Origin: Elusimicrobiota bacterium
GTDB taxonomy: Bacteria; Elusimicrobiota; Elusimicrobia; UBA1565; UBA9628
Assembly (NCBI GenBank): GCA_016218575.1
Contig: JACRDN010000019.1
Coordinates: 1-64,000 of the forward strand
Reading direction: 5' to 3'
DNA: 64,000 nucleotides
Shown: one piece after another, positions 1 through 64,000 of the stretch
How positions within the stretch are numbered: the stretch's first letter is position 1
Layout of the letters: every line of letters begins with the position of its first letter
Program-made: the position numbers and the translations under genes
The notes under the pieces: model-generated
Told to the model about the DNA's origin: nothing
Seen by the model: the letters and a program-made list of their open reading frames with translations, nothing else
The model's database searches: none

Positions 1-37
1 CATTTCCCTGGGTGACCACCTCTTTGCTATTCTTCAT
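1..37 (-). CDS. 5'-partial CDS, unknown product
   Basis: Only the first 12 codons lie in the window (MKNSKEVVTQGN), and the gene continues beyond position 1 on the minus strand. The start is chosen because a strong Shine-Dalgarno AAGGAGG (forward 48-54) lies 10 nt upstream of the ATG at 37-35. Too little protein is visible to name a family. The start region is preceded by a long-range hairpin that involves the Shine-Dalgarno, so translation may be regulated. Confidence 0.6.
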   Translation of the reverse strand, partial: MKNSKEVVTQGN

Positions 38-40
38 TTG

Positions 41-107
41 AGCGTAACCTCCTTGGTGGGCCAGTTCAAGCTGGCCTCTTTTGATTTCCTCAACCAAAGG
101 TTACGCT
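41..107 (-). promoter_or_regulatory. RBS-sequestering leader hairpin
   Basis: In the minus-strand leader, AGCGTAACCT (forward 98-107) is a perfect 10-bp complement of AGGTTACGCT (forward 41-50). The stem continues with TTGG/CCAA after a two-base GG bulge. The downstream arm overlaps the AAGGAGG Shine-Dalgarno of the gene starting at 37. The loop holds a second hairpin, CCAG/CTGG (61-74). The pairing is seen directly; control of translation by it is inferred. On the plus strand the same hairpin is followed by a T-rich run (107-118), so it could instead terminate plus-strand transcription. Confidence 0.5.
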
Positions 108-138
108 TTTTGCTTTTTCTCCATCAAACGGGACGCGG

Positions 139-267
139 CCCCGATCGGGTTTGATTCGTAAGGGCATGGTTTACAGTCCAGCGCATGGGGATACGGATTT
201 TACGGTACCTCTTTTTGATGATTTTATGCGTCGAATCATCCCAGATTGGAAAATGGGAAAAAAGTAA
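139..267 (+). pseudogene. AAA/ORC-type ATPase C-terminal remnant
   Basis: The frame ending in TAA at 265-267 reads RKGMVYSPAHGD, then FTVPLFDDFMRR, then IIPDW. These segments resemble the conserved C-terminus of bacterial ORC1/Cdc6-like AAA ATP-binding proteins (winged-helix end, typically KGxIYSPxxGxxxFTVPLFDEFxRR). The frame is closed by TGA at 82-84 and has no plausible start or Walker motifs upstream, so only the tail survives. It abuts the leader of the divergent gene at 1-37, which suggests an insertion, deletion or recombination joint near 85-140. The family match is from memory of the motif and was not searched. Confidence 0.5.
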
Positions 268-282
268 ATCGAGGACTATCTT

Positions 283-630
283 ATGTCTGATCTGGTCCAT
301 AAAAAATGCGTCCCCTGCGAAGGAGGCGTTCCCGCCTTGACGCGCGGGGAGGCCGCAGGGTATTTGAGGGAGCTTGAGTCCTGGCGGCTCTCAGAAGACG
401 GCAAGAGCATCCGACGGGAGCTCCTGATGAAGGATTTTCGGGCGGCCATCGAGCTCATTAAGGCAGTCGCCGAGGTCGCCGAGGCCGAGGATCATCATCC
501 CGATCTCCATCTGACCGGCTACCGCAAGCTCGCCGTCGAGCTCTCCACCCACGCCGTCGGGGGGCTCACCGAGAACGACTTCATTTTGGCCGCCAAGATC
601 GAGTCTTTGCCAAAAGCTCTCAAATATTGA
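283..630 (+). CDS. phhB: pterin-4a-carbinolamine dehydratase
   Basis: The 115-aa product matches 4a-hydroxytetrahydrobiopterin dehydratase (PCD/DCoH) in length and fold signature. It carries the active-site stretch EDHHPDLHL near residues 70-78 with the paired histidines, followed by the VELSTHAVGGLTENDF core around 87-102 that is typical of the family. The enzyme dehydrates carbinolamine pterins in the cytosol, normally recycling the cofactor of aromatic amino acid hydroxylases. No hydroxylase gene is next to it, so its partner here is unknown. GAGG at 271-274 lies 8 nt before the ATG and supports this start. A DnaA-box palindrome follows 7 nt after the stop codon. Confidence 0.9.
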   Translation: MSDLVHKKCVPCEGGVPALTRGEAAGYLRELESWRLSEDGKSIRRELLMKDFRAAIELIKAVAEVAEAEDHHPDLHLTGYRKLAVELSTHAVGGLTENDFILAAKIESLPKALKY

Positions 631-637
631 AACAGTA

Positions 638-677
638 GTTATCCACAAAAACTCTCGGGAAATTTTAGTGGACAAGT
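638..677. repeat. palindromic repeat copy 1, DnaA box
   Basis: This imperfect 40-bp palindrome begins GTTATCCACAAAAACT and ends GGAAATTTTAGTGGACAAGT. It aligns almost base for base with the palindrome at 30019-30062 and more loosely with that at 18173-18207. TTATCCACA (639-647) is the consensus DnaA 9-mer, and the inverted arm has two mismatches to it. The repeat lies between the convergent ends of phhB and the 244-aa gene, so a terminator role is also possible, but there is no T tract. Confidence 0.7.
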
Positions 678-693
678 TCGGGGAGCGCTGGTT

Positions 694-1428
694 TCAGTGC
701 CGGGCGAGATCGCTGGCCTGAGGCGCAAGATGGAGGGCCGTCTCGGCTGAGGGCATGACCTTCTTCTTTTCCAAATCGACCTCGAACTCGTAAATGGGGG
801 TGTCGAATTCCGAGACCTCGCCGTAGGGCCGCAGGGTGAAGTGATAGACATCCCGGCTCAGGCGCTCGATGAGCCACGGGGAGGATTCCGTGGCGGCGCC
901 GATCTCCGGGGCCAGTATCTCGGCAACGCTCCCGGAACCCCCGGAGGGTGCGTAGGCGTAAATCAGGCGCAAGGCCTCGTCCACGTCTCCGTCCTCGGGC
1001 AACAAATCCACCCCCGCGTCCCGCGGGGCGTCCTCCCCCTGGGCTGTCGGCGCCGGAGCCAGGCGCGCGGAGGCCTTGGACGGCGTCGGGGGAAGAATGA
1101 TTCCCTTGGAGAGGTGCAGCCCTAGGGCCAGCAGGCCCAACAGCGGCGCAATGAAGAAATGGAGAAATGACGGCCTCGCGGGAGCGGCGCTGAGCCGAGC
1201 TTCCCTAAAGGAGGAAGTCTCGAGCTGTTCAATTTTCCGCTTCTGCTCATGCAGGATGGCCTTGAGGCTGTTGAATTCACGGCGCAGGATCTTGAGGGAG
1301 GGGTTTTGCCCGCGCAGCCGGTCCCGCGACTCCTCGGCGGCTTGAGTCAGGCGGGCGAGTCGGGACTCCAGCTCCAGGATTTCCGGGGCTATCTCGCCCT
1401 CGATGGAAGCGGCTTCAGCGGTCTCCAC
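694..1428 (-). CDS. coiled-coil single-pass membrane protein
   Basis: The 244-aa product is not assigned to a family. Residues about 12-75 are heptad-like and charged (coiled coil). One hydrophobic segment around 87-110 (FLHFFIAPLLGLLALGLHLS) would span the inner membrane. An Ala/Pro-rich linker follows, then a C-terminal soluble domain ending FEVDLEKKKVMPS. With no signal peptide and a basic stretch before the membrane segment, the coiled coil is probably cytoplasmic and the C-terminal domain periplasmic. The start is GTG at 1428; no nearby in-frame ATG fits better. A TGTTATACT extended -10 ends 6 nt before this GTG, so the mRNA may be leaderless. Confidence 0.65.
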   Translation of the reverse strand: METAEAASIEGEIAPEILELESRLARLTQAAEESRDRLRGQNPSLKILRREFNSLKAILHEQKRKIEQLETSSFREARLSAAPARPSFLHFFIAPLLGLLALGLHLSKGIILPPTPSKASARLAPAPTAQGEDAPRDAGVDLLPEDGDVDEALRLIYAYAPSGGSGSVAEILAPEIGAATESSPWLIERLSRDVYHFTLRPYGEVSEFDTPIYEFEVDLEKKKVMPSAETALHLAPQASDLARH

Positions 1429-1434
1429 GGCCCG

Positions 1435-1476
1435 AGTATAACAGGGGGTCCGGGCGGGAGGATAACAAATTTGTTA
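1435..1476 (-). promoter_or_regulatory. extended -10 with upstream palindrome
   Basis: Reading the minus strand, TGTTATACT (forward 1435-1443) is an extended -10 immediately upstream of the GTG start at 1428. A perfect 14-bp palindrome TAACAAATTTGTTA lies at 1463-1476, at roughly the -35 position. This is a natural location for a dimeric repressor or activator, although no regulator is identifiable. Confidence 0.45.
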
Positions 1477-1611
1477 ACTGTTAGCCTTGCGACTGTATCC
1501 GGCTGAGCTCATGGTGGATGAAATCCAGGTCCAAGCGAGCGGGGTCCGTGGAAATCAGATATCCCGACCGCCGCCAAGAACGGGGCGAGAAAGCTCCGCT
1601 CACCTATTTAT

Positions 1612-2529
1612 CTAACCGAGGCGCCGAAGCGCCTCGATCCTGGCGTCGAGGGGCGGATGGCTCGAGAAGAGCAGGGCGACTATGCCGTGCCCGTGGCCGT
1701 TGATCTTGAAGGCGGAGAGGGCCGGGGCCCGGTTGTCTTGGACCTGGACCGAGGACTTGAGGGACTCCAGGGCGTGGATCATGGTCTCGCGGCCGGCGTA
1801 GCGAGCCGATCCCGCGTCGGCGCGGTACTCGCGCAGGCGCGAGAAGTAATAGATGAGAGGAGAGGCCAAAAGCATGAGCACGGACTCGAGGACGGAGACA
1901 AGGATGTAGTGGGCGAAGTAGCCCAGTCCCGAGCCCCTCTTATCGTCGTCGCGGCTGCGCATGGCGTTGTCTATGGCGAAGGCGATCACGCGGGCGAAGA
2001 ACATGACGAAGGTGTTCACCACTCCCTGGAGCAAGGTCATGGTCACCATGTCGCCGTTGGCGATATGGGCGATCTCATGGCCGATCACGCCTTCCACGGC
2101 CTTGGGGTCCATGCGCTCGATAAGCCCCGTGGAGATGGCCAAAAGCGAGCGGCTTTGGCTCGGGCCGGTGGCGAATGCGTTGACCTCGGGGCTGCGGTAG
2201 ACGCCGATCTCGGGCAAGGTGGCAAGGCCGGCGCGCTGGCAGAGGCTGCGGACCAGGCTTACGATGCGCTCCTCGGCCGCCCCGCCGGGTTTGTCGGGGT
2301 CAATGAGCTGGACCCCCATGGCCATCTTCGCGGTCCAGCGCGAGATCTGCAGCGAGATGAAGGCGCCGGCGAAGCCGAAGATCGAGCAGAATATCAATAG
2401 AGCCTTGTAATTGAGGCCTTGGGCCGTGAGGTAGGGCTCCAAGCCCAGGAGTCTTAACAGGAACGAGACGGCCAGGACGACCAAGAGGTTGACCGCGACA
2501 AAAAGCATGACTCTTTTCATGGATTTCAC
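1612..2529 (-). CDS. htpX: HtpX-type membrane zinc metalloprotease
   Basis: The 305-aa integral membrane M48 peptidase has two N-terminal transmembrane segments (about residues 6-27 and 43-62). The zinc site HEIAH is at 151-155, with further membrane segments near 160-185 and 205-230 and the downstream conserved REYRADAGSA helix that carries the third zinc ligand. The family performs quality control of misfolded inner-membrane proteins together with FtsH. The length is normal for HtpX (about 290-300 aa). An alternative start is the internal MKRVMLF methionine at residue 4. It is divergent from pruA across a 56-bp gap holding a symmetric -10 palindrome. Confidence 0.92.
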   Translation of the reverse strand: MKSMKRVMLFVAVNLLVVLAVSFLLRLLGLEPYLTAQGLNYKALLIFCSIFGFAGAFISLQISRWTAKMAMGVQLIDPDKPGGAAEERIVSLVRSLCQRAGLATLPEIGVYRSPEVNAFATGPSQSRSLLAISTGLIERMDPKAVEGVIGHEIAHIANGDMVTMTLLQGVVNTFVMFFARVIAFAIDNAMRSRDDDKRGSGLGYFAHYILVSVLESVLMLLASPLIYYFSRLREYRADAGSARYAGRETMIHALESLKSSVQVQDNRAPALSAFKINGHGHGIVALLFSSHPPLDARIEALRRLG

Positions 2530-2546
2530 TCTCCTATGCAGCTCAA

Positions 2547-2561
2547 ATGATATTGTATCAT
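2547..2561. promoter_or_regulatory. symmetric -10 palindrome, htpX/pruA
   Basis: ATGATA-TTG-TATCAT reads as TATCAT on both strands and sits between the divergent htpX and pruA starts. On the plus strand TATCAT (2556-2561) is 24 nt before the pruA ATG. On the minus strand TATCAT (2552-2547) is 17 nt before the htpX start. It could serve as back-to-back -10 elements or as an operator. No convincing -35 boxes were seen. Confidence 0.35.
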
Positions 2562-2585
2562 AAGAAAAAACAGTCCGGAGACCGC

Positions 2586-4214
2586 ATGAACGCCCAGATG
2601 AAAGCCCCCTTGCCCATCAACGAGCCGGTTCTGGCCTACGCCCCAGGAAGTCCGGAAAGGAAGGCCTTGAAATCCCGCTTGAAGAGCCTTAAATCCGAGA
2701 CTGCCGATATCCCTCTCTTTATCGGAGGCAAGGAGGTGCGCACCGGGCGGCTGGCCGATTGCCGCAGCCCGCACGCGCGCGGGCATCTTTTGGGCCGCTT
2801 CCACCAGGCCTCGGTCGCGGAAATCCACCAAGCCATCGAGGCGGCGGTTTCGGCCCGCCGGGAGTGGGAGGCCATGCCCTTTGCCGACCGGGCGGCCATA
2901 TTCCTCAAGGCGGCCGACATGCTGGCCGGCGATTTCCGGTGGACCTTGAACGCCGCCACCATGCTCTGCCAGTCCAAGAGCGCCCACCAGGCCGAGATAG
3001 ACTCTGCCTGCGAGCTCATCGATTTCCTGCGCTTCAACGTCCATTTCGCCGAGATGATATACGCCTGGCAGCCGCAATCCTCTCGCGGGGTCTGGAACCA
3101 GGCCGACTACCGGGGCCTGGAGGGGTTCGTGCTCGCGGTGACTCCCTTCAACTTCACGGCCATCGCCGGAAACCTGCCCACCGCGCCGGCCCTCATGGGC
3201 AACACCGTGGTCTGGAAGCCGGCCCTCTCCACGGTGTACACGGCGCATCACCTGATGCGGCTCCTGCGCGCCGCCGGGCTTCCGGACGGCGTGATCAATT
3301 TGGTGTCCGGGCCTCCCGCGGACATTTCCGCGGCGGCCTTGAACAGCCCGGATTTGGCCGGGGTGCATTTCACCGGAAGCACCGAGGTTTTTCATGGAAT
3401 ATGGAAAACCGTGGGAAACAACATAGCCAAGTACCACGGTTACCCGCGGCTGGTGGGGGAGACGGGAGGCAAGGACTTCGTCTTCGCCCACGCCAGCGCC
3501 GATCCCGAGGCCCTGGCCGTCGCGTTGGTGCGGGGCGCCTTCGAGTACCAGGGCCAGAAATGCTCGGCCGCCTCCCGCGCCTACATTCCCGACAATCTCT
3601 GGCCCAAGGTCAGGGAGGCCTTGGGGGACATGCTTTCATCCATCAAGATGGGATCCCCCGAGGATTTCTCCAATTTCGTCAATGCCGTAATAGATGCGAA
3701 GGCCTTCGCGCGCATCAAGGGCTATTTGGACCGGGCCAAGGCCGACTCGAGTTCCAAAATACTATGGGGGGGCGGCTGCGATGACTCGGTCGGGTACTTC
3801 ATAGAGCCGACCGTGATCGAGGCCCAGGACCCTCGAAGCGAGGGCATGTCCAAGGAAATATTCGGCCCGATACTCAATGTCTTCGTCTATCCGACGGCCC
3901 AGTATCGGGAGACCTTGGAGCTTTGCGAGAAGACCTCGCCCTACGCTTTGACCGGCTCCATCTTCGCGGCGGACCGCCGCGCGGTGGCCGAGGCCTCGCG
4001 GGTGCTAAGCCACGCCGCCGGCAATTTTTACGTCAACGACAAGCCCACGGGGGCCGTGGTGGGCCAGCAGCCCTTCGGAGGAGCCCGGGCTTCTGGAACC
4101 AACGACAAGGCGGGCTCTCACCTCAACCTCCTGCGCTGGACGAGCCCGCGCATCATCAAGGAGACTTTTGATCCCCCTCGGGATTACCGCTACCCCTTCC
4201 TTCAGCCAGAGTAA
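2586..4214 (+). CDS. pruA: 1-pyrroline-5-carboxylate dehydrogenase
   Basis: The 542-aa enzyme of the aldehyde dehydrogenase superfamily most resembles the monofunctional P5C dehydrogenase (ALDH4-type). It oxidises glutamate-5-semialdehyde to glutamate with NAD in proline and arginine catabolism. The N-terminal NEPVLAYAPGSPER segment is typical. Glu292 in GETGGKD and the nucleophile Cys326 in YQGQKCSAASR are the expected catalytic residues, and the C-terminal VGQQPFGGARASGTNDKAG is a family signature. The start at 2586 is preferred over 2547 because GGAG (2577-2580) lies 5 nt upstream. No proline dehydrogenase gene is adjacent. Its 3' end overlaps the convergent FolD-like gene by 59 bp. Confidence 0.92.
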   Translation: MNAQMKAPLPINEPVLAYAPGSPERKALKSRLKSLKSETADIPLFIGGKEVRTGRLADCRSPHARGHLLGRFHQASVAEIHQAIEAAVSARREWEAMPFADRAAIFLKAADMLAGDFRWTLNAATMLCQSKSAHQAEIDSACELIDFLRFNVHFAEMIYAWQPQSSRGVWNQADYRGLEGFVLAVTPFNFTAIAGNLPTAPALMGNTVVWKPALSTVYTAHHLMRLLRAAGLPDGVINLVSGPPADISAAALNSPDLAGVHFTGSTEVFHGIWKTVGNNIAKYHGYPRLVGETGGKDFVFAHASADPEALAVALVRGAFEYQGQKCSAASRAYIPDNLWPKVREALGDMLSSIKMGSPEDFSNFVNAVIDAKAFARIKGYLDRAKADSSSKILWGGGCDDSVGYFIEPTVIEAQDPRSEGMSKEIFGPILNVFVYPTAQYRETLELCEKTSPYALTGSIFAADRRAVAEASRVLSHAAGNFYVNDKPTGAVVGQQPFGGARASGTNDKAGSHLNLLRWTSPRIIKETFDPPRDYRYPFLQPE

Positions 4215-5058
4215 GGGCATTGGCCAAGAGCAAAGCCGTCGTCACGGGCCCCACTCCCCCGGGAACGGGAGTGATCCAGCCGGCCCTTTTGGAGGCTTCC
4301 TCGAATTCGACGTCTCCGCGGAGTTTGCCGCCCTCCTGGTTGATTCCCGCGTCGATCACGATGGCTCCGGGCTTGACCCAGGATCCCTTCACGATCCCGG
4401 CCTTGCCGGCGCCGGCCACCACGATGTCGGCACGGCGGATTTCCGCCTCGAGGTCCGCGGTGCCGGAATGGCACAGGCAAACCGTGACCCCCATGAGGCT
4501 CAGAAGATGGGCCGCCGGCTTGCCCACCACGTTCGATCTCCCGATCACTGCGGCCTTTTTTCCGCGCAGCGGCGCGCGGGCTTCCTTTAGAAGCTCGGCC
4601 ACGGCCAGCGCCGTGGGGGGGGCGATGAGGCGGCGCGCCTCGAATTCGCCCAGGCTTCTGGCCATGGCGAAGCGCCCATAGCTTTCGGGGCAGGCCGCCT
4701 CGACGTCCTTCTCGGCAGGCAAGGCCTCCAAGAGGCGCGGCAGGTCCACGGAAGTCGGGAAGGGCAAATCCAGGAGAATCCCGTCCACGCCCTTGTCTTG
4801 GCAGAGACTGGACATGAGTTCCAAGGCCTGGGCCGTGCCGGCCGCCTCCAGGCAATGGATTTCAACCACGGCTCCCACCTCGGCGCAGGCCTTGAGGGCG
4901 GCACGGCGGTAGGTTGTCGAAGCGGAGGTTTCCTCCCCGGTCACCACGGCCAGACCTAGAGGCTGACTGCGGGACGATCGCAGGGCGCATGCCCTGCTGA
5001 GAAGAGTTTCCTTTATTTTCCGGGCTAGAAGCCCGCCGTCTAGCAGTGACGCATTCAT
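4156..5058 (-). CDS. FolD-like protein, atypical catalytic site
   Basis: The 300-aa product aligns over its length with bifunctional methylenetetrahydrofolate dehydrogenase/cyclohydrolase. Matching segments are VDGILLDLPFP, KDVE, VIGRSNVVGKPAAHLL (Rossmann nucleotide site), GAIVIDAGIN and ITPVPGGVGPVTTALL. Key residues differ. The catalytic lysine four residues after the conserved Tyr (YxxxK) is Ala (TYRRAALKAC), the Gln of the canonical VQLPLP loop is Asp, KDVDG is KDVEA, and the PCTP loop is PPTA. It may be a specialised dehydrogenase, a paralogue with a new substrate, or an inactive homologue. The start at 5058 is set by ATGA overlap with the upstream panE-like gene, implying translational coupling. 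Confidence 0.75.
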   Translation of the reverse strand: MNASLLDGGLLARKIKETLLSRACALRSSRSQPLGLAVVTGEETSASTTYRRAALKACAEVGAVVEIHCLEAAGTAQALELMSSLCQDKGVDGILLDLPFPTSVDLPRLLEALPAEKDVEAACPESYGRFAMARSLGEFEARRLIAPPTALAVAELLKEARAPLRGKKAAVIGRSNVVGKPAAHLLSLMGVTVCLCHSGTADLEAEIRRADIVVAGAGKAGIVKGSWVKPGAIVIDAGINQEGGKLRGDVEFEEASKRAGWITPVPGGVGPVTTALLLANALTLAEGRGSGNPEGDQKSP

Positions 5059-5975
5059 GGGGAAGACTCCATTTTTTGGACCCACCGAAAAAGGCGGAGC
5101 AGCAGAGGAGCCGGCCGCCGCAGGCGTCTGGCCTGATCCAGCAAGGGCCCGACGATGGCCTGAATTTCAGTGGGCCGGCCCGCGCGCAGATCCTGAAGCA
5201 TGGAGTTGCGCTGGGCCGGGGCGTTCTCGCAGGCTCTCAGAACGAGCCCGGCCATGTCCCGGTAGAGAAGTCGTCGCCCTGCGGCGCGCGCCACGGCCAC
5301 GGCCTCGGACAGGGTTTGGAGCAGAAGTTCCCTCAGCGCCGCATCCCGGGCCAAATCCCCGTTCGGCGCCGCGGCCAGGGCCCCCAGTGGATTTACGGCC
5401 GCGTTGAAGCAGAGCTTGGTCCAAAGCAGGGCCTCCTCGCTGTCCTTCAGTATGACCTTCCAGCCTCCCTCCAGCAGCAAGGCCTTGGCCTCGGACAAGG
5501 CTCGGGCGTTGGCGGCGTTGGCGGCTAGAAGTATTTGATCGCCGTAGGTGTGGGAGTAAAGGGACGGCTCCGGGTGGTCCGCGCCGAAATAGCAGGAGCC
5601 GAGAACCGCGCGGGACGGCCCGAAGGCCCTTTTCAAGATAGGGGCATGGGAAACGCCGTTCTGAAGGCCGACCGCGGGCGTGGATGGCCCGGCCCAGGGC
5701 CGGGCCGCGCGAAGAGCCGCGACCGTGTCCCGCGCCTTGACGCAGAAGAATATTCCAGCGCAGGGCTTTCTGGGGGTCTGGCGCGCGCTTAAGAGCCCGC
5801 GCCGCACGCGGCACTCTCTCCCGTCCGGGCCGCGGAAAATTACTTCCCGGCGGAGAATCTTCTTCTCCTGGTCGGGATCGCGCGCCAGGAGAAGGGCCTC
5901 GTGGCCGGCCGCGGCCCAGCGGCAGGCCACGACCATTCCCACGGCTCCCGGGCCTACGACTAGAATGCGGGACAT
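5055..5975 (-). CDS. panE: 2-dehydropantoate 2-reductase family protein
   Basis: The 306-aa ketopantoate reductase-type protein has an N-terminal GPGAVGM dinucleotide-binding loop (residues 8-14) and the LQNGVS strand. The catalytic-domain signature WTKLCFNAAVNPLGAL carries the family Lys and Asn, and RNSMLQDLRAGRPTEIQ carries the conserved Ser, Asp and Glu. The family reduces ketopantoate to pantoate with NADPH for pantothenate and CoA synthesis. It shares an ATGA overlap with the downstream FolD-like gene. That pairing is suggestive because the pathway's hydroxymethyl donor is methylenetetrahydrofolate. ApbA/PanE paralogues with other substrates exist, so the symbol is tentative. Confidence 0.85.
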   Translation of the reverse strand: MSRILVVGPGAVGMVVACRWAAAGHEALLLARDPDQEKKILRREVIFRGPDGRECRVRRGLLSARQTPRKPCAGIFFCVKARDTVAALRAARPWAGPSTPAVGLQNGVSHAPILKRAFGPSRAVLGSCYFGADHPEPSLYSHTYGDQILLAANAANARALSEAKALLLEGGWKVILKDSEEALLWTKLCFNAAVNPLGALAAAPNGDLARDAALRELLLQTLSEAVAVARAAGRRLLYRDMAGLVLRACENAPAQRNSMLQDLRAGRPTEIQAIVGPLLDQARRLRRPAPLLLRLFRWVQKMESSP

Positions 5976-5995
5976 GACGCATTCTACAAAAGAAG

Positions 5996-6026
5996 AACCC
6001 CTGCGGCTAAGGAAGCTGCAGGGGTT
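5996..6026. terminator. bidirectional hairpin terminator
   Basis: AACCCCTGC (5996-6004) pairs perfectly with GCAGGGGTT (6018-6026) around a 13-nt loop. The minus-strand transcript continues into CTTCTTTTGT, giving a Rho-independent terminator for the 73-aa gene that ends at 6045. It insulates that gene from panE, which starts at 5975. Confidence 0.8.
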
Positions 6027-6044
6027 TTGCGGAGCGGATGCGGC

Positions 6045-6266
6045 TTAGGCGTTGACCATCTTGGCGCGAGAGATGTCGCCTTTCTTGTCCAAGTAGTAAA
6101 GGAAGCCCTTCTCCTTCTTAAGACCCACCTTCTGGACCTTCTCCGGCTTGCCGCCTTTTTTGCCGCCGCGGGCCATCTTGGCGCGGGAAACGTCTCCCTG
6201 CTTGTCGATGTAATAAAGGAAACCCGTCGCGCGCTCGATGCCAACCTTGTGAACTTTCTCTGCCAT
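6045..6266 (-). CDS. small basic protein, tandem 25-residue repeat
   Basis: The 73-aa lysine-rich protein is built from two near-identical units: KVGIERATGFLYYIDKQG plus DVSRAKM, then KVGLKKEKGFLYYLDKKG plus DISRAKM, joined by a Gly/Lys linker. No family is recognised. The GFLYY(I/L)DKxGD(V/I)SRAKM motif looks like a compact beta-hairpin module. The start at 6266 is chosen over the longer in-frame start at 6326 because GGAGGAGGT lies just upstream of this ATG. It has its own promoter (6325-6354) and a strong terminator, so it is a monocistronic and possibly abundant protein. Being small and basic, it might bind nucleic acid, but this is a guess. Confidence 0.75.
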   Translation of the reverse strand: MAEKVHKVGIERATGFLYYIDKQGDVSRAKMARGGKKGGKPEKVQKVGLKKEKGFLYYLDKKGDISRAKMVNA

Positions 6267-6324
6267 GATGTTTGTGACCTCCTCCGTCCTGAGGGATGCA
6301 GCGTCATATCCCTTCAGCTTGGCC

Positions 6325-6354
6325 AATATATAATAATCCCCGACGGCATGGCAA
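6325..6354 (-). promoter_or_regulatory. sigma-70-like promoter for 73-aa gene
   Basis: On the minus strand TTGCCA (forward 6349-6354) is separated by 18 bp from TATATT (forward 6325-6330). Transcription would start near 6318 and leave a leader of about 50 nt before the ATG at 6266. This agrees with the Shine-Dalgarno-supported short start. Confidence 0.5.
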
Positions 6355-6389
6355 GGAGTTTTCGTCGGACGTCTGAGAGCGCCGGGAAG

Positions 6390-6650
6390 CTAGGATTTCT
6401 GCCCTTTGAAAAGGGGAATTTGCGGCTCTTCCGGCTTCATGATCAGGCGCTCCTTGAGCCACGCGTCGACGAGGGGCTTGGAGAAGCGGTATTGCCGCCC
6501 GATGCGCGAGGCGGGAATTCTTTTCTGGCGGATCAGTCCGTAGATTTTGGAGCGGCCCATCGCCAGGTATTGGGCCAGGGCCTTAATGTCCATGACCTCG
6601 GGAACGTCGCCGATGAAAACCCGCTTGGCGGCTTTGCGTTTTCGTTTCAT
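6390..6650 (-). CDS. excisionase-family HTH DNA-binding protein
   Basis: The 86-aa product has the compact MerR/excisionase-type (HTH_17) helix-turn-helix. MDIKALAQYLAMGRSKIYGLIRQKRIPASRIGRQ appears in two stretches (residues 20-53), followed by YRFSKPLVDAWLKE, the standard recognition helix, wing and C-terminal helix. The N-terminus is Lys/Arg-rich. Proteins of this type are small regulators or recombination directionality factors. No integrase or phage gene is nearby, so a chromosomal regulatory role is more likely. It has a near-consensus promoter, and its target is unknown. Confidence 0.8.
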   Translation of the reverse strand: MKRKRKAAKRVFIGDVPEVMDIKALAQYLAMGRSKIYGLIRQKRIPASRIGRQYRFSKPLVDAWLKERLIMKPEEPQIPLFKGQKS

Positions 6651-6701
6651 GGCTGTAACGATAGCGTATTTTTTAGTTTTCTCTATCTTCTAACCATTCT
6701 C

Positions 6702-6730
6702 AGTATATATTATGTGTTATATTTTGTCAA
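6702..6730 (-). promoter_or_regulatory. near-consensus promoter for HTH gene
   Basis: On the minus strand TTGACA (forward 6725-6730) and TATACT (forward 6702-6707) are separated by exactly 17 bp in an AT-rich stretch. The predicted start is near 6695, giving a leader of about 45 nt to the ATG at 6650. No clear Shine-Dalgarno precedes that ATG. Confidence 0.7.
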
Positions 6731-6780
6731 ATATTTCACCTGCTGCCCAAAAGCTTACGTGAACTTTTGGGATTTATTCC

Positions 6781-6810
6781 TTGTCAGACTCGCCTCGGAT
6801 TTGTTATAGT
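6781..6810 (+). promoter_or_regulatory. rpsF operon promoter
   Basis: TTGTCA (6781-6786), an 18-bp spacer and TATAGT (6805-6810) preceded by TGT form a good extended -10 promoter. The rpsF ATG is at 6820, only 9 nt after the -10, so the mRNA would be leaderless or carry 2-4 nt. An inverted repeat CCCAAAAG/CTTTTGGG at 6746-6771 lies just upstream and may end other transcription or bind a regulator. Confidence 0.65.
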
Positions 6811-6819
6811 ATCGTTCCA

Positions 6820-7167
6820 ATGCAAATTTACGAAACCGTGTTGATATTGAAGCCGGCGCTTTCAGAAGCCGAAGCGGCCGATTTTGTGGAAAAAACCAAG
6901 CAGCTGATCGCCGCGCAAGGCGGCGAAATGATAAGCCAGGACAATTGGGGACGTCGCAAGCTGACCCATATGATCGGCAAGGCCCGAGAGGGAACCTACG
7001 CCTACTTGAAATACAAGATCACTTCCGAGGCTCTAAAGAAGCTGTACCATAATTTCAGCATCAATGAGAATCTTCTGCGCCAGATGACGGTCGCCTCCCA
7101 GGAAAGGAAGATGCGGGAGAAGAAGGGCAAGGCCAAGAAGGCCCCCGCTGCCGCGGGCCAGGAGTGA
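6820..7167 (+). CDS. rpsF: 30S ribosomal protein bS6
   Basis: The 115-aa product begins MQIYETVLILKPALSEAEAADF, the classic bS6 N-terminus, and includes NWGRRKLTHMIGKAREGTYAY in the core and a basic C-terminal tail (residues about 95-115) rich in Lys and Ala. It binds bS18 in the 30S platform. The start at 6820 is chosen over 6781 by homology and by promoter position. It heads the conserved rpsF-ssb-rpsR-rplI-dnaB cluster, with ssb starting 1 nt after its stop codon. Confidence 0.96.
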   Translation: MQIYETVLILKPALSEAEAADFVEKTKQLIAAQGGEMISQDNWGRRKLTHMIGKAREGTYAYLKYKITSEALKKLYHNFSINENLLRQMTVASQERKMREKKGKAKKAPAAAGQE

Positions 7168-7168
7168 T

Positions 7169-7615
7169 ATGGCCGGCGTGCGCCTGCCTGAGCAGAATCA
7201 GGTTCTTTTGACGGGCCGTTTGACCCGCGATCCAGAGGTCTTCTTTACTCCCCAGGGGACGGCCAAGTGCTGGTTCTCGATCGCGGTCAATCAAGCCTAT
7301 AAAGACAAGGCCACGGGCGATTGGAAGGAACAGGTAAGCTACATTCCGGTCGTGGTCTGGCGCCAAGCCGCCGAGCGTTGCAAGGAAAAGCTGCGCAAGG
7401 GCAGCCCGGTCCACATCGATGGGCGGTTGAGGAGCCGCGAGTACGAGGACAAGAAGAGCGGGACGAAAAGAACCGTTTTGGAAGTAGAAGCGCGCCGAGT
7501 CCAGTTCCTGGCTCAAGCCGAGGGAGGCTCTCAGTCTCAGGAAGCCCGCGACGAAGCCGCTCAAGAGGCCGCGCCGGCCGGCGTGGTCAACGATAGCGAG
7601 GAGGTTCCCTTTTAA
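7169..7615 (+). CDS. ssb: single-stranded DNA-binding protein
   Basis: The 148-aa SSB has an N-terminal OB-fold (residues about 10-112) with [15 protein letters not shown], the [20 protein letters not shown] helix-strand and the [11 protein letters not shown] strand. A flexible Gln/Ala-rich linker leads to the acidic tip DSEEVPF, equivalent to the DDDIPF partner-binding tail. It protects single-stranded DNA and recruits replication and repair proteins. Its location between rpsF and rpsR is the usual bacterial arrangement. Confidence 0.96.
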
Positions 7616-7956
7616 TGTCTTCTGAAGAGCAACATGCGGCAAGCCCGGCCCCCGCGCCGGCTGCCGCCGAAACGCCGGGCGCGTCCCGCCCCGCCGCCGC
7701 GCCCGCCGCTAGGCGGCCGGAGCTGGGGCGCCGCCGCGCTCCCTTCCCCGTGCGCAGGAAGGTTTGCCGCTTCTGCGCCGAAAAGGTGCGGGATATAGAT
7801 TACAAGCAAATCCAGGTCTTGAGGACTTTCGTTGCTGATAGCGGCAAGATCCTTTCCAGCCGGATCACGGGCAATTGCGCGGGGCACCAGAGACAGCTCG
7901 GCCGCGCCATCAAACGCGCCCGCAATCTGGCCCTGTTGCCGTACGTGGTTTATTGA
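7615..7956 (+). CDS. rpsR: 30S ribosomal protein bS18, extended N-terminus
   Basis: The 113-aa product has a bS18 core at residues about 45-113. It includes [20 protein letters not shown] with a CxxC pair, then [28 protein letters not shown]. The first 45 residues are an Ala/Pro/Arg-rich extension not found in typical 75-85-aa bS18. The ATG overlaps the ssb TAA (TAATG), so translation is coupled. An internal start is possible, but no Met is available before the core. Confidence 0.94.
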
Positions 7957-7961
7957 CTCCC

Positions 7962-8408
7962 ATGAAAGTGATATTGCGCTGTGACGTCGAGCACGTGGGC
8001 CGGTCCGGGGAGGTAAAGGATGTCTCCGCCGGGTTCGGCCGCAATTTCCTCCTTCCCAAGAACCTGGCCGTTACGGCCTCCTCAGAGGCCCTGGCTTGGT
8101 GGGAAAAGGGCAAGGAAAGGCGAGAGAAGCTCTTGCAGGCCCAACGCGAGCAGGCCAAGGAGCTCTCGGCCAAGATGGCGGGCGTGAGCCTGTCTTTCTC
8201 CCGGGCCGTGGGCGCCGAGGGGAAGCTTTTCGGCTCCGTGGGCAAGAGCGACATCGTCAAGAGCCTCAAGAGCTGCGGATTCACCGTGGACAAACAGGCC
8301 GTGGTCCTGGAGTCCGCCATCAAGACAGCCGGCGATCACGAGGTGGAGCTTCGGCTGCACCCCGAAGTGAGCGCCAAGATCAAAGTCGCGATCGCAGCCA
8401 GGCAATAG
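7962..8408 (+). CDS. rplI: 50S ribosomal protein bL9
   Basis: The 148-aa product begins MKVILRCDVEHVGRSGEVKDV and continues GFGRNFLLPKNLA, the diagnostic bL9 N-terminal domain. The long connecting helix (residues about 40-75) and a C-terminal RNA-binding domain with GKLFGSVGKSDIVKSL follow. The start at 7962 is set by homology. It lies 5 nt after rpsR in the same operon and 41 nt before dnaB. Confidence 0.96.
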   Translation: MKVILRCDVEHVGRSGEVKDVSAGFGRNFLLPKNLAVTASSEALAWWEKGKERREKLLQAQREQAKELSAKMAGVSLSFSRAVGAEGKLFGSVGKSDIVKSLKSCGFTVDKQAVVLESAIKTAGDHEVELRLHPEVSAKIKVAIAARQ

Positions 8409-8449
8409 GCCCGCGCCTTTTGCCTGGGCCGGAGGACCATATCCGAGCC

Positions 8450-9856
8450 ATGGCGAACAATCCCGTCCAACTGCCTCCCCAAGCCCTTGAGGCCGAGATG
8501 GCCGTCCTCGGCTCGATGCTCATAGAGAAGGACGCCGTCGAGAAGGCCGTCGACGTTCTCCACGAGAAGGACTTCTACCTGGAGTCCCACCGCAAGGTTT
8601 TCCGGGCCTTGCGCGAACTTTTCAACCGCGGCCAGGCCGTCGATGTCATAACCGCGGGCGAGGAGCTGCGCAAGCTCAAGATCCTCGATGAAGTCGGCGG
8701 CATGGAGGCCTTGACCGGTCTCGTCAACAAGGTGGCGACCGCCGCCCACGTCGACTATTACGCGCGCCTGGTCAAGGAGAAATCCATCCTCCGGGAGCTC
8801 ATCACCACCTCCACGGCCATCGTGAGCTCCTGCTACAACGAAGCCAAGGAGCCTTCCCAGATACTCGACGAGGCTCAGGCCAGCATCCTCAAGGTGGCAG
8901 AGAGGCAAACCCTCCACGGCGTGGTGGAGGCCAAGGAATTGGCCCACGACGTGATAGAGCAGATTGAGCTGGCGCACAAGCGCAAGCAGGCCGTGACAGG
9001 CGTTCCCTCGGGCCTGACCGACTTTGATCGGATGACGGCTGGTTTCCAGAAGTCCGATCTCATCCTGATCGCCGCCCGGCCGAGCCAAGGCAAGACCGCG
9101 CTCGCCCGCAATCTCGCGGCCAATCTCGTGCTCGCCGACAAGCCCCAGCCGGTCCTGATCTTCTCCATGGAAATGGACCAGCACGCGATCATGCAGCGCT
9201 TCATTTCGACCGAGGCCCAGGTCAACCTCCAGCAGGTGAGGAACGGCTTTTTCCCGCGGGACCGCTGGACGGATCTCACCAACGCGGCCGCGCGATTCTC
9301 CGAGGCCCCGCTTTTTATCGTGGACACTCCTGGACTCACTGTACTGGGCATACGATCTCTCGCCCGTCAACTCGCGGCCGACCTTAAGAAGAAGGGGACC
9401 TCCTTGGGCATCGTCATCGTCGATTACCTCCAACTGATCCGTGGCTCCTCCTCGCGCTTCGAGAGCCGCCAGCAGGAGGTGTCGGAGATATCCCGGGGGC
9501 TCAAGTTCCTAGCGCGCGACCTGAAGGTGCCCGTGGTCGCCTTGTCCCAGCTCTCTCGCCGCCCCGAGGACAAGGGGCGCGGAGGCGACGGACGGCCCCA
9601 GCTCTCGGACCTGCGCGAGAGCGGGGCTCTCGAGCAGGACGCGGATCTCGTGGCTTTCATTTACCGGGAAGCCTACTACAAACGCAACGACCCGACCTTG
9701 GAGAACAAGGCCGATATCATCATCGCCAAACAAAGGCAGGGCCCGACGGGCAGCGTCCAGGTTTCCTTCATCCGCGACTACACTCGCTTTGGAAACGCCA
9801 CGAGCGAATCCGAGCCCGCCGCCGAGATGGAGGAGGCCCAGGCGACCTTCGGCTGA
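8450..9856 (+). CDS. dnaB: replicative DNA helicase DnaB
   Basis: The 468-aa product has the DnaB N-terminal collar domain (PPQALEAEMAVLGSML, residues about 7-110) and a RecA-like helicase domain. Walker A reads ARPSQGKTALARN, Walker B IVIVDYLQLI, and the C-terminal motifs are SQLSRRPEDKGR, SDLRESGALEQDADLVAF and KQRQGPTG. It unwinds DNA at the fork as a hexameric ring. The start MANNPVQ at 8450 follows GGAGGACC about 10 nt upstream. Its TGA overlaps the alr ATG (TGATG). No intein is seen. Confidence 0.96.
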   Translation: MANNPVQLPPQALEAEMAVLGSMLIEKDAVEKAVDVLHEKDFYLESHRKVFRALRELFNRGQAVDVITAGEELRKLKILDEVGGMEALTGLVNKVATAAHVDYYARLVKEKSILRELITTSTAIVSSCYNEAKEPSQILDEAQASILKVAERQTLHGVVEAKELAHDVIEQIELAHKRKQAVTGVPSGLTDFDRMTAGFQKSDLILIAARPSQGKTALARNLAANLVLADKPQPVLIFSMEMDQHAIMQRFISTEAQVNLQQVRNGFFPRDRWTDLTNAAARFSEAPLFIVDTPGLTVLGIRSLARQLAADLKKKGTSLGIVIVDYLQLIRGSSSRFESRQQEVSEISRGLKFLARDLKVPVVALSQLSRRPEDKGRGGDGRPQLSDLRESGALEQDADLVAFIYREAYYKRNDPTLENKADIIIAKQRQGPTGSVQVSFIRDYTRFGNATSESEPAAEMEEAQATFG

Positions 9857-10956
9857 TGCGGCGTTTCTTTCGGCCCACCTGGGCCGAGGTGGATCTTTCG
9901 GCGCTCAAGGCCAACCTGCGCCTGTTCAAGTCCCGCGTAGCCGGCTCAAAGGTGATGTTCGTGGTCAAGGGAAACGCCTATGGCCACGGGGCCGCGGCCT
10001 GCGCCAAGGCGGCGCTGGGTCCGGAGGGGGCGGACTGCTTCGGGGTTTCCTCCGTCGAGGAGGGGATCGCGCTGCGCGAGGCCGGGATCCGGCGCCCCAT
10101 CCTGGTCCTGGGAAGCCTTTATCCCTTCGAGAGCTTCCTGGCCGCGGCACAGTTCAATCTCATCCCCACCGTGGCGAGCCTCGAATCTGCGCAGCGCCTG
10201 GCAGAGGCCTCGCGGCGCCTTGGGCGCAAGGTCCCCTGCCATCTTAAGATCGAGACCGGGATGGGGCGCATCGGGCTTAGCCCCAAGGCCGCCTTGGGCG
10301 CGGCGGAGTGGCTCTCGGCGGAAAAGTCGGTCAAGCTCTCCGGCGTCTATACCCATCTTTCCTGCGCCGAGGAAAGCCCCGAGTTCACCGCCCGCCAGCT
10401 TCGGCTGTTCAAGCAAGCCGCGTGCGCCATCGCGTGTCTCGCCCCGGCGGGTTTTCTCCGGCACGCGGCCAACTCCGCGGCGGCCCTGCGCTGCCCGGAA
10501 AGCCGCTGGGACATGGTGCGGCCGGGCCTGGCTCTGTACGGGCTCTATCCGGGCTTTAAGCCCGTGCTGTCTCTTAAGAGCCGCGTCGTTTTCCTCAAAT
10601 CCGTGCCGGCGGGAACGCCCATCAGCTACGGGGCCTCCTACCGGGCCCCGGGGCCCCGCCGGATCGCCACCATTCCCATCGGTTACGCCGACGGCTTCTC
10701 GCGCGGTCTCTCCAACAAGGGGCGGGTCCTCGTTCAGGGCCGCTTCTGCCCCGTGGTCGGGCGCGTCACCATGGACATGCTGATGGTCGACGTGACCGGC
10801 GTCCCCCGGGTCCGGGTGGGAGACGAGGTGGTGCTGCTGGGCTCACAGGCAAGCCGCCGCGTCACCGCGGGCGACATGGCCTCGGAGCTCGGCACCATCG
10901 CTTACGAGATCACCACCTGCCTTTCGGCCAGAGTGCCGCGGGTGTATCTGATATAA
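9856..10956 (+). CDS. alr: alanine racemase
   Basis: The 366-aa fold-type III PLP enzyme interconverts L- and D-alanine for peptidoglycan. Lys38 in VVKGNAYGHGA is the PLP lysine. KIETGMGRIGL and the HAANSAAAL region follow in the TIM barrel. The C-terminal beta domain holds ISYGASYRAPGPRRIATIPIGYADG with the catalytic tyrosine, and GRVTMDMLMVDVTG. It is translationally coupled to dnaB, a frequent dnaB-alr neighbourhood. Its 3' end contains the mlaE promoter. Confidence 0.95.
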   Translation: MRRFFRPTWAEVDLSALKANLRLFKSRVAGSKVMFVVKGNAYGHGAAACAKAALGPEGADCFGVSSVEEGIALREAGIRRPILVLGSLYPFESFLAAAQFNLIPTVASLESAQRLAEASRRLGRKVPCHLKIETGMGRIGLSPKAALGAAEWLSAEKSVKLSGVYTHLSCAEESPEFTARQLRLFKQAACAIACLAPAGFLRHAANSAAALRCPESRWDMVRPGLALYGLYPGFKPVLSLKSRVVFLKSVPAGTPISYGASYRAPGPRRIATIPIGYADGFSRGLSNKGRVLVQGRFCPVVGRVTMDMLMVDVTGVPRVRVGDEVVLLGSQASRRVTAGDMASELGTIAYEITTCLSARVPRVYLI

Positions 10957-10957
10957 T
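10949..10957 (+). promoter_or_regulatory. extended -10 for mlaE operon
   Basis: TGATATAAT is a perfect extended -10 overlapping the last codons of alr. The mlaE ATG (10967) is 9 nt downstream, so the transcript would be almost leaderless. No clear -35 was found, as expected for an extended -10 promoter. Confidence 0.55.
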
Positions 10958-10966
10958 AAAAACGGA

Positions 10967-11755
10967 ATGGCATCGATCCTGGCCTGGGTGGGGCGTCCGC
11001 TCCTGGAGCTTGTCGAGGCCACTGGTCAATTTGCGTTTCTCATCCGCTCGACCTTCCTTTGGCTCGTGCGCTCCAGGATCGAATGGCGGCAGACCTTGCT
11101 GCAGATGATGCGCATCGGCGTTGAGTCCCTTCCGGTGACCGCCATGACCACGTTTTTCACGGGAATGGTCCTGGCCCTCCAGACCGGGGCCTCCTCCAAG
11201 CACTTTTTCAACGAGCCCCTTTTCGTCGGAACCGTGGTGAGCTTCGCCATGGTGATGGAGCTCTCACCCGTGATGACGGCCATGGTGGTCTCGGGCCGCG
11301 CGGGAGCCGCCATCGCGGCCGAACTCGGGACCATGAAGGTGACCGAGCAGCTTGACGCCCTCTATACCTTGGGAACCGACCCGATCCGCTACCTGGTCAT
11401 CCCGCGCTTCCTGGCCTTCTTGGCCGTCCTGCCTCTTTTGACCGTGGCATCGGACTTCACCGGGGTTTTCGGCGGCTGGGTGGTTGCGGCCTTTAAGCTC
11501 AAGATCCCGAACAACATTTTTTGGCACGATATCGTGGACAACATGGAGATCCGCCATTTCATGCACGGTTTCTTAAAGACCTTCGTCTTCGCCTTCGTCA
11601 TCTCCTTCATCTCCTGCTTCCAAGGCATTACGACGCGGGGGGGCGCAGAGGGAGTGGGCAAGTCCACCACGGCCGCCGTGGTCATCAGCATGGTCTCGGT
11701 CCTCGTCATGGACTACTTCGTGACCGCGGTCCTGGTAGCCTTGGGCATTACATGA
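10967..11755 (+). CDS. mlaE: MlaE-family ABC permease
   Basis: The 262-aa inner-membrane permease of the MCE/Mla lipid transport family has five to six hydrophobic segments. It carries the family-typical MELSPVMTAMVVSGRAGAAIAAELGTMKVTEQLDAL block around residues 93-128, in which EQLDAL is the coupling motif. It works with the ATPase (12401) and MCE protein (13213) to move phospholipids between inner and outer membranes. pyrE lies between it and its ATPase partner. Confidence 0.93.
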   Translation: MASILAWVGRPLLELVEATGQFAFLIRSTFLWLVRSRIEWRQTLLQMMRIGVESLPVTAMTTFFTGMVLALQTGASSKHFFNEPLFVGTVVSFAMVMELSPVMTAMVVSGRAGAAIAAELGTMKVTEQLDALYTLGTDPIRYLVIPRFLAFLAVLPLLTVASDFTGVFGGWVVAAFKLKIPNNIFWHDIVDNMEIRHFMHGFLKTFVFAFVISFISCFQGITTRGGAEGVGKSTTAAVVISMVSVLVMDYFVTAVLVALGIT

Positions 11756-11765
11756 GCAGAGCCAT

Positions 11766-12404
11766 ATGAGCCAGAACGAGATTTTGGAGATGCTGTCGGG
11801 CATCGGGGCCGTGATCACTGGAAGCCACATTGTTTATACGTCGGGCAAGCACGGCTCGGCCTACGTCAACAAGGACGCAATCTATCCCCACACCCGCGAA
11901 ACCTCCCGCCTCTGCCGGGCCCTGGCGGAACGCTTCGCCCAGGACGGGGTGGAAGCCGTTTTGGCCCCGGCGGTCGGAGGGGTGATTCTCTCCCAATGGG
12001 TCGCGCACCATTTGACGGAACTTAAAGGGAGAGAGGTGCTCGGGCTTTACGCGGAGAAGTCGGAGGACGGCCGCTCCTTCGTGATCAAACGCGGCTACGA
12101 CCGGCTTCTGGCCGGCCGCAGAATCCTGGTGGTCGAGGACGTCCTAACCACGGGCGGGTCCGTGAGGAAGGTGGTCGATGGCGCCAGGGCCTTGGGGGCC
12201 GTGATCATCGGGGTGGCGGCTCTCTGCAACCGCGGAGGCGTCTTAGCCCGCGATTTGGGGGAGGTTCCTCGCTTGGAGGCCCTCATTAACATCTCGCTTG
12301 AGTCCTGGGAAGAGAGGGACTGCCCCCTCTGCGCCAAGGGCGAGCCCGTCAACACGGGCGTGGGCAAGGGGCGGGAGTTCCTAGCCCGGAGAAAGCTCCA
12401 GTGA
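11766..12404 (+). CDS. pyrE: orotate phosphoribosyltransferase
   Basis: The 212-aa type I phosphoribosyltransferase carries the PRPP loop ILVVEDVLTTGGSVRKVV (residues about 119-136) and early orotate-site features (YTSGKHGSAYVNKD). It makes OMP in pyrimidine synthesis. The C-terminus has a CPLCAKGEPVNTGVGKG segment with a CxxC pair, seen in a PyrE subgroup with a C-terminal tail. The gene sits within the mla cluster and its TGA overlaps the GTG start of the ATPase gene, so the two are co-translated. Confidence 0.85.
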   Translation: MSQNEILEMLSGIGAVITGSHIVYTSGKHGSAYVNKDAIYPHTRETSRLCRALAERFAQDGVEAVLAPAVGGVILSQWVAHHLTELKGREVLGLYAEKSEDGRSFVIKRGYDRLLAGRRILVVEDVLTTGGSVRKVVDGARALGAVIIGVAALCNRGGVLARDLGEVPRLEALINISLESWEERDCPLCAKGEPVNTGVGKGREFLARRKLQ

Positions 12405-13213
12405 TCGAGGCTTCCGGCGTCAAGAAAAGCTTCGGTGCCCGAGCGGTCCTTCGCGGGGTCGAGCTCATGGTCGAGGAGGGGGAAACCTTGGTCGTCATCG
12501 GGGGCTCGGGCTGCGGCAAGAGCACCTTCCTCAAGTGCGTGATCGGGCTCATTCGCCCTGATTCGGGGAGCATCATGGTCGACGGAGTGGACATCACGAA
12601 GCTCTCCAAGGAGTCCGAAATCGCCAATTATCGCCGGCGCTTCGGCTACCTCTTCCAGGAGTCGGCCCTCTTCGACTCCTTGACGGTTTGGGAAAACGTG
12701 AGCTTCGGGCTGGGCTACCTCACCGATATCCCTCCTGATACATACCGAGAGGTCGCCAAGGAGAAGCTGGCCCTGGTGGGGCTCAAGGATGTGGAGGACA
12801 TGAAGCCGGCCGAGCTTTCTGGCGGCATGAAAAAGCGGGTGGCCCTGGCCAGGGCCATAGCGGCGGAGCCCTCGTATATTTTGTATGATGAACCGACGAC
12901 AGGCTTGGACCCGATTATGTCGGATGTCATCAACGACCTGATTCTGGACCTCCAGAGGCAGCTCAAGGTGACCTCCATCGTCGTGACTCACGATATGAAA
13001 TCGGCCTATAAAGTGGCTAGCCGCATCGCGATGCTCCATGAGGGCCGCGTCCTGGGAGTGGCCCATCCCAAAATCATCAAGGTGAGCGACAATCCCTATA
13101 TCCGCCAATTCGTCGACGGCATCAGCCGCGGTCCCATCCAGATGAAGCTCAAGGATTTCGAGCCAGAGGCCGGGCACGCCCGAGAGCCCCGCCGTGAAGG
13201 CGGCAAAGCTTAG
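12401..13213 (+). CDS. mlaF: MlaF-type ABC ATPase
   Basis: The 270-aa ATPase has Walker A GGSGCGKST (residues 34-42), the signature LSGGMKKRVALARA, Walker B ILYDEPTTGLDPI and a switch His in VVTHDM. The LSGGM variant is typical of MlaF/Ttg2A-type lipid transporters. The C-terminal 25 residues form a charged extension. It starts with GTG overlapping pyrE and ends with TAG overlapping the next GTG start. Confidence 0.93.
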   Translation: MIEASGVKKSFGARAVLRGVELMVEEGETLVVIGGSGCGKSTFLKCVIGLIRPDSGSIMVDGVDITKLSKESEIANYRRRFGYLFQESALFDSLTVWENVSFGLGYLTDIPPDTYREVAKEKLALVGLKDVEDMKPAELSGGMKKRVALARAIAAEPSYILYDEPTTGLDPIMSDVINDLILDLQRQLKVTSIVVTHDMKSAYKVASRIAMLHEGRVLGVAHPKIIKVSDNPYIRQFVDGISRGPIQMKLKDFEPEAGHAREPRREGGKA

Positions 13214-14535
13214 TGTCCCTGGAAGCCAAGGTCGGAGCCTTCGTCGTGGCGGGGTTTGCCTTGATCGGCACCGCTATTTTCCTGCTTGGAGATCTCAGCC
13301 TCGAGAAGCGCTACACCCTCTACGTGAGTTTCCGGGACGTGGCCAACCTCACCAAGAACGCCCCGGTTAAGCTCTCTGGCGTCGAGGTCGGGCAAGTGAG
13401 GGACATCCTCTTGTCGGACGGCCGGGCCAAGGTCATCGCCTCCATCCGCAAGGGAGTGGACATCTACCAGGACGCGCAGTTCACCGTGGGCTCCACGGGA
13501 ATCATCGGCTCGAAGTACCTCGAGGTTTCCCAGGGCCACCCCTCGGCCGGCGTCATCGCCGCCGAATCGACCGTGATGGGAACCGACCCGGTCTCCATCG
13601 AGAAGGCCATGACCCAGGCCTTGGGCAGCCTCGAGAAGATCATGAAGGAGTTGAGCGAAGATGGCCCGCGGGGCTCTCTTACCTCGAACCTCAAGGACAC
13701 CGTGGCCAACGTCCGGGAGCTTACCGCCAACCTCAACGACTTGATCGCCACGGCCAAGCCGAGCCTCACCAACACCATGGAGCGCTTCGACCAGATATCG
13801 GACAAACTCGACAAGGTCCTGGCCAAGAGCGACCAGATGATGACTGGCCTGTCCACGGACAAGGGCACGGTGGGCGCTCTCTTGCACGACGAGAAGATGA
13901 AGGAGGACGTCAAGGAGACCGTCGCCTCGGTCAAAGAGGCGGCGGCCACCGCCAAGGATGTTTTTGGGCGCATCACCCAATTTAGGGTTTACTGGAACCT
14001 GGACTGGCGCTACGAGCACGCGGTGCGCACCTCCCGCGCCGACATCGGGCTCAAGATTTCGCCCCGAGAGGGCCGGTATTACTACATCGGAGGCTCCAAT
14101 CTCGGCAACGTCTCTGACGAGAGGCGCGGCACGGATTACGCCCAGTTCAACCGAGTGGACGCCCTTCTCGGCTGGGAGCGGGGGCCCTTCGATTTGGCGG
14201 CGGGCGTTATCCGTTCCGGCGGGGGAGGCCGGCTCTCGGTCACGCCCTTTTACCAGCATCCCATCGGCAAGAAGTTCAGCCTGGTCGCCCAGGGCTACGA
14301 TTTCGGGCGCAACCGCGTGGTCCAGGGCCGGAAATTCGACCATCCGCAGTACGATGTGGGGCTTCTAGCTCGGATCAACCGCTATTTGGGGATCGGGGCC
14401 CGCGTCGAGGACCTCCAGGAGACCAAGCGCTACCAGAGTTGGGTCAACGTCACTTTCGAGGACCAGGACATCGCCTATCTTTTCGGAGTCATCAGCTTCG
14501 GGGCGGCCGGCACCAAGGGCCGCAGCAAGAAATAG
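13213..14535 (+). CDS. mlaD: MCE-domain protein with barrel-like C-terminus
   Basis: The 440-aa product has an N-terminal inner-membrane anchor (residues about 8-27) and one MCE domain (about 35-115). The domain contains the FRDVANLTKNAPVKLSGVEVG and GSTGIIGSKYLEVSQG motifs. A long helical or coiled segment (about 130-245) follows. From residue 257 the sequence becomes aromatic/Gly alternating beta strands (RVYWNLDWRYEH, RYYYIGGSNLGN, FYQHPIGKKFSLVAQGYDFGR), resembling an outer-membrane barrel or porin. Standard MlaD is about 180-320 aa and lacks this. The extension could tether the MCE ring to the outer membrane. It starts with GTG overlapping mlaF. Confidence 0.85.
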   Translation: MSLEAKVGAFVVAGFALIGTAIFLLGDLSLEKRYTLYVSFRDVANLTKNAPVKLSGVEVGQVRDILLSDGRAKVIASIRKGVDIYQDAQFTVGSTGIIGSKYLEVSQGHPSAGVIAAESTVMGTDPVSIEKAMTQALGSLEKIMKELSEDGPRGSLTSNLKDTVANVRELTANLNDLIATAKPSLTNTMERFDQISDKLDKVLAKSDQMMTGLSTDKGTVGALLHDEKMKEDVKETVASVKEAAATAKDVFGRITQFRVYWNLDWRYEHAVRTSRADIGLKISPREGRYYYIGGSNLGNVSDERRGTDYAQFNRVDALLGWERGPFDLAAGVIRSGGGGRLSVTPFYQHPIGKKFSLVAQGYDFGRNRVVQGRKFDHPQYDVGLLARINRYLGIGARVEDLQETKRYQSWVNVTFEDQDIAYLFGVISFGAAGTKGRSKK

Positions 14536-14553
14536 AGGACAAAATCCCTAATT

Positions 14554-15975
14554 ATGTCACGGCTTAAGAGTGTCTACCGCTGCCAGGAATGCGGCTACTC
14601 AGCGCCCAAGGGCATGGGCCAATGCCCGGATTGCTCGGCTTGGAACACCATGACCGAGGAAGTGGTCGAGGTCCGGCCATCCGGAGCCGCGGGGTTGCGC
14701 GGCGGAGGCGCTCGCCTTATGACGGACTTTAGTTCCGACGTCATCGCCCTTGGCGACGTCGCGCAGCAGGACTTGGAGCAGGGGCGCTTCGCCACGGGCA
14801 TTACCGAGTTCGACCGGCTCCTGGGCGGGGGCGTGGTGGAGGGCCAAGTGATCCTGCTGGCCGGCCCTCCCGGGATAGGCAAGTCCACCTTGATGCTCCA
14901 GGCGGCGTGGCGCCTGGCGCGGGGCCGGAAAGTCGTCTACGTTTCAGGCGAGGAATCCTTGAAGCAGGTCTCTGGCCGCTGCCAGAGGCTCGGGATCAAG
15001 AGCCGCGCGGGCGCCGAGGAAGGTTTCCATCTTCTCTCGGAGACGAGCCTCGAGAAAATCCTGGCTGTGCTGGAGGAGGTCCGCCCTTGGGGGCTGGTGC
15101 TCGACTCTATCCAGACCGTTTACCATCCGGAGCTCGCCTCGGGCCCCGGCTCGGTGACCCAGGTGCGCGAGTGCGCGGCCGAAATCCTTCGGGTGGCCAA
15201 GAAGACCGGCGCCGTGGTATTCCTCTTGGGGCACGTGACCAAGGATGGGACCTTGGCCGGGCCGAAGGTCCTAGAGCACATCGTGGACACCGTCCTCTAC
15301 TTCGACACGGAGCGCCACGATCTGCTCAGGGTCCTGCGGGCGCAAAAGAACCGGTTCGGTCCCACGGACGAGGTGGGACTTTTCGAAATGAATGAGAAGG
15401 GTCTCGCGGAGGTCCAGGATCTGGCCTCCTTTTTCCTGGTCGAGGACGGGATGAGGCCCCAGGCCGGCAGGGGCGTGTCCGTGACCTTGGAGGGTTCTCG
15501 TCCCATGCTGGTCGAGACCCAGGCCCTGGTCGTCTACACCAAGTACCCGCTGCCCCGGCGCATGGCCACGGGACTCGACCTCAACCGCGTCCTGGTGCTC
15601 TTGGCGGCCATGGAGAAGCACGTCAAGCTCAGGCTCGAGGAGAAGGATGTCTACGTGAGCCTGGCCGGGGGAGTGCGCCTCAAGGACCCGGCCTTGGACT
15701 TGGCCGTCTGCCTGTCGGTCTTGAGCTCGGCCAAGGAAATGCCCTTGGACCCGGACTGGGTGCTGCTGGGCGAGGTGAGCCTCCTGGGGGAGCTCGGCCG
15801 GGTTCCCCATCTCGAGACTCGTCTCAAGGAAGCCGCCAAGGCCGGCTTTAAAAAAGCCTTGATCCCCGAGCGCGCTCTCAAGGAGCTTTCGCGCAAAGAC
15901 CTGGGCCTGGGCCTGGTGGGAGCCGCCGATCTTCCGGCCGCGGCGGAACTATTGTTTGCGGGAGGAAATTCATGA
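14554..15975 (+). CDS. radA: DNA repair ATPase RadA
   Basis: The 473-aa product has an N-terminal C4 zinc finger (CQECGY and CPDCSAW, residues about 9-30) and a RecA-like ATPase with Walker A GPPGIGKST. It carries the RadA-specific KNRFGPTDEVGLFEM motif and a Lon-like C-terminal domain (LLAAMEKHVKLRLEEKDVYVSLAGGVRLKDPALDLA region). It promotes branch migration during homologous recombination. The length is normal. Its stop overlaps the next ATG (ATGA at 15972). Confidence 0.95.
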   Translation: MSRLKSVYRCQECGYSAPKGMGQCPDCSAWNTMTEEVVEVRPSGAAGLRGGGARLMTDFSSDVIALGDVAQQDLEQGRFATGITEFDRLLGGGVVEGQVILLAGPPGIGKSTLMLQAAWRLARGRKVVYVSGEESLKQVSGRCQRLGIKSRAGAEEGFHLLSETSLEKILAVLEEVRPWGLVLDSIQTVYHPELASGPGSVTQVRECAAEILRVAKKTGAVVFLLGHVTKDGTLAGPKVLEHIVDTVLYFDTERHDLLRVLRAQKNRFGPTDEVGLFEMNEKGLAEVQDLASFFLVEDGMRPQAGRGVSVTLEGSRPMLVETQALVVYTKYPLPRRMATGLDLNRVLVLLAAMEKHVKLRLEEKDVYVSLAGGVRLKDPALDLAVCLSVLSSAKEMPLDPDWVLLGEVSLLGELGRVPHLETRLKEAAKAGFKKALIPERALKELSRKDLGLGLVGAADLPAAAELLFAGGNS

Positions 15976-16970
15976 CGTTATGGCTGTTTAGACTAGGCGT
16001 GGTAGTGGCTTCGACGAGCATCGTTTATTTCCGCATCACCCCGACCTCCGCCGGCGCCCTTCTGGGAGCCGGAGTGGGGCTTGCGATCGTGGGCTTCGAG
16101 TATCTTCTGGCCGAGATCAACCTCTTGACCATGATCTCGGGGGTTTTGGGGAGCTCTGGGGGCATCATTCTCGCCAAGCTCCTCGATTACACCGTGTTCC
16201 AGATGGGGAACGAGGCCCTTTATTTGGCCTGGGACAAATACTCGGTCCTGCGCTACTTCGCCTTCGGAATTCTGGGTCTCATCATCGCGGTCAAGAAGTT
16301 CCCTGAGTTCGACCAGCTTGACAAGGACCTCCTCAAGATGAGCCGCCGCCGCGGCGCCGACGTCAAGGTCCTCGACACCAGCGCCATCATAGACGGTCGG
16401 GTGATAGACATCTGCGAGACGAAGTTCCTGATCGGAACCTTGATCGTGCCGCGCTTTGTCCTGCAGGAGCTGCATCACCTGGCGGACTCGCAGGATTCCC
16501 TCAAGAGGGCCCGGGGACGCCGGGGCCTCGACGTCTTGGCCCGCCTGCAGGAGAACGCGGACATTCCGGTCAAGATACTCGATCGGGACATCTCCGACGT
16601 GCCGGACGTGGACGGAAAGCTCGTGCGCCTGGCCAAGGACATGGGGGCCAAGGTCATCACCACGGACTTCAACCTCAACAAGGTTGCGGCCTTGGAGGGG
16701 GTGACCTGCCTCAACATCAACGACTTGGGGACCGCCTTGAAGCCCGTGGTCCTTCCCGGAGAGGCCATGTCCCTTTTCGTGATGAAGGAGGGCAAGGAGC
16801 GCGACCAGGGCGTGGGCTACCTCGACGACGGCACCATGGTCGTGATCGAGGACGGGCGCAAGCACATAGGCAAGCGCCTGGAGGTCGGGGTGACCTCCAT
16901 TCTTCAGACTCCCTCCGGCCGGATGATTTTCGGCAAGGCCCGCGGCGAAGTCAGGGAGCCGGTCAAATAA
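15972..16970 (+). CDS. PIN-TRAM membrane ribonuclease-like protein
   Basis: The 332-aa YacL-type protein has four N-terminal transmembrane segments (residues about 1-110). A PIN nuclease domain begins VLDTSAIIDGRVIDICET and carries the acidic residues near KVITTDFNLNKVA. A C-terminal TRAM RNA-binding domain (GKERDQGVGYLDDGTMVVIEDG, about 268-325) completes it. The family is conserved between radA and ispD in many bacteria. It is thought to act on RNA at the membrane, but its substrate is unsettled. Confidence 0.9.
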   Translation: MTLWLFRLGVVVASTSIVYFRITPTSAGALLGAGVGLAIVGFEYLLAEINLLTMISGVLGSSGGIILAKLLDYTVFQMGNEALYLAWDKYSVLRYFAFGILGLIIAVKKFPEFDQLDKDLLKMSRRRGADVKVLDTSAIIDGRVIDICETKFLIGTLIVPRFVLQELHHLADSQDSLKRARGRRGLDVLARLQENADIPVKILDRDISDVPDVDGKLVRLAKDMGAKVITTDFNLNKVAALEGVTCLNINDLGTALKPVVLPGEAMSLFVMKEGKERDQGVGYLDDGTMVVIEDGRKHIGKRLEVGVTSILQTPSGRMIFGKARGEVREPVK

Positions 16971-18128
16971 ATGAAATCGGCGGCCATCATAGTCGCGGCC
17001 GGAGCCGGGACACGGATGGGGCGGCCCAAGCAATTCCTGCCCCTAGCGGACAAGACCGTGGTCGAGTGCTCCCTGGACGTCTTCCTTCAAATGGAGGAGA
17101 TGGAGAAAATAGTCTTGGTCTTGAGCCCCGCGCACGTTGAGGAGCACGGAGGGCGCCTGGCCTCGAACCGAGTCGCGGTCGTTCCGGGCGGAACCACGCG
17201 CATGGAATCGGTGCGCCGGGGCTTCAGGGAGGTTCCCGAGGACGCTGAGGTCGTGGCGGTCCACGACGGAGCCCGGCCGCTGGTGACCATTGCCACGGTG
17301 CGGGCGGTCTTGGAAGAGGCCTACGAGTCAGGGGCCGCGATCGCGGCCGTCCCGGTCAAGGACACCTTGAAGAAGGTCTCCAACAAGCAGTTGTGGGTCT
17401 CTACCACGCCCGTGCGCTCCGCCTTCTGGTCGGCCCAAACCCCCCAGTGCTACCGCCGCGAGATCCTTGAGGAAGCCTTGGAGAAGTTTCCGGACGAGAA
17501 GGAGGCCACCGACGAGAGCCAACTCGTCGAGAAATCCGGCCACAAGGTCAAGATCGTTCCGGCCGGCTACGAGAATTTCAAGATCACCACTCCCGAGGAC
17601 CTGATCATGGCCGAGGCCCTCTTGGAGGAGCGCCAAGGGGGCCGGCGACGGCCCTGCGTGGGGTTCGGCTACGACATACACAAGCTGGCGGAGGGGCGCG
17701 AGTTGTGGCTGGCCGGCCTGAAGCTCGACTTTCCCAAAGGCCTCATCGGGCACTCCGACGGCGACGCCGTGCTCCACGCGGTGGGAGACGCCATCCTGGG
17801 CGCGCTCGGAGCCGGCGAGATCGGGCTCATGTTTCCCCCGGAAAATCCCAAGATCAAGGGAATCCCGAGCAGGGACATCCTGGCCGCGGTCATGGCCAAG
17901 CTCATCACGGCCGGGGGCGCCATCTCCCACCTCGATGTCACCATGGTCGCCGAGGAGCCCAAGATGAAGCCCCACTATGAGGCCTTCAAGGCCTCTTTGT
18001 CGGGCCTCTTGAGCGTTGCGCCGGAGCGCGTCAATATCAAGGCCAAGAGCCATGAGGGTCTGGAAGCCATAGGCCGGGGCGAGGCCATCGCCTGCTACGC
18101 CGTGGCCACGCTGCTTCTTCCCTTCTAA
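16971..18128 (+). CDS. ispDF: bifunctional IspD-IspF MEP-pathway enzyme
   Basis: The 385-aa fusion joins IspD (residues 1-225: AAIIVAAGAGTRMGRPKQFL nucleotide loop, VHDGARPL, TPQCYRREIL) to IspF (228-385: GYDIHKL metal ligands, GHSDGDAVLHAVGDAILGAL, PPEN, KAKSHEGLEAIGRGEAI). The first half adds CMP to MEP. The second cyclises the CDP-ME phosphate to MEcPP in isoprenoid synthesis. Fused IspDF is known in several phyla. Here the two are joined without a frameshift. It starts directly after the upstream TAA. Confidence 0.95.
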   Translation: MKSAAIIVAAGAGTRMGRPKQFLPLADKTVVECSLDVFLQMEEMEKIVLVLSPAHVEEHGGRLASNRVAVVPGGTTRMESVRRGFREVPEDAEVVAVHDGARPLVTIATVRAVLEEAYESGAAIAAVPVKDTLKKVSNKQLWVSTTPVRSAFWSAQTPQCYRREILEEALEKFPDEKEATDESQLVEKSGHKVKIVPAGYENFKITTPEDLIMAEALLEERQGGRRRPCVGFGYDIHKLAEGRELWLAGLKLDFPKGLIGHSDGDAVLHAVGDAILGALGAGEIGLMFPPENPKIKGIPSRDILAAVMAKLITAGGAISHLDVTMVAEEPKMKPHYEAFKASLSGLLSVAPERVNIKAKSHEGLEAIGRGEAIACYAVATLLLPF

Positions 18129-18131
18129 AGA

Positions 18132-18153
18132 CCGCGCCTTGATGAGGGCGCGG
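18132..18153 (+). terminator. GC hairpin after ispDF
   Basis: CCGCGCC (18132-18138) pairs with GGCGCGG (18147-18153), 4 nt after the ispDF stop codon. There is no T tract, so it may be an mRNA 3' stabiliser or a weak terminator. Confidence 0.45.
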
Positions 18154-18172
18154 CCTGGGTGCCGTCGGAAGA

Positions 18173-18207
18173 TATCCACCAAACTTCGCGGCGAAGTTTT
18201 GGGGATA
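18173..18207. repeat. palindromic repeat copy 2 (diverged)
   Basis: This 35-bp palindrome pairs 15 of 17 positions around a central G, running TATCCACCAAACTTCGC then GCGAAGTTTTGGGGATA. Its outer arms share the TATCCAC-AAA-ACTT core with the repeats at 638-677 and 30019-30062. It lies in the gap between convergent ispDF and the rhomboid gene. Confidence 0.55.
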
Positions 18208-18252
18208 AACTCGGCCTTGACTTCCCCGATGGGAGGGCTGTCTAATTAAAGT

Positions 18253-18324
18253 ATGCCGGTAAAAACGAGCCTTGAGAGCTGTATCCCGGTCGAGCTCAAG
18301 CAAGTCTTCTGCGTGAGGGGCTGA
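18253..18324 (+). CDS. possible 23-codon leaderless ORF
   Basis: The ORF encodes MPVKTSLESCIPVELKQVF then CVRG. TTGACT (18217-18222), an 18-bp spacer and TCTAAT (18241-18246) form a promoter-like element 6 nt before the ATG, the same tight spacing seen at other genes here. No homology is recognised and composition alone cannot prove coding. It could equally be a short noncoding transcript running into the 3' end of the convergent rhomboid gene. Confidence 0.25.
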   Translation: MPVKTSLESCIPVELKQVFCVRG

Positions 18325-18326
18325 TA

Positions 18327-19010
18327 TTAGCGCCTGCCCCGCTTTGCCTCGAGAAATAGCCCGAGCAGGGCGATCCCTCCCATGAACCCGCCGATATGCG
18401 CCCACCAAGCCACCCCGCCCAGGTGGCGGGTCCCGGCCAAGGACAGGCTTCCGGAATAAAACTGGGACCAGATCCAGATACCCAGGAATAGCGAGGCCGG
18501 GATCTCGACGGTCTTAAGGAAAACGAAGATCGGGATCACAGTGAGCACGCGGGCGTAGGGGTAGAGGATGAAGTAGGCCCCCAGGACCCCGGCGATGGCC
18601 CCCGAGGCCCCCAAGGTGGGGATGGATGAGCCCCAGGAGGCCCAAAGTTGGGCTGCCGAGGCGCAGAGTCCGCAGAGTAGATAGAAGAGCAGATAGCGGA
18701 AGTGCCCCATCCTGTCCTCCACGTTGTCCCCAAAGATGAAGAGCATCCACATATTGGAGAGGACGTGGGCCCAGCCCCCATGCAGAAATAATGACGTAAA
18801 AAATGGGGCGAGGTAGTTGACGGGCCCAAGCGCGTGAAGCAGTCCCGGCGCCGCATAGCGGGCCGGGACCAAGGAGTAGCGCAGGAGGAAAGGCTCCAAG
18901 CCCGCCCCCAGCGAGAGCTCGTAAAAGAAGGCGGCCGCGTTGCCCAGGATGAGGAGGAGATTGACGGCGGGAAAGCGCCGGCTGGGAATGTTGTCCCTGA
19001 GCGGGATCAT
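18327..19010 (-). CDS. rhomboid-family intramembrane serine protease
   Basis: The 227-aa membrane protein has six hydrophobic segments. The LHGGWAHVLSNMWMLFIFGDNVEDRMGH region (L1 loop and TM2) is seen in two parts. The active-site motif GASGAIAGV holds the nucleophile Ser, and the partner His is in WWAHIGGFMGG. It cleaves single-pass membrane proteins within the bilayer. A second, different rhomboid lies at 62588. The start MIPLRDNIPSRRFP is the family-typical N-terminus. Confidence 0.92.
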   Translation of the reverse strand: MIPLRDNIPSRRFPAVNLLLILGNAAAFFYELSLGAGLEPFLLRYSLVPARYAAPGLLHALGPVNYLAPFFTSLFLHGGWAHVLSNMWMLFIFGDNVEDRMGHFRYLLFYLLCGLCASAAQLWASWGSSIPTLGASGAIAGVLGAYFILYPYARVLTVIPIFVFLKTVEIPASLFLGIWIWSQFYSGSLSLAGTRHLGGVAWWAHIGGFMGGIALLGLFLEAKRGRR

Positions 19011-19016
19011 GCAGGG

Positions 19017-20510
19017 CTATCTTAGCATGGCGGCGGGTCCGTGGGCTCGCCCTGTCGGGGTTGACGTGATGGTCCAATCCAAGCTCTTGCCGCCCTTGAA
19101 GGATATGCTGCCGGAGACGTGATTGTTGAACGGCATGGATCCTCCTGCCGTGAAGGAGTTGGAAAGGCGCAAGCGCCCTTCCTCCAGGGTGTACTCGCCG
19201 CTGAAGTCTCCCGTGGTTTCCCCGGACATATTGGCCGAGTCGGTTTTCAGCTGGACGGTTCCGGTCATCGCGGACAAGACGTCGCCTAGGGACCATTGGA
19301 GAGAGACTTTGTTGGCGGAGGCCGCGTCCGAGATCAGACGGCCGATGCTGAGTTCTCCGCTGCTGTCAATGGGCAAGGAAGCCATTCCGAACGCGCGAGA
19401 CATTCCCGCGAATAGGGAGCGCAGCGCGGTCATGTAGGCCAAGTCCTCCATCTTAAGCTTGGAGGCTTCCCCTATCAGCCGCACGAGCATGGAGGAGGCT
19501 GGCTTTCCTTGAGCCGGAGGATTGCCGAACATGATGACGGCCTTGAAAGCGTCCCCCTGGCGTTCGCCCTCGGCTGAGACGGTGCCGAGCATCACCGGGC
19601 TCTTGCTGTCGCCTCCGAGGTGGATGTCGAGCGAGGCCTTGCCTTCCAATCCCATCTTGGTCAATCCTGGCGCCAGGGCCGCGAGCTGCGCCAGATTCAG
19701 GTTTTCTCCTTTCAAGGAGAGATTCTGCTCCACGAGTCCGTCTTTAGGGAAGGAAAGGCTGCCGCTGATTTCCAAGCGGATGTTCCCCAGGTGGATATGG
19801 CCTTTTTTTATCTCTATCTCCGAGCCCTTTTTGACGATGGAGATCCCCGCGAGTTTTAACTCCGGCAGGGGAAGCCCGGGGATGCTCGGGGCCGGGAGAG
19901 GCATTGAGACGTCATTGAACGCGCCGTCCATGGGCATTTGGGCCATCGGCCGCAGCGGGCCGAGGATGGCGCCGAGGAAGCTCCCATCCCCTTCCTCCCC
20001 GCCGTTGGAGCGCCCATTCCCATCGCTTCCACGCCCACCTCCGCCGTTGGAGCCGCCGGATTCGCCGCCTCCGCCGGAGGTTCCGCCCTTCCCGAGGCCG
20101 GATTTTCCGGAACCTCCGGCGGAGGCGGCGTTCTGGATGGGCGCGGCCGCGCGGCCGATTTCCGGCGCCGCCACGGAGCCGCGGGTTTCTCCGCGCAAAT
20201 CGAAAATCCGCGAGCCGCCCTCGGCTTGCCGCTCGGGAGGGAGCGTGTTTGGCACCTCCTCAAGGCTTTCCGTCAGGATCGCGGCCGGGTGAAGGGCTCT
20301 GTTTCGAGGCAAGCGGGCGTCCGCTTGCGGGGTCCGCAAGAGTGGGAGCGGCAAATGCCCGACCTGAGCCATGGGAACGGCCCTTTCCAGGGCCACCGCG
20401 CCGCTCAAGGGCATTTTGGCCGCGGCCGGCGAAGCCAATTTCGGCGCGGCCCAGGCCCCGGCGCCGCAGGCCAAGAGAATCACGAAGGAAGAGGTCAATG
20501 ACTTTCGCAT
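19017..20510 (-). CDS. secreted AsmA/GspN-like protein with Gly/Ser linker
   Basis: The 497-aa product has a Sec signal peptide (residues 1-22, cleaving after AWA). An Ala/Pro-rich region and a striking Gly/Ser/Asn-rich linker follow (about 130-180). The C-terminal beta-rich half contains repeated KGHIHLGNIRLEISGSLSF and GLEGKASLDIHLGGDS segments. These resemble the bottom-up beta-helical repeats of AsmA/DUF3971 or GspN proteins, which span the periplasm in lipid or pseudopilus systems. That assignment is inferred from pattern only. The C-terminal strands (MSGETTGDFSGEYTLEEGRL) support a periplasmic or outer-membrane-facing role. Confidence 0.55.
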   Translation of the reverse strand: MRKSLTSSFVILLACGAGAWAAPKLASPAAAKMPLSGAVALERAVPMAQVGHLPLPLLRTPQADARLPRNRALHPAAILTESLEEVPNTLPPERQAEGGSRIFDLRGETRGSVAAPEIGRAAAPIQNAASAGGSGKSGLGKGGTSGGGGESGGSNGGGGRGSDGNGRSNGGEEGDGSFLGAILGPLRPMAQMPMDGAFNDVSMPLPAPSIPGLPLPELKLAGISIVKKGSEIEIKKGHIHLGNIRLEISGSLSFPKDGLVEQNLSLKGENLNLAQLAALAPGLTKMGLEGKASLDIHLGGDSKSPVMLGTVSAEGERQGDAFKAVIMFGNPPAQGKPASSMLVRLIGEASKLKMEDLAYMTALRSLFAGMSRAFGMASLPIDSSGELSIGRLISDAASANKVSLQWSLGDVLSAMTGTVQLKTDSANMSGETTGDFSGEYTLEEGRLRLSNSFTAGGSMPFNNHVSGSISFKGGKSLDWTITSTPTGRAHGPAAMLR

Positions 20511-20819
20511 GAGTCGGCTCTTAATGTGAACGATGTTTCGTTAACAGGGATGATAGGTTTTGGAGCCGCGAAATATCCTAGGCCCTATGGGAAATTTATT
20601 GAGGGAATTTGGCCTAGATAAGTTTAGGCCCTCCGACCCGTGCCGCAGATTAAGAGTTTTACCTGGAGCGCGAGACTGTGAGCCAGGGCAGGATGACGGC
20701 GGGCTGGTAGCCGAGCTTGGCCTGCCTAAGGCCCGGAAGCCCGCAGTCATTTTGCCTATCCAGGAGGTTGTCGGGGCGATTCATACGGGGCTTCTTTAAG
20801 TGGTAAAATGTGCCTCGTT
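20511..20819. other. 309-bp intergenic region, no gene supported
   Basis: This gap between the divergent secreted protein and cysS has inverted repeats: AACGA/TCGTT (20529-20542) and GGCCTA/TAGGCC (20611-20630). There are further TAGGCCCTA-like words near 20578-20588. They resemble the boxes of the shared promoter element but do not show its spacing. Short frames on both strands lack a Shine-Dalgarno and recognisable content. An unannotated small RNA cannot be excluded. Confidence 0.4.
20801..20809 (+). promoter_or_regulatory. extended -10 upstream of cysS
   Basis: TGGTAAAAT (TG-n-TAAAAT) lies 10 nt before the cysS ATG at 20820, predicting a very short or absent leader. No -35 element is obvious. 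Confidence 0.45.
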
Positions 20820-22217
20820 ATGGGACTAAAGCTGTTCAACACCTTAACCCGCCAAAAGGAGGACTTCAGGCCTCTGGCGCCCCCTATTGTCGGGCTTTAT
20901 ACCTGCGGTCCCACGGTATACAATTATCTGCACGTCGGAAACTGGCGCACCTACATTTTCGAGGACATCTTGAAGCGCGCGCTCGGCTTTTTTGATTACA
21001 AAGTGCGCCATGTCATGAACATTACCGACGTGGGGCATTTGACGAGCCAGGCCGATGAGGGCGAGGACAAAATGGAGGTGGGGGCGGCCCGGGAGGGGAA
21101 GACCGCATGGGAAATCGCCCGGTTCTACACCGAATCCTTCCTCCAGGGCTGCCAAGAGCTTAATCTCCTGCCTCCGGACGTGCTTTGCAAGGCGACTGAT
21201 CACATTAAGGAGCAAATTGATCTCGTCAAGCGCCTTGAGAAAAAGGGGCTTATCTACTCCACCTCGGACGGGCTTTACTTCGACACGGCCAAGTTCCCGG
21301 CGTACGGCCGCTTGGCGGGATCGGAGCATGCGGTCATTTCGCACGTTGGCGGCCTTCAAATTGGAGCGCGCATCGAGGCCAACCCCGAGAAGCGCTCCCC
21401 CGCGGACTTCGCGGTCTGGAAGTTCTCGCCCAAGGACAGGAAAAGGCAGATGGAGTGGGACTCCCCCTGGGGGACGGGATTTCCGGGCTGGCACATCGAG
21501 TGCTCGGCCATGGCCATGCGTTATCTCGGAGAGTCCTTCGACATCCACTGCGGGGGCGTGGACCATATTCCCATCCATCACACCAACGAGATCGCCCAGT
21601 CCGAGGCCGCCACGGAGAAGCCCTTCGCCCGGTTCTGGATGCACGGCGAGTTCTTGCTTATGAACAACGCCAAGATGGCCAAGTCCGAGGGGGGCTTCGT
21701 GACGCTCAGCCATTTTAAGGACCGCGGCTTCTCCCCGCTTGACTTGCGCTACCACTGCCTGACCGCCCATTACCGCAAGCAGCTCGATTTCACCTGGGAG
21801 GCCTTGGAGTCCTCGAAAACGGCCCGCAGGCGCTTGAGGGAAATCGCCCTCGGGCTCGCCAAGGCCTCTCCATCCCCGACCTGCGCCGACGACTGCGCGG
21901 CGTTCAAGGAAAGCCTGGGCGACGATTTGAACGTTCCGGTGGCCTTGGCCGCGCTGTGGGACGGGCTCAGGCGGGACGGAGTCCCGCTGGGGGCTAAATT
22001 AGCCCTGCTTGAGGCCGCGGAATCAGTTTTGGCCCTGGGCTTGTTCGAGCCAAGGGCGGAGGAACTCCCAGCGCGGGAGCGTGAACTCCTGGACGCGCGC
22101 GCCAAGGCGCGCGCGGACAAGGATTTTGCTCTTTCGGACGAGCTGCGCCGCGAACTCGAGACGCGCGGCATCCTGGTGGAGGACACCCGCCAGGGCCAGA
22201 AATGGCGGCGCAAATGA
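20820..22217 (+). CDS. cysS: cysteinyl-tRNA synthetase
   Basis: The 465-aa class I synthetase begins LKLFNTLTRQKEDF. It has zinc-site CGPTVYNYLHVGN (HIGH-type, with HVGN), FPGWHIECSAMA and HCGGVDHIPIHHTNEIAQSE for the second zinc cluster. The KMSKS-type loop reads KMAKSEGGF. It charges tRNA-Cys. The start at 20820 is preferred over 20808 because LKLFNT is the conserved N-terminus and the -10 lies just upstream. It overlaps rlmB by 16 bp. Confidence 0.95.
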   Translation: MGLKLFNTLTRQKEDFRPLAPPIVGLYTCGPTVYNYLHVGNWRTYIFEDILKRALGFFDYKVRHVMNITDVGHLTSQADEGEDKMEVGAAREGKTAWEIARFYTESFLQGCQELNLLPPDVLCKATDHIKEQIDLVKRLEKKGLIYSTSDGLYFDTAKFPAYGRLAGSEHAVISHVGGLQIGARIEANPEKRSPADFAVWKFSPKDRKRQMEWDSPWGTGFPGWHIECSAMAMRYLGESFDIHCGGVDHIPIHHTNEIAQSEAATEKPFARFWMHGEFLLMNNAKMAKSEGGFVTLSHFKDRGFSPLDLRYHCLTAHYRKQLDFTWEALESSKTARRRLREIALGLAKASPSPTCADDCAAFKESLGDDLNVPVALAALWDGLRRDGVPLGAKLALLEAAESVLALGLFEPRAEELPARERELLDARAKARADKDFALSDELRRELETRGILVEDTRQGQKWRRK

Positions 22218-23011
22218 GGAGCCCTGGCCGAGGCCGGACGCGCGGCGCTCCCCCCAGCCCATCCCTATGGCTGGGCGGAGTCCACGCCGTCGAGGAAACC
22301 CTGCGCTCCAAGGCCGGATCGTGCCTCGCTCTTTGGGTGGAGCACCGCTGCCAGAATCCCGCCATTGCCGTCATCATCCGGCTGGCACGGGAAAAGAGCG
22401 TGGCGGTGCAGTTCGTACCCCGTCGGGAGATGGACAAGATGGTGCGGGAGGGTCGGCACCAAGGCGTGGCCCTCAAGGTATCGCGGCAAGAAAGCCGGGA
22501 CCTTCTTTCCTTCGTCGAGACCTTGAGAGAGGAAGCGCGCCGGAATCTCGTACTCGTGGCTTTGGATCAGATTCAGGATCCGCACAACCTCGGAGCCATC
22601 GCCCGCTCGGCCGTCAATTTGGGGGCCGGCGGGCTCATACTCCCCGAGCGCAGATCCGCCCCCGTCACACCGGTCGTGGTCCAGGCCTCGGCGGGAGCCG
22701 TCCAGAGGCTTCCGATCTTTCAGGTGGTCAATCTTGCCCAGTCCTTGGCGCGCTTGAAGGAGGCGGGCTTCTGGATTTACGGAGCCGACATGGCGGGCAG
22801 GCCTTCCTGGCAGGCGAGCCTCAACCGGCCGCTGGTCTTGGTGATCGGCTCGGAGGGGGAGGGCTTGAGGCCCTTGGTCCGCCAAAGCTGCGACGAGTTG
22901 ATCTCGATCCCCCAGGCCGCGGCCGGGGTGGCGAGCTTGAACGCCTCGTGCGCCGCGAGCGTGCTTCTCTATGAAATCGCCAGGCAAGCCGCCCACCCCC
23001 ATGCTCGATAG
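22202..23011 (+). CDS. rlmB: TrmH/RlmB-type 2'-O-methyltransferase
   Basis: The 269-aa SPOUT methyltransferase has an N-terminal RNA-binding substrate domain (LWLGGVHAVEETLRS, residues about 22-95). The knotted catalytic domain has motif 1 LDQIQDPHNLGAIARSA, motif 2 LVIGSEGEGLRPLV and motif 3 VASLNASCAASVLLYEIAR. It most likely methylates a 23S rRNA guanosine 2'-OH using SAM. The cysS-rlmB order is common in bacteria. The coding regions overlap, implying coupling. Confidence 0.9.
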   Translation: MAAQMRSPGRGRTRGAPPSPSLWLGGVHAVEETLRSKAGSCLALWVEHRCQNPAIAVIIRLAREKSVAVQFVPRREMDKMVREGRHQGVALKVSRQESRDLLSFVETLREEARRNLVLVALDQIQDPHNLGAIARSAVNLGAGGLILPERRSAPVTPVVVQASAGAVQRLPIFQVVNLAQSLARLKEAGFWIYGADMAGRPSWQASLNRPLVLVIGSEGEGLRPLVRQSCDELISIPQAAAGVASLNASCAASVLLYEIARQAAHPHAR

Positions 23012-23882
23012 GCATCACCCGAGCCTTCCCGCTTCCGCGTCCCTCCCTCCCCTCACCAAGGCCTTCAGCCTCACCGCCGTGGTGTTCCTGGCCGAGCTTT
23101 TCGGAGGCTGGTGGACCGGGAGCCTCTCCCTTTTGGCCGACGCCATGCACATGGGGGTGGATCTCCTGGCTCTGGGGATGGGGCTTTTCGCGGCCATAGT
23201 CAGCCGCCGGCCTCCCGACGCCAAGAGAACCTTCGGCTACAAGCGCGTCGAGGTCCTGGCCGCGCTCGGAAACGGGGTGGCCTTGTGGATCGCCACGGGG
23301 ATGATCCTGCGCGAGGCGTACGAGAGGTTCTCTTTTCCGCGTCCCGTGGCCGCGCTCCAAATGATGGGCTTCGCGGTCTTGGGGCTGGCCTGCAACATCG
23401 TCTCGGGGCTTTACCTCTACAGCTCGAGCAAGCGCAACATCAACCTGCGCGGCGTGTTCCTCCACGTGGTCTCGGACACCCTGGGCTCGGTGGGGGCCTT
23501 GGCCGCCGGGGGCGTTATCTGCGCCACGGGCTGGTACGCGGCCGATCCCTTGGCCAGCGTTTTCATTTGCCTCGGCATCGTCTTCACCTCGTTTTTGCTG
23601 ATGCGGGACTCCATCCACATCCTTCTGGAGGGAGCCCCGCCCCACTTGGATTTGGAGGAGATCCGCTCCGCTTTGGCGGGCCTTCCGGGAGTCAAGGAAG
23701 TGCACGACCTGCATCTTTGGTCCCTGACCCAGGGAAGCGAGTCCATGAGCGGGCACGTGGTGATTGACGAGAGCCACGAGGCCGAAGCCGTGCTTCAAGC
23801 CGGGACGTCGCTGCTCGAGAACCGATTCGGCCTGTCGCACGTCACTCTGCAAATCGAGAAGAGCCATGAGCCTGAAGAATAG
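23001..23882 (+). CDS. cation diffusion facilitator exporter
   Basis: The product (293 aa from this start) is a ZitB/CzcD-like CDF transporter with six transmembrane helices. Metal-site HxxxD pairs occur in TM2 (ADAMHMGVD) and TM5 (LHVVSD). The conserved RPPDAKRTFGYKRVEVLAALGN lies between TM2 and TM3. A C-terminal cytoplasmic metallochaperone-like domain contains VHDLHLWSLTQG. It exports Zn or another divalent cation by proton exchange. The start at 23001 gives an 11-bp overlap with rlmB; an alternative ATG at 22971 would overlap by 41 bp. Confidence 0.9.
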   Translation: MLDRHHPSLPASASLPPLTKAFSLTAVVFLAELFGGWWTGSLSLLADAMHMGVDLLALGMGLFAAIVSRRPPDAKRTFGYKRVEVLAALGNGVALWIATGMILREAYERFSFPRPVAALQMMGFAVLGLACNIVSGLYLYSSSKRNINLRGVFLHVVSDTLGSVGALAAGGVICATGWYAADPLASVFICLGIVFTSFLLMRDSIHILLEGAPPHLDLEEIRSALAGLPGVKEVHDLHLWSLTQGSESMSGHVVIDESHEAEAVLQAGTSLLENRFGLSHVTLQIEKSHEPEE

Positions 23883-25323
23883 GCGAGGAGTCGTTTTTTC
23901 GGCCGTTTTCCTTATCCTTGGGCTGTCTTCGGGGGCTTGGGCCATGCCGCGCATGGTCGTGGTGGTGAGCGTGGACCAGATGAGGGCCGATTACCTCGAC
24001 CGCTTCGCGGGCAAGTACCGAAGCGGACTCAAGCGCCTGCGGGAGGAGGGGGCGGTGTTTTCCCAGGCTTATCACGCCCATACTCCCTCCGAGACGGGGC
24101 CGGGGCACGCCGTCATCATGACCGGCCAGTTCCCGGAGCGCACCGGCATCGTGGGCAACGAATGGCGGGACTCAAGCGGCTCCATGACCTATGTGGTCGC
24201 AGATTCGCTTCACGCCATCGGGCCGGAGCATCTTCTCTCCTACACCGTGGGCGACGCGCTCAAGGCCAAGGATGGGCGCGCCCTCGTGGTCTGCCTCTCC
24301 CTCAAGGACCGAGCCGCCGTGCTCATGGGCGGCAAGAAGGCCGACCTCGCGCTTTGGTTTGACAAAGGCGGGAAGGAATTTACGACATCCTCCTACTACG
24401 CGCTGCCATCTTGGCTGGAGGCCTTCAACCGAAAGTTCGCCCCGGAGATCTCCGGAGATTTTCTCGACACTCCGGCCTCCGACCGGCTTCTGCTCGATTT
24501 GACCGAGGAGGCCCTGAAGCGCCTGCCCTTGGGAAAGGACTCGATCCCCGACATCCTGGCTGTGAGTTTCTCGGGGACCGATTACGTGGGGCACCGCTAC
24601 GGCCCTGACAGCCCGCAGATCGAGAATCAAATGCTGTCCTTGGACGCCCTCCTGGGAGAGCTCCTGGACCGGCTCAAGGCCAAGGTCGGGGCCGGCCGTT
24701 TCGACCTGGTCCTGACCTCGGACCATGGGGTGGCCCCGGTGCCGGAGAGCCCGGAGGGCAAGGCCCTGCAGGGCCGGCGCGTCCTCTGGAAGAATTTAGA
24801 AGCCGCTCTCGAGCTGGCCCTCGAGTGGAATATCCCGGCCGGCAAGGATTCCAGCCGGCGCTGGGTGCTGGGTTTCAGCTATCCCAACCTCTACTTGAAC
24901 CTGGATCTGGCCAAGAAGCTGGGCCTGGAGCCCTCCGCCTTCCTGCGCCGCGCGGCGAGGGCCTTGCGGTCCGTGGACGGCATGGCCGCGGTCTACATTC
25001 CGGGGGAGCTCGACCCGAGCGACCCGTACGCGGAGATCTATCGCCGCAGCTTCATGCCCGGGCGTTCCGGGGATTTGATGCTGAGGGTGGCACCCGGGGT
25101 GGTGCTGACCGACCGGACCGCCGGGAGCGATCATGGCACTCCCTACGATTACGACGCGCACGTGCCCCTGATCTTCTGGGGGCCCGATTTCAAGAGCGGG
25201 CGCTTCGAGGAGCGGGCGCTCGTGGCGGACTTGGCGCCCACCGTGGCCGAGCTCCTCGAGGTTAAGTTTCCGACGGCCCAGGGCCAATCCCGAGCCGAGT
25301 CCTTTCGGGAGGAGGCGAGATGA
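23866..25323 (+). CDS. secreted PafA-like alkaline phosphatase family protein
   Basis: The 485-aa product has a signal peptide (residues 1-26, AWA cleavage). The alkaline phosphatase superfamily motifs are SVDQMRADYLDRF (metal Asp), HTPSETGPGHAVIMTG with Thr77 as probable nucleophile, GTDYVGHRYGPDS, LTSDHGVAPVP and GSDHGTPYDYDAHVPLIFWG. The pattern matches Ca/Zn PafA-type phosphatases and phosphodiesterases that release phosphate in the periplasm. The start is inside the upstream CDF gene (ATGAGCCTG) because the signal peptide begins there. It shares ATGA with the next gene. Confidence 0.85.
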   Translation: MSLKNRRGVVFSAVFLILGLSSGAWAMPRMVVVVSVDQMRADYLDRFAGKYRSGLKRLREEGAVFSQAYHAHTPSETGPGHAVIMTGQFPERTGIVGNEWRDSSGSMTYVVADSLHAIGPEHLLSYTVGDALKAKDGRALVVCLSLKDRAAVLMGGKKADLALWFDKGGKEFTTSSYYALPSWLEAFNRKFAPEISGDFLDTPASDRLLLDLTEEALKRLPLGKDSIPDILAVSFSGTDYVGHRYGPDSPQIENQMLSLDALLGELLDRLKAKVGAGRFDLVLTSDHGVAPVPESPEGKALQGRRVLWKNLEAALELALEWNIPAGKDSSRRWVLGFSYPNLYLNLDLAKKLGLEPSAFLRRAARALRSVDGMAAVYIPGELDPSDPYAEIYRRSFMPGRSGDLMLRVAPGVVLTDRTAGSDHGTPYDYDAHVPLIFWGPDFKSGRFEERALVADLAPTVAELLEVKFPTAQGQSRAESFREEAR

Positions 25324-27920
25324 GGAAGTCTTTTTTGACGGTTGTTTGCGCCGCGTTGGCCTTGGCCACGGTTTCCGTTCAGGCCAAGCCGCTGTACTTC
25401 GGTGATGAAAGGCTTCTGCCGGAGTCCGGGGCCTGGGCCAAGCCCGAGCGCTTCAAATCCGCCGGCCCGCGATTTCGCCGCGACCGGGAAGTGGATATCC
25501 TCCACATCAAACTCGAGATAGCCCTCGATTTCCAGAAGCAGTCCTTCGAGGCCGCGGTCACCCAGCGCTTCAAGGCTTTGGGGCCCGGAGTCAATCGCCT
25601 GGAGTTGGACGCGCAGGGCCTCGATATCCGCAAAGTGACCGGCGCGCGGGGAGAAAAGCTTGATTTCGAGGTCCTGCCGGAAAAGCTCGTGGTTCATTTT
25701 CCCAAGGCCTTGGCGGCCGGCGAGGAAGGCAGCATCCGGATCGAGTACGCCGGGTCTCCCCGCCACATGGGGCTCCACTTCTTTAAGGCCGACGAGCGCT
25801 ATCCCGGCCAGCCGGACATGGTTTGGAGCCAGGGAGAGGCCGAGGAAAACCGCTTTTGGATCCCGCTCTACGATTACCCCAACGAGCGCGTCTCCACCGA
25901 GGTCGTCGCCACGGTTCCAGAGGGCTTCACCGCCGTTTCAAACGGCAAGCTTCTTTCCCAAGGCCCGGGCCCCAAGCCCGGCACACGGGCCTTTCACTGG
26001 CTGCAGGAGCGCCCGCATGTGGCCTATCTCGTCACTTTGTCCGCGGCGCGCTTCGTTCCCGTGGCCCTGAGCGCTCCGGAGCCGGGGAAGGGCGTTCCCA
26101 TGACGGTCTGGGCCCTTCCCGGCCAGGAAGAGGACGCCAAGCGCACCTTCGCCAGGACCCCGGACATGGTCCGCTATTTCTCCGAGCTTCTGGACGCTCC
26201 CTACCCTTGGGAGAAATACGACCAAGTCCTGGTCTATGAATTTTTCGGCGGCATGGAGAACACCTCGGCCACCAATATCCTTGACCGCGCCCTCTTGGAC
26301 TCCCGGGCCTCCCTGGACCATGATTCCGACGACTTGATCTCCCATGAATTGGCCCATCAATGGTTCGGGGATCTCGTCACCTGCAAGGACTGGTCGCATA
26401 TCTGGCTCAACGAGGGCGTCACCTCCTATTTCCAAGCCCTTTGGAAGCGCAAGGACAAAGGGGCCGACGAGTTCGCCTACGACCTGCACCAGAAGGCCCA
26501 GAGGTATTTCGGCGAGCACGGCTCCTACCAGCGCGCGGTGGTGACCGAACGCTACGAAATTCCCATGGACATGTTCGACGCCCACACCTACAACAAGGGG
26601 GCCTGGGTCCTGCACATGCTGAGGATGGAGCTGGGCGAGGATCTCTTCTGGAAGTCCTTCAAGCGCTACCTGCGCGAACGCCAGGATTCCGTGGCCGAGA
26701 CCGAGGATCTGCGCCGGGCCGTGGAGGAGACCACGGGAAAATCCATGCTCCAATTCTTCAACCAGTGGCTTTACGGCCCAGGCTACCCATTCCTTCTCAT
26801 CAAGGAAGAATGGGACCCAATTGGCAAGGAGCTTAAGCTGCGAGTCATCCAGAAGCAGGCCAAGGACGGCATGCCTGTCTTCCGCTTCAAGCTTCCCCTT
26901 CAATTCGACAAGGACGGCAAAAAGGTCGTTGCCGAGGTTTCCAAGGAGGAGGAAAGCTTCTCCTGGCCGCTCGGCTCCCGGCCCAGGATGATCCGCCTGG
27001 ACCCCGAGCAAAGCCTCTTGGCCGAGTATAAGCTCGAGTTTCCAGAGGATATGCTCATCTCCGCCTTGAGGGAGGACCTCTCCGTGTCCGGGCGCCTGAG
27101 GGCTCTTTCTGCCTTGGGCAAATTGCCCAGCCCCAAGGCCTTGGCCGCGATCGGCCAGTGCCTGCTCAAGGACCCTTTCTGGGGCGTGGCCGCGGCCTGC
27201 GCCGCGGAGCTCGGGAAAATCGGCGGCCCCAAGGCCCTGGCGGCCTTGAAAGAAGGGGCGCGGAGCAAGCATTCCAAGGTTCGCGCGGCCTCGGCCTCAG
27301 CCTTGGGCCAATTCTTGAGGCAGGAGGAGGCTTTGGAGGCCGTAAAGCCCCTGGCCGGGAAAGACCCCAGCTACCGGGTCGAGGCGGCCGCGCTCGCGGC
27401 TTTGGGCTCCTTGCGCTTGCCTCAGTCCCGGGCCCTGCTCGAGCCCAAGCTTGGGGACGGCTCTTGGGACCAGGCGATCCGCAGGGCGGCGCTTTCCGGC
27501 TTGGGGCGGCTCAAGGAGGAGGCGACGCTCCCGCTTTTGCAGGATTGGGCCGGCCCGGGCAAGCCGGCTCTCGCCCGCTCGGCGGCTCTGGGGGCCTTGG
27601 CCGAGGCCGGCGAGGGAAAAGAGCCCGTCCGGGACTTCTTGGCCATGGTCTTGGAAACCGAGGAGGATCGCGTCGTCCGCGGAGCCGCGATTCGCGCTCT
27701 TTCCTCGTTGGGGGACCCTCGGGCCAACGTTTCCCTGTCAAAAATCGCGACGCGGGATCCTTCCCCGGAGGTCCGCCGCGGGGCCGAGGAGGCCATCGAG
27801 AACATCCGCCAAGGAAAGAAGGGCCGGATAGAGGAGCTCTCCAAGCAAGTGGATGGGCTGGTGGAGAAGTTGGACCGTTTCGAGAAGAAGCTTGATGAGC
27901 TCCAGAAAAAGGCGAAATAA
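25320..27920 (+). CDS. secreted M1 aminopeptidase with HEAT-repeat tail
   Basis: The 866-aa product has a signal peptide (residues 1-22). The M1 beta-saddle domain is at about 50-245, the GGMENTSATN substrate motif follows, and the zinc site HELAHQWFGD (H342, H346) is completed by the downstream glutamate in LNEGVTSYFQ. The M1 portion ends near residue 560. The rest (about 580-835) is HEAT/PBS-type helical repeats (RLRALSALGKLPSPKALAAI, VRAASASALGQF, VRGAAIRALSSLG, VRRGAEEAIENI) followed by a short coiled coil to the end. It probably trims peptides outside the cytoplasm, with the repeats as a docking scaffold. Confidence 0.9.
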   Translation: MRKSFLTVVCAALALATVSVQAKPLYFGDERLLPESGAWAKPERFKSAGPRFRRDREVDILHIKLEIALDFQKQSFEAAVTQRFKALGPGVNRLELDAQGLDIRKVTGARGEKLDFEVLPEKLVVHFPKALAAGEEGSIRIEYAGSPRHMGLHFFKADERYPGQPDMVWSQGEAEENRFWIPLYDYPNERVSTEVVATVPEGFTAVSNGKLLSQGPGPKPGTRAFHWLQERPHVAYLVTLSAARFVPVALSAPEPGKGVPMTVWALPGQEEDAKRTFARTPDMVRYFSELLDAPYPWEKYDQVLVYEFFGGMENTSATNILDRALLDSRASLDHDSDDLISHELAHQWFGDLVTCKDWSHIWLNEGVTSYFQALWKRKDKGADEFAYDLHQKAQRYFGEHGSYQRAVVTERYEIPMDMFDAHTYNKGAWVLHMLRMELGEDLFWKSFKRYLRERQDSVAETEDLRRAVEETTGKSMLQFFNQWLYGPGYPFLLIKEEWDPIGKELKLRVIQKQAKDGMPVFRFKLPLQFDKDGKKVVAEVSKEEESFSWPLGSRPRMIRLDPEQSLLAEYKLEFPEDMLISALREDLSVSGRLRALSALGKLPSPKALAAIGQCLLKDPFWGVAAACAAELGKIGGPKALAALKEGARSKHSKVRAASASALGQFLRQEEALEAVKPLAGKDPSYRVEAAALAALGSLRLPQSRALLEPKLGDGSWDQAIRRAALSGLGRLKEEATLPLLQDWAGPGKPALARSAALGALAEAGEGKEPVRDFLAMVLETEEDRVVRGAAIRALSSLGDPRANVSLSKIATRDPSPEVRRGAEEAIENIRQGKKGRIEELSKQVDGLVEKLDRFEKKLDELQKKAK

Positions 27921-28554
27921 CCGGGAGCGCGCCGGCATAATCTTTCTCAATAGCGAGGTGCCCAACCTTGGGCTTGTGCGGCGGATACTTCCCCTATGCT
28001 CCGTGCATCTCTGCAGCGACGGAGGATTATCGCGCGCCCTCGGCTTTGGGATCGAACCTGACTTCGTGGTGGGGGACATGGATTCGGTTCCGAGGCCCTT
28101 GCCGGCCCTTAGGCGCGCGATTTTCAGATGCGACTTTGATGAGAGCCTCTCGGACTTCGAGAAGACCTTGCGCCTGGCTTCGGAGCTAGGCCTGCGCCGG
28201 CTCTATGTGGCGGGGGCCTTGGGGGGGAGATTGGACCATGTCTTGGTTAACAGGACCATCGCGGAGGCTTGGGCCGGGGAATTCGACATGGTCCTGGTGG
28301 ATCAGGGCCTGGCCCGGCTATTGCGGCCGGGGAGCTACGCCTTCAAGCTCCCCAGAGGAGCCATTTTTTCTCTTCTCGCGGCTGGCGCCGCGTCTCGAGT
28401 CAGCCTTTCAGGCTGCCGCTATCCCCTGAAGAACGCCGTCCTCGAGCCGGGAAGCCGGGGACTCAGCAACGCGGCAAAGGGGCCAGCGGCGGTGCGCCTG
28501 CGCCTTCACGACGGGCTCATGTGGTTTATTCAGCCTTTGGCGGCGCGGATATAG
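27895..28554 (+). CDS. thiN: thiamine pyrophosphokinase
   Basis: The product (219 aa) carries the TPK signatures LCSDGGLSRALGFGIEPDFVVGDMDS, a DESLSDFEKTLRLA acidic motif in place of the usual DKDxTDxEKAL, and GALGGRLDHVLVN. The C-terminal beta-sandwich contains ISFLLAAG-like FSLLAAGAASRVSLSG and the LSN motif. It transfers pyrophosphate from ATP to thiamine to form TPP. The start MSSRKRR overlaps the M1 gene by 26 bp. An internal non-Met start close to AGIIFLN is possible. The 3' end overlaps the convergent NlpC gene by 25 bp. Confidence 0.85.
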   Translation: MSSRKRRNNRERAGIIFLNSEVPNLGLVRRILPLCSVHLCSDGGLSRALGFGIEPDFVVGDMDSVPRPLPALRRAIFRCDFDESLSDFEKTLRLASELGLRRLYVAGALGGRLDHVLVNRTIAEAWAGEFDMVLVDQGLARLLRPGSYAFKLPRGAIFSLLAAGAASRVSLSGCRYPLKNAVLEPGSRGLSNAAKGPAAVRLRLHDGLMWFIQPLAARI

Positions 28555-29918
28555 GCGTATCCCTGGACCAAGCGCTCGAGGTCGGAGAGCCTTTGGATGA
28601 CTACCTTGCCGTAGCTCGAGGAGGCCGCGAGCATGTAGCCGTCGCCGATGTAAATCGCGGCGTGAGTCACGCCCTTGTGGGCGATGGAGGCCTGGCCGCT
28701 GGTGTCATGGAAGTAGATCAGGTCCCCGGGATGAGGCGGCCCTTGGCGCAAGGCCAGGAATTTATTTTTCTCGGCCAGCCAATATTGGTCGTCCGCCAAC
28801 CGGGTGAAGCTCTCGGGAAGCCAGCCGAGGACTTTTTCCACGGCTTTTTGGGTCAAAAGCGCGCAGTCCATGGAAGAGAGCCCGTCTCCTCCTAGATCAT
28901 AGGGCAGTCCCAGGAATCCCGCGGCGGCGGCCAGGATTTTGCCTCCCAAAGTTTTCGGCTCGGAGGCCAACGCGCCGCTTTCCAATTTGGCCAGCATTGC
29001 CGCCGTCTTGGGGCCGATGGTTTTTCCTTCGCCCGTGATCTGGCGCGTGGCCTTGAACAGAGCCAAAGCCCTGGCGAGATTTTCGTCATAGCGGCCCCAA
29101 TCCGCGCCGTCGGGGGATCCGAGCACGAGCCTCGGGTTCCACTTGAGAAGAGCGGCCTTCACTCGGGCGATGGGGCCGTGCGGCCGGGGGTCTTTGTCTC
29201 CCGGCTTGAGGCCCGCCAATTCCTTGGCCAAGGCAGGCACGGCCTCCTCGGGAGCCTTGATCTTGAGGCCCTTGGGGGGTGCCTGGGTGACGTTTTCCGG
29301 GGGGAACTGGCTTCCCGGCCCGGCCGAGACGATTTCGCCCGGGTCCTTGGTCTCGAAAGCACGGCTTAAAGCGTCGAGTTTTTCCTGCACCTGCCGGGCG
29401 ACGGACGGCGGGAGGCGGGGCTGGGAGGGGTCGGGGCTCTTGCCGGCATTGTTGTCGAGAATGGCCGACAACAGGGATTTGCGGACAGCGCTCTCGCGTT
29501 TTTCCTCCTCGCCGCCGCGCGCCGAGGGTTTGCGCTTCCTGTCCCGGTAAACGGCCTCGGCCAGGGATTCAGAAGAGGGGTCGTCCTTCTTGAATTGGCG
29601 GGCCGCGGCCCGGATCATTTCTCGGTAGAGCTCGAGGCTGTCCTCCTCGGCCCTGCCCTGCTGGACGTACTCAGCCTGGTCCATGGCCTGGACCAGGGAG
29701 TCGAGCTCCGCTTTCACGGCGGGCTGCCGATCGGCCGGAACGTTCCCCAGCCGGCTCTTTAAGTGATCGTAGTCGGGCAAGGGAGTTCCCGCGAAGTAGC
29801 ACTGCGCGGCCTTCTGGCGCACGTGCCCCATGGCCACCTGGAGGGGGAGAAGCTCCTGGGCGCGGGCGCCGAGGCTCAAGGCCAGGCATAACGCCGTCCA
29901 GGGGAGAACATTCCTCAT
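28530..29918 (-). CDS. secreted NlpC/P60 cell-wall hydrolase
   Basis: The product (462 aa) has a signal peptide (residues 1-20, MRNVLPW..GARAQ) and a long helical, charged middle region. The C-terminal NlpC/P60 domain has nucleophile Cys in GLSSMDCALLTQKAVEK, the PPHPGDLIYFHDTSG strand and His in GVTHAAIYIGDGYMLAA. A putative peptidoglycan-binding fold (DENLARALALFKATRQITGEGKTIG) precedes it. It should cleave stem peptides in the cell wall. The start at 29918 rather than 29954 is chosen because the signal peptide begins there and a -10 lies 7 nt upstream. It belongs to the tandem-box promoter group. Confidence 0.85.
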   Translation of the reverse strand: MRNVLPWTALCLALSLGARAQELLPLQVAMGHVRQKAAQCYFAGTPLPDYDHLKSRLGNVPADRQPAVKAELDSLVQAMDQAEYVQQGRAEEDSLELYREMIRAAARQFKKDDPSSESLAEAVYRDRKRKPSARGGEEEKRESAVRKSLLSAILDNNAGKSPDPSQPRLPPSVARQVQEKLDALSRAFETKDPGEIVSAGPGSQFPPENVTQAPPKGLKIKAPEEAVPALAKELAGLKPGDKDPRPHGPIARVKAALLKWNPRLVLGSPDGADWGRYDENLARALALFKATRQITGEGKTIGPKTAAMLAKLESGALASEPKTLGGKILAAAAGFLGLPYDLGGDGLSSMDCALLTQKAVEKVLGWLPESFTRLADDQYWLAEKNKFLALRQGPPHPGDLIYFHDTSGQASIAHKGVTHAAIYIGDGYMLAASSSYGKVVIQRLSDLERLVQGYAYIRAAKG

Positions 29919-29925
29919 CCGCAAT

Positions 29926-29992
29926 AGAATAGCCGCTTCGGCTCGGCCGGACAAGGAACTAAAGGCCTATAGGCTCCTGGGCCTTTAGGCCC
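29926..29992 (-). promoter_or_regulatory. tandem-box promoter, copy D (NlpC gene)
   Basis: Reading the minus strand, box 1 GGGCCTAAAGG starts at 29992. Box 2 AGGCCTTTAG starts at 29968, 24 bp later. The -10 TATTCT starts at 29931, exactly 37 bp after box 2. The ATG (29918) is 7 nt beyond the -10. Boxes and the 37-bp spacing match copies at 36135, 51604 and 57706. TTGTCC at the -35 position is a weak additional match. Confidence 0.6.
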
Positions 29993-30018
29993 AGGGCTGG
30001 GAGCGTCCTTGTGGGAGC

Positions 30019-30062
30019 AAGTTATTCACAAAAACTTCCCGGGAAATTTTTGTGAATAACTT
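30019..30062. repeat. palindromic repeat copy 3, two DnaA boxes
   Basis: This is a near-perfect 44-bp palindrome. GTTATTCACAAAAACTTCCC (30021-30040) pairs 19 of 20 positions with 30041-30060. TTATTCACA (30022-30030) and its inverse TGTGAATAA (30051-30059) both fit the DnaA consensus TTATNCACA. It encodes the last codons and stop of the DUF309 gene, so the element appears to have inserted into the 3' end of a coding region. It aligns with 638-677 including the flanking TTCG. Confidence 0.75.
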
Positions 30063-30564
30063 CGAGGCGTGGGACATCGGAGGGGCTCCGTCCGGCGCGG
30101 AGCCGTTCCAAAGCCGGCCGCAGGGCGGCGCGGGCTTCCGGGGCTCGGCCGGTTCTCTCCAGTTTGGCCAGGCCCTCCTCGAGAAGCTCGCGGGCTCCCG
30201 CCAAGGCTTCGGGGTCAAGCTCCAGCTTGTGGAAGGCCGCCGCGATCTGGATGAGGCCCTGGAGGAAAATCTTGGGCTCTCCCTGGGCCTTTCGCCAGAA
30301 GGCTTCCAGATGTTCGTGGGCGTCGAAGAACAGCCCGTGGTTGAACAGAAGCACCCAAAGTTCAAGAGCTTGCTCGACGGCAGTCCCCGCCCGCGGACGG
30401 GAAAACCATTCTTCCAGGGCCTTGCGGTGGGGCGAGCTGGGTATGAACTCGCCAATGCGCCGGGGGTCTTCCAGGCAGGAGACCAGAAGGGCGTAGCGCT
30501 CGTGCTTTATCTTTCGCGCGGCGGGACCTTCTTGACCAGAATGTAGAGCTTGCCCTCGTTCCAC
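30022..30564 (-). CDS. DUF309 domain protein
   Basis: The 180-aa, all-helical product contains the DUF309 signature NHGLFFDAHEHLEAFWR (residues about 74-90) followed by FLQGLIQIAAAFHKLE. The family has no firm biochemical role; a metal site formed by the conserved His and Glu residues has been suggested. The C-terminal dozen residues (VIHKNFPGSFCE) are encoded by the DnaA-box palindrome and are probably not ancestral. It starts with GTG overlapping the mltA 3' end by 58 bp and no better start is visible. Confidence 0.8.
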   Translation of the reverse strand: MERGQALHSGQEGPAARKIKHERYALLVSCLEDPRRIGEFIPSSPHRKALEEWFSRPRAGTAVEQALELWVLLFNHGLFFDAHEHLEAFWRKAQGEPKIFLQGLIQIAAAFHKLELDPEALAGARELLEEGLAKLERTGRAPEARAALRPALERLRAGRSPSDVPRLEVIHKNFPGSFCE

Positions 30565-31757
30565 TGGTAGCGCGCCGTGGTCGAGGCCTGCGGCCCGTGC
30601 CCCGCGTAGATGTCAACGCGCCCGGGCCCCTTGATGGCTCCGCCCGTGTCCATGCAGAGGGCGAAACGGCTGTTGGCAAATTGCCCCAGGAGCGCTCCCT
30701 TCTTGTCTGCCTGGGGAGAAACCGTAGCGAAGAAGGCCAGGGCTCCGAGGGGAATCACCGCGGGATCCACGGCGATGGAGCGCGCGGGCACCAAGGTCTG
30801 CTCGATGGTTCCGAAAGGCTCCCCATCGGGCGGCAGGGGTGCCAGCTCGAAGAAAGTGTAGCGCGGATTCTGGGCCAGGAGCCAATCCTCGACCTCGGGG
30901 TGCTCGCGCAGGTATTTGCGCAGCTTGTCATGGCTGATTTCCTCTCGCCCGAACACGTTGGCCTTGACGAGGAAGAGCCCCACGCTGTTGTAGGGCAGGG
31001 CGTTGGTGGCCGCGTATTTCACCAGCATTTCCTTGCCGTTCGGAAATTGCAGGATCCCGGAGCCCTGGATGTGGAGGTCCAAGCCGTCGAACTTGTTCTT
31101 GAGCCAGGCGATTTCCAGCCCCCGTCCCGCGAGCCTCTTGCGGATGTCTATCTCTCCCCGGGAGAAATAAGGAAGAACGCGCTTGTTCTTGCCGCTGCCC
31201 TCGATCCGGCCGATCAGCGCGTCCCCGCCGTATTTCTTGTCGAAGAGGCCGAGCTCGACTTCCACCATGTCGGAAGGTCTGCGGTAGAGGGGGTAGGAGT
31301 ATTTTCCGGTTTTCTTGAGGCTGGCGGCCAGAACCGGCTGGTAATACGACGAGAAGACGACTTTTCCGGCCCCGTCCGAGCCCTCGGATTGGTAAACGTC
31401 GAAGGTCTGCCGTATCTGCGCGTTGATTTCCCCGGAGCTGACCGCGGTGTTGAGGATGTCGAGAAGGGCTTGGATCGAGTCGGCGAGAATGGCCGCGCCG
31501 TAGTCGCGGTCCCCGATGCGGATGTACTTCGGCCCGGAATAGGTCTGGAGGTAGGCCATGGTCTTGCGCGCGGCCTTGATGAGGCCGTTCTTGGAGGAGA
31601 AGGAATCCGCGAAATCCGGGTATTGCTCCGGCTCCAGAAGCCGCAGGGAGGGTCCTCCCTTGGCCGTGGCCGTGGAAACGGAGGGACCCGGGGCCGGCTG
31701 GGCCGATGAAGGAGGAGCTTCGCTCCAGAGGAGAAAAACAAGGGCAAGGATTTTCAT
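30507..31757 (-). CDS. mltA: MltA lytic murein transglycosylase
   Basis: The 416-aa product has a short signal peptide (MKILALVFLLWSEAPPSSAQ). The MltA domain contains FSSYYQPVLAAS and GRGLEIAWLKNKFDGLDLHIQGSG, then VGLFLVKANVFGREEISHDKL. A C-terminal 3D (Asp-Asp-Asp) double-psi barrel holds ALCMDTGGAIKGPGRVDIYAGHG with the catalytic aspartates. It cleaves glycan strands to anhydromuramyl ends. No lipobox Cys is seen, so it may be periplasmic rather than a lipoprotein. It is followed by DUF309 in the same transcript. Confidence 0.92.
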   Translation of the reverse strand: MKILALVFLLWSEAPPSSAQPAPGPSVSTATAKGGPSLRLLEPEQYPDFADSFSSKNGLIKAARKTMAYLQTYSGPKYIRIGDRDYGAAILADSIQALLDILNTAVSSGEINAQIRQTFDVYQSEGSDGAGKVVFSSYYQPVLAASLKKTGKYSYPLYRRPSDMVEVELGLFDKKYGGDALIGRIEGSGKNKRVLPYFSRGEIDIRKRLAGRGLEIAWLKNKFDGLDLHIQGSGILQFPNGKEMLVKYAATNALPYNSVGLFLVKANVFGREEISHDKLRKYLREHPEVEDWLLAQNPRYTFFELAPLPPDGEPFGTIEQTLVPARSIAVDPAVIPLGALAFFATVSPQADKKGALLGQFANSRFALCMDTGGAIKGPGRVDIYAGHGPQASTTARYQWNEGKLYILVKKVPPRER

Positions 31758-31765
31758 GCGGAATC

Positions 31766-31811
31766 GGGGACAGTATACTGAATTTCGTTTGGAATTAAGT
31801 ATACTGTCCCC
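31766..31811. repeat. REP-like palindrome in mltA/smc gap
   Basis: GGGGACAGTATACT (31766-31779) and AGTATACTGTCCCC (31798-31811) form a perfect 14-bp inverted repeat around an 18-nt loop that itself has AATT/AATT arms. This GGGGACAGTATACT...AATT form recalls termini associated with REP-associated (IS200-like) tyrosine transposases in many genomes. No transposase is present. It lies between divergent mltA and smc, 34 nt before the smc start, and could affect either promoter. Confidence 0.6.
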
Positions 31812-31845
31812 TGTTCATCACATTTTTTTCAGAATCGGGAGCAAT

Positions 31846-34800
31846 ATGTACCTTAAATCGATCGACGTCGTCGGATATAAATCCTTCGCCGCCAAGACTC
31901 ATTTGGACTTGGGCCCCGGCATCACTGGAATCATCGGCCCGAACGGCTGCGGCAAGTCCAACATCATGGAATCCGTGCGCTGGTGCCTGGGGGAAATGTC
32001 CTGGAAATCCTTGCGGGCCGATTCCATGGTGGACGTGATTTTCTCGGGCACGGCCAAGCGGCCTTCCCTATCCATGACCGAGGTCACTTTGACCTTCGAC
32101 AACGCATCGAGCCTTCTTCCCGTGCAATTCTCCGAGGTGACCATCACCCGCCGGATCTTCAGGTCCGGGGAGTCCTCCTATTTCCTCAATAAGACCCAGT
32201 GCCGCCTGCGAGACATCCGCGAGCTTTTCCTCGACACGGGACTGGGCGGCGACGGCTACGCCATCATCGACCAGGGCGGGGTGGATTTTGTCCTGTCCTC
32301 CAAGCCCGAGGACCGGCGCTCCATCTTCGAGGAGGCGGCCGGGGTGGCCAAATACAAGGCCAAGCGCGAGGAGGCCTTGAGGAAGATAGAGCGGGTCGAG
32401 GCGGACATGGCGCGCATCCAGGACTCGTTGGCCCTCATCACGGACCAAGTCAAGAAGCTCGACTCCGATGCCAGAAAGGCTAAGCTATACCAAAAATACA
32501 AGGAGGAGCTCGCCGCCCTGGAGGCCGCGCACATCCTCGATCAACTCACGACTCTCGAGGCCGAGGTGTCCCAGCTCTCGGCCCTGGCCGCGCCGCTCGA
32601 GGAGATCGTGGGCACGCGCCGCGTGGAGATGGACGGCGAAGGCGCCAACCTCGCGGCCTTGAATTTGGAGAAAGCGAGCCAGCAGGGCCAGGTCCTGGGC
32701 TGCAACCAGAGGATTTCCGAGGTCAAGTCCGAGATCGGGCGCCTAGAGGAGCGCATCCAGGCGGCCCGGCGCGCCATGTCCGAGGCGCAGGAGCGCGCGG
32801 CTTCCTGCCAAGGGGAGCTCACCTCGATGGGCCAACGCCTCCTGGGGCTGGCGCCCGAGATGGAGCGCTCGAGCCAGGTCGTGGCCGACGCCGAGTCGGC
32901 CCGGGCCCAGGCCGAGCAGGACTTGAACAACTGGAGCGGGTCTTTGCGGGCCCTGCAGGAGAAAAGCTGCGGGGCGCAGGCGGGGCTCGACTCCCACAAG
33001 GCCGCGGCCTTGGACCTGGCCGAGAGGATATTGTCCCTGCGCCGGGGGCTCGCCCAGAGCGAGTCATCCTGGTCTCGCCAGGAGACCCAGCTGAGGTCCA
33101 GCCTCCGGGAGCTCGAGAAGGATTTAGCCCAGGCCGAAAACTCCCGCGTCGCGATAGAGTCCGCGCGGCAGGGCCTGGAGTCGCAGCGGGCGCAAACCGC
33201 CGCCGCGGGGGCCGCATGCGAGCAAGCCCAGAAAATCACGGCGGACAAACGCTCCCAGGAAGGGGCCCTGGCCGAGGATACCTTGAGGCTCCACGCCAAT
33301 TTGGCCGAAAGCCGGGCCCGCGCTGAGGCCCTCGAGGTCCAAGGCGGCCAGAACCCTTACTGGGTCGGGGCCCAGGCCGCGCTCAACGCCGGGATCGAGG
33401 GCGTCGTCGGCACGGTGCGCCAGCTTTTCCGCGTGGAGGAAGCCTACAGGCCTTATCTCGAGGATCTTTTGGGAGAGAGGCTCTACGCCGTGGTCTGCGA
33501 GGACTCCTTGGTCGCCCGCGCCGCCATCGAGATGCTCCAAGCCTCGGGCAAGGGTCGGGCCCGATTTCTCGTGCTGAGCTCCCTTCCGAGCTCCGTGGCC
33601 CAAAGGGAGTATCCTCCGGAGGCCAACCCGCTCCTGCGCCACGTGTCTTTCGACCCGCGCCATGAGAGGGTTCTGCGCTTCCTCCTTCGGGAGGCTTATG
33701 CTCTCGACAAGGCCCTTTTTGGGGAGCATTGGGTTTACGGGGGAGCTCCGGTCAAAGAAGGCGCCCAGCTGAGCCTCGCCGATGTGACGGAGCTTCGCTC
33801 CCAAATTTCACGCGCCGAGGTTCGCGCCGCCGAGCTCTCGCAAGCCAAGGCGAGCCTCCAAGCCGCCATCGCCGAGGCGGAGGAAAGCGCGCGCGCCGCC
33901 GCCTCGCTGTACCATGCAGAAAGCGCCAAGGAAGCCTCCCTTGAGGCGCAGCTCCGCGATCGGGAGACGAGCCTATCGCTCCATCAGAAGAATGTGGAGC
34001 TCTCGCGCTCGGAGGCGGTGCGCCTCCTCGCGGACATGGCTATTCTAAAGGAAGGGATCATCGAGCTGCGCCGCCGCATCGAGGCGGCCGAGGCCGAGGA
34101 GAAGTCCGCCCGGGAGCGCGAGTCCCAAGCCGCCCAAATTTTAGCCGCGACCCGCGAGGAACTGGCCGGGGCGCAGTCCACCCACGAGCTTCTCGAGTCC
34201 AAATTCGACAGCGCGCGGGAAAAAACGGCTTTCCTGGCCGGGGCTTACGAGCGCCTGGGGGCCGAGCAGAAGAGCCTCGAGGCCGCTATCGCCAGGCGCC
34301 AGCAGGAGATGCGCGATTTGGGGGCCAAGAAGGAGGATCTCGCCGCCTTGATGAAGCAGTCCGAGGAAGAGCTCGCCGACCGCCACCAGAGGCTGGCCGT
34401 GCTCGAAGTGGAGGCCCAAGGGGTCTTCGCGCGGCTTCAGGAGATCGAGAGATCCATCGCGCAGAAGGAGGAGTCCCTACGCCAAATTCAGCAGGCGCAC
34501 GGCCAGGCCCAGAAGGAGCTTCACGAGCTCGAGCTCAAGCTCAGCGCCCAGCGCAGCTCCCGCGAACTCCTGCAAAAGCGGCTATGGGACGATTGGCAGC
34601 TTACTTACGACGAGGCCAAGTCCAAATACGGCAGCCAGTCGGCGGACGCCCAAAAGATTGAATTCTTGCGCAAGCGCATTGCCAACATGGGCAATATCAA
34701 CATGGCGGCTCCGGAGGAGTACGAGGCCCTCTCTTCCAAGGAGACCTTCCTGGCCGCCCAACTAAGCGACTTGAGCCAGGCCAAGGAGGACTTGAAGAGC

Positions 34801-35349
34801 GCCATCCAAAAGATCAACGGCACCACCCGCGAGAATTTCCGGCAGACCTTCACCGAGGTGCGGGAGCACTTCCGCCGCATTTTCGGCGTGCTCTTCGACG
34901 GCGGCGAGGCCGATCTTGTCTTGACCGATCCCGAGAATATATTGGAAACCGGCGTCGAGATCGTGGCCCAGCCCCCGGGCAAGCGCCTGCAGAGCATCTC
35001 GCTTCTTTCCGGAGGGGAGAAAACCATGACCGCCATCGCCCTCTTGTTCGCCTTTTTCATGGTCAAGCCCTCCCCGTTCTGCATGCTCGATGAGGCAGAC
35101 GCCGCCCTGGACGACGCCAACGTGGAGCGCTTCGTGGCCCTCCTGCGGGAATTCCAGAGCCGCTCGCAGTTCCTCATCGTGAGCCACAACAAGAGGACCA
35201 TGGAGGCCGCCGACGCGATCTACGGCGTGACCATGGAGGAGATGGGGGTCAGCCAAATCATATCCGTGGACTTCCGTAAAAAGCTGCCGGAGCACCCCAC
35301 TCCCGCGGCGCAGCCCACGACGCCCCAAGATCCAGTCGGCCCGGCTTAA
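31846..35349 (+). CDS. smc: chromosome segregation protein SMC
   Basis: The 1167-aa protein has Walker A GPNGCGKSN (residues 31-39), a long coiled-coil arm, a hinge around 505-640 (GVVGTVRQLFRVEEAYRPYLEDLLGERLY), the return coil, signature LLSGGEKTMTAIAL (about 1053-1066) and Walker B FCMLDEADAALDD (D1082, E1083). It organises and segregates chromosomes with ScpA/ScpB. The length is typical. The start MYLKSIDVVGYKSFA is the canonical N-terminus. A short Pro/Thr-rich tail (residues 1148-1167) is unusual but minor. Confidence 0.96.
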   Translation: MYLKSIDVVGYKSFAAKTHLDLGPGITGIIGPNGCGKSNIMESVRWCLGEMSWKSLRADSMVDVIFSGTAKRPSLSMTEVTLTFDNASSLLPVQFSEVTITRRIFRSGESSYFLNKTQCRLRDIRELFLDTGLGGDGYAIIDQGGVDFVLSSKPEDRRSIFEEAAGVAKYKAKREEALRKIERVEADMARIQDSLALITDQVKKLDSDARKAKLYQKYKEELAALEAAHILDQLTTLEAEVSQLSALAAPLEEIVGTRRVEMDGEGANLAALNLEKASQQGQVLGCNQRISEVKSEIGRLEERIQAARRAMSEAQERAASCQGELTSMGQRLLGLAPEMERSSQVVADAESARAQAEQDLNNWSGSLRALQEKSCGAQAGLDSHKAAALDLAERILSLRRGLAQSESSWSRQETQLRSSLRELEKDLAQAENSRVAIESARQGLESQRAQTAAAGAACEQAQKITADKRSQEGALAEDTLRLHANLAESRARAEALEVQGGQNPYWVGAQAALNAGIEGVVGTVRQLFRVEEAYRPYLEDLLGERLYAVVCEDSLVARAAIEMLQASGKGRARFLVLSSLPSSVAQREYPPEANPLLRHVSFDPRHERVLRFLLREAYALDKALFGEHWVYGGAPVKEGAQLSLADVTELRSQISRAEVRAAELSQAKASLQAAIAEAEESARAAASLYHAESAKEASLEAQLRDRETSLSLHQKNVELSRSEAVRLLADMAILKEGIIELRRRIEAAEAEEKSARERESQAAQILAATREELAGAQSTHELLESKFDSAREKTAFLAGAYERLGAEQKSLEAAIARRQQEMRDLGAKKEDLAALMKQSEEELADRHQRLAVLEVEAQGVFARLQEIERSIAQKEESLRQIQQAHGQAQKELHELELKLSAQRSSRELLQKRLWDDWQLTYDEAKSKYGSQSADAQKIEFLRKRIANMGNINMAAPEEYEALSSKETFLAAQLSDLSQAKEDLKSAIQKINGTTRENFRQTFTEVREHFRRIFGVLFDGGEADLVLTDPENILETGVEIVAQPPGKRLQSISLLSGGEKTMTAIALLFAFFMVKPSPFCMLDEADAALDDANVERFVALLREFQSRSQFLIVSHNKRTMEAADAIYGVTMEEMGVSQIISVDFRKKLPEHPTPAAQPTTPQDPVGPA

Positions 35350-35364
35350 CCGGCCCTCATTGCA

Positions 35365-36126
35365 ATGATTTATGGCGTGTTTTCCGACGTGCACGCCAAC
35401 CTGGAGGCCCTCGAGGAGGTCTTGGATTTCTTCGAGGCGAGCGCCGTGGACGGCTATATCTGCTGCGGGGATCTGGTGGGCTATGGGCCGGACCCGGAGA
35501 CCTGCGTGGCCCGGATCGCGGCCCTCAAGAACTCCGTGATCGTCTGCGGCAACCATGACCTGGTGGCGGTGGAACGCCTCGAGCTCTCCTGGTTCAACCC
35601 TTACGCTAAAACCGCCGCCATTTGGACCCGGCCTCATCTCTCGGACCGGGCCAAGGCCTACCTCGCGGGCCTCTCTCCCAAGCGCGAGGCTTCCGGCTTC
35701 ACCGTGGCCCACGGCACTCCGCGCCGGCCCCCCGAGGAGTACATGATGAGCGCCGCCCAGTTCCGGGAGAACATTCCCTACGCCAAGGTCTGGCCAGTGT
35801 TCGTCGGGCACAGCCACATGTCCCTGTGCTTCCGCCTGCGCCAGAAGGCTCCGTCCCTCCTGGAGGTCGAGTCCCAATGCCTCGAGGACGGCCAAACCTT
35901 CAAGGCCTGCCCAGGGCCGCAGGGCTTGCTCCCGGCGGCCTTGAACCCGGGTTCGGTGGGCCAGCCCCGCGACCATGACACGCGGGCCTCCTGCGCCCTT
36001 TATGACTCGGAAACCGGGGTTTTCAAGTCCGTCCGCTTGACCTACGACATAGCGGCGGTCCAGCGCAAAATCCGCCGGGTCGGTCTTCCCGAATACCTCG
36101 CCCTGCGCCTGGCCTACGGGCAATAA
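35365..36126 (+). CDS. calcineurin-like metallophosphoesterase
   Basis: The 253-aa product has the full motif set: FSDVHANLEALEEVL (D, H), CGDLVGYGPDPE (GD), VCGNHDLV (GNHD), VAHGTPRRP and VGHSHMSL (GHxH). It is a YfcE-/DUF-type cytosolic phosphodiesterase of unknown substrate. It begins 15 nt after smc and is likely co-transcribed with it. An ATAGG/CCTAT hairpin with a T run (36133-36153) after the gene may be its terminator, but it overlaps promoter box 1 of the next unit. Confidence 0.9.
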   Translation: MIYGVFSDVHANLEALEEVLDFFEASAVDGYICCGDLVGYGPDPETCVARIAALKNSVIVCGNHDLVAVERLELSWFNPYAKTAAIWTRPHLSDRAKAYLAGLSPKREASGFTVAHGTPRRPPEEYMMSAAQFRENIPYAKVWPVFVGHSHMSLCFRLRQKAPSLLEVESQCLEDGQTFKACPGPQGLLPAALNPGSVGQPRDHDTRASCALYDSETGVFKSVRLTYDIAAVQRKIRRVGLPEYLALRLAYGQ

Positions 36127-36134
36127 TTCCACAT

Positions 36135-36200
36135 AGGTCTTTTGCCTATTTTTCGCTGGGTCCTACGGCCCATGTGGCCAAAAGTCTCGAATGTTATCAT
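36135..36200 (+). promoter_or_regulatory. tandem-box promoter, copy A
   Basis: Box 1 AGGTCTTTTGC is at 36135-36145 and box 2 GGGTCCTACGGCCC at 36158-36171, 23 bp apart start to start. The -10 TATCAT is at 36195-36200, 37 bp after the start of box 2. TGT precedes the -10 (extended form). The next ATG is 6 nt downstream at 36207. The -35 region (ATGTGG) is not consensus, which fits activator dependence. Confidence 0.65.
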
Positions 36201-36206
36201 AAGGGC

Positions 36207-36374
36207 ATGAGAAAGCACGGTTCCAAGGCCCGCCTTGCCATGAGAGAAGAGCGGGACATCCATTGCTCTTCTTGGCCCGCAGACCGGGTCAAACGCAAAC
36301 TTACCTACGAAAGCCAGACCGAGTCCTACCTCTGGATCACCGACCGGGGTCGCTCTCGACTGATCAAGCACTGA
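36207..36374 (+). CDS. small basic protein, unknown
   Basis: The 55-aa, Arg/Lys-rich product (MRKHGSKARLAMREERD...) is of unknown family. The -10 of promoter A lies 6 nt before its ATG. Its TGA is 2 nt before the ATG of the barrel-like gene, which itself lacks a Shine-Dalgarno, so translational coupling is plausible. It may be a leader peptide rather than a functional protein. An alternative is that the whole stretch is the 170-nt leader of the downstream gene. Confidence 0.45.
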   Translation: MRKHGSKARLAMREERDIHCSSWPADRVKRKLTYESQTESYLWITDRGRSRLIKH

Positions 36375-36376
36375 TT

Positions 36377-37429
36377 ATGCCCAAGGCCGCGATGAAGCTT
36401 CTTCTCGCGGCTTCGCTGTTTTTAGTGGTCCCTTGCGCCCGGGCCGCCAACCCCAGCATGTCCGAGGATTTCACCCGGATGATGCAGTGGCTGAGCCACG
36501 AAATGGTCCAGGGCCTGGCCTTCAACGCGGGGTCCACTTTCGACCCTCCCCGCGAAGTCAAGGACAGGAGGCTCCAGCCCGACGTGAGCCTGGGGCTGGG
36601 GAAAATGCCCCTCGACAAGAGCCGGTTTCCCGCGCTCGCGACCCCCGCCCTGCGGGAGATGGGTGCTCAGTCCATATTTCCGTCGAGCGTCCTATTCCCG
36701 AATCTCGCCATGCACGGGCGCATCGGGCTGCCCAAGCGCTTCGATTTGAGCCTGCGTTTCGCCGATATGACCACCCCCTCCGGCTACAAGATCGCTCCAG
36801 GCACCACGGGGAGCGGGCAGAGCAACTCCCTCGGCCTCGGCCTGCGCAAGCACTTCTTCGGCCTGGGCGGCTCTCCTCTTTTGAGCGTCGGGGCCAACTA
36901 CAACCACGTGTCCGGCCGCTTCCGCTACGAGAGCAAATTCAATATAGACACCATCCCGGGCTTCTCGGCCCAGAGCGACATGGTGGGCACGGTCAAGTGG
37001 AGCGTCAATTCCTACGGCTTGAACGCGGTGCTGAGCCAAACCTGGGCCAATTGGACGCCCTTCTTCGGGTTCGGCTATAACCGCGTGACTGGCTCGGTGG
37101 AGACGCGCCTGGAGGCCATTCCCAACACCATACTCATCTCGCGCATCTCGGGAGAGGCCAGCGAGCATCCCGAGGAAAGCCAGGGCCGGGTCATACTGGG
37201 GACCCAGCTCAACCGCTCGTGGTTCAATTTATTCGCCAACGGCGAGATCAAGGCCATAGGGATCGGGGCCGGGCAGTCCTGGATCGTGCACGCGGGACTG
37301 ACCCTGCCGTTCCATGTGAGCTCGCCGGTCAAGTTCCTGGCCAAGCGCATGAAGTTCCGCAAGGTCTCCGCCCCCGCGAGGGTGGAGGCCGGCAAAGTGG
37401 AGATGTCGGAGTTCGTTTTTATTCAGTAG
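36377..37429 (+). CDS. secreted beta-barrel-like protein
   Basis: The product (350 aa) has a signal peptide (MPKAAMKLLLAASLFLVVPC then ARAA, cleavage near residue 23). The body is rich in alternating aromatic/Gly strands (FDLSLRFADMTTPSGYKI, LLSVGANYNHVSGRFRYES, WTPFFGFGYNRVTGSVETR, FNLFANGEIKAIGIGAGQ), as expected for an outer-membrane barrel of about 12 strands. No family is recognised, and the terminal residue is Gln, not the usual Phe. The start could also be the Met at 36392. It lies 57 bp before the 2425-aa gene, so the two are probably co-transcribed from promoter A. Confidence 0.7.
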   Translation: MPKAAMKLLLAASLFLVVPCARAANPSMSEDFTRMMQWLSHEMVQGLAFNAGSTFDPPREVKDRRLQPDVSLGLGKMPLDKSRFPALATPALREMGAQSIFPSSVLFPNLAMHGRIGLPKRFDLSLRFADMTTPSGYKIAPGTTGSGQSNSLGLGLRKHFFGLGGSPLLSVGANYNHVSGRFRYESKFNIDTIPGFSAQSDMVGTVKWSVNSYGLNAVLSQTWANWTPFFGFGYNRVTGSVETRLEAIPNTILISRISGEASEHPEESQGRVILGTQLNRSWFNLFANGEIKAIGIGAGQSWIVHAGLTLPFHVSSPVKFLAKRMKFRKVSAPARVEAGKVEMSEFVFIQ

Positions 37430-37485
37430 TCGTGCGCCGTTAAAAATTTAGACAACTGCTAGGCGTTCAAAGAACGACAACAGCT

Positions 37486-40400
37486 ATGCTGAAACGGTTT
37501 TTCGCCGCGGGGCTTTCGGCCCTTTTAGCGGCGTCCTCCTTTGGCCCGGCCGCGGCCGCGGGGATAAAACTTTCCTCCTTTCCTGGGAAGAGAGTTGAAG
37601 TAAAGGTAAATTCCACCCCTTCGGCGCTTCCAGCCAGGCCCTTTCCCGCAGCGAGCAGGGAACTGGCTATGCGCCTGCGCCATTCGCCTGTCGCCAGGCT
37701 CACGATCCATGCCCCGGCCGCCGCGGCGCGGGCGGCTGGTGAAGCGGACTTTGCCCGGCGTGTTCTAGGCGAGAATCCGCAGACTTTTTTGCCCGAAGCG
37801 GAAGTGCTCCACGTTCCGGGAGGAAGCCCCGTTTCTAGTTTCGCTTCACGACTTCTCCTACACCGCTTTCAAAGGCCGCGGGCTGGGCAAGCCCGTCTTC
37901 CGCGCCCATCCCGCGCGGAGCCGAGGGCCGCGGCGCGCGCCGCCACGGCCATGCTCTGGCCGGCCGCCGCCTCGGCGCTTTCCTGGGTCGGTCTGGCGAT
38001 GGCGCGCTGGGCTTTGGCTCCAGCCGCGATCACCGTGAGCCCGGCCAAGGAGCCGGGGATTTTCGGGATTGGGCTGGGACTCATGGCCGCGGCCGCGGTT
38101 GTTTTCGGGACCTTGGCCCTGGGCGATCTGATCTTGTTCTCGGCGGCGACGCGCCGGGGCCGCAATGCCACCAAGGCGCAGTTCCACGCGGCGGTCAACA
38201 CCCTCAAGGCGGAGGGCCAAATCCCCTTGAACGCCCGCGTGTCGGAGTTCAAGCCTAAGAGAGGAGCCTGGGACTTTCGCTTCGGCTATGCCGCGGGGGA
38301 TACCATCTTCATCAGGCGTGAACTGGCGGCCGTCCCCTGGCTGTTCAAGCTCGTCCTGGCCCATGAGCTTGAGCATTTGGAAGACCACCGAGCCCGGGGG
38401 CCTCCGGGAGGCGTTTCCTACGGCTTTATCCGGAGCGCGGTCCGAGGAATCCTTGCCGAGGCCAAGGCCAGGGCCCTGGAATGGCCGCGCTGGCATTCTT
38501 TAAGGAAGGCAAGGGCCTCCCATTTCGAGCAAGTTCTCTCCGCGGCCAAGGCTTCTCTCCATTTCGATGGAGTCTCCGAGGTTCTCCTGATCAATCCCGG
38601 AACCGAATTCCTGCGCGATCCCCTGCTGTTCCAAAAGCTTTCCGGCGGCCGGGCCCGCGTCGTCAAGTCGCGGAAGAGCTCTCCGGGTCCGGAGCTCGCC
38701 CGAAAGCCCGGGCGCTTTACGGCCGTGGTCTGGGACAAGCACGCAGAGGCCCTGCCCAAGCCCGGAACAAGGGGGCGGGGGGAGCTGGAGAAGGCCTTGA
38801 GGCATTTCAACAGCCTGCATCAGCTTCTCATGGGTCGTCCGGTGCCCGAAAGCGCCGGGATAGAGCTCGACGACAAGGAGAAGAAGGCCTTCGATAATTT
38901 GAGGAGGATCGCCGGGAAGATCGCGCGCGGCGACAAGTCCCAGGAGAGGCGGTTCCACCGCCAGGTCAAGGCCTTCGGGCGTAAATTCTTCAGGCTCAAG
39001 CACGAGGAGCTGCCGCAGTTGAGGCAGGCCCTTGGCTTGGTGGAGAACCTTTACGCCGGGCTCAAGAACAACGGGATCGTCTATTTGAGCTTCCCTCCCG
39101 GCGACGCCACCCTTCCTCTTTGGCAGGGTCTCCTGCGCTTCTGGGAGGCCGCCGACGGCGGGGAGTTCCGCATGGCCCGCGTGGACATGATGAACGGCGG
39201 GCATGTCCTCCTCCTGCGCAAGGCGGAGTCGCGAGTGAGCCTGGTCTTGAGGCCCCGGGCCCAAGGAGCCATCAAGGAATCTTTGCCCTTGTCCGGCAAT
39301 CTCGCCAAAAGCCGTTCCAGGGCCAGGATCCTCTTGAAGCAGGCGGGTTTCAACAAGTACCTGGCGGAGTTCGAGAGGTTGGGCGTCGAGGTGCGGCATA
39401 TACTGGGCCGGGATTTCGCAGCGGACGAGGAGATTCACGTGAGCGTACCCTACCGCAACCTCGCGGCCCTGCGCCGGCTTCTGCGGGACGGGCGGGAGTT
39501 CGAGGTCAATGGGGTCAAATCAGCGGCCAGCCCTCGGATGATCGAGTCCGCCCCCATCGAGGACGTCCCCCGCTTGTGGGAGAGCGGGATCAATGGGAAA
39601 GGCGAAAGGGTAGCCATCGTGGATACGGGGCTTTTCATGCACCACGATTTAGAGGCTAGGGCGATAGTAAGAGACGTGACCAATACTGGCCTCAAGGATA
39701 CCGACGGGCACGGGACCGTGGTCGCGGGCATTGCCGCCGGCTCGGGGGACGATGTAAAAGGCACAGCGCATGGCGCATCCCTCGTCGCGGAAAAGGTTTT
39801 TGGAGACGACGGCCCCGGGGCCACCGACGCCGATATCCGCGCGGGGATCACGGACTCGTTCAAGAACGGAGCCGGGGTCGTCAATTTGAGCTTGGGAAGC
39901 GAGGGCTACGTGGATTCCGTCTTAGCCAGATTCGTCACCAAGATGGCCGATGTGCTCAACTCCTTGGGCGAAAAGGTCATCTTCACCATCGCGGCCGGCA
40001 ACGAGGGCCCTTTCGACAGGACCGAGGGCCAGCCCGCCACGGCCAATTCTCCCAACGTTCTGGCGGTCGGCTCCGCGACCAAGAAGGAACGCGTGTCCCT
40101 GTTTTCGAGCCTGGGCCCCACGACCAAGGAAAGGCCCCTGATCGTTCGCGACTTCGAGGGGCCTCATCTGGTTGCCGTCGGCGGGGGGCTGGGAGAGCCT
40201 CCCCATTTTTACGGCCCGGGGGTTCTGGCCACCCGCTCGGCGGACTCCGATGAGGCTCCGGACGATTCCGAGGATCGCAAGTACACGCATATGTCCGGCA
40301 CCTCCCAGGCCTCGCCTCAAGTAGCGGGAATTGCCGCGGATCTCAAGCAATTCCTGCGAAAGGTCGGCGTCCTTCAGGGCTTTGTCGCGGAAAATATCGG

Positions 40401-43400
40401 CTTTGTCATGCGGTTCCTTCTTCAGTCATCCGCCAAGGACCTCGACGTCCCCACTTGGTCCCAGGGTGCCGGCGAAGTTCAAGCCAATCAAGCCCGCAAT
40501 TTGGCCCGAGGCTTGCTCAAGCTCGGGGATCCTTGGCTTCCCGTTCGCTTATATAAGGAAATATGGGACTTGCAGGAAGGCGTTTACGCCGCGGCCAAGG
40601 GCGCCAAGAAGGTCGCGGAGGCGCTGGCCCGCTTCTGGCCGGAGAGCCAGAAGGCCGCGCCTCGCCTGCTCGAGCTTCTTAATTTCCGTCTTGATGTCGA
40701 GGTTCCGGATGCCCCGGGAGGGTCTCAGACCATGGACGCGGGCTGGACGGTGAGGCGCTTCGCGGCCTTGGCGCTGGGTAATTTCCTGGGCCAGCCCGAG
40801 GCCCTCGAGCTCGCCAACAAGGACGAGGTCGAGTCAGCCATGGCCCGAGGCTCCGCGGCCTTGTGGGACCGCGCCCTCAACGATCCCGAGGCCCGGGTCC
40901 GCCAAATGGCCTTCCTGGCGCTAGGGAAGCTCCCCGTCCTCTCTCCCGCGGTTATGGAGGGCCTGCGCCAGGGCTTGAGCCACGAGAAATGGGATATCCG
41001 CATGTACTCGGCTCACGTCCTGGCCCGCCAAGGCAGCCGTGAAGGGGTCGAGAAACTGCTGGAGGGCCTGAGTCGGAGCGAGTACGCCCCGCGCTTCACT
41101 TCGAGATGGCTCTTGGGCGAGCTTAAGGAGCAGGTGGCCGCCGGCGAGGCCGAGCTGCTCTCGGATCTCGCCAAGGCCGAGCCGGAGAAGGGCCTCAACG
41201 AAGAGGACGACCTCCCGCACCGGGCGGTGGCGGCCTTGCGCGAGATCGCCCTTTCCAATCCCGAGGCCGTTACCGGAAAGGCTCTCGTGGACCTTTTGGA
41301 AGCCACCGGCTTCCTAGAGTCCGATGGCCGGCGCAACGTGATCTTGACGCGCACGATTTCGCGGTTCTTTACCCAAGTCTTGGAAAAAGAAGATATTTCT
41401 AAAACCGTCCAGGAGGAGCCCTTCAAGTCCGCCGCGACCCGCTACGTGCTCAACAACCGCGGGGCGGCGCGAAAACCGGGAGGCTTGGGCGACCTGGTGC
41501 GGCTCCTCTCCCAGGCCTTGAACATTCCCACCGAGGTCCCCACCCCGGCCCTGGACCCCGCCGGGGAGGGAGTGCCGGGGGTGGATCATGTGATGGGCCG
41601 TATTGACGTTATGGTCGAGGTGCCTTTAGGGGTCTTCGTCACCGAAGTCCTGGACGACGAGTTCCTGTCTTCTTTCGAGGCCAAGCGCGAGGGCTCCTTC
41701 TTCCATGACAGAATCATTTGGCTGAGCGTTCCTGAGCACAAGCAATTCGCCCTGAAGGAGAGGTTGAAGCAGGCCGGCTACCGCTACCGCTCGGCGGTTC
41801 CTTATTACCCGATGTCTAATCCGGCTGACGCGGAGCCGGATTCCGCGGCGGAGGTCGCCCTTAAAATCGAGCCGGAAGGGCCTTTGCCCGATATTCCCGA
41901 CCTCGTCGGGATTCCTCTGATCAAGATCAAGGCCGGGCGGCTCGGAGTTTCCGAGGCCCGCATCCTGGCTCTCTTAGAGAGCCTGAAAATCAAGATCGGA
42001 GACCCTTTGAAGAATCCTGCCGTCATCCTCCTGGATTTCGGCGGCCCCGCGGGCGATGAGTCGCGGACCGTGCTCAGCCGCTACGTCAACCAAATGGCCT
42101 TGGAGAATTTTCTCGTGGTGGCGCCGTCCGGAAACGAAGGTCCGGGGAAAGACAGCGTCGCCTCTCCCGCGGACGCGGATCTCGCCGTCACCGTGGGAGC
42201 GGCCGAAGGCGGCGCGCCCGCCTATTACTCCTCGGGCGGCTCCGCCGTGGATTGGCTGGAGGAAGCCGGGCTCATGGGCACGGCCGCGGCCGCGCAGAGG
42301 TCCGCTTTGGGGCTGCAGGCCCTGCTCAAACGGCTAAGCCAAGCCTTCCCCACCGGCCTTCCGGAGGGCTACGGCCATTATCTAGCCGGCCTCGTCAAAG
42401 ATAGCCTCTCGAAAGAGGGTCTCGCCCAGGAGCTGGGGGCCTCCGCGCTCCTGGAGGAGGGGCTCAAGGCCCCCGAGGCCGCGGCGGCCGCGGCTCGCGC
42501 CCTGCAAGGGGATGTTTTGGAAAGCCACCCCCGCTTCGAGGAGGCGGCCGTCCTGCCCGCGCCCTTGGCCAGCAAGATCCGGGGGGCCTTGAATTTCGCC
42601 ATACATAAGGGCTTGTTCGCTGCGGAGCAAGAAGCCGCGCAAGGGCAGTGGAATTGGACGGCGGAAATTCCGTCTCGCGTTTTGGACTCAATGGCGAGGA
42701 TGAGCCCTGAATTGGCGCAAAGAACTTTAGCCGCCCTGGAGCATGTGTTTTATGTTCTATTGAGTCTCAGACATAAATGGAAAGATGCCGTGCCTGCTTT
42801 TGAGCTGGAGGGCGGCTTTCTACGGCATCTCTTGGAAAGCACCTTGTCCCACTTGGGTCCGACGGAGCCTTTATGGAATTTTTTCAACCGGATAAAGACC
42901 GAGGACATTCCAGGGGGGGATAAATACCTCGAATTGCTCGCGTCCCTTGATTTTATCGTCTCGAGGCTCAGGCAAATAGTGCCTGCCAGCAACTTGAGAG
43001 GCAAGGCCATCTACCAGGTCATCGCCCGGACGTTCGCCGAAAAATTCAACTTGGATGAGAGTCTCGATGATGAGGAATTGGGAAGGATCAGGGCAAAGGG
43101 CTATCAAGTGTTGTGGCTTACCGACATTTTCAAGATAGGCGAGGTCAACCGCTGGAACGGGGACGATCCTGATGGAGGCGGGGGTTCGCCTTATGCCTTG
43201 GTGGACTATGCGGTCAAGCCGGAGTATGGCGGGGAGGCCGCATTGAAGAGGCTGGTCGAGCGCGCTCGGGCCTTGGGAATCGAGATATGCGTGGACCTGA
43301 TCCCGAATCATACCGCATTGGACAGCGTGGAGCTTCAGGAATATCCCGAGAATTTCCTCCATATCATTGCTCCCCGGGACCCGCGCCAGCGCGGGGCGAG

Positions 43401-44763
43401 AGAGAGCCGGGCGGACTATGAAGGCTATTTGAGCTCATACCTCGACGAGATCGGGGTTCCCAGGCATCATGGGCGCCATGTGTTTTATCCCGTGCGCGTG
43501 GAAAAATATCCTCGGGATATTGAAAATCTCTCGGGCCCGCGCGGACCCAAGTGGATCCTGGTGCGACACCCCATGACTCCGGACAAGTCGCAGGACGTTG
43601 AAGAGAGAAGGGCGAAGAGGAATATGTACAACGACATGGCCCAGAAGGATTTCAGCCGGCAAGAGGTTCGCGAGCGGGAAATCGGCCGGGTGTTGGAAAT
43701 GATGGGGGCGTGGGGGATAAGAGTCTTCCGGCGAGACATGCCGGATGTGTTGACCAACCGAAACTTCTACGACCACTGGGTGGACATTTTGAACTATGAA
43801 ATTGAGAGGGCGCCGCGCGATTCCTGGTACCAGCGCGAGCTGATCAGGCTGGGTCACGGCATGAACAGACGTTGGGCGGAGGTCCAGGGCTCCGAATTTC
43901 TCGACCAGATGACCCGGGTCGCGAAATTCGCCGATTCCCGCGTTGTCTTCATAGACGAGACTTACAATCCGGCCGATTTGAGATTTTTCACCGATGCCGT
44001 GAATAACAAGGTCGGCCTGTACGACTCTCTTGCCCAGAGGAAGGGCGGCTCTGAAATCCGCCGGCAATTGCGGGAAGTCGCGTTTTATCTTTGGCAGCAC
44101 GCCTTGGCTCCATTCTTGAACTTCAGCGTGAACCATGACCTGCCCAACCCGTACGACGCCTTCGAGGGCATCGTGGAGGCCGCGCTCGTGGCCATTCTCC
44201 TGTTCAGGCCGACTCTCACGGTGGCCGGCTTTGAGCAAGGTGCTGTATTCAACGACAACATCGTCATGGGCGATAGGGCGCGCGGCTTGTCCGAGGATGC
44301 CCGCAATAATAGGATGACTCCTTTGGATTTCAAGGCGTGGATCAATTGGGCTTTTGACGGACCTTACAAGGCGGTAGCCGGCAGAATTCAGGAATTGTCC
44401 GAGAGGTATCGGGATATTTTTTCGGAAGGAAATATTCATGTCCCAGAACCCCAAGCCCCATCCGACCTGGTGCTTTTCACCGCCCAGGGCAGGGACTTGA
44501 GCGGGAAATCCAAGGTCATCCTGGCGGCGCTTAACCCCTCGCTGAAATCGCAGGGCGCGTGGTTCGCCCTGCATCAGCCGGTCACCCCCGAGTCTTTCGC
44601 GCCCAAGGAGGACAAAACCTACGTTTTGCGCGACGTCCTGAACCTGAGGCCCAACGGGGAACCCGCGGTTTATACCCGCAGCGGCAGGGAGCTCGTGGAG
44701 AAGGGCCTCTTCATCGCTCTTGAGGGCGGCAAGGCCCACGTTTTCGAGGTGGAGGAGCAGTGA
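37486..44763 (+). CDS. 2425-aa secreted M56-like/S8/HEAT/pseudo-S8/GH13 fusion
   Basis: The signal peptide spans residues 1-25. Two hydrophobic segments (about 147-173 and 183-213) precede an M56/M48-like zinc motif HELEH (293-297). A subtilase (S8) domain follows with a propeptide-like IHVSVPYRNLAALRRLL segment and the full triad D713 (IVDTG), H742 (DGHGT) and S940 (GTSQASP), plus oxyanion N839. HEAT repeats occupy about 1085-1290. A second propeptide-plus-S8-like unit (about 1365-1625) keeps the Asn (SGNEGP, N1550) but has Ala1600 at the Ser position. A GH13 domain (about 1850-2340) has IPNHT (H1942), FRRD (nucleophile D2084), DETY (E2158) and NHD (D2218). A beta-rich tail ends GKAHVFEV. 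It is followed by a sugar-uptake gene set. Confidence 0.85.
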   Translation: MLKRFFAAGLSALLAASSFGPAAAAGIKLSSFPGKRVEVKVNSTPSALPARPFPAASRELAMRLRHSPVARLTIHAPAAAARAAGEADFARRVLGENPQTFLPEAEVLHVPGGSPVSSFASRLLLHRFQRPRAGQARLPRPSRAEPRAAARAATAMLWPAAASALSWVGLAMARWALAPAAITVSPAKEPGIFGIGLGLMAAAAVVFGTLALGDLILFSAATRRGRNATKAQFHAAVNTLKAEGQIPLNARVSEFKPKRGAWDFRFGYAAGDTIFIRRELAAVPWLFKLVLAHELEHLEDHRARGPPGGVSYGFIRSAVRGILAEAKARALEWPRWHSLRKARASHFEQVLSAAKASLHFDGVSEVLLINPGTEFLRDPLLFQKLSGGRARVVKSRKSSPGPELARKPGRFTAVVWDKHAEALPKPGTRGRGELEKALRHFNSLHQLLMGRPVPESAGIELDDKEKKAFDNLRRIAGKIARGDKSQERRFHRQVKAFGRKFFRLKHEELPQLRQALGLVENLYAGLKNNGIVYLSFPPGDATLPLWQGLLRFWEAADGGEFRMARVDMMNGGHVLLLRKAESRVSLVLRPRAQGAIKESLPLSGNLAKSRSRARILLKQAGFNKYLAEFERLGVEVRHILGRDFAADEEIHVSVPYRNLAALRRLLRDGREFEVNGVKSAASPRMIESAPIEDVPRLWESGINGKGERVAIVDTGLFMHHDLEARAIVRDVTNTGLKDTDGHGTVVAGIAAGSGDDVKGTAHGASLVAEKVFGDDGPGATDADIRAGITDSFKNGAGVVNLSLGSEGYVDSVLARFVTKMADVLNSLGEKVIFTIAAGNEGPFDRTEGQPATANSPNVLAVGSATKKERVSLFSSLGPTTKERPLIVRDFEGPHLVAVGGGLGEPPHFYGPGVLATRSADSDEAPDDSEDRKYTHMSGTSQASPQVAGIAADLKQFLRKVGVLQGFVAENIGFVMRFLLQSSAKDLDVPTWSQGAGEVQANQARNLARGLLKLGDPWLPVRLYKEIWDLQEGVYAAAKGAKKVAEALARFWPESQKAAPRLLELLNFRLDVEVPDAPGGSQTMDAGWTVRRFAALALGNFLGQPEALELANKDEVESAMARGSAALWDRALNDPEARVRQMAFLALGKLPVLSPAVMEGLRQGLSHEKWDIRMYSAHVLARQGSREGVEKLLEGLSRSEYAPRFTSRWLLGELKEQVAAGEAELLSDLAKAEPEKGLNEEDDLPHRAVAALREIALSNPEAVTGKALVDLLEATGFLESDGRRNVILTRTISRFFTQVLEKEDISKTVQEEPFKSAATRYVLNNRGAARKPGGLGDLVRLLSQALNIPTEVPTPALDPAGEGVPGVDHVMGRIDVMVEVPLGVFVTEVLDDEFLSSFEAKREGSFFHDRIIWLSVPEHKQFALKERLKQAGYRYRSAVPYYPMSNPADAEPDSAAEVALKIEPEGPLPDIPDLVGIPLIKIKAGRLGVSEARILALLESLKIKIGDPLKNPAVILLDFGGPAGDESRTVLSRYVNQMALENFLVVAPSGNEGPGKDSVASPADADLAVTVGAAEGGAPAYYSSGGSAVDWLEEAGLMGTAAAAQRSALGLQALLKRLSQAFPTGLPEGYGHYLAGLVKDSLSKEGLAQELGASALLEEGLKAPEAAAAAARALQGDVLESHPRFEEAAVLPAPLASKIRGALNFAIHKGLFAAEQEAAQGQWNWTAEIPSRVLDSMARMSPELAQRTLAALEHVFYVLLSLRHKWKDAVPAFELEGGFLRHLLESTLSHLGPTEPLWNFFNRIKTEDIPGGDKYLELLASLDFIVSRLRQIVPASNLRGKAIYQVIARTFAEKFNLDESLDDEELGRIRAKGYQVLWLTDIFKIGEVNRWNGDDPDGGGGSPYALVDYAVKPEYGGEAALKRLVERARALGIEICVDLIPNHTALDSVELQEYPENFLHIIAPRDPRQRGARESRADYEGYLSSYLDEIGVPRHHGRHVFYPVRVEKYPRDIENLSGPRGPKWILVRHPMTPDKSQDVEERRAKRNMYNDMAQKDFSRQEVREREIGRVLEMMGAWGIRVFRRDMPDVLTNRNFYDHWVDILNYEIERAPRDSWYQRELIRLGHGMNRRWAEVQGSEFLDQMTRVAKFADSRVVFIDETYNPADLRFFTDAVNNKVGLYDSLAQRKGGSEIRRQLREVAFYLWQHALAPFLNFSVNHDLPNPYDAFEGIVEAALVAILLFRPTLTVAGFEQGAVFNDNIVMGDRARGLSEDARNNRMTPLDFKAWINWAFDGPYKAVAGRIQELSERYRDIFSEGNIHVPEPQAPSDLVLFTAQGRDLSGKSKVILAALNPSLKSQGAWFALHQPVTPESFAPKEDKTYVLRDVLNLRPNGEPAVYTRSGRELVEKGLFIALEGGKAHVFEVEEQ

Positions 44764-44764
44764 A

Positions 44765-44792
44765 CCCAGACTGCGGCCGGCCGCAGTCTGGG
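44765..44792 (+). repeat. 28-bp perfect GC palindrome
   Basis: CCCAGACTGCGGCC followed directly by its reverse complement lies 1 nt after the stop codon of the giant gene. It has no loop beyond what hairpin folding forces and no T tract. It may stabilise the mRNA 3' end or attenuate transcription. The last GGG (44790) lies exactly 37 bp before TATCAG (44827-44832), echoing the tandem-box promoter spacing, but box 1 is absent. Confidence 0.5.
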
Positions 44793-44848
44793 CCGCGGTG
44801 TCTCATCGGCAGCCCGGAGAGCGCGGTATCAGACAGAGGAATCAATAA

Positions 44849-46576
44849 ATGAGAAAGTTTTGCGCGTCAATCATCGCCGCGGCGTTGATATTCCTCTCCC
44901 CCGGGAGCGGCTCTTACCAGGCGTTCGCCGGTCTTCTCAGAGGCGAGGTTCCAACGAGAGGGGGTGTGTCCCGGGTCTCGATCCGTTTTCCGCAGTACGA
45001 GATGCCTTATTCCGGCCTGCAAACCGGCTCTCCAACAGCCACTTATGCCGATATCGAGGCGTCAGGCCCTTACCGGGAGATCCGCCTGCGCCCCTTGAAG
45101 GCGATTCCCGAGCATGCGGCCGAGAATTCGATAACCGCGCGCGCCATCGCGTGGCCTGGCCGATTTTTGGCCTCGCTTGCGCCCAATTTGTCGGACTCTC
45201 TGTCATTCCAATGGTTGTCTTACTTGCCGTTTCACCGGGCTTGGATGGACCCCGGAGCCAAGGCCGAGGCCGCCGGCAAGGAATGGACGCGCTGGTTCGA
45301 TTCGCAGGTCGATCATGATGCCGTTCTAGCGGATGCGGCTAGCCCAGCCATGGAAACTGCGGAGGCGGGCCCCGTGCGCATCACGGCTCCTCTGCTGAAG
45401 GCTCGCCTGCCCGGGTCGGTGGCCCACGCCCGTGTCATGCCGGGCGTGGATTTCAGTCTTGCGAAACCCGTGCATGAGAAGGAATTGGCCATCCTCGTAG
45501 TTCACGGCGCCACCGAGACCGAGGCCAGGCGCAATCTCGGCCATGTGCTGCGCGGCCTGCAGGTGGTCGTCAAGCAGACCTTCAAGGAAAGATGGGAAGA
45601 GTATGTGGAGAATCTCCAAAAGCTCTCTCTTGTCCCGTTCTTCTTTCTTATCATTCCGCAAGCCTTGAAGAATTTCGCGAATTTGACCTCGGGCCATCCC
45701 GAAGAACTCGATATCTTGAAAAAATGGATCGGCTGGCCTTCGGGAAGCCTGGCCGACATGGGCATGGTCCTATTCTTTCAAAAGCTGGGAGAGGGGCATC
45801 GCTACGCCATGATGGTGCAGATATTCGGCATCGTCATGAGCTCCGTGGTCTTGACCCAGATTTGGTGGGCGGGACATGTGCCCACGGCCTTCCTGGCGGG
45901 CCAATTGGCTTTCGTGGGCGCGGGCCTTTCGATAGTCGCCCTGGATGCCATGGGGAAGCTTCCCGAGCCCGTATGGAAAGCTTGGAGTGATTTCGTGGGC
46001 ATCGCGCAGCAGGCGTTTCTTCCCGTGGCCGTCTGTTTGACCGTGGCTGAGTCGGTGCCTTTGGCGGCCATGGCTATTCCCGCGGGGGTCGCGGCCATCC
46101 TGGTGATTTTGTTTCGGAATGGAATTTTGAAGAGATACCACAGTCTTAAAGCCCTCCACGATTTCATGAGATATTTCAATGGATGGAACTCCACCATGCT
46201 TTTCGCGGTGGGCCCCATTTGCCAGCTCATAGCCAATTATTTGCATCCCGAGAGCATCGCGGGCGGGTTGTCGCCGGAGACTTTTATGCTTAACATCATC
46301 GGCAACGGCCTCATGCTCGCCATGGCCCTCTTGATGAAAAGCGGGATATGGTTCGTCGGATCTTCGTTCGCGGTCTCGATCGGCGGCGTTGGCCAATTGT
46401 TCGGCATGTACTACTTCAACGCTCTTAATCCTGTTTATTTCCTGGCGGCTTCCGGCGCCGTCTACCTCTGGATGAGATTCATCCTGGAGCATACCCGCAG
46501 GTATTTCGGAGACTCCAGCGTTTGGAGTCCTCTAATGAGGTTGAGGTTCAAGCCCGAAGCGGAGAGTGAAAAATGA
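44849..46576 (+). CDS. PQ-loop/SWEET-like membrane protein with signal peptide
   Basis: The 575-aa product has a signal peptide (residues 1-27) and a soluble region to about 245. A multi-pass membrane domain follows with FFLIIPQALKNFANL (IPQ at 269-271), reminiscent of the PQ-loop of SWEET/MtN3 transporters. A second, weaker unit GPICQLIANYLHPE occurs near residue 450. Each unit has about three hydrophobic segments, suggesting two triple-helix repeats. Position between a GH13 protein and an ABC sugar importer supports sugar transport, but the family call rests on motif resemblance. Its stop overlaps the next start (ATGA). Confidence 0.6.
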   Translation: MRKFCASIIAAALIFLSPGSGSYQAFAGLLRGEVPTRGGVSRVSIRFPQYEMPYSGLQTGSPTATYADIEASGPYREIRLRPLKAIPEHAAENSITARAIAWPGRFLASLAPNLSDSLSFQWLSYLPFHRAWMDPGAKAEAAGKEWTRWFDSQVDHDAVLADAASPAMETAEAGPVRITAPLLKARLPGSVAHARVMPGVDFSLAKPVHEKELAILVVHGATETEARRNLGHVLRGLQVVVKQTFKERWEEYVENLQKLSLVPFFFLIIPQALKNFANLTSGHPEELDILKKWIGWPSGSLADMGMVLFFQKLGEGHRYAMMVQIFGIVMSSVVLTQIWWAGHVPTAFLAGQLAFVGAGLSIVALDAMGKLPEPVWKAWSDFVGIAQQAFLPVAVCLTVAESVPLAAMAIPAGVAAILVILFRNGILKRYHSLKALHDFMRYFNGWNSTMLFAVGPICQLIANYLHPESIAGGLSPETFMLNIIGNGLMLAMALLMKSGIWFVGSSFAVSIGGVGQLFGMYYFNALNPVYFLAASGAVYLWMRFILEHTRRYFGDSSVWSPLMRLRFKPEAESEK

Positions 46577-47826
46577 GAAAAGGCCTGGAACTGTTTTTGC
46601 CGGCGATTCTTCTTCTGCCCGCGTCCTGCCGCAAGGCCCCCTCCAGCGCGGACGGGAAGGTCACCATCCGCTACCTCGCCAACCCGGACGTGGGCGGGGC
46701 GACCAAGGTACTGATTAAGAAGTTCGAGGAGAAGAACCCGGGCATTCATGTCGAGATGGTGGAGGGTCCCTCGGCCCCCAATACCCGGGAGGACATGTAC
46801 GCCACCTCCTTCATGGCCCAGGAGGACAGCTACGATTTCGCGCACATGGACGTGGCGTGGCTGGCCAAGTTCGCGGCCCAGGGCTGGCTCAAGCCCTTGG
46901 ACGGCTACTTCGCCGCCCAAGAGCAGGAGAAGTTCCTGCCCGGGGACATCGCGGGCTCTAAATTCAACGGCAAAATCTACCGTGTCCCCAACCAGTCGGA
47001 TGGGGGGCTGCTTTACTACAGGAAAGACTTGCTTAAGGCGCGGGGGCTTACGCCCCCGCGGACTTGGGACGAGCTCGTCGCCGCGGCCAAGAAGATCCAG
47101 TCTCCGCCCAACCTTTGGGGCTATGTGTTCGAGGGTAAACAGTACGAGTGTCTGGTCTGCAATTTCCTGGAGCTCGCCTGGGGCAACGGGGGGGAGCTCA
47201 TTGATGAAAAGGGCCAGGTCCTCATAGACCGCCCCGAGGCGGTCCAGGCTTTGCAGTGGATGGTCGACGCCGTGCATAAGCACAAGATCTCCCCGCCCGG
47301 GGTCCTCACTTATCAGGAGGAGGAGGCCCGGCACGTGTTCCAGGAGGGCCAGGCCGTATTCATGCGCAACTGGCCCTACGCCTGGGAGCTCATGCAGAAG
47401 GAGGGCTCTCCGGTGAAAGGCAAGGTTGGGATCGTCCCCATGGTGCATGGCAAGGGCCGCTCCGCGGCGGCTTTGGGCGGCTGGGGCTTCGGCATATCGG
47501 CTTTCTCGAAGCATCCCGATGAGGCCTGGAAGTTCATCGAGTTTCTCACCACCCACGAAGGGCAGAAAACCGCATACCTCATGAGCGGCATACTGCCCAC
47601 CCGAAAATCCGTGTACGCGGACCCGGAGATATTGAAGGCAAGCCCCCAGATCAAGGATCTCTACAATATCCTGAGCCTCACCCGGCCCCGCCCCTTAAGC
47701 CCCGCCTACGCCAGGGTCTCGGACATCGTCCAACTCAAGGTAAGCGCGGCCCTCTCCGGGCTGGGAGAGCCCCAAAAGCTCCTCTCCGAGGCCGCCCAGG
47801 AAATCCGCGGGGTGCTCAAGCGCTAG
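46573..47826 (+). CDS. sugar ABC transporter substrate-binding lipoprotein
   Basis: The 417-aa family 1 extracellular solute-binding protein resembles the UgpB/MalE type. The N-terminus MRKGLELFLPAILLLPASC is a lipoprotein signal with lipobox LPASC (Cys19). Typical features are LIKKFEEKNPGIHVEMVEG, the YRVPNQSDGGLLYYRKDLL hinge segment, GEAVFMRNWPYAWELMQ-type QAVFMRNWPYAWELM and AALGGWGFGISAFSKHPDEAWKFIEFL. It captures oligosaccharide, or possibly glycerophosphodiester, for the permeases at 47829 and 48659. The ligand cannot be read from sequence. Confidence 0.92.
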   Translation: MRKGLELFLPAILLLPASCRKAPSSADGKVTIRYLANPDVGGATKVLIKKFEEKNPGIHVEMVEGPSAPNTREDMYATSFMAQEDSYDFAHMDVAWLAKFAAQGWLKPLDGYFAAQEQEKFLPGDIAGSKFNGKIYRVPNQSDGGLLYYRKDLLKARGLTPPRTWDELVAAAKKIQSPPNLWGYVFEGKQYECLVCNFLELAWGNGGELIDEKGQVLIDRPEAVQALQWMVDAVHKHKISPPGVLTYQEEEARHVFQEGQAVFMRNWPYAWELMQKEGSPVKGKVGIVPMVHGKGRSAAALGGWGFGISAFSKHPDEAWKFIEFLTTHEGQKTAYLMSGILPTRKSVYADPEILKASPQIKDLYNILSLTRPRPLSPAYARVSDIVQLKVSAALSGLGEPQKLLSEAAQEIRGVLKR

Positions 47827-47828
47827 AG

Positions 47829-48662
47829 ATGCCCGCGACCAACCGCCCCTGCGCCGCCGTGAATTGGCTTTACGTGGCCCCGGCCCTCCTCCTCATGGGC
47901 CTGGTCAACCTCGTGCCCATCGGACAGACCGTTTGGCTGAGCCGGGGGTTCGGGCAGATAGCCAAGGACGCCCGCCTTTGGCTGGTGCTCAAGAACACTT
48001 TTGCCTTCACGGGGGCGGCGGTGTGTCTGGAACTGATGCTAGGATTGGGAATAGCGCTCTTACTTTCTCGCCCATTTCATGGGCGAGGATTCGTACGCGC
48101 GGCGGTGCTCATTCCCTGGGCCCTTCCCACCGCGGTCATGGCCATGGCCTGGCGCTGGATATTCAACGCCGAGTACGGGGTGCTGGGCGACCTCCTTTAT
48201 AAGGCCCATTTGGCCGCCTCGCCCAAGATCGCCTGGCTGGCCTCTCCGGGAAGCGCTTTCTGGGCCTGCGTCCTGGCCGATGTTTGGAAGACCACGCCCT
48301 TCATGGCGATCCTGCTCATGAGCGGCTTGGCCGCGATTCCGAAGGAGCTCTATGAAGCGGCCGGCATGGACGGGGCCGGTCCCCTGCGGCAATTTATCAT
48401 CATCACCTGGCCGCTCCTCAAGCCCACCATAGCCGTGGCCGTGGTGTTTCGGGCGATACAGAGCTTCGGGATTTTCGACCTCATTTGGGTGTTGACCGGA
48501 GGCGGGCCGGGGGGAAGCACCCAAACCATCGCCCTCTACGTCTATGACATGGTTTTCCGCTACCAGGAACTGGGCTACGGCTGCGTGCTGACCATGGTCA
48601 TGGGGGCCTCGCTTCTCGCCATGGCTGGGGCTCTCTTCAGCTTGACGAGGACAGAGGCATGA
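47829..48662 (+). CDS. sugar ABC transporter permease (MalF/UgpA type)
   Basis: The 277-aa inner-membrane permease has six transmembrane segments. The EAA coupling motif lies in ELYEAAGMDGAGPLRQFIIITWPLLKP (residues about 176-202), followed by FDLIWVLTGGGPGGSTQTIALYVYDMVF, the family signature. It forms the channel with the next gene product. It starts 2 nt after the binding-protein stop and its own stop overlaps the next start (ATGA). Confidence 0.93.
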   Translation: MPATNRPCAAVNWLYVAPALLLMGLVNLVPIGQTVWLSRGFGQIAKDARLWLVLKNTFAFTGAAVCLELMLGLGIALLLSRPFHGRGFVRAAVLIPWALPTAVMAMAWRWIFNAEYGVLGDLLYKAHLAASPKIAWLASPGSAFWACVLADVWKTTPFMAILLMSGLAAIPKELYEAAGMDGAGPLRQFIIITWPLLKPTIAVAVVFRAIQSFGIFDLIWVLTGGGPGGSTQTIALYVYDMVFRYQELGYGCVLTMVMGASLLAMAGALFSLTRTEA

Positions 48663-49495
48663 GGAAAACACCTATAGCAACCGCCTGCTTTTACGCGGCT
48701 ATAGCGGTTGCTACGATTTGGAGCCTGGCTCCCTTTCTCTGGCAGGTGATCACCTCCCTGAAAACTCCGGAGGAGGTTCTCTCCATTCCTCCGAAGTATT
48801 GGCCCGAGCGCGCCAATTTCTCGAGCTACGTCAAGATCTTCTCGACGCGCCCCTTCGCGACCTACATCGCCAATAGCCTCATCGTGGCCTTCGGCACCAC
48901 CTTCTTGTGCACGGCTCTGGGAAGCCTTGCCGCCTACGCCTTCTCGAGGCTCAAGATCCCCGGCGGGGCCTGGGCCTTGAACGCCATTCTCCTCATCGCG
49001 CTTTTCCCGCCGACCTTGCTCGTCGTGCCCTTAAAGCAGCTCATTCAATTCTCCGGGCTCATCAACAATCCCCTGGCCCTGGTCCTCTCCTACACGGCGC
49101 TCAATCTGCCCTTCGCGATATGGGTTCTCATGACCTTCTTCAAGACTGTGCCTTCGGACATCGAGGAGGCGGCCCAGGTGGACGGCTTCTCGCGCTGGGG
49201 ATTGCTCTGGAAAATCATCTTCCCGCTCTCGGCACCCGCCGTAGCCACCACGGCCATCCTCATCTTCATCTTCTCCTGGAACGAGTTTTTGCTGGCGCTT
49301 ACCTTCATCTCCAAGGACTCGGTGCGCACGGTCCCGGTGGGAATCGCTCTTCTTTCCGGAGTCACGGTTTATGAGGTGCCCTGGGATCAGATATCGGCCG
49401 CGGTGGTCGTGACTACTATGCCCGTGGTCTTGATGGTTCTGGCTTTCCAGAGGCGCATCATAGAGGGTCTGACCGCCGGCGCGGTCAAGGGGTAA
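48659..49495 (+). CDS. sugar ABC transporter permease (MalG/UgpE type)
   Basis: The 278-aa permease has six transmembrane segments and the EAA loop EEAAQVDGFSRWGLLWKIIFPLSAP (residues about 173-197). The N-terminal ITSLKTPEEVLSIPPKYWPE and the C-terminal FSWNEFLLALTFI are typical of the MalG/UgpE subfamily. It pairs with the 47829 product. The ATG overlaps the preceding stop, indicating coupled translation. Confidence 0.93.
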   Translation: MRKTPIATACFYAAIAVATIWSLAPFLWQVITSLKTPEEVLSIPPKYWPERANFSSYVKIFSTRPFATYIANSLIVAFGTTFLCTALGSLAAYAFSRLKIPGGAWALNAILLIALFPPTLLVVPLKQLIQFSGLINNPLALVLSYTALNLPFAIWVLMTFFKTVPSDIEEAAQVDGFSRWGLLWKIIFPLSAPAVATTAILIFIFSWNEFLLALTFISKDSVRTVPVGIALLSGVTVYEVPWDQISAAVVVTTMPVVLMVLAFQRRIIEGLTAGAVKG

Positions 49496-49496
49496 T

Positions 49497-50552
49497 ATGG
49501 CAGAGGTTCAAGTGCGGGACGTGCGCAAATCCTTCGAGTCGGGCAAGACGGTTCTTGACCGCATCGCCTTCACGGTCAAGGACGGGGAATTCGTGTCTCT
49601 GCTGGGAGCCTCGGGCTGCGGCAAGACCACGCTTTTGCGCATCATCGCGGGGCTGGAGTTCGCCGACTCCGGGGCCATCCTCATCGAGGGCCAGGACGTC
49701 GCCCACAGGCCGCCCAAGGACCGCGACATCGCCATGGTGTTCCAGAATTACGCCCTGTACCCCCATTTGAGCGTCTTCGAGAACATCGGCATGGGCCTCA
49801 AGCTGCGCAAATTCCCCGAGGCCGAGACCCGGGGGCGCGTGGAGGAGGCCGCGAAAATGCTGGGACTTTCCGAGCTCTTGTCCCGCAGGCCCTCGGCCCT
49901 TTCCGGCGGGCAAAGGCAGAGGGTGGCTTTGGCCCGGGCCTTGGTGCGCCGGCCCAAGGTGTTTCTCTTGGACGAGCCCTTGAGCAACCTGGATGCGGTT
50001 CTGCGCGAAAGGACGCGCGGCGAGCTGAAGCTCCTATTCAAGCGCGTGAAGGGCACCGTGATCTACGTGACCCACGACCAGATAGAGGCCATGACTTTGT
50101 CCGACCGCATCGTGGTCCTGGACCGGGGACTTATCCAACAGGTGGGAACCCCCGAGGAAATATACCACAGGCCCGCCAATACCTTCGTCGCGACCTTCCT
50201 GGGAGCGCCGCCCATGAACCTCCTGGGGGCCGCCGAGCTGAAGCGCTCCGGGCTCGCCTCGGCCTTGAGCGAGGACTGCCTGGTGGGCATCCGTCCGGAA
50301 TCCATCGAGGTGTCCCCCGAGGCGAGGCCTGGATTTATCGAAGCGGCCGTGGCCTTGGCCGAGCCCACCGGGGCCGCCACCGTGCTCAGCCTCGACATGG
50401 GAGGAGCGCAATTGCGCGCGAGCGTGCCGGGCTCCTGGGATTTGAGATATCCCAAGGCCTGGGTGTCTTGCCCCGCGAGCGCCTGCCATTATTTCAACGA
50501 GAATACCCGCGTCAGACTGACCAACCCAGCCGTTTCCACGAGGAGCGAATGA
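49497..50552 (+). CDS. ugpC: sugar ABC transporter ATPase (MalK/UgpC type)
   Basis: The 351-aa ATPase has Walker A GASGCGKTT (residues about 37-45), Q-loop FQNYALYPHLSV, signature LSGGQRQRVALARAL, Walker B VFLLDEPLSNLDA and switch YVTHDQIEAM. A C-terminal TOBE/OB regulatory domain (about 235-345) includes VGIRPESIEV. MalK/UgpC-type ATPases sometimes energise several importers. Full conservation suggests an active importer. The stop overlaps the following ATG (ATGA). Confidence 0.92.
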   Translation: MAEVQVRDVRKSFESGKTVLDRIAFTVKDGEFVSLLGASGCGKTTLLRIIAGLEFADSGAILIEGQDVAHRPPKDRDIAMVFQNYALYPHLSVFENIGMGLKLRKFPEAETRGRVEEAAKMLGLSELLSRRPSALSGGQRQRVALARALVRRPKVFLLDEPLSNLDAVLRERTRGELKLLFKRVKGTVIYVTHDQIEAMTLSDRIVVLDRGLIQQVGTPEEIYHRPANTFVATFLGAPPMNLLGAAELKRSGLASALSEDCLVGIRPESIEVSPEARPGFIEAAVALAEPTGAATVLSLDMGGAQLRASVPGSWDLRYPKAWVSCPASACHYFNENTRVRLTNPAVSTRSE

Positions 50553-51595
50553 AAACGACGGCCTCTCTTTTGGCTTTGTTCCTGGCTGTTCCCAGCCATG
50601 GGATTTCCCTTTACAGCGGCTTGGCGGCTCCCGAGGCCGCCCCTAGGTCCGGGGCTCTTTGGACGCCTCCTGCCGCGGAGATTCCGCGTCTTCTGCGCTC
50701 GAGCCTGGAGCTTTTCGCCCCGGGTCTGGGCGAGGCATTGCTTCCCGCGGTCGCCGCGGCCAAGCCGGGTTTTCCTGACGGCATTCCCCCGCAGGAAGAG
50801 CTGCTGCGCGAAATGAGGATGTCTCCTCTCACCAACAAAGCCAGGGAGGAGGCCGTGATAGGGCTTTTGCGCCAAGCCGGAGCTGACGCGCAAAAAATCG
50901 TCACCATCAGGGAAGGGGAGACTCTCCCTCTCAATGTTTTCGACACGGTGATCCGCCAAGAGGCGGGGGATGGAAAATACAATTATTATGTGGTGAAGGA
51001 GGGGCGCGGCGATGCCCTGGTTGTTTCCGGGGCCCATCATGACAAGGTTTCGGTGGGCGCTGGAACCATAGACAATTGGGGTGGGTCCACTTTGGAAGCC
51101 AACGTCTATGAAGTCCTTCGCTTAGAGGCGCTGGAGGCGACTCATGTCATGGCTCTGTTTGCCCGCGAAGAGGAGGGCCTGCTGGGGTCCAAGGCTTGGC
51201 TCGCCGCGGCCTGGGATTTCAAGGATCGCGTCAAGGCGATGCTCAACCTCGACACCTTCTCCGTGGACGGAACTTTCTCCTGGAAGAACAATTCCACTCC
51301 CTGGATGCTGGCCTTGGTCAAGGAAGTGGCCCTGCGGCAGGGGTTGGATTTGACGGAGGCTGTTTTGCGCGGCGGAGACTCGGACTCATCCACCTTCCGC
51401 GACGCTGGGATCTCCGGGATGACTCTTTACGGGTGCAGCCAAAGGAGGATGTTCGACATCATCCATACCTCGCGGGACACCATGGCCGTTTTTTCCCTGC
51501 CGCATTATGTCAATGCCTTGAAATTGGCCGTCGCTTTTTTAAGGGCGCTGGACAGTCATCCCTTCCTTCCTGACGTGAGAATGAACAGGGCCTAA
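50549..51595 (+). CDS. secreted M28 zinc aminopeptidase-like
   Basis: The product (348 aa) has a signal peptide (MKTTASLLALFLAVPSHG). The M28 fold shows VVSGAHHDKVSVGAGTIDNWGGS (His and Asp ligands), ALFAREEEGLLGSKAW (catalytic Glu pair), AMLNLDTF (Asp), GGDSDSSTFRDAG and IIHTSRDTM (final His). It likely removes N-terminal residues from extracytoplasmic peptides. It is translationally coupled to the ABC ATPase, tying peptide and sugar scavenging into one operon. The start at 50549 is chosen for the signal peptide and ATGA overlap. Confidence 0.88.
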   Translation: MKTTASLLALFLAVPSHGISLYSGLAAPEAAPRSGALWTPPAAEIPRLLRSSLELFAPGLGEALLPAVAAAKPGFPDGIPPQEELLREMRMSPLTNKAREEAVIGLLRQAGADAQKIVTIREGETLPLNVFDTVIRQEAGDGKYNYYVVKEGRGDALVVSGAHHDKVSVGAGTIDNWGGSTLEANVYEVLRLEALEATHVMALFAREEEGLLGSKAWLAAAWDFKDRVKAMLNLDTFSVDGTFSWKNNSTPWMLALVKEVALRQGLDLTEAVLRGGDSDSSTFRDAGISGMTLYGCSQRRMFDIIHTSRDTMAVFSLPHYVNALKLAVAFLRALDSHPFLPDVRMNRA

Positions 51596-51603
51596 CCCGG
51601 CCT

Positions 51604-51669
51604 GGGCCTTATGACCGCCTCTCCCTAGGCCTTTGGGCCTACCGGGGATTTTAGGCACGTTTGTAAAAT
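51604..51669 (+). promoter_or_regulatory. tandem-box promoter, copy C
   Basis: Box 1 GGGCCTTATGA starts at 51604. Box 2 AGGCCTTTGGGCCTA starts at 51627, 23 bp later. The -10 TAAAAT is at 51664-51669, 37 bp after the start of box 2. The ATG of the MFS-like gene is 9 nt downstream (51679). There is no -35 consensus. Box 2 is also a small hairpin (TAGGCC/GGCCTA) that might end the upstream transcript. Confidence 0.65.
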
Positions 51670-51678
51670 GGCCGGGCC

Positions 51679-53757
51679 ATGAAGAGGCTGGGGTCGGTCC
51701 GGCGCGCTGCGAAATCCTTCGTTCGCCTGGCCTGCGCATTCTCCCTCATCGCCGTTTCCCCTGGGGCGCAAGGCGCATCAGCAGCGGCTAGTCGCGCGGG
51801 GCGCCCAGAGCGCTCCGCGCCGGGAAAGTCCGACTACGGAAAGATTCTCTTCGCCGCCCAAGCTGCAGGTTTGGGCGGCGGCATGCCCGCCCTCCCCCCG
51901 CCCGCGGCGCGGGCTCTTTATTCCTGGGCCCTGACGCCGACGGCGCGCCTGAGGGTGCCGAGGCGGGACCCGGCGTTTAGGCGCAAGTCCCGCAGGGCTC
52001 TGCGCCTTTTGGCCCAGAGTTTGAAAGCGGCGCGGATCCCGGATCGAGGGGGCGTTCTCGACCGGTTTTACCAGTACTCGCGGCCGTGGCTGTTCCAAGA
52101 ATCGTTCCCGCTGAGCCTGCTTGTTCCCCGAGCGCCGCCGGCGCTTTCCCGGCCGGCCTCCGGGCCCGCCGCCGGCGTCCAGGAGAAATCCGAGGCTCCC
52201 GCCGCTCCGGCCGAGCGCGTCGATAAGCGCGCGGCCTTCAACGGGATTTTCATCCAAAGGACTCTCGCGATCGCGGCCTTCTTTTTCGTGCAGATAGCCC
52301 TCTACAGCGTGGCCCTGGCCCAGCCGGGGATCGGCGAGGCTGGTTTCTCTCAGCTGATGGCCATCGGGGCGCTCGCCCCCATCGCCACGGGGCCCTTCAA
52401 CGGGCTCATCGCCAACAGATTTTCCAGCAAGCATGGCATATACGCGACCGCGAGCCTGCGCATCCTCCTATGCTCCGCCTTTCTCGCCCTGCCGGGCCTG
52501 GGCGCGGTCAACTTCGGGACCTTGCTCGCCTTCAGCGTCATCAACAACTGGATCAATACCTCGACGGTGGTCATAGAGATCGGCGCCTTCAAGAGGCTGG
52601 ATCCTGCGCGCATCAAGACCTTCATCGCGCTGGGCAACATCCATTTCACGGCCATGCAGGTGGCCTTGGGCTTGATCCTCAATATGGGGCGCTTCGTGGA
52701 CCAGAATCCCATGGGCGCGTTTTACTTCTCGGCGGCGGCCCATGCCTTGGTCATTCTCGCGGCCGCGGCCATGATCCCCGCGGTCCGCGCCTTGCCGGCC
52801 GCGGCGGCCGCCGTCGCGGCCAGGCCCGCGGTGGAAAAAGCCCGGGGGTTCCTGGCGCGGTATTGGCGGGAGGCCCTGCTCTTGGGAGCGAGCATCGGAG
52901 GCTATTTCCTCCTGCAATCCACTGTGCCCGTCGCCCTGGCCCTGGTCTGGTGGATTTCCCGCACGCCGAACTTCTCCCTTCTGTGGAAAAACCCCGCGCT
53001 GCGCTGCGCCGTTCTGTTCACGGCCCTGGCGGCGGCCCTGTTCATCCCTCTGCAGTATTTGACCTTGAATTCCCTGGCCAAGGCCTTGGCCGGCGCGAAT
53101 GCGGGAAGCGGAGCCCTCTTGGGGCAGTTCACCGGCGCCTTCTGCTTCGGGCAGTTGACGGCCAACGCCACCCAGGCTCCTCTGGGGACGGCGACCATCA
53201 TGGGACGGAAAGTGGACCGTCAGGTTCTGGTCCAGGCTTTGGTCCTGGGCCTGGCCGCGAGCTGGGTTTTCTTCCGCTTGGCCCCGGGCAACGCTTGGGC
53301 CGCGCTCGCCGCCGCCCTCGCGGGGGCTCTCTTGATGGCCTTGAGCTCCCGTATGAGCCAGCGCGCCTGGATCCAGTTCTACGGGGTCGGGCTTTCCTTC
53401 ATCCTCCTGCCCTGGTTCTTCTGGGGAGCCCATCCCGCTCTGCTCTTGAGCCTTTTCATGATCGGCTTGTTCAGCGGGGCCGCGAGCGTCGCCCTTTCCG
53501 GCTATTTCAACGAAAGGGCCCCCGCGCTTCATTTCGACGTCTTGAACGGGATACAAAGCTCGCTTGTGAGCGCTGCGATCGGTCTGGGGTTCTCGGCGAC
53601 GGCGATTTTCTGGGCCTTAATCGGGGCTCCCCTGTATCCAAGAATGCTCGTCGCCTTGGGGGGGATATTTCTCGCGGCGGGTGCGGCCTTCCTGTGGGCG
53701 CCCCGGTTCTTGCCGGGTTTGGACGCTGTCGTATCACGGAGGAGAAATGACGCATAA
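51679..53757 (+). CDS. signal-peptide MFS-like transporter
   Basis: The 692-aa product has an N-terminal signal-like segment (residues about 15-33) and about 150 residues of Arg/Pro/Ala-rich soluble sequence. A polytopic domain of 11-12 hydrophobic helices starts near residue 192 (FIQRTLAIAAFFFVQIALYS), with a central loop near 375-395. It looks like a major facilitator but lacks an obvious canonical loop 2-3 motif, so substrate and even family are uncertain. A secretion leader plus a long periplasm-facing region before MFS helices is unusual. It is transcribed from the tandem-box promoter and overlaps the next gene by 11 bp. Confidence 0.65.
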   Translation: MKRLGSVRRAAKSFVRLACAFSLIAVSPGAQGASAAASRAGRPERSAPGKSDYGKILFAAQAAGLGGGMPALPPPAARALYSWALTPTARLRVPRRDPAFRRKSRRALRLLAQSLKAARIPDRGGVLDRFYQYSRPWLFQESFPLSLLVPRAPPALSRPASGPAAGVQEKSEAPAAPAERVDKRAAFNGIFIQRTLAIAAFFFVQIALYSVALAQPGIGEAGFSQLMAIGALAPIATGPFNGLIANRFSSKHGIYATASLRILLCSAFLALPGLGAVNFGTLLAFSVINNWINTSTVVIEIGAFKRLDPARIKTFIALGNIHFTAMQVALGLILNMGRFVDQNPMGAFYFSAAAHALVILAAAAMIPAVRALPAAAAAVAARPAVEKARGFLARYWREALLLGASIGGYFLLQSTVPVALALVWWISRTPNFSLLWKNPALRCAVLFTALAAALFIPLQYLTLNSLAKALAGANAGSGALLGQFTGAFCFGQLTANATQAPLGTATIMGRKVDRQVLVQALVLGLAASWVFFRLAPGNAWAALAAALAGALLMALSSRMSQRAWIQFYGVGLSFILLPWFFWGAHPALLLSLFMIGLFSGAASVALSGYFNERAPALHFDVLNGIQSSLVSAAIGLGFSATAIFWALIGAPLYPRMLVALGGIFLAAGAAFLWAPRFLPGLDAVVSRRRNDA

Positions 53758-55015
53758 ATTGTCGAGACTTCCCGGAGCGGTTTTGTCTTTGACGATGATT
53801 TGCAACGGCGTCGTCCCGGCTTGGGCGGGGCGGGCCCAAGCCATTGCGGCAAACGGCCGTCAGGCCGCCTTGGGCGTGAGCCTCTCCCTTACCGGCTTGT
53901 CCATGCCGGTGGCCCCTCGACTGCCGGGGCCGGTTCTTCGTCCCCGGCTATGGCAGCCCGCGTCGGCCCGCGTGGTCCAAACCCGGGCCGGCTACCGGGT
54001 CGTCCACCTCGTCCTGCGGACCATGGCCAATCAATGGGGTCTGGGATTCAGCCTGCCCCTCATGGGCGGCAGCCTCGCCGAGGGCGTGATGAACGAGGCG
54101 GCTCAAAGAAGGGTCCTTTTCATCGACCGAGACGATACCTTGACGCGGAACGTGGAGGCCATGACCGAGGCCCAGGCCGCGCCTCTTTTAGAAGGCCTCA
54201 GGAACGGCAAGTTCCCGGTCGTAATCACGGATCGCCCCGCCGACGCCATGGAAAACGATCCCGGAAACTCGGCGTTCGAGAAATTAGCTCCTCTCCTGGT
54301 TCCGGCCGCGGCGGGGATGCTCATCGGCACCAACCGGGGCGGCCGGGTATACCGCCTGGACGCCGATGGGCGCCCTCAAAGCGCTCATGAGGTTCCGCCT
54401 TTCTCTACCGAGGAGCAGGTTTTGATCCGGTCGGCCGTGGATGCGGTCGTGGCCGAGCTTCCCAAGCTCGGCACGGGGCTCAACCCCTCCAAGGGAGTGG
54501 ACCTCGAGCCCCATAGCGGCTCCGTTCTCCTGCGGGTGGGCACTCCCCTTGAAATCGTGCATAAGGCCGCGGGCATCCTGCAGGAGGCCTTGGAAAAGCG
54601 GGGCATACGCCACGAGGTGGTTTACCGCATGCCCGCCAACCCCGCGCAGCCGCCATACATCTCGTTTTCCAAGGTGGATAAGGCCTCGGCCGTGGCCTGG
54701 GTCGCTCAGGAGTACGGCATCCGCGCCGAGGAGGCCGTGGGAGTGGGAGACGGCATGATGGCCCCGATCAACCGCAAGGGGTCTTGGTCCCCGGCCGCGC
54801 AGGAGGCCGCGGACCTTGGGCGGTTCCTGAGCGGCAGGGACGTTTTGCTTAAAGGGAGCGCCAAGGACGCCAACATGCAGAAGGGCCTTTTCGGCATGAT
54901 GCTCTTGAGCGTCGGGCTCTTCGGGGATCCTCGCCTCGAGAATATTTTCGTCCTGCCGGAATTCGGCCCCGATATGACCGCGCGGTTTCTGAGGAAATGG
55001 GCGGCCGTCGAGTGA
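53747..55015 (+). CDS. HAD-superfamily protein with signal peptide
   Basis: The product (422 aa) has a signal peptide (residues 1-27, VVPAWA cleavage) and a region of about 90 residues. A HAD fold follows: motif I FIDRDDTLT (DxDxT, about 124-132), motif II VVITDRP, the Lys region SFSKVDKASAVAWVAQEYGI and motif IV VGVGDGMMAPIN. The second acidic residue of the usual GDxxND is missing. It resembles Cof/sucrose-phosphatase-type HAD phosphatases, which are normally cytosolic. Export makes a periplasmic sugar-phosphate phosphatase plausible, and reduced activity is also possible. GGAG lies just upstream of the ATG. Confidence 0.7.
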   Translation: MTHKLSRLPGAVLSLTMICNGVVPAWAGRAQAIAANGRQAALGVSLSLTGLSMPVAPRLPGPVLRPRLWQPASARVVQTRAGYRVVHLVLRTMANQWGLGFSLPLMGGSLAEGVMNEAAQRRVLFIDRDDTLTRNVEAMTEAQAAPLLEGLRNGKFPVVITDRPADAMENDPGNSAFEKLAPLLVPAAAGMLIGTNRGGRVYRLDADGRPQSAHEVPPFSTEEQVLIRSAVDAVVAELPKLGTGLNPSKGVDLEPHSGSVLLRVGTPLEIVHKAAGILQEALEKRGIRHEVVYRMPANPAQPPYISFSKVDKASAVAWVAQEYGIRAEEAVGVGDGMMAPINRKGSWSPAAQEAADLGRFLSGRDVLLKGSAKDANMQKGLFGMMLLSVGLFGDPRLENIFVLPEFGPDMTARFLRKWAAVE

Positions 55016-55022
55016 GGCAAGC

Positions 55023-55694
55023 ATGAAGAGAATATCGCCGGTTTTGTGCCTGTGCGTGCTGCCCGTCCTGGCCATCGCGGGAGACGACCGTCTCTCGGCG
55101 GGCCTGCGCCAAACCTTGGCCGCGATGGAGGATGGCGGCGGAAGCGTCGGAGAAATGGTGGTCAATGAGATCAGGGACCGGCGGATCGCGGTCATATTCC
55201 AACGGCAAGAGCCGGCTTCCACGTATGAGGTCGCGCGGGACAAGACCGTCGCCATTTATTTAAGCGACGCCCTGCCCCCGGAGCCGCGGATACTAGCCCC
55301 CCTGATCGCCCGCGAGATCGGGCTATTGACGGTCTCGAGCATGATCGAGAGCGCTGAGAGCCATTACATGTGGCACAGTCTGATGGCGCGGGCTTGGCGC
55401 GAGCTCGGAGGCGAGCCTCGGACCTTGCCCATAATAGACGAGGATTCAGGCTACAAAAACGAGGCCATGGCCGGGGAAATCGCGCTTTGGCTGCGCGCCA
55501 GATATGATTTGTCGGCGGTTTCCCGTTTCCACGGGGTGCGGACCATCGCCGAGCTCAAGGGCGAGATCGCGGGCAAAATCAGCGCGGGCGACGACGTTTT
55601 TAGAAATCAAATGATCTTATATTGGCTTGAGCGCGACGAGGAGGTATTCCGGTCGTTCCTGCAAAAGGAGAGGGAATGGATCCTAAGCCGCTAG
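55023..55694 (+). CDS. secreted protein, unknown
   Basis: The 223-aa product has a clear signal peptide (MKRISPVLCLCVLPVLAIAG). The mature part is mixed alpha/beta with no recognised domain. Notable segments are MVVNEIRDRRIAVIFQRQ, APLIAREIGLLTVSSMIESAESHYMW and YLERDEEVF-like YWLERDEEVFRSFLQKE. The two His residues in ESHYMWHSL do not form a known metal motif. It starts 7 nt after the HAD gene and overlaps the next by 19 bp, so it acts in the same transcription unit. Confidence 0.6.
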   Translation: MKRISPVLCLCVLPVLAIAGDDRLSAGLRQTLAAMEDGGGSVGEMVVNEIRDRRIAVIFQRQEPASTYEVARDKTVAIYLSDALPPEPRILAPLIAREIGLLTVSSMIESAESHYMWHSLMARAWRELGGEPRTLPIIDEDSGYKNEAMAGEIALWLRARYDLSAVSRFHGVRTIAELKGEIAGKISAGDDVFRNQMILYWLERDEEVFRSFLQKEREWILSR

Positions 55695-56272
55695 TTCCGG
55701 TAAGGCTCGAGGACGGCAGCTCTTTTTCCATCCTCTTCGCGGCTCCGGATGAGCCCCGCGCCTGGCTCGAGGGAGGGGATTTCTTCTTCGGATCTCCGGT
55801 CGTGTTCGTTAAAAACCTCGAGTCGGAGAGCGTCGAGGCCGCGGCCCAGGCTCTGGCTCAGGACATGGGCGGGTATTGGCTGCGCTACTACCATAGGGCG
55901 ACCGGAGTCCGCCTGCGGTTCCGTAAGTCCGGAAAAAGGAAAGGGCTTGAGAGAGTGGCCGAGGTTTCCTTGAGCGAGGTGTTGGAGACTTCCGCCGGCG
56001 AGGGCTGCGCCGTGATCCAAGTTCGGCTCGAGGACGGCCGCATCTTCTCGATCCTGGCGGCCACGCCCTCCTGGTTCGAGGAGGCCTTCAGACGCTTTAA
56101 GCTCGATTTCTATTTCGGTCCTTGCGTCCTTTTCCTGCGCCGCCTCGATACCTCCACGGCGCGCCGCGCCGTGGAGGCCATGGCGGCCGAGGGCGCGCAT
56201 CGGCTCTGCCTTTATGACACCCCCCGCGCAACTTTGCCGGAAGTCTTGGCGCGATTCAAGGAAAGCCACTGA
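55676..56272 (+). CDS. tandem-duplicated domain protein, unknown
   Basis: The 198-aa product has no signal peptide. Two copies of a domain of about 70 residues are visible: VPVRLEDGSSFSILFAAP...DFFFGSPVVFVKNL...YWLRYYH (residues 7-75) and IQVRLEDGRIFSILAATP...DFYFGPCVLFLRRL...HRLCLYD (about 113-182). Each has VRLEDGxxFSIL, D(F/Y)(F/Y)FG and a following helix. No known family is recognised. It is the only non-exported product in this gene group besides the receiver protein. It overlaps the previous gene and ends 4 nt before the GGDEF gene. Confidence 0.65.
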   Translation: MDPKPLVPVRLEDGSSFSILFAAPDEPRAWLEGGDFFFGSPVVFVKNLESESVEAAAQALAQDMGGYWLRYYHRATGVRLRFRKSGKRKGLERVAEVSLSEVLETSAGEGCAVIQVRLEDGRIFSILAATPSWFEEAFRRFKLDFYFGPCVLFLRRLDTSTARRAVEAMAAEGAHRLCLYDTPRATLPEVLARFKESH

Positions 56273-56276
56273 CCTC

Positions 56277-57707
56277 ATGAAGGCCCTTCTGGCGGCAGCC
56301 TTCTTGACTGTTTGCGGCGGCTGGGCCGCCGGAGCCGAGTCGAGACCGCAGGGCCGCGTGCGCCTTCTAAGCCTTCTCTCCTCTCCCGGGCTTTCCGCTC
56401 CGGTCGGCAGGCCTTTCGAGGGCGTTTCTCAGGAGGCGGCGCGGTTTCGCGCGCCTTTTCGCCGTCTGCTGGCGGCGGCCAGGCGCAGCCGCGCTCTGTC
56501 GCGGCGGGGTCTGTCGGCGCTTCGCCGGGCCGGCTACAGGGACCAGATGACGGGCCTCTACAACGGCCTCTACTTGGAGGAGCACCTGGGGTCTTTGGTC
56601 AAGGCAAGCGCCGCCCTGCTCGTATTCAAGCTTGATTTTCTAAAGGAGATCAACGATGCCCTGGACCATGAGGCCGGGGACGAGTCCTTGAAGGCCTTGA
56701 GCGCGGTGGCTGGGGAATTCCTCGGCCGCGACGCTGTCCTGCTGCGGCGCAGCCCCACGGGCTTTGCGGCCTTCCTTAAGGACGGCCCGGAGGCGCCCGA
56801 GGAGGTGGCCGAGCATCTGCGCGCCGCCGTGGAGCGCAAACTGGGCGACCGGCGGTTCCCCGGGACCATCTCCATCGGAATCGCGGCGCTCGGCCGCGGC
56901 TCCTCGGCGCAAGAGCGCTATTTCCTGGCCTTCGAGGCCGCCGAAGCCGCGCGGCGAGCCGCCAAGCAAGCCGGAGGCAATCAAGCCGCGGCGTCAAGGC
57001 TCGAGGGCGCGACTTTGCTTGCGGCGAGGGCTTTCGAAAGCCGGCTGAAGTCGGCCAGTCCCCATTGGAGGGAAAGGTTGGACCGGCTTGACCGGGAGTC
57101 CCTCGGCGATATCGCGTCTCATCGCTCCCTAAGGGCCGGTCCGGATCCGGCTTCGTTTTTGGATCGGATGCGGGACGGCGCCGCCCGCTTGGCGCTCCAC
57201 GCCTTCGTCTATCGCAACCGCTTGACCGGTCTTCTCAACCGCCGATGGTTCGCCGAGAACATGGGGTGGCTTCTGGGCTCCGGGGAGTTCGGCCATTATC
57301 TTGCGCTCGACCTGGATCATTTCGGCGCGCTCAACGATCGCTTGAGGCGCGAACTCGGGCCGCGCCTGGGGGAGCAAAAGGGCGATGAGATCCTGTCCAG
57401 GGTGGGGAAAATTTTGGCCGAGGGCTCCGCGGACCAGGCCCTGCCCGTCCATTTGGGCGGCGAGGAGTTCATCATCATGTCCCGGCATTCCGATCCGAGG
57501 GGCTTCGCCGAGGAGATTCGTCTGGCAATCAAGAGGGCTCTCGGGGTCACGGTTTCGATCGCGGTCGCTCCGATCCTTGATAGCCAATGCGGAGGCAGCC
57601 GGGCCTGGGGCCTGACCATGGTCCTGGCCGAGGTCTTGCTCCATCGGGCCAAGGAGCTCGGCCGGGACAGGGTCGTGGAGCCGGGCGCGAGTCCCAGCAA
57701 GCTCTAG
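56277..57707 (+). CDS. exported tandem GGDEF-domain protein
   Basis: The product (476 aa) begins with a signal peptide (MKALLAAAFLTVCGGWAAGA). An Arg-rich linker precedes two GGDEF domains. The first (about 85-215) has DQMTGLYNGLYLEEHL but SPTGF (159-163) at the signature site, so it should be inactive. The second (about 310-460) has NRLTGLLNRRWF, LALDLDHFGALNDR and an intact GGEEF (394-398). Diguanylate cyclases need cytosolic GTP, so an exported cyclase is unexpected. The leader may act as an uncleaved anchor, or the domains may bind rather than make a nucleotide. No I-site RxxD was found with confidence. Confidence 0.75.
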   Translation: MKALLAAAFLTVCGGWAAGAESRPQGRVRLLSLLSSPGLSAPVGRPFEGVSQEAARFRAPFRRLLAAARRSRALSRRGLSALRRAGYRDQMTGLYNGLYLEEHLGSLVKASAALLVFKLDFLKEINDALDHEAGDESLKALSAVAGEFLGRDAVLLRRSPTGFAAFLKDGPEAPEEVAEHLRAAVERKLGDRRFPGTISIGIAALGRGSSAQERYFLAFEAAEAARRAAKQAGGNQAAASRLEGATLLAARAFESRLKSASPHWRERLDRLDRESLGDIASHRSLRAGPDPASFLDRMRDGAARLALHAFVYRNRLTGLLNRRWFAENMGWLLGSGEFGHYLALDLDHFGALNDRLRRELGPRLGEQKGDEILSRVGKILAEGSADQALPVHLGGEEFIIMSRHSDPRGFAEEIRLAIKRALGVTVSIAVAPILDSQCGGSRAWGLTMVLAEVLLHRAKELGRDRVVEPGASPSKL

Positions 57708-57771
57708 GTCTAATGCTGAGCGAGCTCTGGGACCTTAGACCCGTATGGGCTCCAAAGGCCGCGGATATAAT
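57706..57771 (+). promoter_or_regulatory. tandem-box promoter, copy B
   Basis: Box 1 AGGTCTAATGC is at 57706-57716 and box 2 GGGACCTTAGACCC at 57729-57742, 23 bp apart start to start. The -10 TATAAT is at 57766-57771, 37 bp after the start of box 2. The start codon used is 57787, 15 nt downstream. GGTCTAA and TTAGACC also form an inverted repeat (57707-57713 with 57735-57741), so a hairpin role is an alternative. The -35 position reads GTATGG. Confidence 0.65.
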
Positions 57772-57786
57772 GAGACAGTCGCCGAA

Positions 57787-59187
57787 ATGACAATGAAGCC
57801 TAAATTGTCGCTGTCGCGCCTCGCTCTAGCCGGAGCCCTCCTTCTTGGATCCCCGGCCGGCCAGGCCTTCGCCGGAGGGACCTTTCGCTCTTTTGCGGGA
57901 GCGCCGCAAATTCTGCGCATGGCCTTGCCTCCAATGAACGGAGGCGCGGATGCCGGGATTGCCGGCGGGCTTGGCGGCTTGCGCGAGCTCAAATTCCACT
58001 TGGGCAGCGCTTCCTTGCCTTTTGAGCCTCGGCTTCCCTTAAATACGGCGCCCGCGCCCGCGCGACTCGAGGCCATGGCGCGCCTGGCGGCCTTGTCGGA
58101 GCGCCGGGAGCTGAGGTTGAGCGGGTCGGGCGGGAACATCACGGCGGAAATGCTGAGAGGAGATTCCGGACGGATTTTTGGGGAAGTTCATGCCGAGGGT
58201 TCCGCGTTGGCCGTAGGCCTTGAGGAGACAGCGGCGGCCTTCCCTTCCGGGGCGCCGGTCTGGCCGGAGCGGAACTCCGGCAGCGACTTCGGGCCCGACG
58301 CGGGCATGGGCGGCCCTCGTGAAGCCGGTTCGGGCTTCATCGGTTTCCATGATGGCGGCGGTCTCGGCGGCGGCTACGTGGGTTACGGCGACGAGAGCCG
58401 GAACGGCGGGGGCGCATTTTTCGCGATGGCACTTCTAGCCGCGGCGCCCGCGGTTCCGGGGCTCGAGCATCTTTCGCACCAAGACCTCGGGACGGCTCTT
58501 TTCTTTGAGGCCTCCATGGCTTTCTCCTTGATTCTTCATGAAATTCTTCACGCGAGGCTCAGCCGTCGGCTGGGAGACGATCAGCCGGTGCTTGACAATC
58601 GCGGCAGCCTCAATCCCAAGGATTGGGGGACGCATATCAATCCCTGGGGAACCGTCATACTCCCCATGCTGTTCTTTTCGCTGATGGGCTGGATGCTGGG
58701 GGTCGCCAACCCCGTCGAACCCGAACCGCGCAAGTTCAAGGACCCGATCCGGGACCAAGCCAAGGCCGCGGTGGCCGGTCCTTTGGGCAATGCCGGCTTG
58801 GCCGTCCTGGGGGCCGGCGTTTTCGCCGCATTGACATCCTTGGGCGGGCATGTCGCGGCGGCTTATGCCTCTCTTTTCACGGTCGTCAACGTGACCTTGA
58901 CCTTGTTCAACTTGGTTCCGTTTCATCCGCTGGACGGCTCGAAGGTCGTCGGGCTTCTGCCGCCCGCCATCGCCGGCGAGATCCTCGATTTCTACAGCGC
59001 CGGCTTTTTGCGCTGGGTTCCTTTCTATGTCCTGCTGGCTGTCATGGCGACGACGGGGATAGGGGGCTGGATGGTGCTCAAGTCCAGCGCCCTCCTATTG
59101 GGGTTGGCCGGCTCCACGATGGGGACGGGGGTCCTGGTCGCGCTCTCGGCGGCTGCTTTGGCCGGATTTTGGCGGGTTCTCCGATGA
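57787..59187 (+). CDS. M50 site-2-protease-like with secreted Gly-rich domain
   Basis: The product (466 aa) has a signal peptide (residues 1-29) and about 180 residues of Gly/Ala-rich secreted sequence (GGGLGGGYVGYGDESRNGGG near 195-214). A C-terminal M50 membrane domain follows with zinc motif HEILH (251-255) and the third-ligand motif NLVPFHPLDGSK (Asp383) in a later helix. Site-2 proteases cleave membrane-bound regulators. The secreted N-terminal part could sense or recruit substrates. The ATG at 57787 or the Met two codons later both fit. The stop overlaps the receiver-domain gene start. Confidence 0.8.
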   Translation: MTMKPKLSLSRLALAGALLLGSPAGQAFAGGTFRSFAGAPQILRMALPPMNGGADAGIAGGLGGLRELKFHLGSASLPFEPRLPLNTAPAPARLEAMARLAALSERRELRLSGSGGNITAEMLRGDSGRIFGEVHAEGSALAVGLEETAAAFPSGAPVWPERNSGSDFGPDAGMGGPREAGSGFIGFHDGGGLGGGYVGYGDESRNGGGAFFAMALLAAAPAVPGLEHLSHQDLGTALFFEASMAFSLILHEILHARLSRRLGDDQPVLDNRGSLNPKDWGTHINPWGTVILPMLFFSLMGWMLGVANPVEPEPRKFKDPIRDQAKAAVAGPLGNAGLAVLGAGVFAALTSLGGHVAAAYASLFTVVNVTLTLFNLVPFHPLDGSKVVGLLPPAIAGEILDFYSAGFLRWVPFYVLLAVMATTGIGGWMVLKSSALLLGLAGSTMGTGVLVALSAAALAGFWRVLR

Positions 59188-59582
59188 AGACCATGACCAA
59201 CGTTTCGATATTCATCGTGGAGGACGACGCGCATTTCCGCGATACCTTCATCGATGTGATGTCTCTGAGGGGAGTGGAGGTGCAGGGGGCCTCTACCGGT
59301 GAGGAGGGGCTCAAAGTCCTGCGCGGCTGCCGTCCGTCCGTCATCATCTTGGACGTGAATCTCCCGGACATGCACGGCTTCGACCTTTGCAGGCGCATCA
59401 AGAAGCTCGAGCCCTTCAAGAACACTCCAGTCATGTTCGTGTCGGCCTCGGCCCAGTACAGCGACCCTCGCGACCGAGTGGAGGGCTTGCTCGCGGGGGC
59501 CACCTTCTTTTTGCCCAAGCCGGTGACCATGGAAAAGCTTTGGGAGGAGATTGAGTTCTTGCTCAGGCACCCGTCTTCTTGA
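59184..59582 (+). CDS. single-domain response regulator
   Basis: The 132-aa receiver domain only has the acidic pair in IFIVEDDAHFRD, phospho-acceptor Asp57 in IILDVNLPDMHGFD, a Ser/Ala switch in MFVSASAQ and Lys112 in FLPKPV. It has no output domain, so it acts by protein contact like CheY or SpoIIA-type relays. No histidine kinase is in the window. Coupling to the M50 gene (ATGA overlap) and proximity to the GGDEF protein suggest a signalling role in this unit. The TTGACA of the trxA promoter starts within its last codons. Confidence 0.9.
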   Translation: MKTMTNVSIFIVEDDAHFRDTFIDVMSLRGVEVQGASTGEEGLKVLRGCRPSVIILDVNLPDMHGFDLCRRIKKLEPFKNTPVMFVSASAQYSDPRDRVEGLLAGATFFLPKPVTMEKLWEEIEFLLRHPSS

Positions 59583-59607
59583 CAGCGCTTGGGGCTCCTG
59601 CTATCAT
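59579..59607 (+). promoter_or_regulatory. trxA promoter (sigma-70 consensus-like)
   Basis: TTGACA (59579-59584), a 17-bp spacer and TATCAT (59602-59607) form a strong housekeeping promoter. The predicted start near 59614 leaves a leader of about 35 nt. GGAG (59637-59640) lies 8 nt before the trxA ATG. This contrasts with the leaderless-type arrangement at other genes. Confidence 0.75.
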
Positions 59608-59648
59608 ATAACAACCTCACGGCAATATCCCCAAGATGGAGATTCCTC

Positions 59649-59978
59649 ATGGCTGAAATACAGCTCACCGATGAAATTTTCGACAAGGAAGTGATCCAAA
59701 GCGCCCAGCCGGTGCTTGTGGATTTCTGGGCTCCCTGGTGCGGTCCCTGCCGAATGCTCGCCCCTCTGGTCGAGGAACTGGCCAAGGAGTACGCCGGGAA
59801 GATCAAGGTCGCCAAGATCAACACGGACGAGCACCCAAACGCGGCCGGGCGCTTCAAGATATCGGCCATTCCCACTCTTCTCTTTTTCAAGGGAGGCAAG
59901 GTCGCCGAGCAAATGGTGGGCGTTCATTCCAAGGCGGAGATAAAGAAGACCCTTGATTCTCTTCTGGCCGCGGTCTAG
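59649..59978 (+). CDS. trxA: thioredoxin
   Basis: The 109-aa product has the active site WAPWCGPCRM (Cys31, Cys34), the buried Asp in VLVDFWAPW, cis-Pro in FKISAIPTLLFFKGG and a conserved Gly near the end. It is the general cytosolic disulfide reductant. The start at 59649 is chosen over the upstream in-frame ATG at 59589 because the MAEIQLTDEIFDKEV N-terminus is standard and has a Shine-Dalgarno. It has its own promoter. Confidence 0.96.
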   Translation: MAEIQLTDEIFDKEVIQSAQPVLVDFWAPWCGPCRMLAPLVEELAKEYAGKIKVAKINTDEHPNAAGRFKISAIPTLLFFKGGKVAEQMVGVHSKAEIKKTLDSLLAAV

Positions 59979-60041
59979 GCCGAGTTTCTCGCTTTACTGA
60001 GCGGCCCCGGGGTCCTTCCTCGCTTAAGTCGCCACTTTTTT

Positions 60042-62591
60042 ATGACCCAATCCCCGCGGTTCTATCTGGTGGACGCCCATGCCTACCTGCACCGGGCCTA
60101 CCATGCCCTGCCGCCTCTGACCAACTCCAAGGGCGAACCCGTGGGGGCGCTTTACGGATTTGCCCGCATGCTCCTCCAGCTCATCAAGCGGGACAGGCCC
60201 GAGCGCCTGGCCGTTTGCTTTGACACCCCCGAGCCTACTTTCCGGCACAAGGCCTATGTCCAGTACAAGGCGACCCGCAGGGAGATAGACGGGGATCTCC
60301 TGAGCCAGCTCAAGTCCGCCCGCGAGATGGTGTCGGCCATGGGGCTGGCCTGCGTCGAATGCCCCGGCTACGAGGCCGACGACGTGATGGCGACCTTGGC
60401 CTGCCGCGGGGCCAAGGAGGGCCTCGAGTGCGTGCTCGTGACCGGAGACAAGGATGCCCTCCAGATGGTGAGGCCCGGGATACGGGTGTTCAACGCGTCC
60501 AAGGGTATCTGGATGGACTCGGCCGAGATAGAGGCCAAGCTGGGAGTGGGGCCGGAGGCGGTCGTGGATTATCTGGCCTTGGTCGGGGACAGCTCGGACA
60601 ACATCCCCGGGGTGCGCGGGGTGGGCCCGGTGGGCGCGGTGAAGCTCCTCAAGAAATTTGGCCCGGTGGAAAGCCTGCTCGACGCCGCGAAATCCCGCCA
60701 TCCCGGCATGGCCCCCAAGCTCGCGCAAGCGCTGTCCGCCGGGGAAAAGAGCCTGCGCGAGGCCCTTTCCCTTCTGCGGCTCAGGGAAGACGCTCCGGTA
60801 GCCCTCGAGCTCGACGCCTGCGGGGTTCCCTCGGCTCCCAACAACAAATTCCTGGAGGTTTTCGGCCGGCTGGAGTTTCATACCCTAATAAAGGAGCTTG
60901 CCGGGAGCTCGGCTCCCGCAAGCTCCTCCGCTGAGAAGCTGTGCCATGATGTCCCGTGGGAGAAAATCGAGCCTCTCCTGGCCAATGCAAACGAATTCTC
61001 CGTCCTGGTCCAGAAGGAGGACGGCCATGACTATCTGGCTTTCGGCCTATCCGAGGGGAGTCTGGCCGTTCTGGAGGCAGGCCAGGCCGCGGCCTGCCGG
61101 GAACGACTTCTGCGCGTTTTAAAGGGCAAGGCCATCAAGGCGACCTATGATTTGAAGGAAACTATGGAATGCCTGGGCTCCCTCGGCATCGAGATGGCCC
61201 CTCCTTATTTCGACGCCAAACTCGCGGCTTACTGCCTGAGCCCGGCGCGCGTTCCCGACCCAAAGGCCGCGGACGGCGGGCGCCTGGGCTGGCGCGACCT
61301 CTTGCGCCTGCGCGCGGGCCGGGCCGGGCGGCGCCTGGAGCTTCTGAGGCGCATGGACGAGGCCGGGGTGCTCAAGCTTTACGAGGGTATGGAGCTTCCC
61401 TTGGTCCGCGTGCTCCTGGAGATGGAGAGAGAGGGGGTCGCGGTGGATGGGCCTTACCTGCGCCGCCTTTCCGGAGAGTTCGACTCCGAGATATCCTCTC
61501 GCAAGGACGAGCTCGATCAACTCGCGGGATTTTCCTTCAACGTCAATTCCCCCAAGCAGTTGGGCGAGCTTTTGTTCGACAAGCTGGGGCTGCCAGTGGC
61601 CGGGAAAACCGCCGGGGGAGGGCGCTCCACCAACGAGGAGGCCTTGCGGATTCTCTCGGCCGCGCATCCGATCCCGGCCAAGGTGCTCGAGTACCGGGAG
61701 CTCTCCAAGCTCAAGTCCACCTATATAGACGGCCTCCTTTCCCGCTTGGATTCCGGGACCGGGCGGGTCCATACCCATTTCGACCAGACCGGCACCGAGA
61801 CAGGCAGGCTCTCGAGCTTGAACCCGAACCTGCAGAACATACCCATCCGTTCCCTCCTGGGCCAAAAGATCCGCAGGGCCTTCATCGCCAAGCCCGGGCA
61901 TTGCCTGGTCTCCGCCGATTATTCCCAGATCGACCTGCGGGTCCTGGCCCACGTTTCCCAGGACCAGGTCCTCCTCGCGGCCTTCGAGCGCGGCGAGGAC
62001 ATCCACCTGCGCACGGCCTGCGAGATTTTCCGCGCGTCCCCGTCCGATGTGGACCCGGAGATGAGGCGTCGCGCCAAGGCGGTCAATTTTGGTATCGTCT
62101 ACGGACAAACCGCTTTCGGCCTGGCCGGGGAATTGGGCATCCCTCAATTCGAAGCCGCCTCGATAATCAAAAAATACTTTGAGCGCTACCAAGGAGTGGC
62201 TGAGTGGATGGAAAAGAACCTGGCCCGCGCCCGGGAGGAAGGCTTGGTTAGGACTTTCCTGGGGCGGCTGCGCCTCCTGCCGGATATCGCCGCCAAGAAC
62301 ACGGTCCTTCGCCAATTCTCCGAGAGGGCGGCCCGCAATACCCCGATCCAGGGAGGATCGGCCGACATCATCAAGCTCGCCATGCTCAAGGTCCACGAGG
62401 GGCTGGGAGCGCGGGCCAAGATGCTCCTGCAGATACATGACGAACTTCTCTTCGAGGTTCCCCTGGGCCAAGAGAGGGAATTCGCGGCCTGGGCCGCCAA
62501 GGCCATGGAGGGCGCGGTGTCTTTGAGCGTGCCCTTGGTCGTCTGCGCCAAGGCCGGGCCCAATTGGCAGGACATGGAGCCGCTTAAGTGA
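60042..62591 (+). CDS. polA: DNA polymerase I, proofreading site lost
   Basis: The 849-aa product has an N-terminal 5'-3' exonuclease (YLVDAHAYLHRAYHAL, GYEADDVMATLA, GDKDALQMV, GDSSDNIPGVRGVG; residues 1-285). The middle region has the 3'-5' exonuclease fold but no DxE motif (FSVLVQKEDG where FDTET is expected), so it is probably inactive. The polymerase domain has TETGRLSSLNPNLQNIP, motif A SADYSQIDLRV (Asp626), RRAKAVNFGIVYGQTAFG and motif C QIHDELLFEVP (Asp800). It acts in Okazaki processing and repair. The TAA-proximal end overlaps the next GTG start by 4 nt. Confidence 0.96.
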   Translation: MTQSPRFYLVDAHAYLHRAYHALPPLTNSKGEPVGALYGFARMLLQLIKRDRPERLAVCFDTPEPTFRHKAYVQYKATRREIDGDLLSQLKSAREMVSAMGLACVECPGYEADDVMATLACRGAKEGLECVLVTGDKDALQMVRPGIRVFNASKGIWMDSAEIEAKLGVGPEAVVDYLALVGDSSDNIPGVRGVGPVGAVKLLKKFGPVESLLDAAKSRHPGMAPKLAQALSAGEKSLREALSLLRLREDAPVALELDACGVPSAPNNKFLEVFGRLEFHTLIKELAGSSAPASSSAEKLCHDVPWEKIEPLLANANEFSVLVQKEDGHDYLAFGLSEGSLAVLEAGQAAACRERLLRVLKGKAIKATYDLKETMECLGSLGIEMAPPYFDAKLAAYCLSPARVPDPKAADGGRLGWRDLLRLRAGRAGRRLELLRRMDEAGVLKLYEGMELPLVRVLLEMEREGVAVDGPYLRRLSGEFDSEISSRKDELDQLAGFSFNVNSPKQLGELLFDKLGLPVAGKTAGGGRSTNEEALRILSAAHPIPAKVLEYRELSKLKSTYIDGLLSRLDSGTGRVHTHFDQTGTETGRLSSLNPNLQNIPIRSLLGQKIRRAFIAKPGHCLVSADYSQIDLRVLAHVSQDQVLLAAFERGEDIHLRTACEIFRASPSDVDPEMRRRAKAVNFGIVYGQTAFGLAGELGIPQFEAASIIKKYFERYQGVAEWMEKNLARAREEGLVRTFLGRLRLLPDIAAKNTVLRQFSERAARNTPIQGGSADIIKLAMLKVHEGLGARAKMLLQIHDELLFEVPLGQEREFAAWAAKAMEGAVSLSVPLVVCAKAGPNWQDMEPLK

Positions 62592-63412
62592 GTTCACGGG
62601 TATTCGGCCACGAGCCCATTAATTTCCGCCACCTTCCTCCCGTCATCAGGGTCTTGATCGCCGCCAACGTCGCGGTGTTCCTGGCCAGCCTCCTCGTCGG
62701 CCCCCAGTTCTACCAGCTTTTCGGCCTGGTGCCGCGCCGTGTGATCGAGGACCGCTGGATTTGGCAGCCGATCTCCTATCTTTTCATCCACGAGAATTGG
62801 GTCCATCTCCTCTTCAACCTTTTCGCTCTGTGGATGTTCGGAATGCCGGTGGAATCCCAATGGGGGGGGCGCGAGTTCGCCAAATATTACCTCTTGTGCG
62901 GGCTGGGCGCGGCCTTGGCCACGGCGGCGCTTTCCCCTCATTCGAGCGTCCCGGTGATCGGCGCCTCCGGCCCGATCTACGGCCTGTTGGTGGCCTTCGC
63001 CATGCTCTACCCCGACGCGGTGGTCTATCTGTATTTCTTGATCCCCTTGCGGGCGGCGCACATGGCCATCCTTTTCGGGCTCGTGGAGTTCTTCGGCGTC
63101 GCCTCCCAGGCCAATTCCGGCATCGCCCGCCTGGCCCACCTGGGAGGGATGGTGACTGGCTACCTCTATATACGCTGGTGGTGGGAGGTCAAGATCCGGG
63201 CCAAGGCTTTCTGGAAGGGTTTGGGGCCGCAGGCTCCGCCTAAGAGGCAGGCCCGCCGAGCCGGCCGGGTCCGGGCCGAGGTTCCCGGGGAAAGCGCGGC
63301 CATGGAGGAAGTGGACCGGGTTCTCGACAAGATATTGGCCAGCGGCCTTGACTCTCTCACCGAGGAGGAGCGCGAGATCATGAGGCGCTACTCCGAGAGG
63401 CAGAAGCACTGA
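62588..63412 (+). CDS. rhomboid protease with C-terminal cytosolic tail
   Basis: The 274-aa membrane protein has six helices. Loop 1 reads FIHENWVHLLFNLFALWMFG, the nucleophile Ser is in VIGASGPIYGLL and the partner His is in IARLAHLGGMVTGY. A basic, then acidic tail (about 200-274) ends in EEEREIMRRYSERQKH, a DUF6576-like helical motif found at the end of several bacterial rhomboids. The GTG start overlaps polA. The TGA overlaps the coaE ATG. It differs clearly from the 18327 rhomboid. Confidence 0.92.
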   Translation: MSSRVFGHEPINFRHLPPVIRVLIAANVAVFLASLLVGPQFYQLFGLVPRRVIEDRWIWQPISYLFIHENWVHLLFNLFALWMFGMPVESQWGGREFAKYYLLCGLGAALATAALSPHSSVPVIGASGPIYGLLVAFAMLYPDAVVYLYFLIPLRAAHMAILFGLVEFFGVASQANSGIARLAHLGGMVTGYLYIRWWWEVKIRAKAFWKGLGPQAPPKRQARRAGRVRAEVPGESAAMEEVDRVLDKILASGLDSLTEEEREIMRRYSERQKH

Positions 63413-64000
63413 TGCTGGTGGTGGGGCTGACCGGAGGCATTGCGGCCGGCAAGAGCTCGGCCTTGAGGGAGTTCTCCCGGCTGGGGGCCCGCGGCGTGTG
63501 CCTAGACGAGATCGCCCATGAGCTTTGCCGCAAGGGAGGGCCCGGCTACCGACGCGTGGTCCGGGCCTTCGGGGATGCCGTCTTGCGCCTCTCAGGCGAG
63601 ATCGACCGGGGAAAGCTCGGCGAAATCGTGTTCTCCAGCCGCTCTGCCAGAAAGCGCCTGGAGGCCCTGCTCCATCCCTTGATCTTGGGGGAAATGCGCC
63701 GGCGCCTGGCCCGAAGCAAGGCTTCCGTGGCCGTGGTGGACGTTCCCCTTCTTTTCGAGGGCGGGCACGTGGGGCTTTTCGACGTGACGGTCCTGGTATG
63801 GGCCGACCGCTCCCTTCAACTGCGCCGGCTCATGGCCCGGGGGGGGCTTTCCCGCGCGCAGGCCCTGCGCCGGCTCGAGGCCCAGTGGCCTCTCGGCCGC
63901 AAGGCGGCCTTGGCGGACGTCGTGATCCGCAACGAGCGCAGCCTTCAAGATTTGAAGTCGCAGGTCAGGCAGTATTACAAGGCCTTTGAGCTCCTTAGCT
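63412..64000 (+). CDS. coaE: dephospho-CoA kinase, 3'-partial
   Basis: The first 196 codons are present and the gene runs off the window end. Walker A is GLTGGIAAGKSSALREF (residues 6-22), D33 lies in CLDEIAHEL, and the lid segment includes VVDVPLLFEGGHVGLFDVTVLVWAD and RNERSLQDLKSQV. It phosphorylates dephospho-CoA in the last step of CoA synthesis. The polA-coaE neighbourhood is common (fragments of the mutM/polA/coaE order). The start overlaps the rhomboid stop (TGATG). Confidence 0.93.
   Translation, partial: MLVVGLTGGIAAGKSSALREFSRLGARGVCLDEIAHELCRKGGPGYRRVVRAFGDAVLRLSGEIDRGKLGEIVFSSRSARKRLEALLHPLILGEMRRRLARSKASVAVVDVPLLFEGGHVGLFDVTVLVWADRSLQLRRLMARGGLSRAQALRRLEAQWPLGRKAALADVVIRNERSLQDLKSQVRQYYKAFELLS

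Follow-up and report, generated by a model that had tools for sequence, protein, structure and literature searches.

Loci of the mal and sus types that include MalEFGK likewise combine an α-glucan enzyme of the envelope with an importer and a candidate outer-membrane partner, and it is with these loci that the one described here is best compared. The parts of its central fused protein have described counterparts of their own. Pro-Tk-subtilisin and ProN-Tk-SP, both of family S8, have the same fold as its first subtilase, with a propeptide, a catalytic domain and an intact triad; AmyB of Thermotoga neapolitana (4gkl) and an enzyme of Lactobacillus plantarum (3dhu) have the same barrel, C-terminal beta domain and triad as its GH13 half; and two-domain GH77 + GDE_C debranching enzymes of Elusimicrobiota and Omnitrophota fill the identical slot of the protein in relatives.

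In the window, by which we mean the whole stretch of 64,000 nucleotides that was analysed, the enzyme is, unlike in mal and sus-type loci, fused to a membrane unit with tandem subtilases, here called the chassis; a PQ-loop-like protein is present, a DUF6588 protein stands where LamB or SusC would be expected, and the GH13 enzyme is exchangeable with GH77-GDE_C. Compared with pro-Tk-subtilisin and ProN-Tk-SP, the chassis adds a membrane hairpin and an HExxH motif before the subtilase and HEAT repeats and a dead second S8 unit after it. The GH13 domain of the window is remote from characterised enzymes (about 16% identical in the structure-based alignment) and differs from 4gkl and 3dhu in being a predicted exported domain at the C-terminal end of a 2425-aa protein, and searches found no sequence similarity between the GH77 + GDE_C enzymes and the GH13 unit. 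All of the modules are known. Their combination, in which a membrane chassis with tandem subtilases carries an α-glucan enzyme that can be exchanged, is not described in the open-licence full texts searched, and these texts also yielded nothing relevant on a subtilase/GH13 fusion or on DUF6588. The statement in the original prediction that no protein of this domain order had been described is uncontradicted by those texts, but the protein is not unique, since it is a member of an order-wide family, and the novelty is the repeated fusion of the chassis to different glycosidases. To our knowledge, the order UBA1565 lineage is uncultured and no isolate of it has been studied.

Domain organization of the fused protein

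The gene for the fused protein starts with ATG, has no internal stop and is present as a single copy in the 2.82-Mb genome, on a contig of 551 kb (Table 1). The original prediction had described it as one reading frame, and the 2425 codons are indeed uninterrupted, with each of the residues it cited (D713/H742/S940, HELEH 293-297, D2084/E2158/D2218) found at the position given. Pfam matches, all exceeding the gathering score, were obtained for Peptidase_S8 at residues 704-993 (E 1.4e-43; 149.7 bits), HEAT_2 at 1125-1201 (E 1.1e-9) and Alpha-amylase at 1868-1946 (E 1.2e-7). AlphaFold2 models built on alignments of relatives had a mean pLDDT of 82 for residues 150-1330 (34 sequences) and of 85 for residues 1226-2425 (41 sequences), where the GH13 portion was mostly above 90. 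When these models were searched with Foldseek, the former matched pro-subtilisins (E 1.5e-15) and the latter GH13 amylases (E 1.2e-16), the best being Thermotoga AmyB; in this check, which had been asked for at the outset, the S8 and GH13 regions were both modelled as such folds.

Table 1. Features of the locus in window coordinates, with the basis for each assignment
Feature	Position	Strand	Basis
SMC protein, conserved, anchors synteny	31558..35349	+	profile match; synteny
Metallophosphoesterase, conserved upstream neighbour	35365..36126	+	profile match; synteny
DUF6588 protein, outer-membrane-barrel-like, C-terminus EFVFIQ	36263..37429	+	synteny; barrel by inspection only
Fused gene: predicted exported tandem-subtilase chassis + GH13	37486..44763	+	2425 aa; conserved in relatives
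Signal-peptide-like N-terminus, residues 1-25, MLKRFFAAGLSALLAASSFGPAAAA	37486..37560	+	sequence pattern only
Membrane hairpin region, residues 150-225	37933..38160	+	hydropathy; AF2 helices
HELEH (293-297) + ExxAR Glu325, gluzincin-like motif	38362..38460	+	conserved in relatives
Propeptide-like segment ahead of S8, about residues 630-690	39373..39555	+	Foldseek pro-subtilisin alignments reach over the segment
S8 subtilase domain, D713/H742/N839/S940 intact	39595..40464	+	Pfam; residues; Foldseek
HEAT-repeat region	40666..41385	+	Pfam; all-helical in AF2
Second propeptide + S8-like remnant, catalytically dead	41521..42345	+	residue alignment
Disordered linker, residues 1685-1726, fusion junction	42538..42663	+	AF2 pLDDT < 50
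Helical domain + GH13 barrel + C-terminal beta domain	42730..44760	+	Pfam; AF2; Foldseek
28-nt perfect palindrome, CCCAGACTGCGGCC/GGCCGCAGTCTGGG	44765..44792	+	between fused and PQ-loop genes
PQ-loop-like multi-pass membrane protein, PQ domain about residues 249-575	44849..46576	+	PF04193 in homologues
MalE-type solute-binding protein	46573..47826	+	profile matches
MalF-type permease	47829..48662	+	profile match
MalG-type permease	48659..49495	+	profile match
MalK/UgpC-type ATPase	49497..50552	+	profile matches

The N-termini of all full-length relatives of the fused protein are alike. Two membrane segments had been predicted; the one at residues 192-210 is clear by hydropathy, whereas the first is suggested by low-confidence AF2 helices and by the relatives. 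The HELEH zinc motif is present and, together with E325, gives the HExxH plus downstream Glu pattern of M48-type gluzincins, but no kinship of the domain to a known peptidase family was detectable. HExxH is kept in 29 of the 31 relatives that cover it, the exceptions being G002 and G017; the downstream ExxAR glutamate is nearly always present (these counts, and those of the S8 triad, were made by hand from a residue table). The domain had no Pfam match, and when it was compared by hhalign with M48 sequences of the clade, a set that contained mis-extracted rows, the HExxH helix alone aligned, with a probability of 8%. Convincing similarity to M48 was not seen, and for M56 nothing above the cut-off was found among relatives.

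In the first subtilase the D/H/S triad is accompanied by the oxyanion Asn839 and the profile match is above the cut-off, which places the domain in S8; from these conserved catalytic residues it is predicted to be a protease. Of 33 relatives, 30 have an intact triad, and three that are fused to GH13 (G009, G016 and G002) have lost the Asp. The predicted HEAT repeats were recovered both by Pfam and as an all-helical region of the AF2 model. The second subtilase-like unit is there as well (about residues 1346-1620), but it is only a remnant that lacks the Asp and His segments and has Ala in place of the Ser (LMGTAAAAQ). Members of family f1 have this unit without the Asp and His segments and with a Ser to Ala change or a Gly-flanked loss, whereas family f2 and, within family f3, G026 have it intact.

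When stand-alone GH13 relatives were aligned to the fused protein, the alignment started at residue 1749, just past the disordered segment, and stand-alone GH13 and GH77-GDE_C relatives have signal-peptide-like leaders of their own at the position where the enzyme joins the chassis. This indicates that in the fusion the chassis stands in place of the leader that an exported enzyme once had. The GC content across the junction falls from about 0.64 to about 0.56, which is compatible with two histories without being decisive. The GH13 domain, again as predicted, has the family profile, the (beta/alpha)8 fold and the motifs with the Asp nucleophile (D2084 in VFRRD), the Glu acid/base (E2158 in FIDE) and the transition-state Asp (D2218 in NHD). 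Both by structure and by sequence it matches maltogenic/α-amylases best, and the Foldseek list also contains GlgE, TreS and amylosucrase; judged by its family and its neighbourhood, it would act on α-glucans.

Neighbouring genes

The order SMC, metallophosphoesterase, DUF6588 and chassis is conserved across genera, and DUF6588 lies ahead of the chassis in nearly every resolved locus. In the chassis-free genera represented by G013, G018 and G005 the order is SMC, in some cases phosphoesterase, DUF6588 and a GH13 fused to the PQ-loop domain (GH13::PQ), so that GH13 takes the position of the chassis. Nearly all of the DUF6588 homologues, from about 25 loci, share a hydrophobic C-terminal motif that ends in Q or R (for example EFVFIQ, DMIFLQ and ELIFIR) and follows a variable linker rich in Lys and Pro; this tail was also seen where the chassis is absent, and it looks like a putative docking or sorting tail.

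The palindrome that follows the fused gene lacks a T-run and was not predicted as an intrinsic terminator. The PQ-loop-like gene and the MalE/F/G/K importer genes that had been reported downstream were confirmed. PF04193 was matched by five of nine homologues of the PQ-loop protein (best E 3.8e-5), and the window member scored 16.9 bits against a cut-off of 22 bits; a search for a solved relative gave none. Several relatives have the PQ-loop domain and GH13 in one protein; the source genome and G014 have them as separate proteins. The importer genes comprise SBP_bac_1, two BPD_transp_1 and a MalK/UgpC-type ATPase, that is, a cluster of the MalEFGK type, and the best NCBIfam match of the binding protein is the MalE model, far under its equivalog cut-off (52 vs 291 bits). 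Orthologues of MalE/F/G/K with 57-74% identity come after GH13::PQ in G033 and after GH77-GDE_C in G025; in G023 they lie about 5 kb downstream of GH77-GDE_C. In G002 (L024) and G007 (L029) a single ORF of 746-747 aa encodes both a MalE-like and a MalF-like part of the importer. Elsewhere the source genome encodes GlgB and an adjacent MalQ-like GH77 that could use imported maltodextrin. Further downstream in the window are genes for a protein with two GGDEF domains (56214-57707) and for a Peptidase_M50-like membrane protein with a signal-like N-terminus (57745-59187).

The chassis family and its C-terminal slot

Region-by-region comparison of the relatives showed that the chassis is a protein family of about 1700-2200 aa with the order signal-like leader, membrane hairpin, HExxH domain, alpha/beta region, propeptide, S8, HEAT, and second propeptide/S8. 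Its N-terminal region was found in 38 of 341 genomes of the phylum, which belong to order UBA1565 and one further family of the class, and in a profile scan with the aligned GH77-fused relatives the closest named relatives were Elusimicrobiota metagenome genomes. The search of related genomes for the same architecture, which the original prediction had called for, thus found the chassis across the order and the chassis fused to GH13 in five genera of two families: g1, g3, g10 and g11, and in another family g16. The genomes are the source genome (G000), G009, G016, G002 and G017, and in the other family G026; other families have the chassis without GH13. In genera g7, g8 and g12, and with a frame break in g15, the chassis is instead followed by GH77 and GDE_C (amylo-1,6-glucosidase), a debranching-enzyme pair; this was found in G006, G011, G215, G216, G219, G221, G225 and G227, likewise in G019, where the contig ends early, and in G024 (family f3), where the frame seems to be broken. 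The comparison shows that the chassis accepts an interchangeable predicted α-glucan enzyme, either GH13 or GH77-GDE_C, in the same slot. In the g11 genomes G010, G231 and G234 the GH13 barrel is deleted with its edges left, and a separate GH77-GDE_C gene lies downstream. Chassis and GH77-GDE_C are unfused neighbours in G214, with the enzyme gene 73 bp downstream, and fused in its sister G221; chassis and GH13 are apart in G007 and G014. In the tree the placement of the window protein is unsure because long branches meet, and the number of fusion events is therefore not claimed.

The two enzyme types did not occur together. With the enzyme class assigned by us from match strength and ORF length, and the g11 vestiges not scored as GH13, exported GH13 was present in 17 of 37 genomes, exported GH77-GDE_C in 8 of 37 and both in none (Fisher p = 0.004, which ignores shared ancestry). 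Among chassis genomes only, the numbers were 13, 8 and 0 (p = 9e-5, likewise ignoring shared ancestry), and one enzyme type was present in 21 of 23 chassis genomes compared to 4 of 14 others (p = 1e-4, again with shared ancestry ignored); the two chassis genomes with neither enzyme are both less than 80% complete. A GDE_C domain was not found in the source genome.

Proposed role and competing explanations

What we propose, with a probability of roughly 0.55, is that the locus encodes a membrane-tethered envelope protease with an interchangeable α-glucan enzyme that feeds the adjacent PQ-loop-like protein and MalEFGK. The fused protein would be exported and tethered to the inner membrane, and it would consist of two historically separate units, the proteolytic chassis and the GH13 enzyme beyond the disordered linker. 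The GH13 enzyme would cleave or rearrange α-1,4-glucans in the periplasm and the resulting oligosaccharides would be taken up through MalEFGK, this being the presumed direction of sugar flow; partners in this would be the PQ-loop-like membrane protein and, perhaps, the DUF6588 barrel. The chassis would keep the enzyme at the membrane and add the predicted subtilase activity, most likely for self-maturation and/or for trimming protein around the glucan or partner proteins. The α-glucan link of the chassis locus is well supported by genome comparison, namely by two unrelated enzymes in the same slot, by the GH13::PQ fusions and by MalEFGK beside either enzyme, and to this extent the envelope role first suggested for the protein stands. 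Its proteolytic side is predicted from conserved residues, and it is here that the three GH13-fused relatives without the S8 Asp matter. Since there are lineages that lost S8, lineages that lost HExxH and lineages that lost GH13, none of the three is strictly needed for the polypeptide to be retained, and the predicted proteolysis is dispensable in some lineages. The recurrence of the chassis fusion in at least two families, with two unrelated enzymes that do not co-occur, is strong comparative evidence that proteolysis in the envelope is linked to the processing of α-glucans. From it a function can be suggested for a locus that is otherwise without annotation (SMC - phosphoesterase - DUF6588 - chassis - glycosidase - importer), DUF6588 becomes a candidate for an outer-membrane protein related to glucan, and the natural domain swaps and losses provide material to dissect the role of each part.

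A serious rival, which we hold to be possible rather than probable, is self-maturation: the subtilase, once its propeptide is removed, would cut the linker near residues 1685-1748 and release GH13, and the fusion would only co-express and mature two separate exported enzymes. That the junction is a disordered linker, located where stand-alone enzymes have a leader, fits such a polyprotein, as does the interleaving of fused and adjacent unfused states among close relatives, G221 and G214 being an example; the fusion is, however, kept in the three relatives without the S8 Asp, and the stand-alone enzymes require no such maturation. A more specific version of the envelope protease with an interchangeable enzyme is that a membrane-tethered double-subtilase chassis, docked to the outer-membrane barrel by way of the conserved C-terminal tail of DUF6588, removes protein from material resembling glycogen or starch, and that the enzyme in the slot, GH13 or GH77-GDE_C, meanwhile breaks down the glucan so that it can be imported; this proteolysis-coupled acquisition we regard as doubtful.

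GH13 and GH77 both contain transglycosylases, and GH77 is typically a glucanotransferase. The locus could on this account build or remodel an α-glucan at the surface or in the periplasm, assembling or trimming an exported glucan and not harvesting one, and GlgE, TreS and amylosucrase among the Foldseek matches of the GH13 half point the same way. We consider this unlikely, as the GH77 unit comes with a debranching domain, the conserved neighbours are an importer and not an exporter or polymerase, and the best matches of the GH13 half are maltogenic/α-amylases. It is still harder to regard the protein as a scaffold whose domains are structural and whose catalytic motifs persist by inertia: HExxH, the S8 Asp, the second S8 and the GH13 barrel were lost independently in different lineages, but about 90% of the relatives, whose overall identity is 30-40%, still have the triad and HExxH, and where GH13 decayed the slot was refilled by a different active-looking enzyme.

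The closed chromosome CP096137, which is among the closest named relatives and comes from order UBA1565 (SILVA Lineage IV, described as diderm), was assembled from Nanopore R9.4.1 long reads (PMC9476967). Its chassis::GH77-GDE_C (L064/L084) extends over 8.1 kb and is read as three ORFs, a break plausibly caused by indel errors. An assembly or annotation artefact joining separate genes, which the draft state of the source genome might suggest and which the original prediction had named as its possible undoing, is made very improbable by the recurrence of these joins in genomes of many genera that were assembled independently, and by this long-read relative, where the fusion lies in one stretch broken only by frame errors.

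Very long frames were also met elsewhere. In Omnitrophota, GH77-GDE_C lies within ORFs of at least 6696 aa (L089:2732-22819) and 2252 aa (L085:3-6758), so that the pair is embedded in giant proteins of another phylum too, and a class-level relative has an open frame of 17,755 aa with an S8-like stretch (G035:C5, near 22933).
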